Shown: positions 1 through 47,173 of the stretch, in pieces
Position numbering within the stretch: the first letter of the stretch is position 1
Layout of the letters: each line of letters begins with the position of its first letter
Virus record (IMG/VR): IMGVR_UViG_3300025652_000129
Span: 1 to 47,173 of that record
DNA length: 47,173 nt
Origin: a virus
Reading direction: 5' to 3' (one strand)
The notes under the pieces: model-generated
What the model saw: the letters and a program-made list of their open reading frames with translations, nothing else
Databases searched by the model: none
What the model was told of the DNA's origin: nothing
Translations under genes and position numbers: made by a program

Positions 1-550
1 TATCATCACGACTAGAATAACTATTACCAACTTTGCCAAGTGCTTTCATACACTCATCAACATGTTTGGTTTTGTGTGGGTTATCTTTGTTTTCTTTTTG
101 TTGTGCATAGATATCTGGGTTGCAATCCATAGCTTTTAAATCTTCTCTAAAATATGCAACTGCAAATTTCTTTCCGTCCTCATTATCATACTCACTACCA
201 TTTAGATTACCAAACAAACCAAAATCAAAATGAGATTTAGTTTCTTTAGTGTCGCCCTCATCATCAACATCTTCATTGTGTGCAAAATAAAAACATTTAT
301 CTTTTGCTACAACATCACAAGGGTCGCCATATTTCTTTTTGAAAGTTCTTAATACTGCAACATCTTCTGGTGGATATGCTCTCTCAACAACTTCTTTTGC
401 AAGTGTACTTGCATAAGATTGTTCAGTATTAAAAATCTCTCTTGAACGAAGAAAGCCCTCTCGTTCTTGAGTGTCCTCATTCTCAAAGACATTTTTTATT
501 TTATTAAAGAGTTTGTTTCTTAACTCTGTATTCATTCTTATTTTTGTCAT
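1..550 (-). CDS. Hypothetical protein, 3' end outside window
   Basis: An open frame of 183 codons runs leftward from an ATG at 550 and leaves the window without a stop, so the C-terminus is missing. An AAAGG ribosome site lies about 7 bases before the ATG. The protein starts MTKIRMNTELRNKLFNKIKN and is rich in Asp, Glu and Lys, with no membrane segment. I do not recognise it with confidence. The N-terminal helix followed by a charged body faintly recalls proteins called nucleotide-modification-associated in phages, but this is only an impression. It is the first gene left of a non-coding stretch and may be read from a weak minus-strand site in the palindrome at 592-614. Confidence 0.75.
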   Translation of the reverse strand, partial: MTKIRMNTELRNKLFNKIKNVFENEDTQEREGFLRSREIFNTEQSYASTLAKEVVERAYPPEDVAVLRTFKKKYGDPCDVVAKDKCFYFAHNEDVDDEGDTKETKSHFDFGLFGNLNGSEYDNEDGKKFAVAYFREDLKAMDCNPDIYAQQKENKDNPHKTKHVDECMKALGKVGNSYSSRDD

Positions 551-593
551 TTTAGACCTTTCTATATTTAATTAATTTAATTTGTTTTATACC

Positions 594-622
594 TTGACAT
601 TAGGATAGTCAAGGATTATATA
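594..622 (+). promoter_or_regulatory. Candidate sigma70-like promoter
   Basis: TTGACA at 594-599 is followed after 17 bases by TATATA at 617-622. The -35 box lies in an inverted repeat (CCTTGAC 592-598, GTCAAGG 608-614), so a TTGACT box also faces left toward the partial gene at 550, with only a poor -10 (TAAAAC, 589-584). The rightward promoter has no gene within 500 bases, so it may drive a non-coding RNA or a long leader. Confidence 0.5.
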
Positions 623-735
623 TTATTTATTCCCTTTTGCTAATTACGGAATATTAAAAACTCAAATTAGTATGGGACTTGCACCAGAAAAAGCAAGTAG
701 GATTAACGCCAGGAAATATCATGTACAACCTGGCC

Positions 736-786
736 TGATCCCTGATCTATTTCTGGAAGATAGCCATTGAGATAGATCTGGGATCA
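736..786. repeat. 15-bp inverted repeat
   Basis: TGATCCCTGATCTAT (736-750) and ATAGATCTGGGATCA (772-786) are complementary at 14 of 15 positions around a 21-base loop. As RNA this would be a stable hairpin. No T-tract follows on the plus strand, so it is not a standard terminator. Confidence 0.75.
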
Positions 787-1007
787 GTCATTGTTGACTG
801 TGAGAATAAACACTAGAACATGGGTGAAGGAAAACAGAATAGGCCCCTGATGAGACTAGATAAATAGCGTCCTCTAGGCCCCGCGTAGCATAGTGACTGA
901 TCATTATTTGCTGGACCAATGCAATCCTTGTCGCGTTGGTCTTGCTAATGATAAACAACCGACCATATGGCGTGCCCCTGGCAGCCCTCTTTATAGGTGG
1001 AGTTTTG

Positions 1008-1046
1008 CCAGCTGTGCTGAGTCGACTGATCATCGAGCGCAGCTGG
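1008..1046. repeat. 11-bp inverted repeat
   Basis: CCAGCTGTGCT (1008-1018) pairs with AGCGCAGCTGG (1036-1046) with one mismatch, which would be a G-U pair in plus-strand RNA. The 17-base loop holds GTCGAC and TGATCA palindromes. It lies just before the AAGC repeat. Confidence 0.7.
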
Positions 1047-1062
1047 TTATATGATTTAAGGC

Positions 1063-1100
1063 CCAAGCTTCAAGCCGCAAGCTTCAAGCCACAAGCTTGA
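1063..1100. repeat. AAGC-type repeat, left copy
   Basis: A short run of AAGCTTCAAGCC units. The 19-mer CAAGCTTCAAGCCACAAGC at 1078-1096 recurs exactly at 1953-1971, beyond the Gp88-type gene. The run blends into the TTGACA box of the next promoter. Confidence 0.85.
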
Positions 1101-1125
1101 CAAGTTACGAACTATATAGTATAGG
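1097..1125 (+). promoter_or_regulatory. Candidate promoter for the Gp88-type gene
   Basis: TTGACA (1097-1102) is followed after 17 bases by TATAGG (1120-1125), which would start transcription near 1132, about 15 bases before the ATG at 1147. The leader carries a strong AAAGGAGA ribosome site. Confidence 0.5.
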
Positions 1126-1146
1126 ATAATAAAGGAGAAATAAATT

Positions 1147-1746
1147 ATGTTAATAAAAGAAGCAAGAAAGATTACAGACTCATTAACCCGAACCAGCAAG
1201 ATGCCTGGCCTATCTTACAGCCTGCCAGCCTGGGCCTGTCAAACAGGTGCCAAGCTCAGGAAGATTCCAACCAGCCCATGCTTCGGTTGTTATGCTATGA
1301 AAAATAATTATACCAGGTACCCAGCAATCAAGGCGGCCCAGTATAGAAGACTGGATGCAATCACCAACCCGCTATGGGTCGAAGCAATGGTAACACAAAT
1401 CAAGCGCCAAAAATGGTTTAGATGGCATGACGCTGGAGACCTTCAGAGCAGCGAGCACATGCAAAAAATTATAGAAGTGTGTAAGCTCACACCTGATACG
1501 AAGCACTGGCTGCCCACACAAGAAAGGCAATACCTGCCAGCACCTGAAGATGTTCCTGAAAATTTAATTATAAGACTGTCAGCTTCTAAGGTAGACGGCA
1601 ACCCAGGCAACGCCTGGTCCCATAGCTCAACGGTGGTGACTGATGGAAGCCCCAGCTGCATGGCGCCTACTCAAGGTGGTAAATGTTTAGATTGTAGAGC
1701 ATGCTGGAATAAAGATATAAAAAATGTTAGTTATGGTAAACATTAA
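1147..1746 (+). CDS. Gp88-domain (gene product 88 family) protein
   Basis: The 199-residue protein matches my recollection of the phage gene-product-88 family. It has SKMPGLSYSLPAW at 17-29, C31, a CFGCYA pair (C45, C48), FRWHDAGDLQS at 91-101, HWLPTQE at 120-126, IIRLSAS at 141-147, and a C-terminal cluster C171, C180, C183, C186 ending in CRACW. The paired cysteines suggest a metal or Fe-S site, but the biochemical role of the family is unknown to me. An AAAGGAGA ribosome site precedes the ATG. Codon use is GC-richer than in neighbouring genes, and exact 19-bp repeats lie on either side of the gene and its partner, so it looks imported. It is one of few plus-strand genes here. Confidence 0.85.
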   Translation: MLIKEARKITDSLTRTSKMPGLSYSLPAWACQTGAKLRKIPTSPCFGCYAMKNNYTRYPAIKAAQYRRLDAITNPLWVEAMVTQIKRQKWFRWHDAGDLQSSEHMQKIIEVCKLTPDTKHWLPTQERQYLPAPEDVPENLIIRLSASKVDGNPGNAWSHSSTVVTDGSPSCMAPTQGGKCLDCRACWNKDIKNVSYGKH

Positions 1747-1748
1747 TC

Positions 1749-1985
1749 ATGCACGTATTTAAACATCCAAAATATTACGAAGAGTATAGAAAGAGAGCGA
1801 AGGAGGCCCAGCGTGAAGCGAAGCTCAAGCTGCAGGCTGCAAGCTCCAAGCCACAAGCTACTCAAAGCCTGAAGGGAACAAGCTGTTCATCCGGTAAGAC
1901 CCAAGCTGGTCAAGATGCAAGCCACAAGCCTCAATCCCCAAGCGGCAAGGTTCAAGCTTCAAGCCACAAGCGCCAAGCTCCATAA
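1749..1985 (+). CDS. Small basic protein with a repeat-encoded tail
   Basis: The gene starts two bases after the stop of the Gp88-type gene and is probably translationally coupled to it. Residues 1-25 (MHVFKHPKYYEEYRKRAKEA onward) look like a normal charged helix. The rest is a low-complexity K/Q/S/A tail read from the AAGC repeat. It overlaps the nuclease gene on the other strand for 128 bases. The N-terminal part may be the only conserved portion, and the tail may simply be repeat that has been read into. Confidence 0.5.
   Translation: MHVFKHPKYYEEYRKRAKEAQREAKLKLQAASSKPQATQSLKGTSCSSGKTQAGQDASHKPQSPSGKVQASSHKRQAP
1830..1980. repeat. AAGC-rich degenerate repeat array
   Basis: About fifteen AAGC words, mostly CAAGC, occur in 150 bases, often spaced 8-10 bases apart. 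The 19-mer at 1953-1971 is identical to 1078-1096. Coding frames cross it on both strands: a K/Q/S-rich tail rightward and a leucine/cysteine-containing tail of the nuclease leftward. Confidence 0.85.
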
Positions 1986-2268
1986 TATCCTTCCCCTCAT
2001 AAAGTTTTACAAGGTTAAGGGAGAGGGACTTAACCAGGATAAATGTATTCTTTGGATGTTTCACATGAAACGAAAATTGATGAGGTGAGATGCGTACCTT
2101 GTTTGTTTTTGTAGCTTTTAACTCAACAGTGAAAAAGACGCCACGACTATTATAACCCAATAGATCGGGAGTACCAAAAGAACCGCTATTTTCAATCCTT
2201 GTCCACGATATTTGAGGTGTAGATTTTTTAAGTTCATGCCATAGTTTTCGTTCAGGTTTGATCGACAT
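1858..2268 (-). CDS. PD-(D/E)XK nuclease (VRR-NUC or resolvase-like)
   Basis: The 136-residue protein has a compact nuclease core. A basic N-terminal helix is followed by SGSFGTPDLLGY (P34, D35) and VELKATKT (E49, K51), the G-x-P-D ... E-x-K pattern of phage VRR-NUC and Holliday-junction-type endonucleases. It probably trims branched or broken DNA during replication or packaging. The core ends near residue 96. Residues 97-136 come from the AAGC repeat read backward and look like an appended tail. The gene converges with the plus-strand gene ending at 1985 and overlaps it by 128 bases. Confidence 0.75.
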   Translation of the reverse strand: MSIKPERKLWHELKKSTPQISWTRIENSGSFGTPDLLGYNSRGVFFTVELKATKTNKVRISPHQFSFHVKHPKNTFILVKSLSLNLVKLYEGKDIMELGACGLKLEPCRLGIEACGLHLDQLGSYRMNSLFPSGFE

Positions 2269-2276
2269 TTTTAATA

Positions 2277-2501
2277 CTACAGCTTCTTAATTACTTTGCC
2301 CATTTTCCATTGTTCAGGTGAAATTGTAAATACTAATCGATGGGATTCTCTTACTCCTATTAATTTATTTTGCAATAGTTTTGCACCATTGATGTCATAA
2401 AATTCTCCATTAGGAAGTACAACTTGCACTCTTGCGTCTTGTGCAACAGGAGCAGTGTTGAATTTATCTATTACTTGCTTTAATAACTTTCCGGTAAACA
2501 T
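2277..2501 (-). CDS. Small hypothetical protein
   Basis: A 74-residue protein (MFTGKLLKQVIDKFNTAPVA at the start) with predicted beta-rich content and a VQVVLPNGEFYDINGAKLL stretch. I do not recognise its function. It is 8 bases upstream of the nuclease gene and diverges from the small terminase gene. No Shine-Dalgarno sequence precedes the ATG, and a promoter-like site lies so close that the message could be leaderless. Confidence 0.7.
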   Translation of the reverse strand: MFTGKLLKQVIDKFNTAPVAQDARVQVVLPNGEFYDINGAKLLQNKLIGVRESHRLVFTISPEQWKMGKVIKKL

Positions 2502-2508
2502 GGGTTGA

Positions 2509-2537
2509 TTTATAATCTAAGTTGTATTAAATATCAA
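2509..2537 (-). promoter_or_regulatory. Candidate promoter, possibly leaderless
   Basis: On the minus strand TTGATA (2537-2532) and TATAAA (2514-2509) are 17 bases apart. The predicted start, about 2502, falls at the ATG at 2501. The same gap must also serve the plus-strand gene at 2540, for which TATAAT at 2511-2516 is present but lacks a good -35. Confidence 0.45.
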
Positions 2538-2539
2538 GT

Positions 2540-3112
2540 ATGGGTTTGCCAAAAAAATTAACTGAAAGACAGATGAAATTTGCTCACGAGATTGTGACAA
2601 ACGAAGGTAGAAAAACAGCAACTGAATGCGCTGTAGATGCAGGTTTTGAAAAAGAATTTGCAAGGCAGTATGCAAGTAAATTACAAAATCCTCAATTGTA
2701 TCCTTTAGTGGTTAAATATATTGGAGAGCTACGTGAAGAGTGGCAGAAAAAATATGAAGTTACTTATGATAGACATATTGCAGAATTAGGTAAGGTTAGA
2801 GGTGAGGCTCTTAAAAACAAAGCCTGGTCTGCTGCAGTTAATGCTGAAGTTGCGAGAGGTAAAGCTGCAGGTCTGTATATAGAACAGAAGATAATCCGTA
2901 CTGGTAAACTAGAAGACTTAACAACAGAAGAATTAGAAAGCAGAATGAAACAAATAATAGATGATTATTCACCCATTTTAGAAGATGTTCCATTTGAAGA
3001 AATAAAAGACCAAGTCCAATCCAAATTAAAAACCAAAAAAGAGTCAGAACCATCTAGTGAATCTTCGTTATCTTCTTCACACAAGAAGTCGGGAAAACGG
3101 AACGTTCACTAA
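2540..3112 (+). CDS. terS: Terminase small subunit
   Basis: The 190-residue protein begins with the helix-turn-helix pattern of small terminases: LTERQMKFAHEIV at 7-19, then repeated Ala-rich helices (TATECAVDAGF and FARQYASKLQNP). These resemble Terminase_2-type DNA-recognition domains. Residues 60-135 are helical and would form the oligomerisation core. The C-terminal 30 residues are Ser/Lys-rich, as in proteins that contact the large subunit. It would recognise phage DNA and start packaging. It stands alone on the plus strand, far from the capsid genes, and no large terminase is in the window. Its last 59 bases overlap the convergent gene at 3054-3368. Confidence 0.8.
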   Translation: MGLPKKLTERQMKFAHEIVTNEGRKTATECAVDAGFEKEFARQYASKLQNPQLYPLVVKYIGELREEWQKKYEVTYDRHIAELGKVRGEALKNKAWSAAVNAEVARGKAAGLYIEQKIIRTGKLEDLTTEELESRMKQIIDDYSPILEDVPFEEIKDQVQSKLKTKKESEPSSESSLSSSHKKSGKRNVH

Positions 3113-3368
3113 AAGCAATAGATCCATCATCTTCAATATCATAGCCAGCAAAGATTCTTATTGTCTCTTTGTCCTTACTAAACAACCAACCTTCACTTAC
3201 AGGTGTAGCTAGTTTCATATTTTTAAATTCTCTTTCAGAACCCCAACCACCTTCTGTGATGATATCAATCCAATCGATACGCACACGTTTATAAGGGAAA
3301 GGAGCCGCTACTTTTACGGTCTTAGGTTTCTCATAACTATTTATACTTCTAGATTTCTTTTTTGCCAT
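3054..3368 (-). CDS. Hypothetical protein with YKRVRIDW motif
   Basis: A 104-residue protein with a basic, Ser-rich start, then PYKRVRIDWIDI, ATPVSEGWLFSKDK and a final CVKKITK. The pattern is familiar from short conserved proteins of marine phages, but no function is known to me. The segment rich in W, I and V suggests a small beta-barrel, possibly nucleic-acid binding. Its C-terminal 19 codons overlap the end of the small terminase gene on the other strand. Confidence 0.7.
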   Translation of the reverse strand: MAKKKSRSINSYEKPKTVKVAAPFPYKRVRIDWIDIITEGGWGSEREFKNMKLATPVSEGWLFSKDKETIRIFAGYDIEDDGSIAFSERSVFPTSCVKKITKIH

Positions 3369-3581
3369 ATCCCAACCATAGAGTTTTTATTTTGAAAAAC
3401 AAGTTTTTTAAAAAAGGTAAAAAGGTTCTCTCACGTAGGGAATTCAACTGTGTAACACACTGAAACACGTTGTAACACGATTGAAACAACACTTTATTTA
3501 ATAATATCAACACTTTAGAGCCATTGTCACGTTGTAACACCCTCTCTACGCTGAAAAAAATATTTTTTATCATTTTCAAAT
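3369..3581. promoter_or_regulatory. Intergenic region with TGTAACAC repeats
   Basis: This gap between two minus-strand genes holds a 13-bp exact direct repeat CACGTTGTAACAC (3466-3478 and 3528-3540), plus related words TGTAACACAC (3451-3460) and TGAAACACG (3461-3469). Such clustering suggests binding sites for a regulator or replication protein. A 76-codon minus frame (3349-3579) covers it but has no ribosome site and an unlikely composition. Confidence 0.5.
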
Positions 3582-4292
3582 CTAAACTACTATGGATCCT
3601 GTTGCCTGATGCCTGTCGCTATAGTATTTATCCACTCTTCTAAGCCATTCGAACATAAAACCTTGAAATTCCTTACCAGATGATATGTATTTAAGTATAG
3701 GCCCATTCTTAACGCTAATTAGAATCACTCCAGAGTTTATATTAGATCCATAAACATAGTTGTGAGCAATAGCATAAGCCGCAGTCTGAATAAAATAGTC
3801 ATCAATCCATTCACGTTTTTTATACTTATTCGATTGTTTGAAGTCCATTATACTTTCACGTCCCTCATAGATTCCAGCGATGTCACACGCTCCAGCGTAT
3901 AGGCCGGGATAGTACATCATCATTTCCATACCCCAGACTTCATCAATTGAGTTTTTAAAACCACTATCAATTAAGTTATTAGCCATGACTCCAGCTTCTT
4001 GGCCAAGGTCAGACATATCCATATGATTCTCATCTTTTATGTAACCCTCAAGTATTCTATGCATGATGGTCCCTCTAGCTGCTGCGTTATCTCTAACTTT
4101 ATCTGCCTCTTTTTCGCCAACTTTCTGCCTCCATCTGGCCAAACTCTCTTCTTTCTCAGGTGAACGAGTCTTACCTAATATAGTTGTAACACTAGGCAGT
4201 TTCTCTTCATTGACTGAATACATTCTACCAGTTGGCCCATCAACTCTTACAGGATCTTTGTAGTCGTATTTTTTATTCCAATTAATGGTCAC
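3582..4292 (-). CDS. PD-(D/E)XK exonuclease (RecB/Cas4-like)
   Basis: From a GTG at 4292 the protein is 236 residues. An AGGAGG ribosome site is 6 bases before this GTG; a farther ATG at 4379 lies inside the upstream gene and has none. Visible features are LPSVTTIL (32-39), H78 in the TIMHRILEGY helix, E123, GACD with D137, and MDFK (D150, K152). This order, H ... E ... D ... D-x-K, matches RecB-type single-strand or end-resecting nucleases. It likely works in recombination or degradation of host DNA. The gene overlaps the preceding HNH-type gene by 11 bases. Confidence 0.75.
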   Translation of the reverse strand: MTINWNKKYDYKDPVRVDGPTGRMYSVNEEKLPSVTTILGKTRSPEKEESLARWRQKVGEKEADKVRDNAAARGTIMHRILEGYIKDENHMDMSDLGQEAGVMANNLIDSGFKNSIDEVWGMEMMMYYPGLYAGACDIAGIYEGRESIMDFKQSNKYKKREWIDDYFIQTAAYAIAHNYVYGSNINSGVILISVKNGPILKYISSGKEFQGFMFEWLRRVDKYYSDRHQATGSIVV

Positions 4293-5076
4293 GTCTTTCC
4301 TCCTCTTCATCTTCATACTCATCTTCTTCACGTATTTGACTAGGTTCAGCTCTAGCCATTTCCATAAATTTGATAGCATAAGAGTTAAAAAGTTCTAATG
4401 ATTTTTTAGTATGATCAACCACATCAAGAATAAGATCTATATCAGCTCTATTTCTATAACTATGTTTAGCCTCTAGAGTTTCTAACTCAAACTCAGTCAT
4501 CTTTTTACAATACTCAGAATTTTCTACAAAATCTAAATACCTAGCTGCAAGATAAGGAGTTACATTTCCCTTTTCATTGTTAGCTTTCCAACAAATAAAC
4601 ATAATGTTTTTAGGGCCATAAGGCATAGAGGACAATATTCTATCTTTAGAAATATTAGTGTTGGTAATTTTACCTTTACCTTTGACTCTTGTCATCTCTA
4701 TGTGAGGATAGTAAGGACATTTTAAACCATATTTTTTTTCTTGTTCTTTCCAACAATTAAAAAATTCTTCAAAGTCCTTAAACTGATTACCATGTATGGA
4801 TGTTCTAATTCCACCCCATAACTCCATAAAGTAACCTCTCTCGCTCTCTACGTATTTTTGTTGAGAAGTTTTTTTCTGTTCTGTAGTAAGGTTTTTCTTA
4901 TATTCTTTAGCTCTTTGATTGTCACAAGTTATGCAATAAGAAGCATAAGATTTTACTCCTATCTTACGATTTTTAACAGGATAAAAATATTCCTCTGTTC
5001 TAGGAAACATTTCTTTACATTTATAACATTTTTTATTTTCTAAAGTTGAGTTTACATATTTTTTTCTTAGTGTCAT
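4282..5076 (-). CDS. Zinc-ribbon protein with HNH-like endonuclease motif
   Basis: The 264-residue protein opens with a treble-clef-like cluster (C17, C20, C48, C51). At 139-170 it has NTNISKDRILSSMPYG, then N157 and ANNEKG. This is the 'N-x-S-x-D-R-I ... GY ... N ... N-x-x-K' pattern of HNH endonucleases, with Asn in place of the usual first His, so activity is uncertain. The C-terminus is long and helical and ends in a very acidic stretch (residues 250-262). It could be a homing-type or packaging-associated nuclease. It lies between the methyltransferase and the exonuclease in one operon. Confidence 0.6.
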   Translation of the reverse strand: MTLRKKYVNSTLENKKCYKCKEMFPRTEEYFYPVKNRKIGVKSYASYCITCDNQRAKEYKKNLTTEQKKTSQQKYVESERGYFMELWGGIRTSIHGNQFKDFEEFFNCWKEQEKKYGLKCPYYPHIEMTRVKGKGKITNTNISKDRILSSMPYGPKNIMFICWKANNEKGNVTPYLAARYLDFVENSEYCKKMTEFELETLEAKHSYRNRADIDLILDVVDHTKKSLELFNSYAIKFMEMARAEPSQIREEDEYEDEEEERRDH

Positions 5077-5077
5077 A

Positions 5078-5662
5078 TTATATCCTTTCCAGACATACTT
5101 TGGTTTCTCCCATCTCTATAGTTTTGAAGTCAAAGAAAGTTAGTGCATGAGCAATTACATGCATTTCATATCTGTTTTGATCATCAAATACGTATCGAGT
5201 ATGTGGAGCAGATCTGTTTGCAAACCAAACAGCTTCAGTCAATACATCTCTAGTCATGTGTGGACCATCAAAATGTACAAATGAATAAGTTTTTTTAGAC
5301 CACTCAGGGTCAGCCATAAACGCAGTGTCAGTCATGTTAGCTAAAACAAATTTGCCAGCGTTCCTGTATTTATAAAAATCATTTAACATGGTATCTCTCA
5401 TGTCATCGGTATAGTTAGCTGTTATAGCTCCTCTTCTATGTTCGGGCCAATACTTTGTATAATCCCTGTCGTAGTGTTGGTAAGATAGATTAGCATAAGG
5501 ATCGACTCCAACATGCATGTAATTATTTTTTACATTGTCCATAATTAATTTAGTACCTAAACCACGTCTAACACCTATCTCACAACTATAATAACCTTGA
5601 CAGTCAAAGTCTTTAGTCCACTTTTCTAGTAAATTATACTCTGCACCATCACCTTCAATCAT
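5078..5662 (-). CDS. Class I SAM-dependent methyltransferase
   Basis: The 194-residue protein has motif I as CEIGVRRGLGTK (27-38), motif II as HVGVDPYA (50-57) and later SFVHFDGPHMTRDV. The last is the DG-x-H element of the Methyltransf_24-type family that often acts on sugars or small molecules. No DNA-recognition domain and no DPPY or PC motif are visible, so I do not read it as a DNA methylase. It overlaps the next upstream gene by 8 bases. With the glycosyltransferases it could act on a glycan; that is inference only. Confidence 0.7.
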   Translation of the reverse strand: MIEGDGAEYNLLEKWTKDFDCQGYYSCEIGVRRGLGTKLIMDNVKNNYMHVGVDPYANLSYQHYDRDYTKYWPEHRRGAITANYTDDMRDTMLNDFYKYRNAGKFVLANMTDTAFMADPEWSKKTYSFVHFDGPHMTRDVLTEAVWFANRSAPHTRYVFDDQNRYEMHVIAHALTFFDFKTIEMGETKVCLERI

Positions 5663-5861
5663 CTAGGTATTCCTTTACAAGACCTAACTTCTCTTCTGCA
5701 TCAGCTCTTTTTTGTATTAGCTTATCAACCTCTTCAATGTGTTGTGGGTGCTCACCAATACCTACAGAAGTATGTAGATATATTTTAATTGTTGCATCAG
5801 CGGCTGAAATATCTGCACGATATTTTTTTTCTAATGCTTCAAGTATCGCTTTTTTAATCAT
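5655..5861 (-). CDS. Small helical hypothetical protein
   Basis: A 68-residue, mostly helical charged protein ending in EEKLGLVKEYLDD. The middle has HTSVGIGEHPQHIEEVDKL. It overlaps the flanking genes by 8 bases on each side, which supports it as a real operon member. Function not recognised. Confidence 0.65.
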   Translation of the reverse strand: MIKKAILEALEKKYRADISAADATIKIYLHTSVGIGEHPQHIEEVDKLIQKRADAEEKLGLVKEYLDD

Positions 5862-6030
5862 CCCAACTCCTTTTCATTCTTCTCATTTCACTATGTAACT
5901 CTTGCATATGCATTTTATCACAACTTTTAATCCAATCAATTAACTCCTGTCTCATAGATTTTTGTTCATCGTGAGCCTTAGCTTTGTTTTTACTTATTAC
6001 TTCAAAGTGTTCATCTTTTAGTTCAGCCAT
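5854..6030 (-). CDS. Small hypothetical protein, 58 residues
   Basis: Translation gives MAELKDEHFEVISKNKAKAH, then a charged helix and a final RRMKRSWDD. It starts with ATG at 6030 and ends TAA at 5854, overlapping both neighbours by 8 bases. The highly charged helical sequence and snug spacing indicate a real small gene of the early operon. No domain was recognised. Confidence 0.6.
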   Translation of the reverse strand: MAELKDEHFEVISKNKAKAHDEQKSMRQELIDWIKSCDKMHMQELHSEMRRMKRSWDD

Positions 6031-6298
6031 GTTGTTCCTTTCTAAAGTATTCAGTTGCTTTCATTCTTATGTATTCATGATCAAAGCCGGCAAACGTACA
6101 CACCGCCTTAAAATCTGCGTTAGGTTCAGTAAACCATCTACGAGATGAATCAGAATAATTTCTATCAGACATCCCGTAAGATTTAAAACCTTTTCCTAAT
6201 GCGTCTTCGAGAGCTACAATTAAAACATTTCTCCACAAAGATTTAACAGGGTCACGATGCTCACCTGTTATGTTAAGAGCTCTTTCGTAATTTTCCAT
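6023..6298 (-). CDS. Conserved small phage protein
   Basis: A 91-residue protein with SLWRNVLIVALEDAL (20-34), SSRRWFTEPNADFKAVCTFAG and an ending HEYIRMKATEYFRKEQHG. This arrangement, a helix with W and ALxDA then a short RRWF-NADFxxVC motif, recalls a small protein common in many phages and prophages, where it is often encoded near replication genes. The function is unknown to me. It overlaps both flanking genes. Confidence 0.65.
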   Translation of the reverse strand: MENYERALNITGEHRDPVKSLWRNVLIVALEDALGKGFKSYGMSDRNYSDSSRRWFTEPNADFKAVCTFAGFDHEYIRMKATEYFRKEQHG

Positions 6299-6449
6299 TT
6301 AATTTCTTAGCTTTCTCGTCAACTAGTATCTTTACAGTTTGCGCTCTACTTAGAGTGACCCCTGGTGCCAGATTCTTAGCTATCTTTCCTATTTTCTCGT
6401 AGCAATCATGTGATACTGCGAGACTTTTATATTTACTTATATCAGTCAT
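6273..6449 (-). CDS. Small ribbon-helix-helix-like protein
   Basis: A 58-residue frame begins with ATG at 6449 behind an AAAGGAT ribosome site and ends TAA at 6273, overlapping the next gene by 26 bases. The product (MTDISKYKSLAVSHDCYEKI at the start) has a short strand, then two helices (DCYEKIGKIAKNLA and LSRAQTVKILVDEKAKKL). That is the layout of small Arc/MetJ-type regulators. It is the first gene of the leftward block beside a divergent promoter region, so a regulatory role is plausible but unproven. Confidence 0.6.
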   Translation of the reverse strand: MTDISKYKSLAVSHDCYEKIGKIAKNLAPGVTLSRAQTVKILVDEKAKKLNGKLRKSS

Positions 6450-6485
6450 TATGTTATCCTTTCGATTTATATATAATCATATAGG

Positions 6486-6514
6486 ATTATTATATTTATT
6501 TACAAGGTTGTCAA
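6486..6514 (-). promoter_or_regulatory. Candidate leftward promoter of the early block
   Basis: On the minus strand TTGACA (6514-6509) and AATAAT (6491-6486) are 17 bases apart, giving a start near 6479 and a 30-base leader with AAAGGAT before the ATG at 6449. The -35 overlaps the start codon of the plus-strand gene at 6514. Confidence 0.5.
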
Positions 6515-6771
6515 TGAAATTTTTTTTAACTATTTACATATGTTCTGTATTAAATCAGCAATGCGCTGAAGTACCTATAGATAAGCATGATTATAAACGT
6601 TTTCATGGCACCCATTATGGTTGTGTTCAAAAAGGACTTGGTGAGTCTTATGCTATTTTGTTCGATGGTGATGTTTTTTCAGCTGATCAGGTCGAAGCTT
6701 TAGAACTTTACGCTAGGTATTCATGTGAGAAAGTTGTAGATGGAAATGATATTCCAGGAAAAGATACTTAG
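6514..6771 (+). CDS. Small secreted or membrane-type protein
   Basis: I place the start at the ATG at 6514 because AAGG lies 7 bases before it and the product then opens with a signal-like segment, MKFFLTIYICSVLNQQC. The 85-residue protein has four cysteines spread across it, YGCVQKGLGESYAILF, and an acidic ending. Similar short proteins with a leader peptide occur in many marine phages with no known role. It is flanked by minus-strand genes, and its stop overlaps the stop of the convergent gene. Confidence 0.6.
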   Translation: MKFFLTIYICSVLNQQCAEVPIDKHDYKRFHGTHYGCVQKGLGESYAILFDGDVFSADQVEALELYARYSCEKVVDGNDIPGKDT

Positions 6772-6902
6772 CCCTGGCCTTTATATCTTTTCTGTGATTT
6801 TTGGCGCTTTTCTTGTTTATTTTTATTTTTTTTATGCTGTCGTGGTCCCCGTTTTTTAGGTTTGTCTCGAGGTGTGTAAAACTTAAAACTTTGTTTAGCC
6901 AT
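6768..6902 (-). CDS. Tiny lysine-rich conserved protein
   Basis: ATG at 6902 to TAA at 6768 encodes 44 residues: MAKQSFKFYTPRDKPKKRGP, then a Lys/Arg/Gln-rich tail ending KRYKGQG. The FYTPRDKPKKRGPRQHKK core is a pattern I recall from very small proteins of marine phages. The strong positive charge suggests nucleic-acid or ribosome contact. Its stop codon (6768-6770) overlaps the opposite-strand stop (6769-6771), so the two genes meet exactly tail to tail. Confidence 0.65.
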   Translation of the reverse strand: MAKQSFKFYTPRDKPKKRGPRQHKKNKNKQEKRQKSQKRYKGQG

Positions 6903-7107
6903 TTTGTTGTTTTATAAATTCTTTATCTCTTTCACTTAATTTTAAATATCTTATACTACCATTAATGTGTTGTCTAGTATCACTTCCACAGTTAGTACAT
7001 CTATAATACTCTGATACTATCGCTACTAATATTGTATCTTCTTCACACTCTTCACACACCCCATGCACAGTATCTATATTACTAAATGTTTTAAATTTAT
7101 TATCCAA
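6895..7107 (-). CDS. Zinc-ribbon protein
   Basis: A 70-residue protein with two CxxC knuckles: VCEEC (C18, C21) and RCTNCGSDTRQHINGSIRYL (C37, C40). The spacing is that of a single four-cysteine zinc ribbon. Similar small ribbons occur near lysis or early genes of marine phages; the role is unknown. It overlaps the tiny lysine-rich gene and the endolysin gene by 8 bases each. Confidence 0.7.
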   Translation of the reverse strand: MDNKFKTFSNIDTVHGVCEECEEDTILVAIVSEYYRCTNCGSDTRQHINGSIRYLKLSERDKEFIKQQNG

Positions 7108-7585
7108 CGACTTTACCTTTTTCCCATTTCATATCAGGTAAGCCTTCGCTATATTTTTTACCATCAAAAGTTAAAACTTGTTTTCTGTTAGATCCTTGCT
7201 CGTTATAAGATATGTGGACCCACCCACCTGCTGGGTCGTCTTTATCAAAAAATTCCATGATCAATTGATCAAAGTCAACGTTGTTTTGTAACCAGTAAGC
7301 TGTCTGAATGTTGGGCACGCCAAATATTTCTAGGTCGACCGCCTGGCCTTTCGCATGCTGTGATGTTTTTTTGCTGCCGATCGCTTCACACAACGCCTCT
7401 GAACGATAGCCGCTGGTAATTGTAACTGGTTTGTCAAAGTGTGCACGTAGTGGTTCTAAAATTTCATAACAAAGATCACCTAGACTTTTAATTTCACCAG
7501 ACCCTGGTGTATTGTCTATGCCTTTTCTACGAGCTACCATAGAAGCTGTCATCTCTTTAAGAGTAAAGTGTTTTGAAAGTTGCAT
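7100..7585 (-). CDS. Endolysin, peptidase M15 family (D-Ala-D-Ala type)
   Basis: The 161-residue enzyme carries the M15_3 zinc site: SGYRS (58-62), SQHAKGQAVDLE with H77 and D84, and GGWVHISY with H124. It begins directly with HFTLKEM, a start typical of this family, and has no signal peptide, so it would need a holin or SAR-like partner to reach peptidoglycan. It cuts peptide cross-links in the wall for lysis. Downstream and upstream genes encode small membrane proteins that fit such partners. Confidence 0.85.
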   Translation of the reverse strand: MQLSKHFTLKEMTASMVARRKGIDNTPGSGEIKSLGDLCYEILEPLRAHFDKPVTITSGYRSEALCEAIGSKKTSQHAKGQAVDLEIFGVPNIQTAYWLQNNVDFDQLIMEFFDKDDPAGGWVHISYNEQGSNRKQVLTFDGKKYSEGLPDMKWEKGKVVG

Positions 7586-7804
7586 TTATTCTATAATTTT
7601 TTTAATTGCTTTGGATCCATCTATGTTTTCTTCAAGTTCAGCTTTTACCTTTCCACATTTATATTCAATATTATCATTTGCTGAACGTTCTGCAACACGT
7701 TTTCCTTTTAAACAATCTGACATTGCTGGCTGTATTCTATGTTCTGTAAGTTCCCCTGCTATAAACATACAAAGTGCGACTACGCTACTAATAACCGTTT
7801 CCAT
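7586..7804 (-). CDS. Small membrane-anchored protein of the lysis region
   Basis: A 72-residue protein with an N-terminal hydrophobic segment (ISSVVALCMFIAGEL, residues 5-19) and a charged outer part containing CLKGKRVAERS, a second Cys and AELEENIDG. The layout, one membrane anchor plus a short charged tail, would fit an inner-membrane spanin or a lysis accessory protein, but no family is certain. It sits immediately upstream of the endolysin. Confidence 0.6.
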   Translation of the reverse strand: METVISSVVALCMFIAGELTEHRIQPAMSDCLKGKRVAERSANDNIEYKCGKVKAELEENIDGSKAIKKIIE

Positions 7805-8150
7805 TTGCTCTTACCTTATCTTTTAATTCTTCAACATCATTTAACGCTTTTTCTAGTTGTGCTTTTAAAAATTCTATATTAACCTTGTTCGTCATATTTT
7901 GTTCTTGAGTTATCTCTAATTTTTCTGTTGTCTTATATAAATCTTCTATCAACATATATTGCTCTTGATCTGTAGGCAGCTGCTCAGATTTTTTAAGAAG
8001 ATCAGCTTGGAACAGTTCTCTTGATGTCTCTAAGCTAGTTAGTCTAGCAGTAATCTCGGTGTATGCGATTACGCCAGCCACAACACCTGCGATTATCATT
8101 AACATGTTCCTGATAGGCATGCTTACTGATGTATTTTCACTTATTTTCAT
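7788..8150 (-). CDS. Membrane protein with coiled coil (holin/spanin candidate)
   Basis: I start it at the ATG at 8150, whose first four bases (ATGA) include the stop of the tiny upstream gene. A farther ATG in the same frame lies inside that gene. The 120-residue product has a membrane helix at about 15-32 (NMLMIIAGVVAGVIAY) and then a long heptad-rich coiled coil to the end. This topology is shared with the protein at 8235-8588 and suits a holin- or i-spanin-type protein. Confidence 0.6.
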   Translation of the reverse strand: MKISENTSVSMPIRNMLMIIAGVVAGVIAYTEITARLTSLETSRELFQADLLKKSEQLPTDQEQYMLIEDLYKTTEKLEITQEQNMTNKVNIEFLKAQLEKALNDVEELKDKVRANGNGY

Positions 8151-8233
8151 AATGGTGCTACTAATATTGTTAGTAAAACAAATAACACAATAATACCACC
8201 TGTAAAATAATAATTCATATACCCACACTCCAT
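8147..8233 (-). CDS. Tiny single-span membrane peptide
   Basis: ATG at 8233 to TGA at 8147 encodes 28 residues (MECGYMNYYFTGGIIVLFVL, then LTILVAPL). Nearly all of it is one transmembrane helix. An internal ATG would give 23 residues. It fits exactly between two lysis-region genes, with one base after the upstream stop and an ATGA overlap downstream, which favours real expression. It could be a minimal holin. Confidence 0.5.
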   Translation of the reverse strand: MECGYMNYYFTGGIIVLFVLLTILVAPL

Positions 8234-8234
8234 A

Positions 8235-8588
8235 TTATTTATTTTCACCTGTTAATGTACTACGCATAATTAAAAAATTTTTAAAATCTTGTTCCATATT
8301 ATTAACTTTTTCTTCCATTGTTTTAAGTTTATCGTTTGTAACAATAGTATTACCTTTGTTAGTTTCTATATTTAATAATAAATGGCTTTGATTTTCTTGT
8401 ATTCTAGCGATGTATCCAATTTGATTTTTTAAATCTGTGTTTTGTATTTTCTCAATTGCTGCTTGATTTTTATTAATAGTCTCTGTCAGATCAACTATGT
8501 ATTTAACTCCTGTAAAAGTACCCACTATTACAGAGGCTACAACTGGAACCATTACTACATTTTTTTTTAATAAATCTACTAGATTCAT
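8235..8588 (-). CDS. Membrane protein with coiled coil
   Basis: The 117-residue protein has an N-terminal membrane helix (VMVPVVASVIVGTFTGV, 12-28) followed by a long coiled coil through residue 105. Architecture and position parallel the gene at 7788-8150, as though the two were partners. A lysis or envelope role is inferred from location only. Confidence 0.6.
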   Translation of the reverse strand: MNLVDLLKKNVVMVPVVASVIVGTFTGVKYIVDLTETINKNQAAIEKIQNTDLKNQIGYIARIQENQSHLLLNIETNKGNTIVTNDKLKTMEEKVNNMEQDFKNFLIMRSTLTGENK

Positions 8589-8758
8589 TACGTTAACCAG
8601 CTAATAACTTTAGTCCACCAATTGTTTCCTGGTGAATTGTCCCCTGGCGCCTGACTTAAACTGCACTCACATAGAGCACATTGATTAATGCCATTGTATT
8701 TGTGTATGCTTATTGGATGCTCACAAAACTCACATATTTTTTCAATTGTTTTATTCAT
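8588..8758 (-). CDS. Small cysteine-rich protein
   Basis: The start is set at ATG 8758 because GAGGAG lies 7 bases upstream; the in-frame ATG 15 bases earlier overlaps that site. The 56 residues have CEFCEHPISIHKY and CALCECS, two CxxC pairs with a His between, consistent with a zinc knuckle, and a tryptophan-containing C-terminal helix (NNWWTKVISWL). Function not recognised. Confidence 0.6.
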   Translation of the reverse strand: MNKTIEKICEFCEHPISIHKYNGINQCALCECSLSQAPGDNSPGNNWWTKVISWLT

Positions 8759-9401
8759 TTTTCTTCTCCTCAATCTCGTAGAAAAAATTATCAGTATCTT
8801 CTGTTTTCCATTGACCAGTGTCTTCTACATTCCACTCATTGGTCTGTACTTTCCAGTCAGGAATGTTGTCCTTTACTGTGAAAGAAGGCAGATCCCAAAT
8901 GCATCTGTTGTTAGGTTGGGCTGCATAATTGCCGTCATCTAAGGCTATTATGTGTGCACACTTGTGTTCGTGTGGTATTTCTGAATGATCAGAATCAAGT
9001 ATATTACCCTCTGGGTGAGCCCAGTCAACAGTAAATAAATATTTACCATGATGCCATTTCTTGTCTTTACCTATGTATTTGCCGGATGAGGCTGTTAAAA
9101 GATTCCAACTAGTAACAGCAGGATAATAACTAAAAGAATTCCAAAGTTCCAGTTCATCAAGTCTCTTGGATGGAACGTCTTCCGGTTTATAACCACGTTG
9201 AATAAAAGCCGAAATTGGCAAACGATAAAAGACTGCACCATTTTCCATAATGGCGTGCCATAGAATAGCACGGCCGCCCAGGCTTGTGAGGCCAAAGATA
9301 ATACAGTCTTCAACTTCTCCCTTATGTTTTTTGAGATCATATAAATACTCCCTTTTTATTTGTGCGTATTGTACAGGTATATTAGCATTTAAGTAAGCCA
9401 T
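8751..9401 (-). CDS. Conserved hypothetical protein
   Basis: The 216-residue protein contains YLYDLKKHKGEVEDCIIFG (20-38), HAIMENGAVFYRLPISAF (49-66), WNSFSYYPAVTSWNLL, HHGKYLFTVDWA and HKCAHIIALDDGNYAAQPNN. These phrases resemble a conserved hypothetical protein of marine phages and cyanophages with no assigned role. It has many aromatic residues and no membrane segment. It follows the DNA polymerase gene by 6 bases in the same operon, so a replication or nucleotide-related role is possible. Confidence 0.7.
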   Translation of the reverse strand: MAYLNANIPVQYAQIKREYLYDLKKHKGEVEDCIIFGLTSLGGRAILWHAIMENGAVFYRLPISAFIQRGYKPEDVPSKRLDELELWNSFSYYPAVTSWNLLTASSGKYIGKDKKWHHGKYLFTVDWAHPEGNILDSDHSEIPHEHKCAHIIALDDGNYAAQPNNRCIWDLPSFTVKDNIPDWKVQTNEWNVEDTGQWKTEDTDNFFYEIEEKKNE

Positions 9402-9407
9402 AATTTA

Positions 9408-11357
9408 TCATTTTATTTCACCCCAATTAGGACCTGATTCATAATCAACTTTATTAGGAATTTTTAACTTAACTGCATTTTCCATAATAGTTTTTATTTT
9501 ATCAGCTTGTTCCTCTGATTCAACAGATATATCAAGCTCATCATGTATCTGTATATGTGGTGTAATGCCTTCCTTATATAGGTCTAACATAGCTTTTTTA
9601 GTCATATCAGCAGCACTACCTTGAATTAATTTGTTTAACGCTTTGTATGTAAAAGCTCTACGACTGTCATTTTCATGCCAGTAATTTTTTTGTTTGTTAC
9701 CATCTTTGTCTTTTATAAATTCTCCTTCTTCATCTTTTATATAAGGACCCATAGCTTGAAGCTCTAACATTCTTTCATGGTCTTGCGCTGGTACAAATCT
9801 ACCCCAATCATTTCCTTTTAGTATAGGCTCGTATTTAGGAAATCTACATTTCCTGTTTAAGATAGTTTTAATTTTTCCATTTCTTTGTGCTGCAGTCATA
9901 AGTTTATTTGTTAATTGTTTTACAAACGGAACCTTACTGTGATACACACCAAAAAGTTCATCAGCTTTATTTTTAGTTACACCTAACTCTGCCATAAGTT
10001 TAGCTTTACCCATGCCATAGAATAAACCTAAATTAATTACCTTTGCTTGTGATCTAGGAATCTTAGCCATCTCTGAAACAAGTTGGTGAAAGTCTGCATT
10101 TGGATTATGATCATATGAATCTGCAATTTCATTAACAGAAGCCAGTTTAAATCTTAATGCGTATTCTGTAACAAGCCTTGGTTCCTGTTGCGAGTAGTCA
10201 AATGTACCCCACTTACAGCCTTCTTCAGGTATAAATAAACTTCTAATTAATGGACCTGTTTCTGGATCCTTAGCTGGAATCTGTTGTAGATTAGGATTAG
10301 AGTAACTAAATCTACCTGTAACTGTACCTCCATCATCAGATCTAATTTGATTTATCTCTGCATGTATTCTACCTTTGTGTTCGTGTCTTAAAATAGTATC
10401 AATAAAAGTTGTATTAACCTTGTTAATTTTTCTAGCCTCTGCTATCATCTTAATTGTAGGATGATCATGATTCGAAAGGAAATTTTTAGTAAATGAAGGT
10501 GCACCAGTTTTTTCAGTTGTTTCAAAAGATAAATTTAATTTTTCAAAAACTTTTTGTATACTACGTGCGGCCCATATTTGAGTTTCTATTCCTGTGTCTA
10601 TTTTTATTTGGTGGATTAATCTTTCTTCTTTTGTCGTTAATTCTTTCTTCAGTGTATTTGCTCTTTGAGCGTCCACTCTCACCCCAAGATGTCTCATATC
10701 AACCAGGCAAGGAAAAAGATCCGTTTCAAGATTAAATATATCTTGGCAGTCTTCTTCTATTAATAATTTTTTACAGTGTTGCCAAAGTTTAAAAGTTAAC
10801 TCAGCATCTTTTTCAGCATATGCTCCTACTTCACTTGCAGGTAGTTTCCACATGTCTGCTTTTGGATCTAGTCCTCTTGACTTAGCTGCTTCGTTCAAAG
10901 CTTTTTCATTTTTACCTTCATTAAGATAAAACCAAGACAAAGCATTTAACGTGTATGCAAATCTATTCTCATCTAAAACAGAGCATGCAATCATCGTATC
11001 TACGATTAAACCATTGATTTTTATACCTAAATTACGTATCCAACATACGTCGTACATTGCGTTATGAAATATTTTTGTAGCTGGACATGCACAAATATCT
11101 CTAAACCATTCTAAAGTTTTTTCTCTTGGCATGTTGGGAGCTTCACCATGAGCTATAGGAAAATACCATTTGTCATTGTATGTTGCAACTGCAATACCTA
11201 CTACTTCACCATTACCTGTCACAGCACCAGATCCTTTTGATTTTAAATCAGGATCTCTTGTCTCTAAGTCAATTGCTATCTCATCATAATCTCTTAGATC
11301 AGGATACTCAGTGGGCATAACCCATTCGGTTTGTGTTAGATACTTAGGTACTTTCAT
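9408..11357 (-). CDS. polA: DNA polymerase I (family A) with 3'-5' exonuclease
   Basis: The 649-residue enzyme has both expected domains. Exonuclease: AIDLETRD (D30, E32), HNAMYD (D103) and YAEKD (Y180, D184). Polymerase: motif A FDYSQQEPR (D387), motif B RSQAKVINLGLFYGMG (R435, K439, Y447) and motif C IHDELD (H605, D606, E607). The site equal to E. coli Phe762 is Leu443. There is an inserted acidic/basic segment between motifs B and C (about 513-568). It copies the phage genome; no 5' nuclease domain is present. It lies 6 bases upstream of the conserved 8751-9401 gene. Confidence 0.95.
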   Translation of the reverse strand: MKVPKYLTQTEWVMPTEYPDLRDYDEIAIDLETRDPDLKSKGSGAVTGNGEVVGIAVATYNDKWYFPIAHGEAPNMPREKTLEWFRDICACPATKIFHNAMYDVCWIRNLGIKINGLIVDTMIACSVLDENRFAYTLNALSWFYLNEGKNEKALNEAAKSRGLDPKADMWKLPASEVGAYAEKDAELTFKLWQHCKKLLIEEDCQDIFNLETDLFPCLVDMRHLGVRVDAQRANTLKKELTTKEERLIHQIKIDTGIETQIWAARSIQKVFEKLNLSFETTEKTGAPSFTKNFLSNHDHPTIKMIAEARKINKVNTTFIDTILRHEHKGRIHAEINQIRSDDGGTVTGRFSYSNPNLQQIPAKDPETGPLIRSLFIPEEGCKWGTFDYSQQEPRLVTEYALRFKLASVNEIADSYDHNPNADFHQLVSEMAKIPRSQAKVINLGLFYGMGKAKLMAELGVTKNKADELFGVYHSKVPFVKQLTNKLMTAAQRNGKIKTILNRKCRFPKYEPILKGNDWGRFVPAQDHERMLELQAMGPYIKDEEGEFIKDKDGNKQKNYWHENDSRRAFTYKALNKLIQGSAADMTKKAMLDLYKEGITPHIQIHDELDISVESEEQADKIKTIMENAVKLKIPNKVDYESGPNWGEIK

Positions 11358-11532
11358 TTTGCTCTTTCTTATTATAATATAAAACCATTCGTTTATTACC
11401 CTCGTATTCTTCTAATCGTTTTTTCATCATTTGATTTTCATCATACAGTTCTCTATATCTTTCAGTTAACCTTTTAATTCTTGGTTCATATAGCTCCCTA
11501 TAATGTAAACTCCAATTTTTTGCTATACTCAT
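11344..11532 (-). CDS. Small coiled-coil protein
   Basis: A 62-residue charged helical protein with repeated ELY and ERYRELYDENQMMKKRLEEY. It overlaps the polymerase start by 14 bases and the upstream gene by 4 bases (ATGA type). No function is recognised, but it is locked into the replication operon. Confidence 0.6.
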   Translation of the reverse strand: MSIAKNWSLHYRELYEPRIKRLTERYRELYDENQMMKKRLEEYEGNKRMVLYYNKKEQNEST

Positions 11533-11768
11533 TTGTCATCTTTTAATTTTAATATTTCTAAATCACAGTAATGTTTTATTTTCTCAAGGTCTTGTATCCC
11601 TGCTTTGTTTTTATATCTACAAACGTATTTAATTACGTTGCCTTGAAAGAACGAGAGATCATTCTTTGATATAAATTCATAAGGTTGAATTTTAAATTTT
11701 TTATAATGAGATCCCCCTATTTGTTTATCTTGTGGAAATGAATCTTCGAATATATCTTTATTTGTCAT
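11529..11768 (-). CDS. DUF3310-type protein
   Basis: The 79-residue protein shows the DUF3310 signature: IGGSHYKKFKIQPYEFI (17-33), FFQGNVIKYVCRYKNKAG (40-57) and DLEKIKHYCDLEI (60-72). This domain is widespread in phages and is related to T7 gp1.7 nucleotide kinase; a role in nucleotide supply is inferred from that. It overlaps neighbouring genes by 4 bases each in the replication operon. Confidence 0.8.
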   Translation of the reverse strand: MTNKDIFEDSFPQDKQIGGSHYKKFKIQPYEFISKNDLSFFQGNVIKYVCRYKNKAGIQDLEKIKHYCDLEILKLKDDK

Positions 11769-13192
11769 AGTTGATATTCCTTTAATATTTTTTTTGCTTT
11801 CAGTTTATATAAATTATTTCTTGCTCTCGTGATACCCACGTACCACACTCTATGCTCTTCATCTTGTTTGTCAACACTTAGACGAATACCTTTTTGTACT
11901 TTAGATCCTTGGTGTAAAGATAATATTACATTGTCTTCTTCACCACCTTTTGCTGCATGAATTGTAGATAACCACACCCTTGCATTTTGGGAAAGTATTT
12001 CACCTCCAGAAATTATATTTCGAATATAAAGTATTTCTTTCTGATCACCAACGAAGATATCATACCAATTTTTTTCAGGATTCCAATCGCCACTGGGAAT
12101 AAAATCTACTACGTCATTGATTTCTTTTTCTTCTAACTTACCTTCACGTATCCATTTAGTGTAAGTCATCGCTGCATTATACATTCCAACATTAAAACTT
12201 TTACCTTTGTTAGTTTGATAATAAATATTTTTAGATTTTAATTGTTTTGCAATCTCTAATAAATTGCTTTTAGTTCTAGTAAGAATTAACCATTTACCTT
12301 TGGTAAGATCCACTTGCCCTAAATTACTTATGTACTCTGCATGACCTTCTTCACTTCTTGGCAGGTATTCTTTATGTTTCCTGATGCCTAATATACGATC
12401 TACTGCTATTTGAGATTGTCGCTGTACAGCTTTAGATACTCTCCTTGAATATCTTAAAACTTTTTCATTAGCAGGTTCTCTAATAAATCTATTTACATCA
12501 GCACCAGCCCAAGCAAATATAGCTTGATCATCATCCCCAGCTAGGTACATATCTTCACATTTTTCTTTTAATTTATCATACAATTTCCATTGTAATGGAG
12601 ACAAATCTTGAGCTTCATCAATAAAAATAGCTTTAAACTTAGGAATTTTATTAGACTCAACAGCTTGTGTAATTAAATCATTAAAGTCTAACAGATGATT
12701 TTTCTTTTTGTATTCTTGTAAGTTTATATAAATGTGTCTTAGTGTAGGCCAATATATTTCTTTTCTATCATGGTCATTAAGATTGTATTCATCTTCAATA
12801 CTTATATTTTTATTAATAGCTTTACCTATCATTTGAAAATAAGGATTGTTACAAGTTAAAAAATGAGTTTGCTCATCATTATACTTGTCACTAAAACTAA
12901 CTCTCACATTTAACATCTTACCTAAATCTTCATAGTGATGAGGTTGAATAATATCTTCTTCAGTTTTATTTAACAAATGAAAACAAAATGCATGAAGTGT
13001 TTGAAAGTATGGAACTTCTTTTTCTTCTACACCAATTCTTTTCCTAGCTTCAATGGCAGCCTTCTTAGTAAAAGCAAAGTAACCTATCTTATGATAAGGT
13101 GTACCTGTTCTAACATAGGCATTAACTCTACGAATTAATCTAAAAGTTTTACCTGTCCCTGGAGGACCATATATTTTAATTGGTTTTTTCAT
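11765..13192 (-). CDS. UvrD/PcrA-like superfamily 1 DNA helicase
   Basis: ATG at 13192 is preferred over an upstream TTG at 13204 and gives 475 residues. Motifs run in order: Walker A GPPGTGKT (9-16), FAFTKKAA (motif Ia), FIDEAQDLSPLQW (Walker B), LAGDDDQAIFAWAGA (motif III), LSTIHAAKGGEEDNV (motif V) and VWYVGITRARNNLY (motif VI). This is a complete SF1A helicase lacking large 1B/2B additions, closer in size to compact phage helicases. It would unwind DNA at forks or during recombination. The gene overlaps the glycosyltransferase-like gene by 17 bases. Confidence 0.9.
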   Translation of the reverse strand: MKKPIKIYGPPGTGKTFRLIRRVNAYVRTGTPYHKIGYFAFTKKAAIEARKRIGVEEKEVPYFQTLHAFCFHLLNKTEEDIIQPHHYEDLGKMLNVRVSFSDKYNDEQTHFLTCNNPYFQMIGKAINKNISIEDEYNLNDHDRKEIYWPTLRHIYINLQEYKKKNHLLDFNDLITQAVESNKIPKFKAIFIDEAQDLSPLQWKLYDKLKEKCEDMYLAGDDDQAIFAWAGADVNRFIREPANEKVLRYSRRVSKAVQRQSQIAVDRILGIRKHKEYLPRSEEGHAEYISNLGQVDLTKGKWLILTRTKSNLLEIAKQLKSKNIYYQTNKGKSFNVGMYNAAMTYTKWIREGKLEEKEINDVVDFIPSGDWNPEKNWYDIFVGDQKEILYIRNIISGGEILSQNARVWLSTIHAAKGGEEDNVILSLHQGSKVQKGIRLSVDKQDEEHRVWYVGITRARNNLYKLKAKKILKEYQL

Positions 13193-13886
13193 CAGGTCTT
13201 TCAAATATATCTGTTAAACTACCTTTGAATCCAAAACTACCATGATGAGTTGTTTCTCCATCTACTACAGCATAAAATTTAAAACCTGCAGCTGTAGCAA
13301 TATTAGAAAAATGTGTATCTTCTCCCCACCAGTGACCTGACTGTTGATCAAAAACTGTGTCCCAAAAATTATACAAAAGTTTATTTGCTTCTTCAGATAT
13401 AATTTCTTTTTGTTTAATTTTTAATTGAGGATGATCATACATTAATTTTTCATATACTTTTTTATGTATCAAAGTTAAACCTGCTGGACCTACTCTAATT
13501 TCAGTCAATCCTTTGTTATCTATTTGAATATCTGTAGGATCTTTAAATTGCACTGAATATTTAACAGAGTTGTCTTGTGTTTTTTTTCTGTAAGGAACAC
13601 ATATCAAATCTTTATTTGCTACAATCATTCTACCTACAACTTTAGCATCAAACTCTACATCTGAATCTACAAACAATTGATAATCCATACCTGATTCTAA
13701 AAACATTGCAGTTAAAACATTTCTTCCATACCCAACGTAAGGACATTTAAATGTACTTATAGTAGATTTTATTCCTGCTTTGGTAAACGTATCCATTAAT
13801 TTTATTAATGATAAACATGTTGATACTTGCATGGTGTCATATGTAGGCATGCATACAAATACACTTGGTATTTTTTTCTTCGTCAT
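13176..13886 (-). CDS. GT-A fold glycosyltransferase-like protein
   Basis: The 236-residue protein opens with VFVCMPTYDTMQ, continues with YGRNVLTAMFL, and has the DxD metal motif LFVDSDVEFD (D74, D76), then LICVPYRKK, VGPAGLTLIHKKVYEKLM and GEDTHFSNIA. These parallel the protein encoded at 25634-26524, so the two are paralogs. It likely transfers a sugar from a nucleotide donor; the acceptor is unknown. Its place inside the replication operon, overlapping primase by 4 bases, is odd and could hint at DNA-base glycosylation, though no hydroxymethylating enzyme was recognised. Confidence 0.7.
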   Translation of the reverse strand: MTKKKIPSVFVCMPTYDTMQVSTCLSLIKLMDTFTKAGIKSTISTFKCPYVGYGRNVLTAMFLESGMDYQLFVDSDVEFDAKVVGRMIVANKDLICVPYRKKTQDNSVKYSVQFKDPTDIQIDNKGLTEIRVGPAGLTLIHKKVYEKLMYDHPQLKIKQKEIISEEANKLLYNFWDTVFDQQSGHWWGEDTHFSNIATAAGFKFYAVVDGETTHHGSFGFKGSLTDIFERPDEKTN

Positions 13887-15511
13887 ACTATGTACTCCTT
13901 ATCTTCTATTGTTATTTTTTCGTCTGGTATTTCTTCTTTCATTAAATCAGTAGCAGGCATTTTTATACACCTGACTGGAGGAAATGACTTTTCATTTTCT
14001 CCCTTAGGAAATCTTTTTTGAGCACCAAACTCTCCTTTAAAATATGTTTTAACTAGAGTAGCAGTCCTTGGTCTATCCTGTGTCCATTCATTTCTTTTTA
14101 TCTCTTCATAAAATTTATCATAATCAAAGTAATAATATTCATCTTCTTTTAATACTGCCCCACTTTTAAATGAAGCATATGTTTTTGCCTCTGGTCCGTT
14201 AACATAATCCTCTAAATATTTCTTTAACATCTCAATCGGATTAGTACCAGTAGGTGGTTTAATATCCTCTTTAGTAGCCCATAGAGCGTCCAGGATAGGC
14301 TGGTATTCATTATTCTTAATAATGGGAGGGAATATTGACGTTTGGTCTGCTATGAGCGCTCTCATCTCTTTCATTTCAGCTATCTTTTTTATATGTTTTG
14401 CATGTATTTGAACCACTTTGCTATCAGATAGTTCTACATTAAAAAAATATTCTGGATCAGGTTTGTAAGCTATCCTAATTAAACCTGATATCTGAGGCCA
14501 ACTACTTTCTTGGTGACTACCAATACCAAATTTTCTACGTAGGCAAGTTCCTTTTGCACAATAAGAAGAGATAGGTAAGTCATGACAGGTATGTCCAGCT
14601 GTATCTTTGTCCCAACTTTTTATTTTTTGATTTACTTTGTCATCACCCCACACTTCATCATACTTAATAAACTCTCTTGCAGCATTTAAAACTTTTTTAC
14701 CCCACTCATCTTTAAATTTTTTCTTAGCGAACACCATGTAGTTAAATAAAAATCTATCTCTCTCATCTTTTAATTTGTTCCCTGATTCCTGAACCTGTTT
14801 GCATATCATCTGTAAACATGGAGGACCATCTAATAAATCATCAGGTCCACCTGTTAATATTTCTTTTACTTTTTTATCAGATACTTCTTTTAATGATTCT
14901 TTTGTTTGCAAATTATCTTTGACTACATTTAAAAAATCTTCAAACTCTAATTCTTTTCCATCAGGTAATAATGCTTTACGTTCTTTCTTTTTAAAATAAG
15001 GTAAGTTAATAAATGAACCAGAGGTTCTTACGTTGTCTTGGTTCATACCTAGTTGTGTTTGTTTAGGAAATATTTCTGTCTTAGATGATAGCCCAAATAA
15101 GAATAATAAGTTTTGTAAAAATTCTCTGATTAAAGTTGCAGGTACTTTTTCTTTTGTAAAAACATAAATGTGAAGTCCATTACTTTTTGATTTGATTGGT
15201 ACTACTGGTAGTTGTTTGTCTTGAATTACTTTTAAATAATGTCCAATATCAAAACTAGAATAGTCAGAGGGATCAATATCAATTGCACCAAAGCTAGCCA
15301 TACCATTATCATCACAGGCTTGTACACCTATTGCACGTTTACCATCTAAGTGATCTTGATAATCTTGATCAGATATATTTCTTTTAGACCAACCATAATC
15401 ACCTGGATCAAATTTTAATTTGTTTGTTTGTGGATCATGATAACCATTGTTTACATTACAGAAACCAAAGTCTCTTTCTAGTCCACCAAAATATTTTCTA
15501 AATTCTTTCAT
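13883..15511 (-). CDS. Archaeo-eukaryotic-type primase (AEP, TOTE-like)
   Basis: The 542-residue protein has the AEP catalytic pattern: FGAIDIDPSDY (D78, D80), SKSNGLHIYVF (S110, H114) and TEIFPKQ (145-151). A second region has PPCLQ (C232), then C309, C318 and C323 in a CHDLPISSYC...CLRRKFGIG stretch. Four such cysteines fit a metal or Fe-S site like that of primase large-subunit domains. The C-terminal 200 residues are unassigned. It would synthesise primers for PolA in place of a DnaG- or T7-type primase. A stem-loop lies just upstream of the ATG. Confidence 0.85.
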   Translation of the reverse strand: MKEFRKYFGGLERDFGFCNVNNGYHDPQTNKLKFDPGDYGWSKRNISDQDYQDHLDGKRAIGVQACDDNGMASFGAIDIDPSDYSSFDIGHYLKVIQDKQLPVVPIKSKSNGLHIYVFTKEKVPATLIREFLQNLLFLFGLSSKTEIFPKQTQLGMNQDNVRTSGSFINLPYFKKKERKALLPDGKELEFEDFLNVVKDNLQTKESLKEVSDKKVKEILTGGPDDLLDGPPCLQMICKQVQESGNKLKDERDRFLFNYMVFAKKKFKDEWGKKVLNAAREFIKYDEVWGDDKVNQKIKSWDKDTAGHTCHDLPISSYCAKGTCLRRKFGIGSHQESSWPQISGLIRIAYKPDPEYFFNVELSDSKVVQIHAKHIKKIAEMKEMRALIADQTSIFPPIIKNNEYQPILDALWATKEDIKPPTGTNPIEMLKKYLEDYVNGPEAKTYASFKSGAVLKEDEYYYFDYDKFYEEIKRNEWTQDRPRTATLVKTYFKGEFGAQKRFPKGENEKSFPPVRCIKMPATDLMKEEIPDEKITIEDKEYIV

Positions 15512-15518
15512 AATTTAT

Positions 15519-15548
15519 ACGGCGCCTCCAGTCTCCCTTCAGCGCCGT
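15519..15548 (-). promoter_or_regulatory. Stem-loop in the primase leader
   Basis: ACGGCGC (minus 15548-15542) pairs exactly with GCGCCGT (15525-15519) around a 16-base loop. The hairpin ends 7 bases before the primase ATG. The GGAGG at the loop-stem junction is the only ribosome-site-like sequence there, so folding could hide it and limit translation. Confidence 0.5.
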
Positions 15549-15563
15549 TGTCATAACAGTGTA

Positions 15564-16334
15564 TTATACTATGTCTTCTTGTTTTTGACTAGCATCATAT
15601 TTAGGTTTAGCAGTACCCTTAGAAACTTGTTTCTGAAGTTTCCCTGCTATCTCGTAAATAGACGCATCATTTTTATCTGACGCATCAAGAAGTCTAACTC
15701 TTGATGGTTTATAAACATGCCAGCTTTTACTTCCAGAAACTTTACCCATTGTATTTAATTTATACACAGATGAATAAGTTGCTGGATTATAAGAACCACC
15801 ATCATCATTGAATCTAAGATTCGTAATAAGATTATTTAGTTCTCTCGCTGGAGACAAATTAGAAGATCTCATTGGGATCACTGCAGGTTTTAACTCACCA
15901 TCTACCATTGCTAGTACATAGAAGTATGCAGTTTTCTCAACATAGTTACCATTTGGTAATCTGTATCTTCCATTTCTTTCTTCCACAGCATCGGCTGGAA
16001 TTTCTAAGTGAGTCGCTACCGGAGCAGACGAACTCTCTCCTCTTTCCTGCCATTCAGGATACCTAGTTTGAGTATGAGCAACTACAACATCTAATCCCTC
16101 TTCCCCATTTATAAGTTTACCAAACCCTGATGCATAAATCATACCAGGTTTAGATCCTTCTACATGTTTTGAATCTCTTTCATTACATTCTGGAGAGAGT
16201 TGGTGTAAGATTTTAAGAATCGGTGTTGACACGTCATCTGCTTTAATCTCCTCAGCTCCTTTACCTGCATCTGCTCTGAAATTGATTGTTGCCAATGCAC
16301 CTGCATTAGCCTTCTTTGTTACTTGACTTTCCAT
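15564..16334 (-). CDS. Replication-region protein, possible ssDNA-binding
   Basis: The 256-residue protein starts with a flexible segment containing TINFRADA (17-24), a motif shared with the next upstream gene. The body has beta-rich stretches (GLDVVVAHTQTRYPEW, AYFYVLAMVDGELKPAVIPM, GKVSGSKSWHVYKPSRVRLL) and the tail is Lys/Gln-rich ending EDIV. The size, beta content and place between helicase/primase and promoter suggest a single-stranded DNA-binding or related replication protein, but no signature proves it. Confidence 0.6.
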   Translation of the reverse strand: MESQVTKKANAGALATINFRADAGKGAEEIKADDVSTPILKILHQLSPECNERDSKHVEGSKPGMIYASGFGKLINGEEGLDVVVAHTQTRYPEWQERGESSSAPVATHLEIPADAVEERNGRYRLPNGNYVEKTAYFYVLAMVDGELKPAVIPMRSSNLSPARELNNLITNLRFNDDGGSYNPATYSSVYKLNTMGKVSGSKSWHVYKPSRVRLLDASDKNDASIYEIAGKLQKQVSKGTAKPKYDASQKQEDIV

Positions 16335-16353
16335 AGTTTACTCCTTTGTTAGT

Positions 16354-16908
16354 CTATTGTTTTGGTTTGTTAGTTATTTTCGTTCGATATCCATCAAACG
16401 TACTAAAGTACTCTGAAGGAATCTTACCACCACGTGAATGGAAATCCTCCAGAGCAACTCTTAAAGTCGAAGCATGAACAGCAACTTTTTGTTCCGGTTC
16501 ATAACCTTGACCTTTTGCAAGGGTAGCATATTGCTGCGCCTTGTTATCTTCGTCCTTTCCAAACCTTACTGTGATTTCATTTTTCACAATATTGCCTAGT
16601 CCGTTTTCTCGAAGCCATTGATATGCCTCTGGTCTTTTCTCAGCTAACGCAGTGGCAAAAAATTTATTTGATATTTCTATCTCAGAACCATCTTTTAATT
16701 TCATAGTTTTAAGATTCATAGTGTTCATCATATCTGGAATTACAACTTCAGAAAAATAAGTTTCACTTTCTTTAAGATCTTTAATTCTGTCCTGGTAATT
16801 TTGAATTTGTTCTTGAATGTCTTGGAGTTTTTTTATTTCCTCTGAAAGTTTTTCAGGGTCTGTCTGTGTCACCTGACTAGGCGCATCAGCTCTAAAGTTT
16901 ATTGTCAT
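16354..16908 (-). CDS. Coiled-coil protein of the replication region
   Basis: The 184-residue protein begins MTINFRADAPSQ, matching the TINFRADA element of its downstream neighbour. Residues 18-50 form a coiled coil (LSEEIKKLQDIQEQIQNYQD). A compact region follows with MKLKDGSEIEISNKFFATAL and RPEAYQWLRENGLGNIVKNE. This arrangement recalls phage proteins annotated near recombination or ssDNA-binding genes, but I cannot name it. It is the first gene after the promoter at 16956-16983. Confidence 0.6.
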   Translation of the reverse strand: MTINFRADAPSQVTQTDPEKLSEEIKKLQDIQEQIQNYQDRIKDLKESETYFSEVVIPDMMNTMNLKTMKLKDGSEIEISNKFFATALAEKRPEAYQWLRENGLGNIVKNEITVRFGKDEDNKAQQYATLAKGQGYEPEQKVAVHASTLRVALEDFHSRGGKIPSEYFSTFDGYRTKITNKPKQ

Positions 16909-16955
16909 TTTATTCCTTAATAGTTTAATAGTTTAAATTTATATTTGCACTATCC

Positions 16956-16983
16956 TATATAAAGATATAATTTTTATTGTCAA
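16956..16983 (-). promoter_or_regulatory. Candidate promoter of the replication operon
   Basis: TTGACA (16983-16978) and TATATA (16961-16956) lie 16 bases apart on the minus strand. The start would be near 16949, giving a 40-base leader ahead of the ATG at 16908 with AAGGAAT as the ribosome site. Confidence 0.6.
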
Positions 16984-17394
16984 CTAGTTTTGAAAAATAT
17001 TTAATTCGATTGGGTAATAAGAAAATTGTCTTCTATCATATTTTAATAATTTAAATTTACCGTTTGTAATTTCTGAAGCTACTGCACAGACCACACCAAT
17101 TATGGCAGGATCGCCATAAAGTAATAAATGATCATCTGTTGTAAAATTTTTTAATGAATTTTTTATTTCCATTACCATTGGCCCTGGAGAAAATTGCATT
17201 TGTTTTAAACGTGGAAACATAATCTTAATTTTGCCATACTTTAATGCAGGTGTAATATCAATTTTAGGTTTACCAGCTTTTTCTGGATGAAATTTATCAT
17301 CCTCTCTATACACAGGTATTTCTTGCACTAAGTAAACTTCAGGATCTTTTTTAGTCACCTGATCCATCATTTTTTTATAATCTTTTATATCCAT
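16984..17394 (-). CDS. Hypothetical protein
   Basis: A 136-residue soluble protein with YLVQEIPVYREDDKFHPEKA, ITPALKYGKIKIMFPRL, GPMVMEIKNSLKNF and GVVCAVASEITNGKFKLLKY. It has a mixed alpha/beta look and no known motif. It is encoded immediately before the promoter for the replication operon and diverges from the SNF2 helicase. The lack of a clear ribosome site leaves the start less certain. Confidence 0.65.
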   Translation of the reverse strand: MDIKDYKKMMDQVTKKDPEVYLVQEIPVYREDDKFHPEKAGKPKIDITPALKYGKIKIMFPRLKQMQFSPGPMVMEIKNSLKNFTTDDHLLLYGDPAIIGVVCAVASEITNGKFKLLKYDRRQFSYYPIELNIFQN

Positions 17395-17422
17395 TGACTT
17401 TTTTCTTTCTATGCACTATATA
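17394..17422 (+). promoter_or_regulatory. Candidate promoter for the SNF2 helicase
   Basis: TTGACT (17394-17399) and TATATA (17417-17422) are 17 bases apart, placing the start near 17429, some 15 bases before the ATG at 17444. AGAAAGAAAAG acts as a purine-rich ribosome site. Confidence 0.6.
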
Positions 17423-17443
17423 ACTTTTTAGAAAGAAAAGTAA

Positions 17444-18883
17444 ATGTTAAATTATAAATTTAAAACTGAGCCTTATGCTCATCAACAAAAAGCCTTAGAG
17501 CGTTCTTGGGACAAAGAATATTTTGCGTACTTTATGGAAATGGGTACAGGTAAATCTAAAGTTTTAATTGATAATGCAGCGATGCTTTACAATCAAGGTT
17601 CTATAAATGGTATGCTTTTAATAGCTCCTAAAGGTGTATATAAAAATTGGTATGAAGATCAAATACCTACTCACCTACCAAATTATATAAATAAAAAAGT
17701 TGTTCTTTGGAAAAGTTCAGACAAATCAGGTGAACAAACTAAAAAATTAAATACACTATTTCAAACTGGCACAGACTTTCACATTTTAATTATGAATGTA
17801 GAAGCTTTTTCATATGATTTTGGTAAAGAATTTGCACGTAGATTTTTAGACTCACATAAAGCTTTGATGGCCATAGATGAATCTACTAGTATAAAAACAC
17901 CTACTGCTAATAGAACTAAGAATATTTTAAAATTAAAAAGTTTAGCTAAGTATAGAAGAATATTAACAGGCTCTCCTGTAACTAATTCACCTTTAGATTT
18001 ATACACTCAATGTGAGTTTCTTGGATCTTGGCTCTTAAATACAGATTCTTATTATGATTTTAGATCAAGATATTCTGTTATGAAATCTATTAATCTTGGT
18101 TCTCGTAGTGTTAATGTAGTAATAGGACACAGAAATCTTGGAGAACTTTCTAGACTTATAGAACCTTTTTCAATGCGTGTATTAAAAGACGATTGTTTAG
18201 ATTTACCTCCTAAAACTTTTATGAAACGTCAAATAACAATGACACCTCAACAAGAGAAAGTTTACAAAGCTATGAAAAAATATGCAATGGCAGAGTTAGA
18301 AGGTAAAGCATTAACTACAAACAATGTCATGGTACAATTAATGAGACTTCATCAAATTACTTGTGGTCATTTCACTGCTGATGATGGAACTATACAAGAT
18401 ATTCCTAATCACAGAATAACAGAACTAATGGAAATATTATCTGAAGTAGAAGGTAAAGTTGTTATCTGGTCTAACTATCAAAAAGATGTAGACACAATTT
18501 TAAAAGCTATTAGAAAAAAATATGAGAGTGATGACATAGTCGTAGACTATTATGGTCTTACACCTCAAGATGTTAGACAAGATAATATAAAAAAATTTCA
18601 AGAAGATGATAAGTGTAGATTTTTTGTAGGCACAACTCAAACAGGTGGGTATGGTATTACATTGACCGCTGCTAGCACAATGATTTATTATTCTAATGGT
18701 TATGATCTTGAAAAACGTTTACAATCAGAAGCTCGTATTGATCGTATTGGACAAGAATACCCTATGACTTATATAGATATTATAACTGAAGAAACAGTTG
18801 ATACTAAAATTGTTAAAGCTTTACGTGACAAAGTAAATATCGCCACTCAAATTATGGGCGAAGATTTAAAAGCTTGGATTTAA
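17444..18883 (+). CDS. SNF2-type superfamily 2 helicase/translocase
   Basis: The 479-residue protein has the motifs of phage SNF2-like helicases: AHQQKALER (Q motif region), MEMGTGKSK (Walker A, 32-39), MAIDESTSIK (D145, E146), RRILTGSPVTNSPLDLY, then the C-terminal half with VVIWSNYQKD, GTTQTGGYGITLTAAS and RLQSEARIDRIGQ (motif VI). It would translocate on duplex DNA to remodel forks or proteins. It is the only large plus-strand gene between two minus-strand blocks, with its own promoter. It ends by overlapping the holin-like gene by 4 bases. Confidence 0.9.
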   Translation: MLNYKFKTEPYAHQQKALERSWDKEYFAYFMEMGTGKSKVLIDNAAMLYNQGSINGMLLIAPKGVYKNWYEDQIPTHLPNYINKKVVLWKSSDKSGEQTKKLNTLFQTGTDFHILIMNVEAFSYDFGKEFARRFLDSHKALMAIDESTSIKTPTANRTKNILKLKSLAKYRRILTGSPVTNSPLDLYTQCEFLGSWLLNTDSYYDFRSRYSVMKSINLGSRSVNVVIGHRNLGELSRLIEPFSMRVLKDDCLDLPPKTFMKRQITMTPQQEKVYKAMKKYAMAELEGKALTTNNVMVQLMRLHQITCGHFTADDGTIQDIPNHRITELMEILSEVEGKVVIWSNYQKDVDTILKAIRKKYESDDIVVDYYGLTPQDVRQDNIKKFQEDDKCRFFVGTTQTGGYGITLTAASTMIYYSNGYDLEKRLQSEARIDRIGQEYPMTYIDIITEETVDTKIVKALRDKVNIATQIMGEDLKAWI

Positions 18884-19071
18884 AAAACGTATTTGTCTAA
18901 CAATTGAAAAGCTACAGCCCCCACTGTAGCCAAAACTACCCAATAGATTTTGTCTATCTTGCCGCCCAATTTTTCTACATCTTGATGTAGATGTCTTAAA
19001 TCTTTTTTCATGCCTGTCATATGTCCTTGTAAAGAAATAATGTGTTCTCTTTGAGTTTTTGGTTCAATCAT
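18880..19071 (-). CDS. Holin-like protein (XhlA-type layout)
   Basis: The 63-residue protein has a coiled coil (ISLQGHMTGMKKDLRHLHQD, 12-31) followed by a C-terminal membrane helix (IYWVVLATVGAVAFQLL, 42-58). That coil-then-anchor layout matches haemolysin XhlA-type phage proteins associated with holin function. It starts at ATG 19071, abutting the large virion-type gene. It is 11 kb away from the endolysin. Confidence 0.6.
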   Translation of the reverse strand: MIEPKTQREHIISLQGHMTGMKKDLRHLHQDVEKLGGKIDKIYWVVLATVGAVAFQLLDKYVF

Positions 19072-22000
19072 TATGAAATCATTCCACGTTGTCTTAACCT
19101 TATTTGTTGTTCTTCAGGAGATAATAAGGCCATTTCACTTGCTGTCAATCCTCCATTATTGGGTACATTACTTAGGTTAGCTTGGGCTGTTTGTATTACT
19201 TCTGGGTTAGGCATAGCTGAAGTTACATTCCCTGGTAAAGGTGGTGTTTGTATACCTGCAGAAAACATATCATCAGTTATGTAATCTGAAATATCAATAT
19301 CAAATTGATCTTGAAATGATATATCTCTTAAATCATCTCTTATGTCTTGTAGTATATCTTCTACTTCTTCAAATGGATTATCTTCTCCAATTCTCTCCGC
19401 TATTTCTGCAAATTCTTTTCTAATATTTCTTGATGGATAATAAGGATCAAATCTATCATTAATTATATCTCTGTAATCTCCTCTTAATTGTCTGTCTCTA
19501 AACTCTGTAAAGATATCATCTTCATCTGCACCCAATATATCTGCAGCTTCAAGATTTTTTAACATATCTTTTTGTACATTAAATTTTGCTTCGTTTGCTT
19601 TAATAAATTTATCTATAACTTCCACCGGAGTTTTAGGTCCTCCAGCTAACAATGAGTCTGCACCTCCTGTAAACAAACCTCTAGACTCTCTAATACCTCT
19701 TTGGTATTGAGAAATTTTAAATCCCATTGATCTAACTGGGTCTAGTTTAACAGCTCTGTATCCAGCAAAACCTAAAAGCTCGTCAGGTAATTCAAAGAAC
19801 TCACCACGACCTGATGGTTTATCAGCTGCTGCTTGATACAATCTTGTTAACTGTGGATATGAAAAAGGTAACATTGATTGTGCGAGGTGATCAATACCAA
19901 TTTTAATTTTGTCACCACCTGGAGTATTGTCATTCCATAATGCTCTACCATCATCTGTTACTCCATTCCTTAATGTTAAATCTGTTAATGCTTCTGTGTA
20001 AATAGATTCTGATATAAATGGTGATGCAAGTTCACCAGCAGCTGAAGCCATTCCTTCTAACAACCCTTGCATTAAAACTTCTTCATCCTCAATTCCATTT
20101 TGAATATTATTTAATACTGTTTGTAAGGGTCTAATAGCTATGTCATATGCATTACCATGACTAAAGTCTATGTATTTTAAATCACCTGTCTCTTCATCTC
20201 TAATAGGTAAGATAGTTGAGTTCTCTGACCATTTAGGTAAGTATCTTTTAATAGCTTCAAGTTCTTCGTTAGTAACATCGTATAAAGATTGGAAACCTTT
20301 TTGTATTCCATAAGGCGCTGCAGCTAATACAGTTGTCATACCTAATAATCTTTTAATACCAATGTTTCTTAACGCTGGATCTTTTATTTCTTTAATAGCT
20401 CTTTGACCAATGTTAGTTGTTGTTCTTAATATCTCAGACGGGAAAGACATAAAAGTACCTAGAGGTAGACGTCTTAGTGCTCTAACAGTATCTGACACGT
20501 AAGCATAGTTTGGAACGGTATTTCTTACAATGTCCGCTGCTTCATTATCTAACATATCTTCTGTAAATTCTCTACCTGCTCTACTATATGCATTTTTTAA
20601 TCTGTATCTTTCAACAGCGTAGTTAGCTATTTTAAACATATCATCCTCAGCTGTGTATAAATCTTCAGCGCCCTTCATAACAGCTTTAGCTCCACGTCCA
20701 GCTGAACCTAAAAGTTTTCTCCCCATAGATTCTAATGGTTTTTCTAAATTTAAATTACCACCATAACCAAGGTCCCCTAATATATTTTTAAAATCATTTA
20801 CGTTTGTCTGAGAGTTAACAACACCTAGTCTTAAAAATTTTCTATATGCTTCATTAAATTCTTGTTCACTATATTTGTAAGGAGTGTATTTAGATGCAAA
20901 TTTTTTAATACCTGCACCTGGTTGAACTGTTTTCAATGCTTCATTAAATGCTCTTGCAACTACTGCAGGGTTTTCAAAAAAGATACCATTAGCTGCAGAG
21001 AATCCTGTTGCAGAAAATATGTTTCTAAAGTGAGTTACTGGTGCAAGAATTGTTTTAGCTACTTGTGATGCAGCTTTTGGAAATAAAATTAAATTACGAT
21101 AGCCCCATGTTGCTAGTTTTTCGACGCCTGTTGCATCTTTTCTTGGTTCAAATAAAAATTTTAAAATCTTACCACTCTCTGATAATCCATCAGCAATAGC
21201 TCGTGATGTATATTTACCAGCTAAAGGATTAACAGCGTAGTCATCTTTAAATGCATTAGCTACATAGTCATCTAACTTTACAATCTCTTGATTAGGTAAA
21301 CTATTTTCTGCTGCGTTTCTAGTTCCAAAGAAAAATCCTTTGGTTCCTGGTGCAACGACTCCTCCACCTTGTTCTATTTCTTTTACAGCTTGTTTTCTAA
21401 AATAATCTTGATCATCTAATCTTTGAAACATTTGATTTTTTCTAGCCACACTAGATAATCTTGTCATACCATTGTATAGAGAAAATCTAGGGTCAGACAT
21501 TTCACCAAAAAATTCTCTGAATATTTTACTACCTTTTCCAATAGGTGTTATACTATCACCTTTTTTACCAGCACCACTTAATGCAGATGCTCTTCTTTTA
21601 CCTGTTAGTATTTTACCCTCAGCATCTTTTGCTAATATTTGTTTAAAAAATTTTTTAGTTAAACCATCATCAGCTTCTGCAGTTTTAGATGTGTATTTAA
21701 AAAATGGTAATGAGTTTGGTTTCTTAGCTGCTATTGCAGTATCAACTAATCTATTCAATTGTTCATCTACTTGGTTAATACTATCAAAAGGTCTACCAGC
21801 TTTAGCTGCGTATCTTATAAATAATTCTCTAGCATTTTTATATGCATCACCTGTTGGTGTATATCTTACAAAAGGTAATATAGGTTTATCTTCAAAAATT
21901 CTATATGTTCCACCTAAATAATCTTTTACCCTTTGACCCATTATTTCTTTTAGTGGTTTAATGTTTGTCATGTCCCCACCTAACTTACTAGTTGTTGAGA

Positions 22001-23099
22001 TAAGAGTAGTAAAAGCATTTCTTGCTTTACCTAATGTTCCAAACAATTCATTAATTTCTGGTTTTTTTAATCCTTTTACTTTTAATTTTTCTGTAAGATC
22101 CATCACTACATCATCTTTAATACCTTTAGTTAAGTCTCCAGAAAACATAGCATCATTAATACTTTCTAATACCTCTGATTTTTCTTTACCAGTAGATTGA
22201 TTAAAAATAGTTTTTACAGTTGGAAACATTTTATTAAGTGGCTTATCTATTTCTTTAACCAACTGCATTGCTTCATTAGAGTCAGCCATAGTGGCTCCTT
22301 TTTCAGCCATTTTTTCTTCAAATATTTTTTGTGGTTTAGCTCCTCTAGATCTCACTGCACTAAAAACACTATTAAAAAATCTACTAAGTCTTGAATTACT
22401 AAATTCAATATTTTTACCTGTAGTAGCAGCTTCTTTAATTCCTCTACCTACTCCATAAACAACAGGTGTGATAAATAAAGATTCACCACCAAACTTAACC
22501 CGGTTTAATAATTTTCTACCAGCATCTTTTGATGAATCAGCTAAAGCTTCATCATCTAAGTTTGTTGGACCACCAAGTACATCTCCAATACTTCCAATGT
22601 TTTCAACATCTGCTACAAGCGTTTCCCCCGCTGCACCTCCAGCAACTGCTGCTGCAAATCTTTTTGTTCTAGCTGCTTTGTTTAATTCATCAGCTTTGGT
22701 TGCACCTTTTAATAAGTCAGGTCTTTTAAGATCTAAATATTTATTAGCTTTTTTACCAGACAAAGCTTTCGTTGCCATTTTACGTGCAACATTAAAACCT
22801 ATAGATCCAGGAACTCCAATTTGTATCAAAGCTTCAACTAATCTACCTGCTGCTTTTTCCTGTGCAATCTCTTCAAATGGATTTATCTTATCAAAAAATA
22901 CTTCTACGTCTGTTGCAAGATCTGTACCTGCACCTAAGTCAATTAACTCTGCTCCTAATGAAACTACACCTTCAGGTACTTTAATTAACCCTGAAGCTAC
23001 ACCTGCTAGCGCTGCGTTAAATGCATTTCTTTCGTTACCTAACTCCTCATCACCTAAGCCCATGAAGCCTTCTGGATCGAAATCTGTATCGTATGCCAT
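19071..23099 (-). CDS. Giant internal virion-type protein, 1342 residues
   Basis: The largest protein of the window. The N-terminal 200 residues contain several hydrophobic, Gly/Ala-rich segments (for example NAALAGVASGLIKVPEGVVS and AVAGGAAGETLVADV). The long middle is helical and charged. The end has NNGGLTASEMALLSPEEQQI followed by RLRQRG, a C-terminal phrase I associate with internal virion proteins of marine podovirus-like phages. The size, membrane-prone start and position next to three similar structural genes suggest a DNA-ejection protein. No transglycosylase or protease motif was found, so enzymatic activity is not claimed. Confidence 0.65.
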   Translation of the reverse strand: MAYDTDFDPEGFMGLGDEELGNERNAFNAALAGVASGLIKVPEGVVSLGAELIDLGAGTDLATDVEVFFDKINPFEEIAQEKAAGRLVEALIQIGVPGSIGFNVARKMATKALSGKKANKYLDLKRPDLLKGATKADELNKAARTKRFAAAVAGGAAGETLVADVENIGSIGDVLGGPTNLDDEALADSSKDAGRKLLNRVKFGGESLFITPVVYGVGRGIKEAATTGKNIEFSNSRLSRFFNSVFSAVRSRGAKPQKIFEEKMAEKGATMADSNEAMQLVKEIDKPLNKMFPTVKTIFNQSTGKEKSEVLESINDAMFSGDLTKGIKDDVVMDLTEKLKVKGLKKPEINELFGTLGKARNAFTTLISTTSKLGGDMTNIKPLKEIMGQRVKDYLGGTYRIFEDKPILPFVRYTPTGDAYKNARELFIRYAAKAGRPFDSINQVDEQLNRLVDTAIAAKKPNSLPFFKYTSKTAEADDGLTKKFFKQILAKDAEGKILTGKRRASALSGAGKKGDSITPIGKGSKIFREFFGEMSDPRFSLYNGMTRLSSVARKNQMFQRLDDQDYFRKQAVKEIEQGGGVVAPGTKGFFFGTRNAAENSLPNQEIVKLDDYVANAFKDDYAVNPLAGKYTSRAIADGLSESGKILKFLFEPRKDATGVEKLATWGYRNLILFPKAASQVAKTILAPVTHFRNIFSATGFSAANGIFFENPAVVARAFNEALKTVQPGAGIKKFASKYTPYKYSEQEFNEAYRKFLRLGVVNSQTNVNDFKNILGDLGYGGNLNLEKPLESMGRKLLGSAGRGAKAVMKGAEDLYTAEDDMFKIANYAVERYRLKNAYSRAGREFTEDMLDNEAADIVRNTVPNYAYVSDTVRALRRLPLGTFMSFPSEILRTTTNIGQRAIKEIKDPALRNIGIKRLLGMTTVLAAAPYGIQKGFQSLYDVTNEELEAIKRYLPKWSENSTILPIRDEETGDLKYIDFSHGNAYDIAIRPLQTVLNNIQNGIEDEEVLMQGLLEGMASAAGELASPFISESIYTEALTDLTLRNGVTDDGRALWNDNTPGGDKIKIGIDHLAQSMLPFSYPQLTRLYQAAADKPSGRGEFFELPDELLGFAGYRAVKLDPVRSMGFKISQYQRGIRESRGLFTGGADSLLAGGPKTPVEVIDKFIKANEAKFNVQKDMLKNLEAADILGADEDDIFTEFRDRQLRGDYRDIINDRFDPYYPSRNIRKEFAEIAERIGEDNPFEEVEDILQDIRDDLRDISFQDQFDIDISDYITDDMFSAGIQTPPLPGNVTSAMPNPEVIQTAQANLSNVPNNGGLTASEMALLSPEEQQIRLRQRGMIS

Positions 23100-23107
23100 T
23101 TAGCCTC

Positions 23108-23950
23108 CTAGTTTTGTATTAGTTCTTCAAATGAAATATTAGATTGTTGTATGAATGGATTTCCATTTTCAGCTACACCAACTCTAGTGTAGGTGTCTGT
23201 TACATCATCGTAGTAAACCCCTGGATTAACATCTTTTTTAAGATTACCTTTTCGATATAATTTTTTAGCTCTTGGTAGTTGTATATTTATATTTGCAGCT
23301 TTTAATTTATCATAGTCACTTAATTCAAAGTTTGATCTATTTTTAGCAGTAGGCATATCTTTCATGTCACCTGATTTAACCATAGTCTCCGCATAACTAA
23401 ATACTTTTTCTTCTGGTGAATCTGTTTTTAAAAATGGTTGTTTAGAATAAGTAGAGTCAATAAATTCTTTCATTTTAGAATCTATCCTTGCATTATATTC
23501 TTCTGTAGTTTCCATATCTAGTTGTGGTCCTACAGATGCTGTGGCTTGTGTTCTTACTTTTTTAAGATTATCCACACCTAATGTATCAATAGCCTTGGCT
23601 CTTAGTGCTAGGTTTTCACTTCTTTGTGATCTTCTGTTTTTAATCATGTCTTTTATTGGTTCTTTCGCTGCAGCACCTGCTGTTGCTAAAGCCCCTGATA
23701 GACCTTTACCTTGAGGTGTTCGAGATAATAAATCAGGTCCAAACTGTAATAAAAAATCTGTTACCGGATCACCCATGTCTTGTCCACCACCTCTAACTAA
23801 AGAAATAAAATCTGTAATGTCTTGTTCTCCAACGTTTAATGCAGGGTTAGTAGATCCTACATTATAATTACTTCTGTCCACAATACCAGTCATAACACCT
23901 TCGCCGACGTTACCACCTTTTCTAAACATAGGTCTTCTTAAAGTTTTCAT
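23108..23950 (-). CDS. Internal virion-type protein
   Basis: The 280-residue protein starts with RRPMFRKGGNVGEGVMTGI (5-23), a phrase I recall from structural proteins of marine phages, and continues with a helical, charged body (for example KDMIKNRRSQRSENLALRAK). The C-terminus has GVYYDDVTDTYTRVGV. It stands 8 bases upstream of the giant virion-type gene and 2 bases downstream of the next. A role in the ejection apparatus is inferred from order and motif. Confidence 0.6.
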   Translation of the reverse strand: MKTLRRPMFRKGGNVGEGVMTGIVDRSNYNVGSTNPALNVGEQDITDFISLVRGGGQDMGDPVTDFLLQFGPDLLSRTPQGKGLSGALATAGAAAKEPIKDMIKNRRSQRSENLALRAKAIDTLGVDNLKKVRTQATASVGPQLDMETTEEYNARIDSKMKEFIDSTYSKQPFLKTDSPEEKVFSYAETMVKSGDMKDMPTAKNRSNFELSDYDKLKAANINIQLPRAKKLYRKGNLKKDVNPGVYYDDVTDTYTRVGVAENGNPFIQQSNISFEELIQN

Positions 23951-23952
23951 AT

Positions 23953-24780
23953 TTATGCTTGCGTAGGATTTCTACCAAATCCAAAACCTCTATAGATACC
24001 AGCTAACGTTGCTCCGGTTCCTAAAGCTTGCTGGAATATTCCAGGTGTTGGAGTAAAGGTTTGTTGTGTTTGTCCTGGGTATCCTGCTATTAAACTAGTT
24101 ACCCCTGAACCATATTGATTAGCTGCATTTAAAGGTTGCATTAATTGTTGTTGTAATAATTGTTGTTGAGCTGTTAAATTTGCTTGATTCTGAGCTTGGT
24201 TCTGTGCACCTAAAGTTGAAAGCGCTGCAACGTCTTGTCCTAAGAAATTCTGTTGAGCTGAACCTAGACCTAATTGATTTGCATAATTTTGTTGAGCCAA
24301 TTGATTAGCCATACCAAAACCTTGTTGTAATAAATTTGCTTGGATACCTGATCTATTTCTATCAGAATTAGATTGATACTCTGCTCTTTGTACACCTTCT
24401 CTACCACCACCAAAAGCACCTGCTGCAATCGCTGCTGCTGGTACACCTTGTGCTCCTTTTTGAGCTTGGACATCATATTCTGCAAGTGTTGAATCAATAA
24501 CATCTTGTTGATATGGAGACATGTATGCTTTGTAAGCATTGGGTCCTGTTGAAGCTTGGGCAGCATCTAAAAATTTTTGATAACCACCTATACCTTTTTG
24601 TGCTAAAGCTTGTGCATCTTTTTGTAATTGGTCTTGACCAGCTACAAATTGTGGACCAAATATTTTAGAAAGATCTGCACCGGCGTATCCACCAACTGCT
24701 TTAGACAACATGTCTAAAAAAGTTTTACCTCCCGCTTCTAAAAACTCTGGTGGTAATATTCTGGATTCTTGAACTGCCAT
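23953..24780 (-). CDS. Internal virion-type protein, Gln/Ala-rich
   Basis: The 275-residue protein has YMSPYQQDVIDSTLAEY (85-101) then a Gly/Ala-rich run with AFGGGREGVQRAEY, and a long Gln/Asn-rich helical segment (ANQLAQQNYANQLGLGSAQQ). The ending is GTGATLAGIYRGFGFGRN. This composition is typical of DNA-transfer or internal core proteins. It overlaps the next upstream gene by one base. Confidence 0.6.
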   Translation of the reverse strand: MAVQESRILPPEFLEAGGKTFLDMLSKAVGGYAGADLSKIFGPQFVAGQDQLQKDAQALAQKGIGGYQKFLDAAQASTGPNAYKAYMSPYQQDVIDSTLAEYDVQAQKGAQGVPAAAIAAGAFGGGREGVQRAEYQSNSDRNRSGIQANLLQQGFGMANQLAQQNYANQLGLGSAQQNFLGQDVAALSTLGAQNQAQNQANLTAQQQLLQQQLMQPLNAANQYGSGVTSLIAGYPGQTQQTFTPTPGIFQQALGTGATLAGIYRGFGFGRNPTQA

Positions 24781-25577
24781 TATGCTACTCTCGATTCTAA
24801 TTTTTTCATGGTGTCATACATAACTTGAGCACCTTTTTCTATATCTCCACCACCTGCTGCTTTTACAGCATCGGCAGTATATACAAATTCATTGTTTGAT
24901 AACATCGCTGGAATGTCATCTGCCTTTTCTTTTATACCAACAGGAGGAATAAATCCACCTGTTTCTCTAAGATCTAATTCTTTAACACCTTGAGGATTTA
25001 TATTAATTGGTAAGCCTTCAATACCTGACGCCATTTCTACTTTGTCACCAAAAGCATAACCAATACGTCCACCATCAGCATAACCACCTTGACCTGATGT
25101 ATATTCAGAAGTATCTCTTTCAACACTTTCTGCTATTTGATCTGCACTGTAACCTAAATTTTGATAATAAGATGATAAGTATTGTCTTAGGGACCCAACA
25201 TCTCTAGTTGCAGCTTCTTGCTCTTCTGCACTCAATGCAGCTAATGCTCCTAATGCAGAACCACCCGCAAACACTTTACCAAAATTTCCTAAAGCTGAAC
25301 CTTTTCCACCAGTTGCCAATGCTTCACCTAAAGCTGTTCCTTTTAATGAACTCATAATCCCTGAAAAACCACCGGCATTATTAAACACTCCACCTAAAGT
25401 GCTAGCACCTCCTGGTATTAATGCAGGTGCAAAGTAAAGCATAGCAGCTTTACCTATAGGACTTTTAGCAACTTTTTTAACACCTTTAACTACACCAGAT
25501 ACAGCTTTTTTAATGCCTTTGAAGATACTTCCTAATCCGTATTGTTCTCTAGGTACTTGCATTCTTGATATTGTCAT
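24780..25577 (-). CDS. Virion-type protein with DDIPAMLSNNEF motif
   Basis: The 265-residue protein has a basic N-terminus (IFKGIKKAVSGVVKGVKKVA), a Gly/Ala-rich middle, then YADGGRIGYAFGDK and a C-terminal module ADDIPAMLSNNEFVYTADAV followed by KAAGGGDIEKGAQVM. That last module recurs at C-termini of phage internal or tail-associated proteins and may be an assembly signal. No ribosome site is evident ahead of its ATG. The gene begins the internal virion block and may be read from the weak promoter at 25631-25659. Confidence 0.6.
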   Translation of the reverse strand: MTISRMQVPREQYGLGSIFKGIKKAVSGVVKGVKKVAKSPIGKAAMLYFAPALIPGGASTLGGVFNNAGGFSGIMSSLKGTALGEALATGGKGSALGNFGKVFAGGSALGALAALSAEEQEAATRDVGSLRQYLSSYYQNLGYSADQIAESVERDTSEYTSGQGGYADGGRIGYAFGDKVEMASGIEGLPININPQGVKELDLRETGGFIPPVGIKEKADDIPAMLSNNEFVYTADAVKAAGGGDIEKGAQVMYDTMKKLESRVA

Positions 25578-25630
25578 AATTTAAATATATTTGCATTGTT
25601 GAGCAGGCACAGACGTCCTGAAAATACTAT

Positions 25631-25659
25631 ACTTTATTTGATTTTTTTATCTTCGTCAA
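25631..25659 (-). promoter_or_regulatory. Weak candidate promoter
   Basis: TTGACG (25659-25654) and TAAAGT (25636-25631) are 17 bases apart on the minus strand, inside the end of the glycosyltransferase gene. It would give a leader of about 47 bases ahead of the ATG at 25577. Confidence 0.3.
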
Positions 25660-26524
25660 GAGGTTTGGCATGTTTTGCAGGCCTATGACCTTGATATAAA
25701 TCATCATAAAATCGACCACAATACTGAAACTCTCCAACATGTGTTATTACATCCATAACATAGATATGAACCTTACCACCCATATCACCCCACCTTTGAC
25801 AGAATCCAAAGTCTTCTCCAAAATAACGTTTTGTTTCAGGGTCATGAATAGTATCAAAAAGATTATACATATTATCTTTTTTCTCTTCTTTACCATTAAT
25901 GTAAGTAGGTTGAAATATTTCTAGCTCAGGGTAATGTCTAATCATACCCTCTAATACTTTTCTTTTAATTAACATACATCCTGTAGGAGCATGTGTCACT
26001 TCTATAATACCTTTGTCAGCTATTATGTTAGCATTGTCTTTTACTTTAATTGGGTAAGTATAACCAGCTCTAACTAAATCGTCAGCTGAAGTAATAGCAT
26101 CTTCTTTAGTATTTAGTCTTCTCCAAATTTTATCCCAATCTATCATCTTCATAGGATAAGGACATGCAATAACATCTTGATCTGCCTCTAACATTTTTTC
26201 AATAGTAGAGAACTGAAAGTCAATGTCTGAGTCTATAAATAATAAATGAGTGTAATTATCTTCATGGTTTAACATTTCAGATACACATAAATTCCTACCT
26301 TGTGTAACCAATGATGATTTCAGTAATGTAAAACTAACCTGTATTTTTTTCTGTATACACTGTTGTTGAAATTTTAAAACTGATTGAGTGTAATGCATAG
26401 ATGTATCACTATGACAAGGTGTACATACCATTATCTTATGTGGAGAAACATTACCTACATGTATTTCTGTTACTTCCTCTTCTGGTTTATTAAACCAGAT
26501 AGGTTTATTAGGACTTTGCACCAA
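25634..26524 (-). CDS. GT-A fold glycosyltransferase
   Basis: The 296-residue protein has IMVCTPCHSDTS (31-42), QGRNLCVSEML, the DxD motif LFIDSDIDF (D98, D100), VIACPYPMK, APTGCMLIKRKV and YFGEDFGFCQRWGDMGG. It is a longer paralog of the protein at 13176-13886. The DxD and GEDxxF elements support a metal-dependent sugar transferase. Its gene overlaps the GT-B gene upstream by 17 bases, so two glycosyltransferases are translated together in the structural region. The target could be a virion protein or a host polysaccharide. Confidence 0.8.
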   Translation of the reverse strand: MVQSPNKPIWFNKPEEEVTEIHVGNVSPHKIMVCTPCHSDTSMHYTQSVLKFQQQCIQKKIQVSFTLLKSSLVTQGRNLCVSEMLNHEDNYTHLLFIDSDIDFQFSTIEKMLEADQDVIACPYPMKMIDWDKIWRRLNTKEDAITSADDLVRAGYTYPIKVKDNANIIADKGIIEVTHAPTGCMLIKRKVLEGMIRHYPELEIFQPTYINGKEEKKDNMYNLFDTIHDPETKRYFGEDFGFCQRWGDMGGKVHIYVMDVITHVGEFQYCGRFYDDLYQGHRPAKHAKPLDEDKKIK

Positions 26525-27452
26525 TCGCTCCTTTTAAAAATCTTTCCCATGCGGCTGCTTGTTTATTCCAACTGTAATAAACATGAGCATAATGAGATTG
26601 CGATTCCATATGATTATGTATATGTGGATTATGTAAAGTTTTTGCTGCAGCTTCTATTCCATAACCAAATTTTTCTGCTAGCCTTCTGTGATTATCATCA
26701 TAAACAATATACATTGGAAACTCTGCACCTGTTTCATATAAAGCTCCATAATTAGTTGTTATACAATATAGTCCACCAGCCATAGCTTCTAGTAAAGATA
26801 TACAAGATGTCTCTTCAAAAATACTAGGGTAGACATACATATTATATTTATGCATGTTTGATTTAATGTAGTCATTAGATTTATAACCTATGTAATTTAC
26901 GTTAGGTAAATCTTCAGCTTGTTTATATAATTCTGTATAGTTATGATCATTCTCTTCATAAAATCTTTTTCCATATACTTCTGTAGAAGAATAAACATCT
27001 AAACTAATCAAAGGATTTTTTACCAACTGCATTGCACCTAGTAATACAGATAGACCTCTCCAAGGTGTGTTCTGGTGAATAATTTTTATAGGCTGTCCTT
27101 CTTCATAAGGTGCAGCTTTTGGTATTGTGTCTATACCATTTTTAATAACTACACATTTTTCTGTAGGAATACCAAACATCATTCTAAATTTTTCAAAGTT
27201 CCAATGTGAATTAAATACATACCAATCATATTTATGATGGTTGCTTTTGTTTTTAAACCATGGTGCAAGATTCGGTTGATCGTATGAATTCTTTTGCCAA
27301 AGTATATTTACTTTAGTAGGATGTAACGGAATTTTTTCAGGTACAGATGTTGTAATCTGAACTTGATCTAATAATTCTTTGTCAACGTATTTTTCTAAAT
27401 AACTAAATTGTAACTCTGTTCCACCTTTAGGTAGTTGGTTTCTTATTATCAT
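26508..27452 (-). CDS. GT-B glycosyltransferase, family 4-like
   Basis: The 314-residue protein begins IIRNQLPKGGTELQF, the glycine-rich N-terminal loop of GT-B enzymes. The C-terminal half has VVIKNGIDTIP (101-111), IIHQNTPWRGLSVLLGAM, VYPSIFEETSCISLLEAMAG (E214 and E222 form the E-x7-E motif) and a helical end. This is the classic GT4 retaining transferase layout, somewhat short because the linker is compact. It overlaps small genes on either side. It may build a glycan together with the GT-A partner at 25634-26524. Confidence 0.8.
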   Translation of the reverse strand: MIIRNQLPKGGTELQFSYLEKYVDKELLDQVQITTSVPEKIPLHPTKVNILWQKNSYDQPNLAPWFKNKSNHHKYDWYVFNSHWNFEKFRMMFGIPTEKCVVIKNGIDTIPKAAPYEEGQPIKIIHQNTPWRGLSVLLGAMQLVKNPLISLDVYSSTEVYGKRFYEENDHNYTELYKQAEDLPNVNYIGYKSNDYIKSNMHKYNMYVYPSIFEETSCISLLEAMAGGLYCITTNYGALYETGAEFPMYIVYDDNHRRLAEKFGYGIEAAAKTLHNPHIHNHMESQSHYAHVYYSWNKQAAAWERFLKGAIGAKS

Positions 27453-27651
27453 TCATTGCTTTCTGTAAGAGGTTTAATCCTTTCGGTGACACTACTACTG
27501 TAAGATCTTGTGCAATATGTTCTGCTACTGTTTCAGTATTAGGGTCAGCTATATCAGCTTCTTTCTCGGTTTCGTCTTTATATACTTTATTCGTTCTAGT
27601 ATTTCTTAGAACTACTGTTGTTGTACAATCAATTTTTAATATATTATCCAT
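27427..27651 (-). CDS. Small hypothetical protein
   Basis: A 74-residue acidic protein (KIDCTTTVVLRNTRTNKVYK, EKEADIADPNTETVAEHIAQ). It has a beta start and a helical end (GLNLLQKAMNDNKKPTT). It overlaps the GT-B gene by 26 bases and the upstream gene by 8. Such short proteins beside tail genes are common in this type of phage; function unknown. Confidence 0.6.
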   Translation of the reverse strand: MDNILKIDCTTTVVLRNTRTNKVYKDETEKEADIADPNTETVAEHIAQDLTVVVSPKGLNLLQKAMNDNKKPTT

Positions 27652-27985
27652 TCTGTTGTGACCTATCTATTAAAGCATAACCAACTACTACTTCAAGTTT
27701 ATTAGCGGTTTCTGCTTGAACTTTTATAGCATCTCCTGCTTCTAAATTCAACCCCTGTTCGGTGGCATTTACTGTACTTGTAGCAGGTATATCTTTTCTA
27801 AAAAACTCTATATCTGTAGTGGCAGAAGAATCTCTTAAATCACAATTAGCTAATACAGCCCCTGTACTATTATTAGATATATATACAGATTTTATAATAG
27901 CAATAGCTGAAGTAGTTATAGTTAAAACAGTTGTCATAGCTGTATCAGTTAATATTTTACTAGCGTTTTTATATTGTATTGTCAT
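27644..27985 (-). CDS. Small beta-rich structural-type protein
   Basis: A 113-residue Thr/Ala-rich protein: MTTVLTITTSAIAIIKSVYI, then NNSTGAVLANCDLRDSS, EQGLNLEAGDAIKVQAETAN and EVVVGYALID. The pattern resembles small head or tail surface proteins with an immunoglobulin-like beta sandwich. It is encoded within the structural region and overlaps its upstream gene by 4 bases (ATGA). A virion role is inferred. Confidence 0.6.
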   Translation of the reverse strand: MTIQYKNASKILTDTAMTTVLTITTSAIAIIKSVYISNNSTGAVLANCDLRDSSATTDIEFFRKDIPATSTVNATEQGLNLEAGDAIKVQAETANKLEVVVGYALIDRSQQNG

Positions 27986-28146
27986 GATAAGAAATAATTA
28001 TATGTATCCTGTTCTTCTTTCAAGTCATTTTGAAAAGCAAAATTTAATTCATTTTTAATAGTATCTAATGATTGAAGAATTTGTCTTAAATTTTCAACCT
28101 CGTATTGTTCTTTTGGTTCAGGTATGTAAGCAGTTATCTTAGCCAT
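27982..28146 (-). CDS. Small protein, 54 residues
   Basis: ATG at 28146 to TGA at 27982 encodes MAKITAYIPEPKEQYEVENL followed by RQILQSLDTIKNELNFAFQN and an acidic end. Its ATG overlaps the upstream stop by one base and its stop overlaps the downstream ATG, filling the gap between two structural genes exactly. The helical, charged sequence looks genuine. No function is recognised. Confidence 0.65.
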   Translation of the reverse strand: MAKITAYIPEPKEQYEVENLRQILQSLDTIKNELNFAFQNDLKEEQDTYNYFLS

Positions 28147-29057
28147 TACGAAAACATTGTGCCAGATGAAAGCATAGCTTCATTTTTCTTTTCTTCTAAT
28201 TCTTGTAATCTTTGATTTTGTTCTTCACTATTCATACCCAATTCTTTACCAGTTTTTAAAGTGTTGTATTCTCTATTTTCAAAATTAGATAATTTTGCCA
28301 TTAGGTTCTCTATAGAGCCAACTTGATCTTTCACTGGATCTTCTAAATTAGGAGCAAGTGGTTCTATAAATTGCCTGTTATAATTATTAGGTGCTACTCC
28401 CATTGGTAGAGAAGAATTTATATTAGGTTGTGCTAATGTTTGTATACCTTCAAACTGTAATTCAGGTAGATTACTAAAATCAAGAAATTGTTGCGTATTT
28501 TGCGCTGGAGTATTAGGAACAATTCCTAAACCTCTTTGTAAACCTGCAAGTCTTTCATCTAAGTCAGTCATGGTATAATCTCCATCTTCGTATTTTGTAT
28601 CTAAAGTATTTTGTATTGTGTTAATTCTACCAAGATTAATTCTTTGTTGTTTAGCATTTTCATATTCTTCTTGAGTATCATAACCCGTAAAATCTTTTCT
28701 AAATTTACCAAGTGCTTTACCTATACCCTCGTTAAAAAGAAAACTTGATCCAGGCACGGCAAAGCCAAATAATGTTTTAACTAAATTACTTAAACCACTA
28801 CCTCTAGGGTTAGGATTGAAAGGGCTAAATTTTTTACCTGTCTGATTAGCTCTTATGAAATTATTATTATTTAAAGTTTGTATAAAATCTCTTTCTGATC
28901 CGCCATAATTAACATCGGGACCACTATCATATGAAGGTCCTCCTACACTTCCAACAGCCTTACCTGCTTCAGCACTGCCTGGTGCTCCACTTCCACCTTG
29001 ATATGTGTCTGTTACTTCTCCTCCGCCAATATAATTTATTCTCTTATCTATCGCCAT
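28146..29057 (-). CDS. Structural-region hypothetical protein
   Basis: The 303-residue protein starts MAIDKRINYIGGGEVTDTYQ with a Gly/Ser-rich N-terminus, has FIRANQTGKKFSPFNPNPRG and a moderately hydrophobic segment LVKTLFGFAVPGSSFLFNEG, and ends with a coiled helix (LGMNSEEQNQRLQELEEKKN). It sits between the neck-type gene (29057) and several small genes and resembles accessory virion proteins. No enzymatic motif is visible. Confidence 0.6.
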   Translation of the reverse strand: MAIDKRINYIGGGEVTDTYQGGSGAPGSAEAGKAVGSVGGPSYDSGPDVNYGGSERDFIQTLNNNNFIRANQTGKKFSPFNPNPRGSGLSNLVKTLFGFAVPGSSFLFNEGIGKALGKFRKDFTGYDTQEEYENAKQQRINLGRINTIQNTLDTKYEDGDYTMTDLDERLAGLQRGLGIVPNTPAQNTQQFLDFSNLPELQFEGIQTLAQPNINSSLPMGVAPNNYNRQFIEPLAPNLEDPVKDQVGSIENLMAKLSNFENREYNTLKTGKELGMNSEEQNQRLQELEEKKNEAMLSSGTMFS

Positions 29058-31000
29058 TATCTTCTTCCATCTGGTTTAGCGTCAAGCCTTAATGTACCAT
29101 AACGCCATGTTTCACCCACAGCATCATTTTCTATTTTGAGTGCTACTAATCTCGCTCTTGCTCGTGTATCTACTTTATCAGTTGTTGAGGTAACTGTAAA
29201 GGGTCCAAGTGAAGAACTAGCTGCTGTGTTATTAGGGTAATCATTTAGTAACAAAGTAATTTTTGAATTGCCTTCTAATAATTGAAAGTCAGGTATAAAT
29301 CTTTTAACTGACATAATAAACTCACCATCTCCTCTAAAATCTGCAACACCCGTTTGCATTCCTAAACCACTAGATCTGTTAGCTATGTCATAATCCCCCG
29401 ATTGAATAAAAGCATCAATAGAAGTAGTACCTGAACTGTTAACCTGATCGGTCCCTGTTTCTTGAGCATAGTAAGTTGATGCTCCATAGGTTGCTGTAAT
29501 TCCTTGTATTGGAAAATTAGGTAAAGCTGTTTTATTATAATCAGTAGCATAAGGAAGTTCAAATACCCCTTGATCTAGATAACTACTTCTTGCAAGAGAA
29601 CTTGTAGTCCACACATTCTCAGCGTAATTATAAGTTACACATCTATCTATTTGAGAAGAACCAAATTTAGGGTAGAACCAATTAATTTCATTGTATAAAG
29701 TATTATGCTCTGCATAAACAAGAGGGCCTGAAGCATAATTAATTCCAAGATGATCTCCACCTGTTGTAAATACAAAATCTTCTACCAAACATGGTAAATA
29801 TTTTACTGTACCATCAAATTTAAAAAAACCTCCTTCACCTGACATCCAGTATACTTCACCATTAGAATAACTTAATGCATTTTGTCCAATACACCCACAG
29901 TTAGTTCCAACTTGTCTTACAGAAAAAGTAAATGGTGGTCCTACATATTGAATTACATAAGCAGCCAGATCTGTTAAAACTAAAGTGTAGTCTTTACCTG
30001 ATACAGCAGCTCTAATCTCATTACCTTTATCTAATAAAAAAGTACCTGCAGTGTTAGTTGCAGTGGGTTGATATGAATTAAAATTTTCTTGATCACTAAA
30101 TCTTATAAACATTGGGTTCTGAGTTGTAGAGCTACCAACAGTTGTTTCAGTTCCAAAATGAAACACATGTCTATCTCTATCTGATACTTGTGTAAGCCTA
30201 GATTTAGTAGGAGCATTAGCCATGATAGCTGCTCTATTTGCTCTTGGTGAAGCTGCACCAGCATTCCAAGTATATGTCTTGCCATTATGAATTGTTGCAA
30301 CTAATATCTGACCAAAGTTATCAAGGCTCCAGAGGCCTGCATCTAAAGTTACGTTACTAGTTGCACTAGCAGTTCCCCATGTACTTGATCCCCATGTAGA
30401 TGTTCCCCAACCTAAACCAGCTGTTTGAAAAGTTGGACCAACAATCTCATAAGGATTAACTGTAGCTGATCCAGTAGCAGTACTAGCACCTGCTGAGTTA
30501 GTAGGCATTGTAATTTGAAAAGTATTGTTTGTTTTGTTTAATACTTCAAAAGTATTATCTGTAAAATCTGCTATTGCATAACCTGAACTTGTAGGAACTG
30601 TTACTGCAGTGAAAGTTATATATCTTCCATCTAGTAATCCATGGCCCGTTTTATTAACTGTTACTGTAGGAGATCCAGCTGTAACAGTAAAAGTACAACC
30701 GGTAATAACATCATCATCTAAAGGACTAATGTCAAAAAATTCTTCGTCATAGTATAAAAATAAACCTTGAGAGGTTCCAATAGCTGCATATTTTTCTCCA
30801 GCTATAGAAGTAAAATCATGTTGTGCCCTTGCTACTCCAGGTAAAGTTTTATTACCTGTGGTTATCTGTGACCAACCACCTATTTTTTCTGGTAAACCAT
30901 ATCTAAATCTAACAAAATCACCGTCAACCCATTGTGATTCACCACCTGAGTCTGTAATTTGTTTATCAAATCCTGGCTTAAAATTAAGTTTTTGTAGCAT
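29057..31000 (-). CDS. Neck/tail structural protein with beta-rich insertion
   Basis: The 647-residue protein begins MLQKLNFKPGFDKQITDSGG and continues with GDFVRFRYGLPEKIGGW, repeated Trp/Gly motifs (WGTSTWGSSTWGTAS) and blade-like phrases (GEVYWMSGEGGFFKFDGTVK, TYNYAENVWTTSSLARSS). Many short beta repeats suggest a beta-propeller, as in phage stabilisation or tail-hub proteins. Near 110-180 an inserted domain has VNKTGHGLLDGRYITF and NNTFQITMPTNSA, a module seen repeatedly in phage structural proteins. The C-terminus ends RLDAKPDGRR. It probably seals or connects the tail. The gene lies directly after the oxygenase block. Confidence 0.65.
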   Translation of the reverse strand: MLQKLNFKPGFDKQITDSGGESQWVDGDFVRFRYGLPEKIGGWSQITTGNKTLPGVARAQHDFTSIAGEKYAAIGTSQGLFLYYDEEFFDISPLDDDVITGCTFTVTAGSPTVTVNKTGHGLLDGRYITFTAVTVPTSSGYAIADFTDNTFEVLNKTNNTFQITMPTNSAGASTATGSATVNPYEIVGPTFQTAGLGWGTSTWGSSTWGTASATSNVTLDAGLWSLDNFGQILVATIHNGKTYTWNAGAASPRANRAAIMANAPTKSRLTQVSDRDRHVFHFGTETTVGSSTTQNPMFIRFSDQENFNSYQPTATNTAGTFLLDKGNEIRAAVSGKDYTLVLTDLAAYVIQYVGPPFTFSVRQVGTNCGCIGQNALSYSNGEVYWMSGEGGFFKFDGTVKYLPCLVEDFVFTTGGDHLGINYASGPLVYAEHNTLYNEINWFYPKFGSSQIDRCVTYNYAENVWTTSSLARSSYLDQGVFELPYATDYNKTALPNFPIQGITATYGASTYYAQETGTDQVNSSGTTSIDAFIQSGDYDIANRSSGLGMQTGVADFRGDGEFIMSVKRFIPDFQLLEGNSKITLLLNDYPNNTAASSSLGPFTVTSTTDKVDTRARARLVALKIENDAVGETWRYGTLRLDAKPDGRR

Positions 31001-31021
31001 ATTAAATAAATATATATGCTT

Positions 31022-31546
31022 TTAAGTAAAAAAGCCATTATCTTTTAGATTAAAACTAATGCCATATTTAGTATTTTTAAATCTATGAATCTTTGCTTCG
31101 TGATCTAAAAAAGAAGAAAATATAGCAAATACACCTTCCTCTGGTTTTACTTTTTCATTAATCGCATCAAAATCTAAAGTTTGATCATGACTATTTAAAT
31201 ATAATACACCCGACCATTCATTCCCTCTATGGTTATGCTTTATAGTTTTGCCTCCACTAGAACAACTAAATCCCCAAGAATCAGCTAAACTGTATGTAGG
31301 AAAATTAATGTTAGAATCTACATAATCGATTAGTGTATTTAAGACACCTAAAAATTCCGGATCATTGTTAAAATGTTTCCAACTAGTCATTTTGTCTATT
31401 ATGTTAGTCTGGTAATTTAAATTACCTTCTTTTTCACATCCCTCTTTAATTTTGTTTATTAAAGATTTAGCATTAATTTTTATTACACCTTGTACAAAAA
31501 AATAATCTATTTTAATTTTTTTTTCTAAATGTTTATGAATAATCAT
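31022..31546 (-). CDS. 2OG-Fe(II) oxygenase-like protein (HxH variant)
   Basis: I begin at ATG 31546, whose ATGA overlaps the previous stop, rather than five codons upstream. In the 174-residue product the double-stranded beta-helix motifs are: SWGFSCSSGGKTIKHNHRGN (H104, H106), WSGVLYLNS, EEGVFAIFSSFLDHEAKI (H149) and KYGISFNL (K160). H-x-H in place of H-x-D is a pattern I associate with the 2OG-FeII_Oxy_5-like subfamily. It likely uses 2-oxoglutarate and O2 to hydroxylate an unknown substrate. It is the last gene of the seven-gene block. Confidence 0.7.
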   Translation of the reverse strand: MIIHKHLEKKIKIDYFFVQGVIKINAKSLINKIKEGCEKEGNLNYQTNIIDKMTSWKHFNNDPEFLGVLNTLIDYVDSNINFPTYSLADSWGFSCSSGGKTIKHNHRGNEWSGVLYLNSHDQTLDFDAINEKVKPEEGVFAIFSSFLDHEAKIHRFKNTKYGISFNLKDNGFFT

Positions 31547-31875
31547 AATACTATATTCCAATCTAACTTAGATATTATTTCTTTAATGTTAATCATTTTT
31601 AAATTATTATCTTTTATATAATTATGTAGCTCTTCTAAATCTATAAGTAAATATTTATCCTTTATTTTAAAAACCATCTTATCTGCTTTTGTTTTTAAAT
31701 GACTTTTTTTACCTACTCCTTCTTTAAAAGAACTTAAATTTCTAGTATCAAACTTGAACACTTGATTACTTTTATTTTTAATAATGCCGGAAACATCCCA
31801 CAACTCTTTTTCTTGCTGTTCTTTTGTAGGGTATGTAACATCTGTTAGATAAGTTTCAATAAAATTAATATTCAT
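31543..31875 (-). CDS. Hypothetical protein within the oxygenase block
   Basis: The 110-residue protein has FIETYLTDVTYPTKEQQEKE, GVGKKSHLKTKADKMVFKIK and YLLIDLEELHNYIKDNNLKM. It contains no H-x-D or distal His pattern and is too short to be an oxygenase fold. It could be a partner or substrate carrier of the neighbouring enzymes. The gene starts 1 base after one oxygenase and is coupled to the next by ATGA, so it is a genuine member of the operon. Confidence 0.6.
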   Translation of the reverse strand: MNINFIETYLTDVTYPTKEQQEKELWDVSGIIKNKSNQVFKFDTRNLSSFKEGVGKKSHLKTKADKMVFKIKDKYLLIDLEELHNYIKDNNLKMINIKEIISKLDWNIVL

Positions 31876-31876
31876 T

Positions 31877-32404
31877 CTATTTAAAAGTAAAAACTATAAC
31901 AACTCTAATATCTTTTTTAGGGTATTTTAAATAATGTTTATAGTCTTCAAAATATAAACCCCTATATTTTTTAGTTTCCACTTGTTTATATATTTTATTA
32001 TCTTTTTCTAAAACCGTACTAGCTTCAGGATTATCAGTGCAATAAACTAATAAAGATTTATGTTTATATTTATGGTCAACATGACTAGCTGTTTTTTCAA
32101 AACCATTATTAAATGATATATTAACAGCGCATCTTAAAATTCTTGTACAATTTATTTTATGTTTCTCAACAAAGTCATATAGTATTTCTAATAGTGCAGT
32201 TGACTCTGAAGAATTTACAACAGGATAACTAGGATCATGTCCTTCTGGTCTTGTCACTGCTGTGTGAACCATGTAAATATGATTATCATTTTCTACAGAG
32301 TTCTCTTGAATATAATAAGGATAATCACTTCCTAGTATAAACTCATCTACATATTTTTTATTTTCTTCAGACATAAAGTTGTCATCTATTATTACTTTAT
32401 TCAT
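31877..32404 (-). CDS. 2OG-Fe(II) oxygenase-like protein
   Basis: The 175-residue protein has RILRCAVNISFNNGF followed by ASHVDHKYKHKSLLVYCTDN (H108, D110), then a distal H157 in DYKHYLKYP and R167 in KKDIRVVIVFTFK, which ends the protein. That is the complete H-x-D ... H ... R set of a 2-oxoglutarate/Fe(II) dioxygenase. The N-terminal 85 residues are helical. It is similar to phage oxygenases whose substrates are unknown. Overlap with the upstream gene is 8 bases. Confidence 0.75.
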   Translation of the reverse strand: MNKVIIDDNFMSEENKKYVDEFILGSDYPYYIQENSVENDNHIYMVHTAVTRPEGHDPSYPVVNSSESTALLEILYDFVEKHKINCTRILRCAVNISFNNGFEKTASHVDHKYKHKSLLVYCTDNPEASTVLEKDNKIYKQVETKKYRGLYFEDYKHYLKYPKKDIRVVIVFTFK

Positions 32405-32978
32405 AATTTAACCATCCTGTAAGTATATATTTATTTTGATCTTCTGAAATAATTCCTCTATGGGTATGTGTCCAATCAGATGGCCACAATAAAGTTAATC
32501 CTTTTTCAGCATTTACTTTTAATTTTTGATTGTAAAATTCTGTTCCACCTTCTTTAACATTATTAAGATAAGTCATGAAAACCATAACTCTAGTAGTTTT
32601 CTGCATAACTAATCTTTCAGAATGCCAAGCTTTAAAACCTTCTCCAGGTTTATAGTGTTGAAAATTTATACCTTCTTTTTCCGCTAGAGCACCATTAAGA
32701 TTAAAGGGTTGATATACTTTTGCATATGCTTGAACTCCTTTGTTTAAAAAAGACATATATTTTTTATATAAACTAAAAGACGCAACTATATCGAAATCTT
32801 TATCAGAAGATATTTTATATTCTTTATCCCTAGTAGGTTTTCCATCTTTAGTTAAACAACCTCCTTCTCTGGTTAAATCAGGATTATCATTATGCCATTT
32901 TAAAACATCATCACAAAACTGATGAGGTAAGTACCAACCAAATATAAAACTATTAAAAGGAAATTTTTTTAATCTCAT
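32397..32978 (-). CDS. 2OG-Fe(II) oxygenase (prolyl hydroxylase-like, HxE)
   Basis: The 193-residue protein shows INFQHYKPGEGFKAWHSE (H119, E121), RVMVFMTYLNNVKEGGTEFY, EKGLTLLWPSDWTHTHRG (H171/H173) and NKYILTGWLNYE (K183). This 'AWHxE ... YLND...GGTEF ... PAxxxHTHRG ... KY..TGW' pattern resembles a prolyl-4-hydroxylase-like group in marine phages. Glu replaces the usual Asp. It probably hydroxylates a protein or small molecule. Overlap with both neighbouring oxygenase genes is 4-8 bases. Confidence 0.8.
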   Translation of the reverse strand: MRLKKFPFNSFIFGWYLPHQFCDDVLKWHNDNPDLTREGGCLTKDGKPTRDKEYKISSDKDFDIVASFSLYKKYMSFLNKGVQAYAKVYQPFNLNGALAEKEGINFQHYKPGEGFKAWHSERLVMQKTTRVMVFMTYLNNVKEGGTEFYNQKLKVNAEKGLTLLWPSDWTHTHRGIISEDQNKYILTGWLNYE

Positions 32979-33556
32979 CTGTGTATATTAAAATCTATAT
33001 TAAGTGTCTGTCTTATGCCTTTTACTTGTGGATAAGAACCATGCCAAATCCAACAAGGGAATATAAAAAAATCATTGGTTTGTGGATAATGAGAATAGTA
33101 TAATAACCTGTTGTCTTTATTTAAGATATAATAAAAATCTCCTAGGTCTATTAATTTTTCATCGTTGTGATCTTTGGGAGGAACACTTAAATATGTAACA
33201 GTTGAAATAATATTTTGTGGTTTATTTTTGTGTGCATGCATTGCATGAAAACTTCCTACATCTCCTATTACAGTCCAAGCATTGTTTAAAGTAATAAGAG
33301 GATCAGTGCCATTTCTTTTTTCAAATTCTTGTGTAATTTTATTAGAACAGTTTTCTAATATAAATTGAAACTTATCATCATTTAAAAATAATTCTTTTAA
33401 ATCGTATTGTTTAGATTGACTTCCTCGTGTGCTTAACTCTTTTAAATCGTTTTCTTCTAAATTTTTAATAGCATCATTTACTACTTTTTTAGTTTTAGAT
33501 ACTTGTGTGATATCAGTTTTAATAAACCAGTCTTCGTGAAATCTCATGTTATTCAA
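32975..33556 (-). CDS. 2OG-Fe(II) oxygenase-like protein (HxH variant)
   Basis: The 193-residue protein has NNAWTVIGDVGSFHAMHAHK (H107, H109), ISTVTYLSVP, DFFIFPCWIWHGSYPQV (H172) and IRQTLNIDFNIHR (R182). This is the layout of the 2OG-FeII_Oxy_5-like group, in which a H-x-H pair replaces H-x-D, followed by a distal His and an Arg for 2-oxoglutarate. It is distinct in sequence from its operon neighbours and more like the last gene of the block. Overlap with the upstream gene is 8 bases. Confidence 0.75.
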   Translation of the reverse strand: MNNMRFHEDWFIKTDITQVSKTKKVVNDAIKNLEENDLKELSTRGSQSKQYDLKELFLNDDKFQFILENCSNKITQEFEKRNGTDPLITLNNAWTVIGDVGSFHAMHAHKNKPQNIISTVTYLSVPPKDHNDEKLIDLGDFYYILNKDNRLLYYSHYPQTNDFFIFPCWIWHGSYPQVKGIRQTLNIDFNIHR

Positions 33557-34175
33557 CCTTTAAATTATTATGTGCTGGTAAACCTATGTGTAATCTACCA
33601 TCGTATGCTTTTAAGTTTTTTTCTTTTAATTCTTTTGTAGTGTTATAATGTAAAAACAATTGAACACATTCAGCTTCTTCAAATTTATTTCTCCAATGAG
33701 GTAAGTCACCATTATAAATTAATATATCCCCAGGGTTTAAAATAAATTCTACGCCATCTACATATATAGGCCACAATCCACCACCTATAGGAAGTGTAAC
33801 AGATATTTGGCAAGCATTTCTATCAGTGTGTTTACTTAAAATATTTCCTCTTTTATATATTCTAGCAAAAGAATAACTCTCTATAAGCCTACCACCATCA
33901 TATGATTTTAAATTTTTTACTTCTTCTTGTATTATTACCCTTAGTTTATTTAAAATAACTTCACCAGCAACATCTCCATAAATAATATAGTCTGTTCCAG
34001 GTACCATTTCATCCTCGGCTCTACCAAATAAATGTTCTAAATAAGGAGGTATTATTTTTTCTTTTAACATAGTTCTAAAAGATTTTCTTTTCATCAAAAA
34101 GTATTTATGTAAAAATTCTAAAAGATCTTTTGATAGGACATTTCGAAGTACCTTATATCTAAATTGTTGGCTCAT
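33549..34175 (-). CDS. 2OG-Fe(II) oxygenase-like protein
   Basis: The 208-residue protein contains YSFARIYKRGNILSKHTDRN (H116, D118), CQISVTLPIGGG, WPIYVDG, LNPGDILIYNGDLPHWRNKF (H160) and CVQLFLHYN. The RIYxxGxxLxxHTDR and DLPHWR phrases resemble a marine-virus oxygenase group. The usual downstream Arg/Lys that holds 2-oxoglutarate is not obvious; Arg162 or another residue may serve. It overlaps the first gene of the block by 4 bases. Confidence 0.75.
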   Translation of the reverse strand: MSQQFRYKVLRNVLSKDLLEFLHKYFLMKRKSFRTMLKEKIIPPYLEHLFGRAEDEMVPGTDYIIYGDVAGEVILNKLRVIIQEEVKNLKSYDGGRLIESYSFARIYKRGNILSKHTDRNACQISVTLPIGGGLWPIYVDGVEFILNPGDILIYNGDLPHWRNKFEEAECVQLFLHYNTTKELKEKNLKAYDGRLHIGLPAHNNLKVE

Positions 34176-34792
34176 TTAAATGGATACCCCATAGACCAAC
34201 CTACTAAAGAGTTTCTTTCTCCTTTAGTAATAGGTGTTACTTTATGTTTAATAAAAGAAGGAAAAAAAACTATTGATCCTTTCTCTTTTAATTGAACACA
34301 CTCGACAATTTTATTTTCCTCTGCACCTGGAAATTCAAAAAGCAACTGCCCACCCTCATATTTTTTTGGATCAGATAAGTTAATACTAAAAGATATTTTT
34401 CTATACTTTCCATGTATTGAAGGATCACTTGGGTTATTAAAAGGCATAGCTAAATTATCAAAATGCCAATCATAATGTTGATTTTTTTTGTATCGTGTAA
34501 ATTGTAAATCTTCAAAACAATCAACTTCATAGTTCCAATCAGCCATTTTATTTGCTTCTTGCAACAAGGGATAAATGCAATCATAAATCCATGGTTCGTT
34601 TATCCAACATATATCAGAATCTCTAAGAGAAAGATTTTTTTTAAATTGATGGTTTGAGTCTTTCATCTCAGCTTTCTTTTTAGAAACAACTCCTTTATCA
34701 AAAGTTTTATTCTTAGCAATTTCTTTTATAGAATCACAAAACTTGTCATTAAAAGCTTTTGAAAAATAGTAATAATAATTATCTAGATACAT
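34172..34792 (-). CDS. 2OG-Fe(II) oxygenase, PKHD-type hydroxylase-like
   Basis: First gene of the seven-gene block. The 206-residue protein has DLQFTRYKKNQHYDWHFDN (H110, D112), RKISFSINLSDPKKYEGGQL, KGSIVFFPSFIKHKVTPI (H183) and RNSLVGWSMGYPFK (R193). It is a full H-x-D ... H ... R set in the arrangement of PKHD-type (PiuC-like) hydroxylases. An AAAGAAGA ribosome site precedes the ATG, and a promoter candidate lies in the gap just upstream. The substrate cannot be read from the sequence. Confidence 0.85.
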   Translation of the reverse strand: MYLDNYYYYFSKAFNDKFCDSIKEIAKNKTFDKGVVSKKKAEMKDSNHQFKKNLSLRDSDICWINEPWIYDCIYPLLQEANKMADWNYEVDCFEDLQFTRYKKNQHYDWHFDNLAMPFNNPSDPSIHGKYRKISFSINLSDPKKYEGGQLLFEFPGAEENKIVECVQLKEKGSIVFFPSFIKHKVTPITKGERNSLVGWSMGYPFK

Positions 34793-34814
34793 ATCTATCT
34801 TCTTTATAAAAATA

Positions 34815-34842
34815 TTTATATATTATAAATCTAAAAAATCAA
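34815..34842 (-). promoter_or_regulatory. Candidate promoter of the oxygenase block
   Basis: TTGATT (34842-34837) and TATAAA (34820-34815) lie 16 bases apart on the minus strand in the 53-base gap before the first oxygenase gene, giving a short leader that retains the AAAGAAGA ribosome site. It would let the block be expressed apart from the structural genes. Confidence 0.45.
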
Positions 34843-34845
34843 TAA

Positions 34846-35292
34846 TTATTGCCAACTAGAAGTATCGGGATTCCAAACAACTTTTTGTTCAGTTGTGGTA
34901 AAAGCAATCCACACTTGATTTTCTTCGTCCCAAATAGGAGCAAATGAATAATCTGGAACTGCAGCATCTGTATAAGCACTGGGTTCTGTTACAGGAGCTT
35001 TCCATTTATAATCAGAATTTAAAGACCAACTAGCGAAAGGTTTAACTGTAATAAATACATCATTTGTAGAATCGTAGTAACCACCATTTGGTTCTGCTCC
35101 ATTAACTCTAAAAGACTCGTCATTAGAAAATTGTTTTATACTTGCAGAAGCATCTTTTAATAAATTTTGTTTTACCCAATTTTCAGCTTCTACAGATTGA
35201 TCTCCTCCGTTAGCATCAACGTCAGCTTGATCAACTACAAATATATCTATAACATTATTGTTTTCATCTAATTTTGCAAATTGAGTCATCAT
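34846..35292 (-). CDS. Tail-fibre-associated protein
   Basis: The 148-residue protein begins FAKLDENNNVIDIFVVDQAD and has GGYYDSTNDVFITVKPFASW, LNSDYKWKAPV and VWIAFTTTEQKVVWNPDTSS near the end. This pattern is familiar from short proteins next to cyanophage and marine phage fibre genes and is thought to be virion-associated. Its first ATG overlaps the stop of the Gly-rich fibre gene (ATGA). A second ATG follows directly. Confidence 0.65.
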   Translation of the reverse strand: MMTQFAKLDENNNVIDIFVVDQADVDANGGDQSVEAENWVKQNLLKDASASIKQFSNDESFRVNGAEPNGGYYDSTNDVFITVKPFASWSLNSDYKWKAPVTEPSAYTDAAVPDYSFAPIWDEENQVWIAFTTTEQKVVWNPDTSSWQ

Positions 35293-36254
35293 GATAGTGC
35301 TAAGTTCCCTGATACGTTAAATGTAGCTATTCTGTCATTTCCAGAATTGGCAATTGAATTTGAACCTGGAGAAACAGATCCACTTAAATTATTAGCAAAT
35401 CTTATAATTACTTTTCCATTTCCACCAGAAGTTTGACCCATAACACGGTTTCCACCACCGCCACCACCTTGGCCGTCAGTACCATTTGATGCACCAGAAT
35501 CTCTCATACCAGGTCCACCGCCACCATTTCCTCCTGATCCAAATGGAGAAGCAGCATAACCATGAGTTCCGCCACCACCGCCACCACCAAAAGTTTGTGA
35601 TGATCCATTAATACTATTAGCAGTTCCATTTCCTCCAGGACCTGCTACATCAAACATTGAGTTTGATTGTCCATTGTTAGCAGTTCCACCGCCACCAGCT
35701 GATGGAGAAGCATTTGATGATGGAGAGTTTCCTCCGTCTCCACCCTGATTTCCTGATCCTCCTGACGTTGCAGTGTTTCCACCTCCACCGCCACCTCCGC
35801 AACCTCCAGCAGAGCCGTTGTTATTTCCGTTTCCACCTGCTCCACCTCCGTTTGCTGTTTTGTTAAAAGAAGGACTTGATATGTTAGAAGTTCCACCTGT
35901 TCCTGTAGAACCTGATCCTACAGTAACACCTACAGTTTGACCTGCAGCTACTGGTTCTGCTGTTCCACTAGGATAATTTGATGTTAAGCCTCCAGCTCCA
36001 CCACCCCCTGCAGCATGTCCAGGACCGCCTGATCCTCCAGCCAATACCATATAGTACATATCAGTAGTAGATTCTGCTCCTCTAAACTGACCTATAGAAA
36101 TAGTTCCTGAACTAGGAATAGGGCCATTAGGTGCGGGTGAACCTGAAGGAACGTTTGATCCTCCAGAATAATATTCTGATAAAGAGATTGGATTTGATCC
36201 ACCAAATTCATCTTGGATATCATCCATACTTGTATTTGTTTGTGGTATAGCCAT
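35289..36254 (-). CDS. Glycine-rich tail fibre or adhesin
   Basis: The 321-residue protein has an N-terminal attachment region (IPQTNTSMDDIQDEFGGSNP, then SLSEYYSGG and GTISIGQFRGA), then about 200 residues dominated by Gly with Ser, Asn and Thr, including runs of five to seven glycines. The end (KVIIRFANNL, FNVSGNLALS) is beta-like. Glycine-rich sandwiches occur in distal phage adhesins such as T-even gp38, where polyglycine-II helices display variable loops. It likely touches the host surface. It is also a possible target of the adjacent oxygenases, given its many Asn residues; that is speculation. Confidence 0.7.
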   Translation of the reverse strand: MAIPQTNTSMDDIQDEFGGSNPISLSEYYSGGSNVPSGSPAPNGPIPSSGTISIGQFRGAESTTDMYYMVLAGGSGGPGHAAGGGGAGGLTSNYPSGTAEPVAAGQTVGVTVGSGSTGTGGTSNISSPSFNKTANGGGAGGNGNNNGSAGGCGGGGGGGNTATSGGSGNQGGDGGNSPSSNASPSAGGGGTANNGQSNSMFDVAGPGGNGTANSINGSSQTFGGGGGGGTHGYAASPFGSGGNGGGGPGMRDSGASNGTDGQGGGGGGNRVMGQTSGGNGKVIIRFANNLSGSVSPGSNSIANSGNDRIATFNVSGNLALS

Positions 36255-36255
36255 C

Positions 36256-37218
36256 TTACTTTTTCTCCTTAGTTAAAGTTTCTATTTTTTCATTTAATTT
36301 TTTTACAGCTTCAATTAATAAACAAGTTAGTCTATCATATTTTACAGCTTTAATTCCATCTTTTCTTTGAGCAACTGCTTCAGGTAATACTTTTTCTACC
36401 TCTTGAGCTATAACTCCAACATCTTTTTTTCTAACAAAATAACCGTCTTCACCGCCTTGATGCTCAATCCATTTATCTTTCCAATTAAATAACACACCAT
36501 TTAATTTTTTCAAGGATTCTAATGCATCTGGTATATTTGTAATATCTTCTTTTAATGCGATGTCTGAAGAATAAAATGCTGTAATATCATCTGTAGCTCT
36601 AATCTGTCCAGTTGTACCTGATGCTGCAGTTCCAATACCTAATGAATCTAGTTTGCCATCATTAAATTCTACATCGTTTGTAGTTCCTAATCCTATTGAA
36701 TCTCTTGCTGTAGAACCAGATTCAGCAACAAGATTAGAACCATCTCCTACGATAAAGTTTCCATTTGTATTAGCTACGTCTGCTAAGTCTAATAAATTCT
36801 GTGTGTTATTTATTACTTCAACAACATTTGTTCCGTCTGAATAAACAATAGCACGAGTTTTTTCAGTTGTACCAAAAGTAAAACCTGATCCAGAAGTGGT
36901 TTTAACAGTTACTGTGTGAGCACCTGAAGTAGCATTTTCAACTATATATGTTTTTTCAATTGAATTAGGTATAATAACATTAACATTTGTAGTTATAGTT
37001 CCTGTTAATTTTATTACTTGATTTTTACCATTAGACACAACACCATTAGAAAAAGTTAAAGTTGCGCCTGTTGTTGCATTTAATGCAATGCCAGCATATC
37101 CACCAATAGCTTGTTCTAATACAAGTAGGTTACTATTTGTAAAAGCTCCCCACGTACCTGAGTTTTCACCGGTCGTTTGGACTGTTAATTTTAAACTAGC
37201 TGAGGTTGAGTTTGCCAT
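36256..37218 (-). CDS. Tail fibre with C-terminal S74 chaperone domain
   Basis: The 320-residue protein starts with SASLKLTVQTTGENSGTWGA, a common fibre N-terminus, followed by beta-repeat sequence. From about residue 217 it has a Peptidase_S74-type intramolecular chaperone: SSDIALKEDITNIPDALESL, NGVLFNWKDKW, KKDVGVIAQEVEKVLPEAVA, KAVKYDRL and a helical end. In this family the Ser of SD and a Lys form a cleavage site that frees the chaperone after trimerisation. The same domain ends the 824-residue fibre at 38125-40599. Confidence 0.8.
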   Translation of the reverse strand: MANSTSASLKLTVQTTGENSGTWGAFTNSNLLVLEQAIGGYAGIALNATTGATLTFSNGVVSNGKNQVIKLTGTITTNVNVIIPNSIEKTYIVENATSGAHTVTVKTTSGSGFTFGTTEKTRAIVYSDGTNVVEVINNTQNLLDLADVANTNGNFIVGDGSNLVAESGSTARDSIGLGTTNDVEFNDGKLDSLGIGTAASGTTGQIRATDDITAFYSSDIALKEDITNIPDALESLKKLNGVLFNWKDKWIEHQGGEDGYFVRKKDVGVIAQEVEKVLPEAVAQRKDGIKAVKYDRLTCLLIEAVKKLNEKIETLTKEKK

Positions 37219-37239
37219 AATTTAATTCCTTAATATTTA

Positions 37240-37267
37240 ATTTTATTCTATTTTTGCTTAAAATCAA
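37240..37267 (-). promoter_or_regulatory. Candidate promoter before the S74 fibre
   Basis: TTGATT (37267-37262) and TAAAAT (37245-37240) are 16 bases apart on the minus strand, starting inside the end of the upstream gene. The spacing and bases echo the site before the oxygenase block. Confidence 0.35.
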
Positions 37268-38121
37268 GCTACTTCTCTCCAACCTGGAGGATCAGTAGGA
37301 GCAGATCCTGTAGGTACTGGAGTCCATATAACGTTTTGTACAGTTCCTTCTGCCATAGTCATCTGAATTCCTGTTAATATAGCTAATGAATCAGGTGCTG
37401 TTGCAGTTCCTTCCTGCATAGTCATTGCAATACCAGTCACATCTATTAAACTATTAGCATCTGCAACTGCTGTACCAAGAGCAGCTGTCATAGCAATACC
37501 TGTTGGAATAACAGTACCTTGTCCAACAACTGTTGCAGTACCTTCATTCATTGTCATTGCAATACCAGTTGGAATAACATCTGCATTAGCAAAAGTAGTA
37601 ACGCTTCCTAAAGAAGTGCTCATTGCAATACCAGTTACATCCTCTGTTACAACATCGGTAAATGCTAGAGCAGTGCCTAGAGCGGCTGTCATTGCAATTC
37701 CAGTAACATCAGCTTCAGTTTTTCCAACACCTACAGCAGTTCCTAATGATGCAGTCATCGCAATACCTGTTAGAGTAGTTAAAGCATCTCCAGTAGTAAT
37801 TGCTGTACCTAGGTTAGCAGTCATTGCAATACCTGTTACAGCTGCATTAGATACAATTATTATATCAATATTTGGAGGATCAAATGTGCTAGGACTTTCA
37901 GTAGCAAAAGGCGCTTGAGCAAAAGCAGTTAAGGTATCTTGTATTTGTGTTGTATTATTAACAGTTAAATCAAAACCTGTAACAGGTACATCAACTCCAA
38001 GTTCTCCTTGTGTAGCAACAGAGTTAAGATTTGTTGTAAGACCAAAACCAACTAAATTAACAGAGGTAGGACCTGCTGAAGCGAAAGCCGCTTCCGAAAA
38101 TGAATTATTACCGAAAGCCAT
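37264..38121 (-). CDS. Repeat-built virion protein (TGIAMT repeats)
   Basis: The 285-residue protein opens MAFGNNSFSEAAFASAGPTS, followed by at least eight units of about 20-26 residues, each with a core TGIAMT(A/M)xxGTA. Two worn copies (VGFGLTTNL, TGFDLTV) lie near the start, and the end is Pro/Gly/Trp-containing (TGSAPTDPPGWREVA). Each unit would form a short beta hairpin stacked into a fibre or coat. It lies between two fibre genes, so a fibre shaft or decoration is likely. Confidence 0.7.
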   Translation of the reverse strand: MAFGNNSFSEAAFASAGPTSVNLVGFGLTTNLNSVATQGELGVDVPVTGFDLTVNNTTQIQDTLTAFAQAPFATESPSTFDPPNIDIIIVSNAAVTGIAMTANLGTAITTGDALTTLTGIAMTASLGTAVGVGKTEADVTGIAMTAALGTALAFTDVVTEDVTGIAMSTSLGSVTTFANADVIPTGIAMTMNEGTATVVGQGTVIPTGIAMTAALGTAVADANSLIDVTGIAMTMQEGTATAPDSLAILTGIQMTMAEGTVQNVIWTPVPTGSAPTDPPGWREVA

Positions 38122-38124
38122 GAA

Positions 38125-40599
38125 TTAGGCTCCTGATTTAAGTTCTTCTATTTCTTTTTTAAGTTCTTTTACAGATTCAATTAATAGAGCACACAGTCTT
38201 TCATATTTAACTGCTTTTGTTCCATCATCTCTTGTCTGAACAATTTCAGGTAATACTTCTTCAACTTCTTGTGCGATGACACCAATTTCTTTTTCTTTAC
38301 CAAAATGTTTATGTTTTTCTTGAGCTTCAAAAGTCCAGTTGTAGTAAACACCATTTATTTTAGAAACTTTATCTACGGCATTTTCTATATTAGAAATATT
38401 TTCTTTAAGAGTCTTATCTGAAGAAGAGAAAGCAGTAATATCACCTGTTGCTGTAATTGCACCAGTGACTGCTAAAGTTGAACCATCAAACGATGCGTTA
38501 GCTTCTGCGTTCATAGCATCAGCACCAGTAGCTGTAACAATTCTGTTGTTTGAACCATTAGACATAAAGTCAGACACATCTACAGAAATTGCATCTGCAG
38601 CAACATCAATACCTGTACCTGCTCCAATGTTTAAAGTAGCAGCTCCACTAGTAGCTCCTCCAGTTAAACCAGACCCTGCTACAACTGAAGTGATGTCTCC
38701 AGTGTTTGTAGTATATCCAGCGTCATTATTAAAACCAGAGTTATTAATATTTCCTTTAGTTAATTTTTTCTGATTGTTAGAAGAATCAACTACACAGAAG
38801 AAGTCGCCATCTCCATTTGAAGTAGAAGTTGCAAGTTCTGATAAGTCTACATCTACTTGGTCTGCTTGAACGTCAATTAAATTCCCTGCTGCAACATTTA
38901 AAGTTACATCACCTGATGTTCCACCACCAGTTAAACCAGTTCCTGCTACAACAGAAGTTATATCTCCAACTGTTGGAGTTTGAAAAGATGGTTGTGCCCC
39001 AGCCCCTGCTGAAGTTAAAACTTGCCCTGAACTTCCTGTTGCTATCGCAACTGGATTCCCTGAAGCGTCATAAGAAATAATATTACCATCTGTACCTGAT
39101 GCCATTTTTGCTAATGTCACTGCATTGTCTTGAATTTCTGCTGTAGCCACACCAGCGTCTTTAATTGTTATTGCACCAGAACTAGCGGCAAAGTTGTCTG
39201 AGCTAAATGAGGCAGCTCCTTTGGCAGACGTAGAAGCATCTGCTAAATTAATAGTAACATCTCCTGATGTTCCACCGCCTGTTAAATTTGTTCCAGCTGT
39301 GACTGCTGTAATATCTCCAACTGTAGGTGTTTGAAAAGATGGTTCTGCTCCCGCACCTGCACTTGTTAAAACCTGTCCTGCACTCCCTGTTGCTATCGCA
39401 ACTGGATTACCTGAAGCATCATATGAAATAATATTTCCGTCTGTGCCTGATGCCATTTTGGCTAGTGTGATTGCATTGTCTGCTACTTTAGCAGTTGTAA
39501 CATTTGAATCTACAATGGAAGCGGTCACTACAGCGCTTGCTGCAAGTTGGTCTGCCCCAACTGCATCATCTGCAATTTTGGCTTGGGTCACTGCATCCGC
39601 AACTATAGAAGCAGTTACTACAGCACTAGATGCTAATTGATCTGCACCTACTGCATCATCACCAATCTTAGCTTGGGTTACTGCATCGTCTTGAATTTCT
39701 GCTGTGGCTACTCCCGCATCTTTAATTGTTATTGCGCCAGAACTAGCAGCAAAGTTATCTGAACTAAATGATGCAGCTCCTTTAGCAGATGTAGAAGCAT
39801 CAGCTAAGTTTAATGTAACGTCACCTGATGTGCCGCCACCTGTTAAATTTGTACCCGCTGTTACAGCTGTAATATCTCCAACTGGAATTGAAGCTACTTC
39901 TGTATCTACGTATGCTTTAATTGATTGCTGTGTTGCTAAGTGACTAGCACTGTTAGATGCCATATTATCTTCATCTTTAATTGAAGTTCCACTTATTGTG
40001 CTATTTAAAACTGCACTTGTTAAAGTTTTATTTGTTAGTGTTTGTGAAATATCTACGGCAACCAAATCTTGTGTACCAGTATCACCACTATCAGGAAGTC
40101 TTAATGAGTTTCCCGCAGCTGCTGAGTGTGGTTGTGGTAGTAGTGTTTGATAGTGAGCATTTGAAACCTCACAATACATTCTTAAAGCAGCTGGTGATCC
40201 ACTATTAGATTTGAAGTCAATAACACCACCTAAAACTGTAAGATCATCTCCAACAGATAAATCTGCTGGAAGTGTAACATTACTACTTGCATCTTCTATA
40301 ACTGCTTTTGATGCGGGTAAAGTTACAAAAACATCTTTAGTTCCAGCTGAAAAGTTTACTGCTGAATCACTATTAGATGATGAGATAACAGTAGTCCTAG
40401 CCAAAGCTGCGGCTGATACTGTTCCTAATCCAACTTCAAACTCTCCATTACTATTTACGATTGCATAGTAAGTTGTATTACCATTTCCAATCGCTGATGA
40501 AAAAGTTTCAAAACCTGTTACTGCTCCTGCAAGAGAAAGCGTACCTGTACCAGTAGTGGTAGAAGTTTCTTTAACTCTATCATTTATCACTAAAGCCAT
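38125..40599 (-). CDS. Long tail fibre with repeats and S74 domain
   Basis: The 824-residue protein has a fibre N-terminus (ALVINDRVKETSTTTGTGTL), then blocks beginning GDITAVTAGTNLTGGGTSGD and continuing NLADASTSAKGAASFSSDNF; two such blocks are almost identical and two more are shorter. Between them lie units of the type DAVTQAKIxDDAVGADQLA. The C-terminal S74 domain carries SSDKTLKENISNIENAVDKV, NGVYYNWTFEAQ and KEIGVIAQEVEEVLPEIVQT. This is the long receptor-binding fibre. The repeated blocks probably stack as a triple-stranded shaft. Confidence 0.8.
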   Translation of the reverse strand: MALVINDRVKETSTTTGTGTLSLAGAVTGFETFSSAIGNGNTTYYAIVNSNGEFEVGLGTVSAAALARTTVISSSNSDSAVNFSAGTKDVFVTLPASKAVIEDASSNVTLPADLSVGDDLTVLGGVIDFKSNSGSPAALRMYCEVSNAHYQTLLPQPHSAAAGNSLRLPDSGDTGTQDLVAVDISQTLTNKTLTSAVLNSTISGTSIKDEDNMASNSASHLATQQSIKAYVDTEVASIPVGDITAVTAGTNLTGGGTSGDVTLNLADASTSAKGAASFSSDNFAASSGAITIKDAGVATAEIQDDAVTQAKIGDDAVGADQLASSAVVTASIVADAVTQAKIADDAVGADQLAASAVVTASIVDSNVTTAKVADNAITLAKMASGTDGNIISYDASGNPVAIATGSAGQVLTSAGAGAEPSFQTPTVGDITAVTAGTNLTGGGTSGDVTINLADASTSAKGAASFSSDNFAASSGAITIKDAGVATAEIQDNAVTLAKMASGTDGNIISYDASGNPVAIATGSSGQVLTSAGAGAQPSFQTPTVGDITSVVAGTGLTGGGTSGDVTLNVAAGNLIDVQADQVDVDLSELATSTSNGDGDFFCVVDSSNNQKKLTKGNINNSGFNNDAGYTTNTGDITSVVAGSGLTGGATSGAATLNIGAGTGIDVAADAISVDVSDFMSNGSNNRIVTATGADAMNAEANASFDGSTLAVTGAITATGDITAFSSSDKTLKENISNIENAVDKVSKINGVYYNWTFEAQEKHKHFGKEKEIGVIAQEVEEVLPEIVQTRDDGTKAVKYERLCALLIESVKELKKEIEELKSGA

Positions 40600-40611
40600 T
40601 TAGTTCTCCTA

Positions 40612-41052
40612 TTACCCAGAAATTCTTAATATAGCTGCTGCTGTAGTAAATGCTGGAAACTGAATTGTAAAAGTTCCCGAAGTAGCTGTCTTATTTCCTC
40701 CAAAATCTAAAACACAAACTGTAGCATTAGTAACTGCTGAAGATGTGTTGTAGATCATAGCTCCTCTAGCAGTCAACGTTACACCTGTAAAAGATAAATC
40801 TGCAAAATCAACAATTGCAACGCCTGAAGCAATTGATGTATTTTGACCTGTTAGTTTATCTCCACCTGAAGCGTAAGTTCCTGTATTCGCAACTTCATTA
40901 GAAGTTGTAAATGCAGTAGTTGATGAGTTTAGAGTTGCTGAAGAAGTGTAAAGAGCTAGTTTAAAAACATCACCACCAGATGATTTAAAACTTGCATCAC
41001 CTTCTAGTAATTGTTTTTTGAAAGCATTTGCGATCGCTTGTGTTATAGCCAT
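40612..41052 (-). CDS. Conserved virion-type protein
   Basis: The 146-residue protein starts with a helix (ITQAIANAFKKQLLEGDASF), then is beta-rich and Thr/Ala-rich: DVFKLALYTSSATLNSSTTA, NTGTYASGGDKLTGQNTS, ARGAMIYNTSSAVT and SGTFTIQFPAF. This family occurs beside fibre and neck genes in marine phages and is taken to be a small virion protein. It stands 11 bases after the neck-adaptor gene, with a GGAGAT ribosome site. Confidence 0.7.
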   Translation of the reverse strand: MAITQAIANAFKKQLLEGDASFKSSGGDVFKLALYTSSATLNSSTTAFTTSNEVANTGTYASGGDKLTGQNTSIASGVAIVDFADLSFTGVTLTARGAMIYNTSSAVTNATVCVLDFGGNKTATSGTFTIQFPAFTTAAAILRISG

Positions 41053-41063
41053 AATATATCTCC

Positions 41064-41714
41064 TTATTTTCCTATTCGAGGAACACCACTTTGATATTCG
41101 TCTCGTCTTCTTCTTCCCATTTGTTCTATTGAGAAGCCTTCTACCACTTGTTTATACTTTCCTTCGTATAATTGCAAGAGGTCTTGTGGGCCTTTTAAAA
41201 ATCCATAGGCCTCGACTAGGCATGCATATAGTAGTCCGTTGGGAAAATTTAGACTTATATATGTTGTAGTATTTGTACTAGATAATCCGGGATCTTTCAA
41301 GATATAATTTAATTGAATTGTGTAAGTAGCATCAGGTGTAGGTGCAACTACAATCTTTTCTTCGTCCCATAAACTGTAATATTTTGGAACCCCTGTGCTT
41401 TCCGTTGGATTAAATTCAGACATAAAACTAGTATCTCTGTATTGTAAAAATTCTCTATTGTTAGGTTGAGAACTTCCTTGAGAATCAACTATCTGTGCAG
41501 ATCTCACAATTAATAAACCTGCTGGTCTATTAATAAATCTATCTGAAGTAATTAAATTAGCTGTGTCGTATCTTCTATTACTATCAGAATCAATATCTCT
41601 AAGAATTCTAAATTCTGCATTTTCAATAATTCCATCTAAAATAGTCGATGTAAAAACATTTGAATCAACTTCTGTGTAATCTTTAATTTTTTGTAATAAT
41701 TCTGTGTATGTCAT
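41064..41714 (-). CDS. Neck adaptor protein (SU10-like)
   Basis: The 216-residue protein begins TYTELLQKIKDYTEV and has IIENAEFRILRDIDSDS, VRSAQIVDSQ, NREFLQYRDTSFMSEFNP, GVPKYYSLWDEEKIVVAPTP and LYACLVEAYGFLKG. These match phage adaptor or head-completion proteins of the SU10-like type that bind beneath the portal. It is the third of three consecutive neck-type genes read leftward from the capsid block. Confidence 0.7.
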   Translation of the reverse strand: MTYTELLQKIKDYTEVDSNVFTSTILDGIIENAEFRILRDIDSDSNRRYDTANLITSDRFINRPAGLLIVRSAQIVDSQGSSQPNNREFLQYRDTSFMSEFNPTESTGVPKYYSLWDEEKIVVAPTPDATYTIQLNYILKDPGLSSTNTTTYISLNFPNGLLYACLVEAYGFLKGPQDLLQLYEGKYKQVVEGFSIEQMGRRRRDEYQSGVPRIGK

Positions 41715-41716
41715 AA

Positions 41717-42586
41717 TTAATATGTAGCTGCTATATATGCGTTAAAGTTATTATTAACAGGACCTGCCAAACAATTCAAGCCCCCTCCTGCTCCAACTGG
41801 TGAAACAAATAAGTTACCTGAGTCATTATCCTTTAAATTGTAACTATTAGCAACAGTTATTGTTGAAGGTTGACCCGCTTGAGATTGTGTTGTTTCATTT
41901 AAAGAATGTACTAATCTTGCACCACATATTTTTGCTCCACTTGAATGAGAACTTGCATTAGTTTTAACAGGAGTTACTCCTCTAAATGGTGCATTAGTTC
42001 CTCTAACCAAACCTGATAATGTTCTTGAACCAGAATTATAACTTGTGTACTGAATAACTTCATTATCAAAAAATCCTGTGTCAGGATTAATTTTTTGAAT
42101 AACGATATAACCACCATTTGTATAAAATGGAAGATCATCATTTACGATTAAAGAAGTATCTGTAGAACTTATACTTGTATTTAATAGTGTTTCCATTTCT
42201 ATAGTTTTTTTTGTTCCAGTCGAACCACCTGCAGCTAATAAATCAGTTTGAATACTCATTAATCTTACAACGTCTCCTACTAGTATTCCACTATTAGGTT
42301 GGTTAACAACATAAGCTGCACCAACAACAGAAAGGTTTGTTTGACTAATTGGATTTTCTGGTAATAAATCTGGAGTAGCTATAGGTGCAACTTGAGGTCT
42401 TGCTTTTTCTAAACCTTGTGGGTCCGATACAAAAGGACTTGGTTCTAATTGTGGTTGCTTACGTTCATACTCTGAGTAATGTACAAACTGACCATTCCAT
42501 TCAGTAACCATTTCTCTCCAAGGAAAAGCTAAACCACTTCGATCAGAAATTGCTAAAGCGTGTTTCCCTTTTGCAAACTTCGCCAT
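41717..42586 (-). CDS. Neck/connector protein with inserted beta domain
   Basis: The 289-residue protein starts MAKFAKGKHALAISDRSGLA and FPWREMVTEWNGQFVHYSEY, then KQPQLEPSP. Residues 135-205 contain a beta module (LLNTSISSTDTSLIVNDDLP, EVIQYTSYN, LSGLVRGTNAPFRG) that is also found in the next upstream protein. The last 80 residues are Gly/Asn-rich. The N-terminal phrase is one I know from marine phage neck genes. The gene overlaps the upstream neck gene by one base, and the adaptor gene begins 2 bases after it. Confidence 0.65.
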   Translation of the reverse strand: MAKFAKGKHALAISDRSGLAFPWREMVTEWNGQFVHYSEYERKQPQLEPSPFVSDPQGLEKARPQVAPIATPDLLPENPISQTNLSVVGAAYVVNQPNSGILVGDVVRLMSIQTDLLAAGGSTGTKKTIEMETLLNTSISSTDTSLIVNDDLPFYTNGGYIVIQKINPDTGFFDNEVIQYTSYNSGSRTLSGLVRGTNAPFRGVTPVKTNASSHSSGAKICGARLVHSLNETTQSQAGQPSTITVANSYNLKDNDSGNLFVSPVGAGGGLNCLAGPVNNNFNAYIAATY

Positions 42587-43515
42587 TAGATCTCCGGATA
42601 ATAAGTTTTAGGTGAAATATAAACACTTGCAGATGAACCATCTTCTTCTAATGCTCTCATTAATTCATCTTCATAAAGTAACTTCATCTCTTGAGTTCTT
42701 TGAGGTGCTTTCTTTTGTGACATATAATAAGCTAAACCGGCACACATACAAGGTACAAATCTATTAACTACATCTGCTTCGTTTGTATATTTACCTGCAT
42801 CTTGTAATCTTTGTAGGTAATAAAAATATATAAAATCTCCAACTTGGTTTGTACCTGGAGTTAAATATAAAGTTATTGATACTCTATCTATAAACCTTTG
42901 AACCCAATATTGAGAAGGTTGACCTGTTGCTGATTTATTTGAGAAAGCTGAATATTGTGATCTATTAACTTTTGATAAAGGTGAGTCTACATTTAAAGAA
43001 GTTCTGTAACTAGCTTCTAACATATCTGAAGCCATGTTTACAAAATTTGTAACAGTGTCATTCACTGCGTGACTAGCTGCAGTAGTATCATCAACACCTC
43101 TTACAGCTCCTGTTAAACTTAAAGTTGATATTCCTGTGTAAGAAATAATTTCATTATTAATTTTTATTTTTCCAGATTCAGGCATCTGGTTAACAGATTC
43201 AAGTGGAATAGTTGTGTCTGTAGTATTTATTGCGCTAGCTAAAGTAGCTGTAATACCATTAGAAGATCCATCGCTTGGTGATCTATATATTACATATTCA
43301 TTCTGACCATTAATTAAACTAAAAGCATGTTCTCTAACTTGCCAAAAATGAATACCTCTATTGTCCCACTCTTGAAGCATTATGTTTAATGATCTTCTAG
43401 CTGATCTTAAATCATTACCAGAGTAATCAAAGAAACCTAATCTTTCAAAGGCCTCAGTTATAATTTCATCGATCGAGAAGTTTTTCTCGAATGTAGCTGT
43501 TCCTGAGAAAGCCAT
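42586..43515 (-). CDS. Head-to-tail connector / tail tubular-type protein
   Basis: The 309-residue protein has IDEIITEAFERLGFFDYSGN, LRSARRSLNIMLQEWDNRGI and HFWQVREHAFSLI, the classic beginning of tail-tube-A or packaged-DNA-stabilisation proteins. Residues 90-150 are a beta module (INTTDTTIPLESVNQMPESG, INNEIISYTG, LTGAVRGVDDTTAASHA) like that of its neighbour. The C-terminal part (RFVPCMCAGLAYYMSQKKAP) is helical. It should bind the portal-adaptor ring. A clear GGAG ribosome site is present. Confidence 0.7.
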   Translation of the reverse strand: MAFSGTATFEKNFSIDEIITEAFERLGFFDYSGNDLRSARRSLNIMLQEWDNRGIHFWQVREHAFSLINGQNEYVIYRSPSDGSSNGITATLASAINTTDTTIPLESVNQMPESGKIKINNEIISYTGISTLSLTGAVRGVDDTTAASHAVNDTVTNFVNMASDMLEASYRTSLNVDSPLSKVNRSQYSAFSNKSATGQPSQYWVQRFIDRVSITLYLTPGTNQVGDFIYFYYLQRLQDAGKYTNEADVVNRFVPCMCAGLAYYMSQKKAPQRTQEMKLLYEDELMRALEEDGSSASVYISPKTYYPEI

Positions 43516-43526
43516 TTATTCTCCTA

Positions 43527-43835
43527 CTAATTACTTCCGCCGCTATGAAAAACAGTTATAGCTTTAATCTGCTCAGTAGTAAATGCAGAGTAAACATCTG
43601 TTTTAAATAAAATTGGTACAGGAAAATTAATTGTCATATCATGAATATGAGCACCTTTATCTAATTTTACTTTTGATGTTCCACTTGCTCCACCATCTTT
43701 AAGCTCTAAAACTCCAGCTGCGTTAGGACCAGATATATGAACTCCATATACTCTAGTTCTTCCAGTCTGAACAGTTTTAGTTTCAGTAGTTACGTTAGTT
43801 GCAACTCCATCAATTGCTGATCCGAATGTTGACAT
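43527..43835 (-). CDS. Small structural-type protein
   Basis: The 102-residue protein is beta-rich: TTETKTVQTGRTRVYGVHIS, ELKDGGASGTSKVKLDKGAH, MTINFPVPILFKTDVYSAFT and IKAITVFHSGG. The layout suggests a compact beta-sandwich as in small virion surface or spike proteins. A good ribosome site (AAGGAG) precedes its ATG and a UUCG hairpin lies between it and its upstream gene. Confidence 0.6.
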   Translation of the reverse strand: MSTFGSAIDGVATNVTTETKTVQTGRTRVYGVHISGPNAAGVLELKDGGASGTSKVKLDKGAHIHDMTINFPVPILFKTDVYSAFTTEQIKAITVFHSGGSN

Positions 43836-43858
43836 AATTTTTCTCCTTAAAATTTATA

Positions 43859-43878
43859 TGTGGGGCCGAAGCCCCACA
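43859..43878 (-). promoter_or_regulatory. Stem-loop with UUCG tetraloop
   Basis: TGTGGGGC and GCCCCACA form a perfect 8-bp stem. On the minus strand, which is the message strand, the loop reads TTCG closed by C-G, the very stable cUUCGg tetraloop. No T-tract follows; an AAGGAG ribosome site for the next gene comes soon after. It may stabilise or trim the upstream message rather than terminate it. Confidence 0.75.
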
Positions 43879-43889
43879 CTAATTATTTA

Positions 43890-44408
43890 TTACGTATCGC
43901 TAAATGGTGTAACAATAGTTCCTGATCCTAAAATCAAAGTATTGTGTACCAAGTATTGAGCAGTTTCTAACGCTGTAACTTGAATTACAGATCCAACGAT
44001 CCCACCTGTAGTTGTTCCATTCATAGAAAGAACATCATTAGATGCAGCAGGGAAGAAAGCTTTTTTAGCTCCATCATCCACTGCGATCATAGCTGCACCT
44101 GTGAACTTGTCAGTTCCGTCAGTTACGATTTGAACATCAGTTGCAGTTAAGTCTACATAAAAGTAAAAACTTGCACCAATGTTATTTAGATTGTTGTAGT
44201 CTGTCTCACCTGCACTTGCTCCATTAGCATTTGCATTGATTGATGGTAAAGTAAAGATACCATCCGCGTCTTGTGTTAATAAGATTCTTCCTGCGTGAGC
44301 ATTTACAGTTAATGAAGTATTAGCTGTTAAAGCAACAGTTGAACCTGGTCCAGTACCTATAAAGCCATTTTTAGAAATGACCGGTCCTGAAAACGTAGTA
44401 TTTGCCAT
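43890..44408 (-). CDS. Structural-type protein
   Basis: The 172-residue protein is Thr/Ala/Gly-rich and beta-like: MANTTFSGPVISKNGFIGTG, ALTANTSLTVNAHAGRILLT, NNIGASFYFYVDLTATDVQI and a final LGSGTIVTPFSDT. It resembles small head or decoration-type proteins in phage capsid regions. Strong ribosome site and hairpin-flanked position suggest high expression. No family name is certain. Confidence 0.6.
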   Translation of the reverse strand: MANTTFSGPVISKNGFIGTGPGSTVALTANTSLTVNAHAGRILLTQDADGIFTLPSINANANGASAGETDYNNLNNIGASFYFYVDLTATDVQIVTDGTDKFTGAAMIAVDDGAKKAFFPAASNDVLSMNGTTTGGIVGSVIQVTALETAQYLVHNTLILGSGTIVTPFSDT

Positions 44409-44574
44409 AGTATTATTCTCCTAGTTTCCGTCTACATAGTCTCTAGGCCGTCGACTGTACGCGTCTATGTAAACTAATTAAATTATACAGTGGTTTTTTT
44501 ATATACTAGTTTTGAGTAGAGTGCAAGAGATCCTGCAGTGTGGAGTGGATTTTTCCAACGATGTAGCTTTTTGA
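44409..44574 (-). promoter_or_regulatory. Leader with perfect -10 and inverted repeat
   Basis: No gene here. On the minus strand TATAAT (44487-44482) is a perfect -10, though the -35 region (ACTAGT) is poor. Downstream, TACATAG (44433-44439) pairs with CTATGTA (44465-44471) around a 25-base loop with a GTCGAC palindrome. The arrangement suggests a promoter with a folded leader ahead of the ATG at 44408. Confidence 0.4.
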
Positions 44575-44802
44575 TTAAGTAGCTACGGAAACTTGCGGAG
44601 CAGAGTCTTCAACTTTATTACGCATGTGTTCTCTTTGCGCTTCTGCCATCTTAATATGACTTAAAACATCTCTAACTTTTCGATCTATTTTAACCATATT
44701 GAGAGTATATCTACCCTCTTTAAGATGCTCTTGCTCCCACTGTAAGTCCAGACCCCTCTTTTGCTTGTAAAGGTCGTTTAAGTGTTGCATCATTTTTTCC
44801 AT
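44575..44802 (-). CDS. Small helical protein
   Basis: The start is put at ATG 44802 because AGGAGG lies 6 bases upstream; an earlier ATG overlaps this site. The 75 residues are helical and charged: MEKMMQHLNDLYKQKRGLDL, KIDRKVRDVLSHIKMAEAQR. It overlaps the gene at 44720-44992 by 83 bases in a different frame on the same strand, which is long for a real pair. Its ribosome site thus lies inside the neighbouring reading frame. Confidence 0.6.
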   Translation of the reverse strand: MEKMMQHLNDLYKQKRGLDLQWEQEHLKEGRYTLNMVKIDRKVRDVLSHIKMAEAQREHMRNKVEDSAPQVSVAT

Positions 44803-44992
44803 CGATAACCTCCTCATAGGTTATTCTATTTATCTTGTCACTATAAGAGTTTCCAAGATTTTCCCAAACTATACTTTTTTCTCCCAACTTGTCAAGTATA
44901 GCCTGTTCTAGTGAGGCTGGGTTATCATCAGCTACAACATTAAATTTAGCGTAATGATCATACGCCCAGATATTTACTAGAAATTTTACCAT
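44720..44992 (-). CDS. Small hypothetical protein of the capsid region
   Basis: ATG 44992 is favoured because a purine-rich AAGAAAG lies before it; an ATG five codons upstream has nothing. The 90-residue product has MVKFLVNIWAYDHYAKFNVV, SLEQAILDKLGEKSIVWENL and NSYSDKINRITYEEVIDG. The first two-thirds look like a conserved small phage protein. The last third overlaps the next gene and is less typical, so the C-terminus may be under dual coding constraint. Confidence 0.6.
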   Translation of the reverse strand: MVKFLVNIWAYDHYAKFNVVADDNPASLEQAILDKLGEKSIVWENLGNSYSDKINRITYEEVIDGKNDATLKRPLQAKEGSGLTVGARAS

Positions 44993-45011
44993 TATTCTTT
45001 CTTTCATAGAA

Positions 45012-45038
45012 TTGTGGCGAGACTATGTCCCGCCACAA
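45012..45038 (-). promoter_or_regulatory. GC-rich stem-loop after the capsid gene
   Basis: TGTGGCGAGA (45013-45022) and TCCCGCCACA (45028-45037) pair in a 10-bp stem with a 5-base loop; the single mismatch is a G-U pair in minus-strand RNA. It lies between the major capsid stop and the next gene. The T-rich run is on the 5' side, so it is not a normal intrinsic terminator for the minus strand. It probably protects the capsid message. Confidence 0.7.
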
Positions 45039-45048
45039 AAAATTACGA

Positions 45049-45957
45049 TTAACTTGCTCCTGAAGATCCGAAGATACCTCTATAGTCAGATACACCGAAT
45101 CTGTATCTTTCTCTAGCTTTGTATCTTACGTTTCCAGTATCAAAATCACCTTCCATTGCTGTTCTAATAGGTGTTCTTTCAAAATACTTCATTCCGTTAG
45201 GAACATCAGTAATGAAGAAGTACGCATTAGGATCAGTTAAGAAATTGTTCACTCTGTAACCTTGAGGAACCATTCCCATAGAAACGATTGCATTGATATC
45301 GTTATCAGCAGTGCCAGTTCTACCTTGAGACTTCATAAGTCTTTCAGCTTGGAATTGAAGCTCAGAAGGAACGATCATTTTCATTCCTCTAGCAGCAATT
45401 TTAAGACCTCTTTCGTCAGTCATTGCAGCGATGTCGATTAAAGACTGCTCCAATGAAGTTTCGTTAAGGTCAGCCTGTGTAGCCAAAGTGTTTGACACAG
45501 TTCCAGCGATCGTTGGGTGAGCTGTACTAAATAATTGTACACCATCTCCAGAAGTGAAACCACCTCCGAAACCATTGATCAGTGGATTTACTGATTTGAT
45601 TTGTTTAGTATTCGCCATAGATCTAGCTAACGCTTTTGTATATCTAGACGCAAGTCTATCATACAGGTTGTCCTCAATCGCTTCTTCAGTGATTGCGAAC
45701 GCTAGCGCAACAGTTTCCATAGTGTATCTAGCTGTGTAAGTCTCTTGAGCATTGTCAAAAGTTACGCCAGAACCCTCAGGTTTAACTGCAGCATTAGCAA
45801 AACCAGATAACATAACTTCTTCTTCAAACGCTCTGTCTGAAGTTTCTGTTGTGTATATCTCAGCATGCTGATTCTCATAACGTTTGTATTCCAGTCCGAA
45901 TAGTGCATTCAGGCCTGGTTCTAGTTCTTTAACTAGTTGTCCTCGTGATATAGCCAT
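45049..45957 (-). CDS. Major capsid protein (Mu gpT-like / HK97 fold)
   Basis: The 302-residue protein has AISRGQLVKELEPGLNALFG, VMLSGFANAAVKPEGSGVTF, TARYTMETVALAFAITEEAI, GVQLFSTAHPTIAGTVSNTL and ERGLKIAARGMKMIVPSELQ. The helix with EEAIEDNLYDRL, the LFSTAHP segment and the IVPSELQFQAERL segment match the Mu gpT-like group of HK97-fold capsid proteins as I remember it. Its GGAGATAAAAA ribosome site is strong and a stable hairpin follows. It builds the icosahedral head. Confidence 0.85.
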   Translation of the reverse strand: MAISRGQLVKELEPGLNALFGLEYKRYENQHAEIYTTETSDRAFEEEVMLSGFANAAVKPEGSGVTFDNAQETYTARYTMETVALAFAITEEAIEDNLYDRLASRYTKALARSMANTKQIKSVNPLINGFGGGFTSGDGVQLFSTAHPTIAGTVSNTLATQADLNETSLEQSLIDIAAMTDERGLKIAARGMKMIVPSELQFQAERLMKSQGRTGTADNDINAIVSMGMVPQGYRVNNFLTDPNAYFFITDVPNGMKYFERTPIRTAMEGDFDTGNVRYKARERYRFGVSDYRGIFGSSGAS

Positions 45958-45979
45958 TTTTTATCTCCTATTCTAACTA

Positions 45980-46552
45980 TTATACGCCTGCAACTGCAGC
46001 GTTATATTGATGTTCGTTAATCATCACAACCCAATTCAAATAACCTGAACCAATATCGCTATTGTCCACGTCAGTTGATGGCGCTATGATTTTTAACTGG
46101 CCATTAGCTGTTGCTAATGTTCCGTCATCTAACTGTGTTTTTGAAACATTGTTAGCTGAGTTCCCAGCTGTGACTACGATATCCGCATTCATGAATACAT
46201 CAGTCTGCGCTGAAGCAGTTGATATATCAGTTTGGATTTCGAATCTTTCATATGGGTCATCGCTTACAAAAGCAACTATGTCCGAAGCGTTAACTTGTGC
46301 ATAGTGATTTGCAAACGTTGGTTTGCTTGTAGTTGGATCTGTGTAGAAAACACCATTAAGTGATCCAAGAAGTATGTCTCCCGCTGCAGCATGCTGGATA
46401 GTACCAGATGCCATAGGTTTAACTGCGTCTTGAAAGTAAATAGTAGTCGTGTTGTTCGCAGCGATACTATATTCACTTAAACCTTGGTTGTCTCTATTTT
46501 GACCCACTTTTCCGATCGCTCTTAGACCGAAGGGTGCGTTTTTATTTGCCAT
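45980..46552 (-). CDS. Head decoration-type protein
   Basis: The 190-residue protein starts MANKNAPFGLRAIGKVGQNR and has GLSEYSIAANNTTTIYFQDA, KPMASGTIQHAAAGDILLGS, ASDIVAFVSDDPYERFEIQT and a final LNWVVMINEHQYN. The small, beta-rich, Ala/Asn/Thr-rich make-up and the position just before the major capsid gene fit a capsid-decorating or cement protein. A tetraloop stem-loop precedes it. Confidence 0.65.
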   Translation of the reverse strand: MANKNAPFGLRAIGKVGQNRDNQGLSEYSIAANNTTTIYFQDAVKPMASGTIQHAAAGDILLGSLNGVFYTDPTTSKPTFANHYAQVNASDIVAFVSDDPYERFEIQTDISTASAQTDVFMNADIVVTAGNSANNVSKTQLDDGTLATANGQLKIIAPSTDVDNSDIGSGYLNWVVMINEHQYNAAVAGV

Positions 46553-46570
46553 AGAGGCCTCCTTATAAAT

Positions 46571-46597
46571 GTACCTGCCCTTGCGGGCCTCCAGTAC
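46571..46597 (-). promoter_or_regulatory. Stem-loop with GCAA tetraloop
   Basis: On the minus strand GCCC-GCAA-GGGC (46588-46577) forms a stem closed by a GNRA tetraloop, with outer GTAC arms (46594-46597 and 46571-46574). It lies in the gap between two capsid-region genes. No T-run follows. An AAGGAGG ribosome site for the decoration gene comes next. Confidence 0.65.
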
Positions 46598-46631
46598 GGG
46601 TTTAATTGAACTTTAATGGTTAGGAAATTTT

Positions 46632-47096
46632 TTAGGATTTCTTTGAGCCACCAAAAGTTACACGAGTCTGTCTATCAATATCGATAGGCATACTTGGATG
46701 CTCTTCCTTCATGAGATCATTATCCATAGCTTCAACTTTATCATTATGCTGTTTTGCATAATATTGCTGTCTCTGCTTAATTAACTCTTCCGGTATCCTA
46801 GCGAGCAGTAGGCCGCCAACTCCGATCACTCCTGAATATTTCCCGTCTTCAATAACTGGAAATTGAGTATCTGGGTATTCATCGGCACGAACTAATTCGT
46901 ATCCTTCTCTTAACGAGGCAGATACATTTTTCGTATCTTGAAATCCCATTGACTCAGCTCTAATCCATCTATGTTTAAAACCTGATGGAGCAGGTGGTGA
47001 ATCTAAAGGTGATGGTGGAGTCCAAACTTTTTTATGAGATGTATTTTCTCTTGTTTGACTCGCACGTGAGGTCTTCTTGTCTATTGTATTTTCCAT
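46632..47096 (-). CDS. Hypothetical protein upstream of the capsid genes
   Basis: The 154-residue protein has KVWTPPSPLDSPPAPSGFKH, RWIRAESMGFQDTKNVSASL, REGYELVRADEYP and VIGVGGLLLARIPEELIKQR. The phrase GYELVRADE and the Pro-rich start are features I recall from a conserved protein next to capsid genes of marine phages, where it may assist head assembly. The N- and C-termini are charged and flexible. A GGAGGGAT ribosome site is shared with the previous gene's end. Confidence 0.7.
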   Translation of the reverse strand: MENTIDKKTSRASQTRENTSHKKVWTPPSPLDSPPAPSGFKHRWIRAESMGFQDTKNVSASLREGYELVRADEYPDTQFPVIEDGKYSGVIGVGGLLLARIPEELIKQRQQYYAKQHNDKVEAMDNDLMKEEHPSMPIDIDRQTRVTFGGSKKS

Positions 47097-47101
47097 ATGC
47101 T

Positions 47102-47173
47102 TTATCCCTCCTTCGTGATATTTAGTTGTTTCGCATACTCTTCGAGTGGCACACCTAATTTTTTAGCGATTGT
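47102..47173 (-). CDS. C-terminal end of an upstream gene, cut by window
   Basis: Only the last 23 codons and a TAA at 47102 are present: TIAKKLGVPLEEYAKQLNIT then KEG. The end looks like a helix-turn-helix-type or scaffold-type C-terminus. The gene continues beyond the right edge and would be the next one toward portal and terminase if the order is typical. Nothing more can be said. Confidence 0.6.
   Translation of the reverse strand, partial: TIAKKLGVPLEEYAKQLNITKEG

Follow-up and report, generated by a model that had tools for sequence, protein, structure and literature searches.

A run of 2OG-Fe(II) oxygenase genes in a marine phage is probably part of an exchangeable receptor-binding cassette

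The window analysed here is the whole 47,173-nucleotide stretch of virus record IMGVR_UViG_3300025652_000129. Its minus strand carries a block of seven tightly packed genes at 31022-34792, whose neighbours overlap by 4-8 bases or are separated by a 1-base gap. Starting from the first array gene these are g7 (34172..34792), g6 (33549..34175), g5 (32975..33556), g4 (32397..32978), g3 (31877..32404), g2 (31543..31875) and g1 (31022..31546), with successive overlaps of 4, 8, 4 and 8 bases, a gap of 1 base and, taking the ATG at 31546 as the start of g1, a further overlap of 4 bases. An alternative TTG start for g1 lies upstream at 31561. The block is bordered on one side by the backbone gene t0 (29057..31000, minus strand; phrog_3287), which encodes a 647-aa virion structural protein. 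On the other side, also on the minus strand, lie t1 (34846..35292; phrog_7759), encoding a 148-aa fibre-associated protein, t2 (35289..36254; PF21722), encoding a glycine-rich (29% Gly) presumed fibre-tip protein, and the fibre gene t3, which comprises a C-terminal part with an S74 chaperone domain (36256..36818) and a conserved N-terminal anchor (36819..37218). The source is a marine phage with relatives among the viruses that infect SAR11; t0 is 68.6% identical to its counterpart in HTVC027P (QGZ17856.1, one of five core phylogeny proteins in PMC9599517) and gene order is similar up to the capsid gene. A sequence-only reading of this DNA had described the packing of the seven genes, and this holds when checked on the sequence; the block is diverse and intact, and purifying selection acts on each of the seven genes (dN/dS 0.09-0.42). 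The same reading placed a promoter-like site ahead of the block, which we discount since a promoter scan found 32 such sites against 32.4 expected, that is, chance level.

Six of the seven genes are members of the 2OG-Fe(II) oxygenase superfamily and fall into four sequence families. Their metal-ligand sets are H110xD112..H183..R193 in g7, H116xD118..H160 in g6, H107xH109..H172 in g5, H119xE121..H173..K183 in g4, H108xD110..H157..R167 in g3 and H109xH111..H154 in g1, the last counted from the TTG at 31561. These ligands are invariant or at least 90% kept in every family alignment: invariant across 20 relatives of g7 and in the family alignments of g1, g4 and g5, and nearly invariant in the strict family alignment of g3. 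The motif together with a basic residue 8-13 positions past the distal His is found in 385 of 401 unique array proteins; shuffled sequences gave 154 on average, and among 550 other ORFs 59 had it. As the array proteins were picked by homology to the window genes, this count tests retention rather than discovery. The oxygenase motif set that had been read from the six genes is therefore conserved, the proposal of at least three sequence types was correct given the four families found, and those families, with their low mutual identity, rule out simple tandem duplication, as had been argued. We also considered whether the proteins might be non-catalytic jelly-rolls or iron carriers in the virion, of the Ferrojan-horse type. 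A few members do lack HxD or the distal His (g3 of locus L009 and the g1-like proteins of L035, L036, L041 and L051), but nearly all keep the metal ligands and several families keep the 2OG-type basic residue, and we judge this explanation very unlikely.

Pfam matches above cut-off were obtained for g7 (3.3e-15) and g4 (2.9e-8) with PF13640, both genes also belonging to phrog_61, and for g5 (5.4e-8) and g1 (1.9e-8) with PF13759. The expected Pfam assignment thus stands directly for four genes and not for g3 and g6, which themselves fall below every Pfam cut-off. Iterative profile searches that started from g3 strayed into other oxygenases (372 hits), so g3 was re-tested by strict alignment and by Pfam searches on its relatives, of which 7 of 17 match PF13640 (best 3e-8); a profile comparison of g3 with g7 gave a weak direct match, and a PDB sequence search with g3 gave nothing firm. 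Profile comparisons of g6 with g7 or g3 were uninformative, and the assignment of g6 was therefore settled by structure. The AlphaFold2 model of g6, the oxygenase covered by the structural check, is confident (pLDDT 92.5) and has the double-stranded beta-helix of an oxygenase-like, jelly-roll-type fold, with the prolyl-4-hydroxylase (P4H) of Pseudomonas putida as its best Foldseek match (3e-8, probability 1.00, sequence identity ~16%). By sequence, the PDB relatives are the PKHD-type hydroxylase PiuC for g7 (7e-9), prolyl 4-hydroxylases for g4 (7e-7) and 2rg4 for g5 (2.6e-9). Most of the nearest solved structures are thus hydroxylases of proteins (P4H bound to EF-Tu, PHD2, Dictyostelium PHD, PiuC and P4Hs), although the small-molecule oxygenases okaE and FtmOx1 also stand high in the g6 Foldseek ranking and resemblance to prolyl hydroxylases is a feature of the whole superfamily. 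Among solved structures, the P. putida P4H and PiuC come nearest, by fold for g6 and by sequence for g7 and g4; P4H differs in acting on a known protein, EF-Tu, whereas a hydroxylase role for the phage enzymes is predicted.

Two database names proved misleading. g6 belongs to PHROGs family phrog_2954, named 'ferrochelatase', yet no ferrochelatase Pfam match was found in g6, in 29 relatives or in isolate proteins, and its predicted fold, resembling prolyl hydroxylases, indicates that the family is misnamed. Likewise, g3 belongs to phrog_274, 'DNA endonuclease V'; there was no endonuclease Pfam match in g3, in 16 relatives or in isolate proteins so named, and, judging by the Pfam oxygenase relatives and the HxD...H...R motif, this name is also wrong. 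Because of such names, oxygenase runs in published isolates have been hidden, and, if the array is part of the fibre-tip cassette, ecological inferences on phage haem metabolism that are based on phrog_2954 need revision.

The seventh gene, g2, encodes a protein of 110 aa that lies outside the oxygenase superfamily and has no oxygenase motif, as the sequence-only reading had it. Neither protein-family searches nor a PDB sequence search gave g2 a firm match. It recurs with the arrays: its 14 relatives are divergent and every one lies within an array. Its dN/dS is 0.10-0.14 and its model has a pLDDT of 79.5; matches of this model to RecU-like nucleases are weak (E 0.12), and we do not claim that identity.

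A tightly packed oxygenase block is kept in related phages. The loci compared are mostly metagenomic contigs retrieved by similarity to array genes, and among them 51 complete islands hold between one and ten oxygenases between the same neighbours. Six consecutive oxygenases had been thought unusual, but 28 of the 51 complete islands, and 15 of 29 after dereplication, carry six or more, and cultured phages (HTVC008M, Mosig EXVC030M and S-SM1) have runs of five or more. The gene content, order and orientation of the islands vary widely, inverted arrays included, whereas their cargo is nearly all one enzyme superfamily plus g2, with a coding cover of 0.7-0.98 in most.

The array is inherited with the fibre tip rather than with the phage backbone. 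Across the 29 dereplicated islands, array similarity correlates with that of t1 (Mantel r 0.76, p 1e-4) and of the t2 C-terminus (r 0.72, p 1e-4), and little with that of t0 (r 0.17) or the t3 N-terminus (r 0.07, p 0.10); partialling out t0 leaves these results unchanged. Rank correlations over all pairs are weak (0.2-0.3), the linear correlation stemming from a minority of pairs, those with a cassette in common. Among pairs with t0 at least 75% identical, 21 of 27 have no oxygenase in common, while in nine pairs whose t0 identity is under 50% half or more of the oxygenases are shared, and no pair combines t1 of at least 60% identity with a different array. Distance alone does not explain this, since even the oxygenase gene adjoining t0 follows t1 (0.63) more than t0 (0.22). 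DNA breakpoints lie at the array/t0 border and within t3 or t2: homology in t3 to L040, L039, L042, L022, L018 and L115 ends at 36818, the C-terminal part changing along with the cassette in relatives of the same backbone, and the t2 breakpoint against L009-L011 lies at 35807-35894, so that the C-terminal part of t2 is swapped along with the array. As no stretch of t1 was conserved enough for a reverse-survey profile, a second sample was seeded with relatives of g4; in it 24 of 29 runs of at least four oxygenases, compared with 4 of 20 singletons, lie within 2.5 kb of t1/t2 (p 2e-5). A t2-type protein with 25-40% Gly is present in 29/29 dereplicated loci, and PDB sequence searches with t1 and t2 gave nothing firm. 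The trio of array, t1 and t2 relatives occurs in both myoviruses and podoviruses (HTVC008M, S-SM1, HTVC023P, HTVC033P, 023Pt_psg01 and DSL-LC04, the last with one oxygenase). Mosig has a glycine-rich protein and an array with no t1 match, and HTVC027P has three array genes and no recognisable t1 or t2. In Pelagibacter phage Greip, the stretch examined includes a t1 relative but no gene annotated as an oxygenase. Since the array tracks t1 and t2 and not t0, and since the breakpoints fall in fibre genes and at the array/t0 border, comparison of these sequences suggests that the array belongs to an exchangeable receptor-binding cassette made up of the C-terminal part of t3, t2, t1 and the oxygenases.

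Co-inheritance with fixed breakpoints could also stem from recombination hot spots. The oxygenases would then act away from the fibre, for instance in counter-defence or host takeover, and travel with the tip because breakpoints are confined to conserved flanking genes, where they are indeed located; the wide variation in content, order and orientation fits such cargo. We nevertheless consider this unlikely, as the islands carry nearly a single enzyme superfamily at high coding cover, the same fibre-tip neighbours recur across distinct phage lineages and a high t1 is never paired with a different array. That oxygenase rows are swapped together with a glycine-rich fibre tip suggests instead chemical modification of the host-recognising part. 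We put the probability at roughly one in two that late in infection the array enzymes hydroxylate proteins of the fibre tip and that the cassette is swapped as a unit between backbones. In this proposal the receptor-binding cassette would pass from one backbone to another as one unit, the oxygenases would be produced late in the cytoplasm alongside the tail proteins, and they would hydroxylate side chains of t2 and/or t1, possibly also the end of t3. Such hydroxylations may tune the folding, stability or receptor contact of the tip, in which case a new tip would need its own enzymes and each array would represent a set of activities matched to its own tip. More tentatively, and with the odds somewhat against it, marine phages might diversify their host-recognition tips post-translationally, the up to ten hydroxylases of each cassette installing a cassette-specific pattern of oxidised residues. 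If the array does sit in a fibre-tip cassette, the candidate substrates come down to two or three virion proteins, open to direct study in cultured phages, and this placement would also point to a route other than sequence change by which receptor-binding proteins are varied.

An alternative that likewise predicts co-inheritance with the tip is that the enzymes modify host cell-surface precursors in keeping with the receptor that the co-inherited fibre uses, for instance as a block to superinfection. It seems quite improbable, since protein hydroxylases predominate among the nearest solved relatives and the array is flanked by late structural genes. Modification or repair of DNA or nucleotides by AlkB/TET-like enzymes was proposed earlier for cyanophage oxygenases that occur singly next to uvsY/uvsW (PMC9146016), placements that we also observe, and the sequence of g6 weakly resembles TET-like proteins (E 0.41). 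We regard it as the least probable explanation considered here, because nothing ties the array region to DNA genes (those recognised in the window as serving DNA metabolism lie at 3.5-19 kb) and the arrays co-vary with tail genes.

Clustered 2OG-Fe(II) oxygenases of abundant ocean phages have long been interpreted as metabolic genes, in part owing to the label ferrochelatase on one family. As auxiliary metabolic genes (AMGs) they would consume or sense 2-oxoglutarate and iron and alter host nitrogen, iron or haem metabolism, a role proposed for cyanophages and pelagiphages (PMC3037559, PMC9599517 and PMC11561400); host iron genes are also up during HTVC027P infection (PMC12753301). For the arrays described here we find this improbable, as the haem argument rests on the 'ferrochelatase' discussed above and a metabolic role does not predict six to ten different enzymes changing with the tip on a constant backbone. 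The HTVC023P-type pelagiphages of Wittmers et al. 2022 (PMC9599517) are probably of the same phage group and carry the same protein families as the array. The consulted part of that paper describes eight oxygenase groups, co-located and non-orthologous, with each 'ferrochelatase' beside an oxygenase, and presents them as nearby, non-adjacent AMGs with ferrochelatase partners, whereas the array here is contiguous; that part states no link to fibres, whereas we find co-inheritance with the fibre tip and an oxygenase fold predicted for the 'ferrochelatase' itself. Co-location of oxygenases was therefore already noted in earlier papers, and what is new here is the fibre-tip cassette context.

Among adhesins, T-even gp38 offers a parallel: t2 is likewise glycine-rich, is found at the end of a fibre operon and shows adhesin-like exchange, although a PDB sequence search found no match between t2 and solved gp38 structures. 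The gp38 loci are not known to carry an oxygenase array. T4-like cyanophages carry numerous diverged paralogues from the Pfam families seen here (24 in S-SCSM1, PMC9602691; Sullivan et al. 2010, PMC3037559); their copies are often scattered, and the literature assigns them to 2OG/nitrogen control or to DNA repair. In cyanophage S-SM1, the oxygenase run adjoins a glycine-rich protein and a t1 relative, like the array described here.

The array at 31022-34792 holds seven minus-strand genes, g7 (34172-34792) being the first and g1 (31022-31546) the last. The tight packing described in the sequence-only reading was borne out, with overlaps of 4, 8, 4 and 8 bases and one 1-base gap between the seven open reading frames; a start of g1 at ATG 31546 would give a further 4-base overlap. 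Above the curated Pfam cut-offs, g4 and g7 match PF13640 and g1 and g5 match PF13759, while profile comparisons connect g1 with g5 and with g7. Only phage families are matched by g3 (phrog_274, named 'DNA endonuclease V') and g6 (phrog_2954, named 'ferrochelatase').

In an alignment of 30 g6 sequences, R105, Y107, H116, D118, H160 and R162 are invariant, and the first PDB match found by Foldseek for the AlphaFold2 model of g6 (pLDDT 92.5) is the EF-Tu-bound prolyl-4-hydroxylase of P. putida (3e-8, probability 1.00), followed by PHD-type hydroxylases and other 2OG enzymes. Ferrochelatase Pfam models matched neither g6 and its relatives nor the tested isolate proteins bearing that name. For g3, a PF13640 match is seen in 7 of 17 family members (best 3e-8), and H108xD110, H157 and R167 are nearly invariant in the family alignment; since its direct profile match to g7 is weak, its assignment is less secure than those of the other five oxygenases. 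g2 (31543-31875) is not an oxygenase, and its model weakly resembles RecU. It is better conserved than any other gene of the block and recurs inside arrays, often adjoining t0, the virion structural protein gene (29057-31000) at the far border.

IMG/VR relatives of g7, g6, g3, g2 and g5 were surveyed for islands, the stretches between t0 and the fibre genes t1 (fibre-associated, 34846-35292), t2 (glycine-rich presumed tip, 35289-36254) and t3 (S74 chaperone domain, 36256-37218). The 51 islands with both borders carry 1-10 oxygenases, and 28 carry at least six, several loci being near-copies of the window (15 of 29 once dereplicated). In L029, L037, L062-L066 and HTVC027P the array is inverted or its genes are divided between the two orientations. 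Such runs occur in isolates under mixed names (HTVC008M gp068-072, Mosig 55-60 and most of S-SM1 051-061). In Mosig EXVC030M (L122, 3651-4887), genes annotated as haem oxygenase and phycocyanobilin:ferredoxin oxidoreductase border the run; within that of S-SM1 (L123), SSM1_058 (15317-16018) has sub-threshold 4Fe-4S matches and none to oxygenase profiles.

At the DNA level, the window is 84% identical to L040, L039 and L042 through t0 up to position 31001, beyond which homology is absent until 36818 in t3, save for about 150 bp in g7. That border in t3 is also found with L022, L018 and L115, whose array matches are scattered and slightly more numerous, and in L017 homology restarts earlier, at 36075 within t2. 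The reverse pattern is seen in L009, L010 and L011: they resemble the window in the array, t1 and the t2 end (~69-77%), their t0 being more divergent or outside their sequence. Against L008, L009 and L010, dN/dS is 0.09-0.42 for all seven genes, values that are approximate because synonymous divergence is high, and all seven are therefore maintained by selection. The top value belongs to L009 g3, a copy without its metal ligands. Ligands are lost in array members of L009 (6659-7174), L035, L036, L041 and L051, which are possible pseudoenzymes.

Across 29 dereplicated islands, array similarity correlates with t1 (r 0.76) and t2 (0.72) and barely with t0 (0.17) or the t3 N-terminus (0.07); even the array gene adjoining t0 tracks t1 (0.63) and not t0 (0.22). 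Counting pairs for array against t1, 10 were high in both and 390 low in both, six had common arrays though t1 stood at 42-58%, and none combined high t1 with a different array. Because most pairs are unrelated in array and t1 alike, rank correlations are weak, and the signal stems from pairs sharing the cassette (t3 C-terminal part, t2, t1 and array). In an independent sample, loci seeded by g4 relatives, t1 or t2 lay within 2.5 kb of 24 of 29 runs of at least four genes, compared with 4 of 20 genes standing alone (p 2e-5); among loci whose sequence covers both flanks, this was so for 9 of 10 runs of at least three and for 4 of 13 that were shorter (p 0.01). Single oxygenase genes elsewhere, including cyanophage copies adjoining uvsY/uvsW, probably have other roles.

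Co-inheritance and intact active sites, both read from sequence, suggest that the array enzymes act in service of the fibre tip. The simplest route would be that they hydroxylate t2, t1 or the end of t3 while these are still in the cytoplasm, ahead of assembly, as the closest solved relatives are largely protein hydroxylases; both activity and substrate are predicted. The association is not absolute, since HTVC027P has array genes without recognisable t1/t2 and Greip has t1 with no annotated oxygenase within the stretch examined.

In published work, Wittmers et al. found oxygenases and 'ferrochelatases' co-located in the same phage group (PMC9599517), a 2024 time series treated phrog2954 as ferrochelatase (PMC11561400), and Sullivan et al., who suggested 2OG/nitrogen roles, had already listed T4-GC 615 as a hypothetical carrying a ferrochelatase domain (PMC3037559). 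S-SCSM1 has been reported to carry 24 oxygenase genes (PMC9602691), and Phold identified phage 2OG oxygenases that are close to human EGLN3 (PMC12774648). In the text accessible to a literature search confined to non-subscription papers, no paper linked arrays to an exchangeable fibre tip.

Elsewhere in the window, the fibre proteins at 38125-40599 and 36256-37218 have related N-terminal and S74 C-terminal parts, the longer containing internal repeats. The genes at 41717-42586 and 42586-43515 both match a profile of t0 relatives, possibly through profile drift. A glycosyltransferase gene (26508-27452) lies downstream of t0, with one also nearby in HTVC027P and HTVC023P, and two separate genes (13176-13886 and 25634-26524) match phrog_1574, a family of unknown function.
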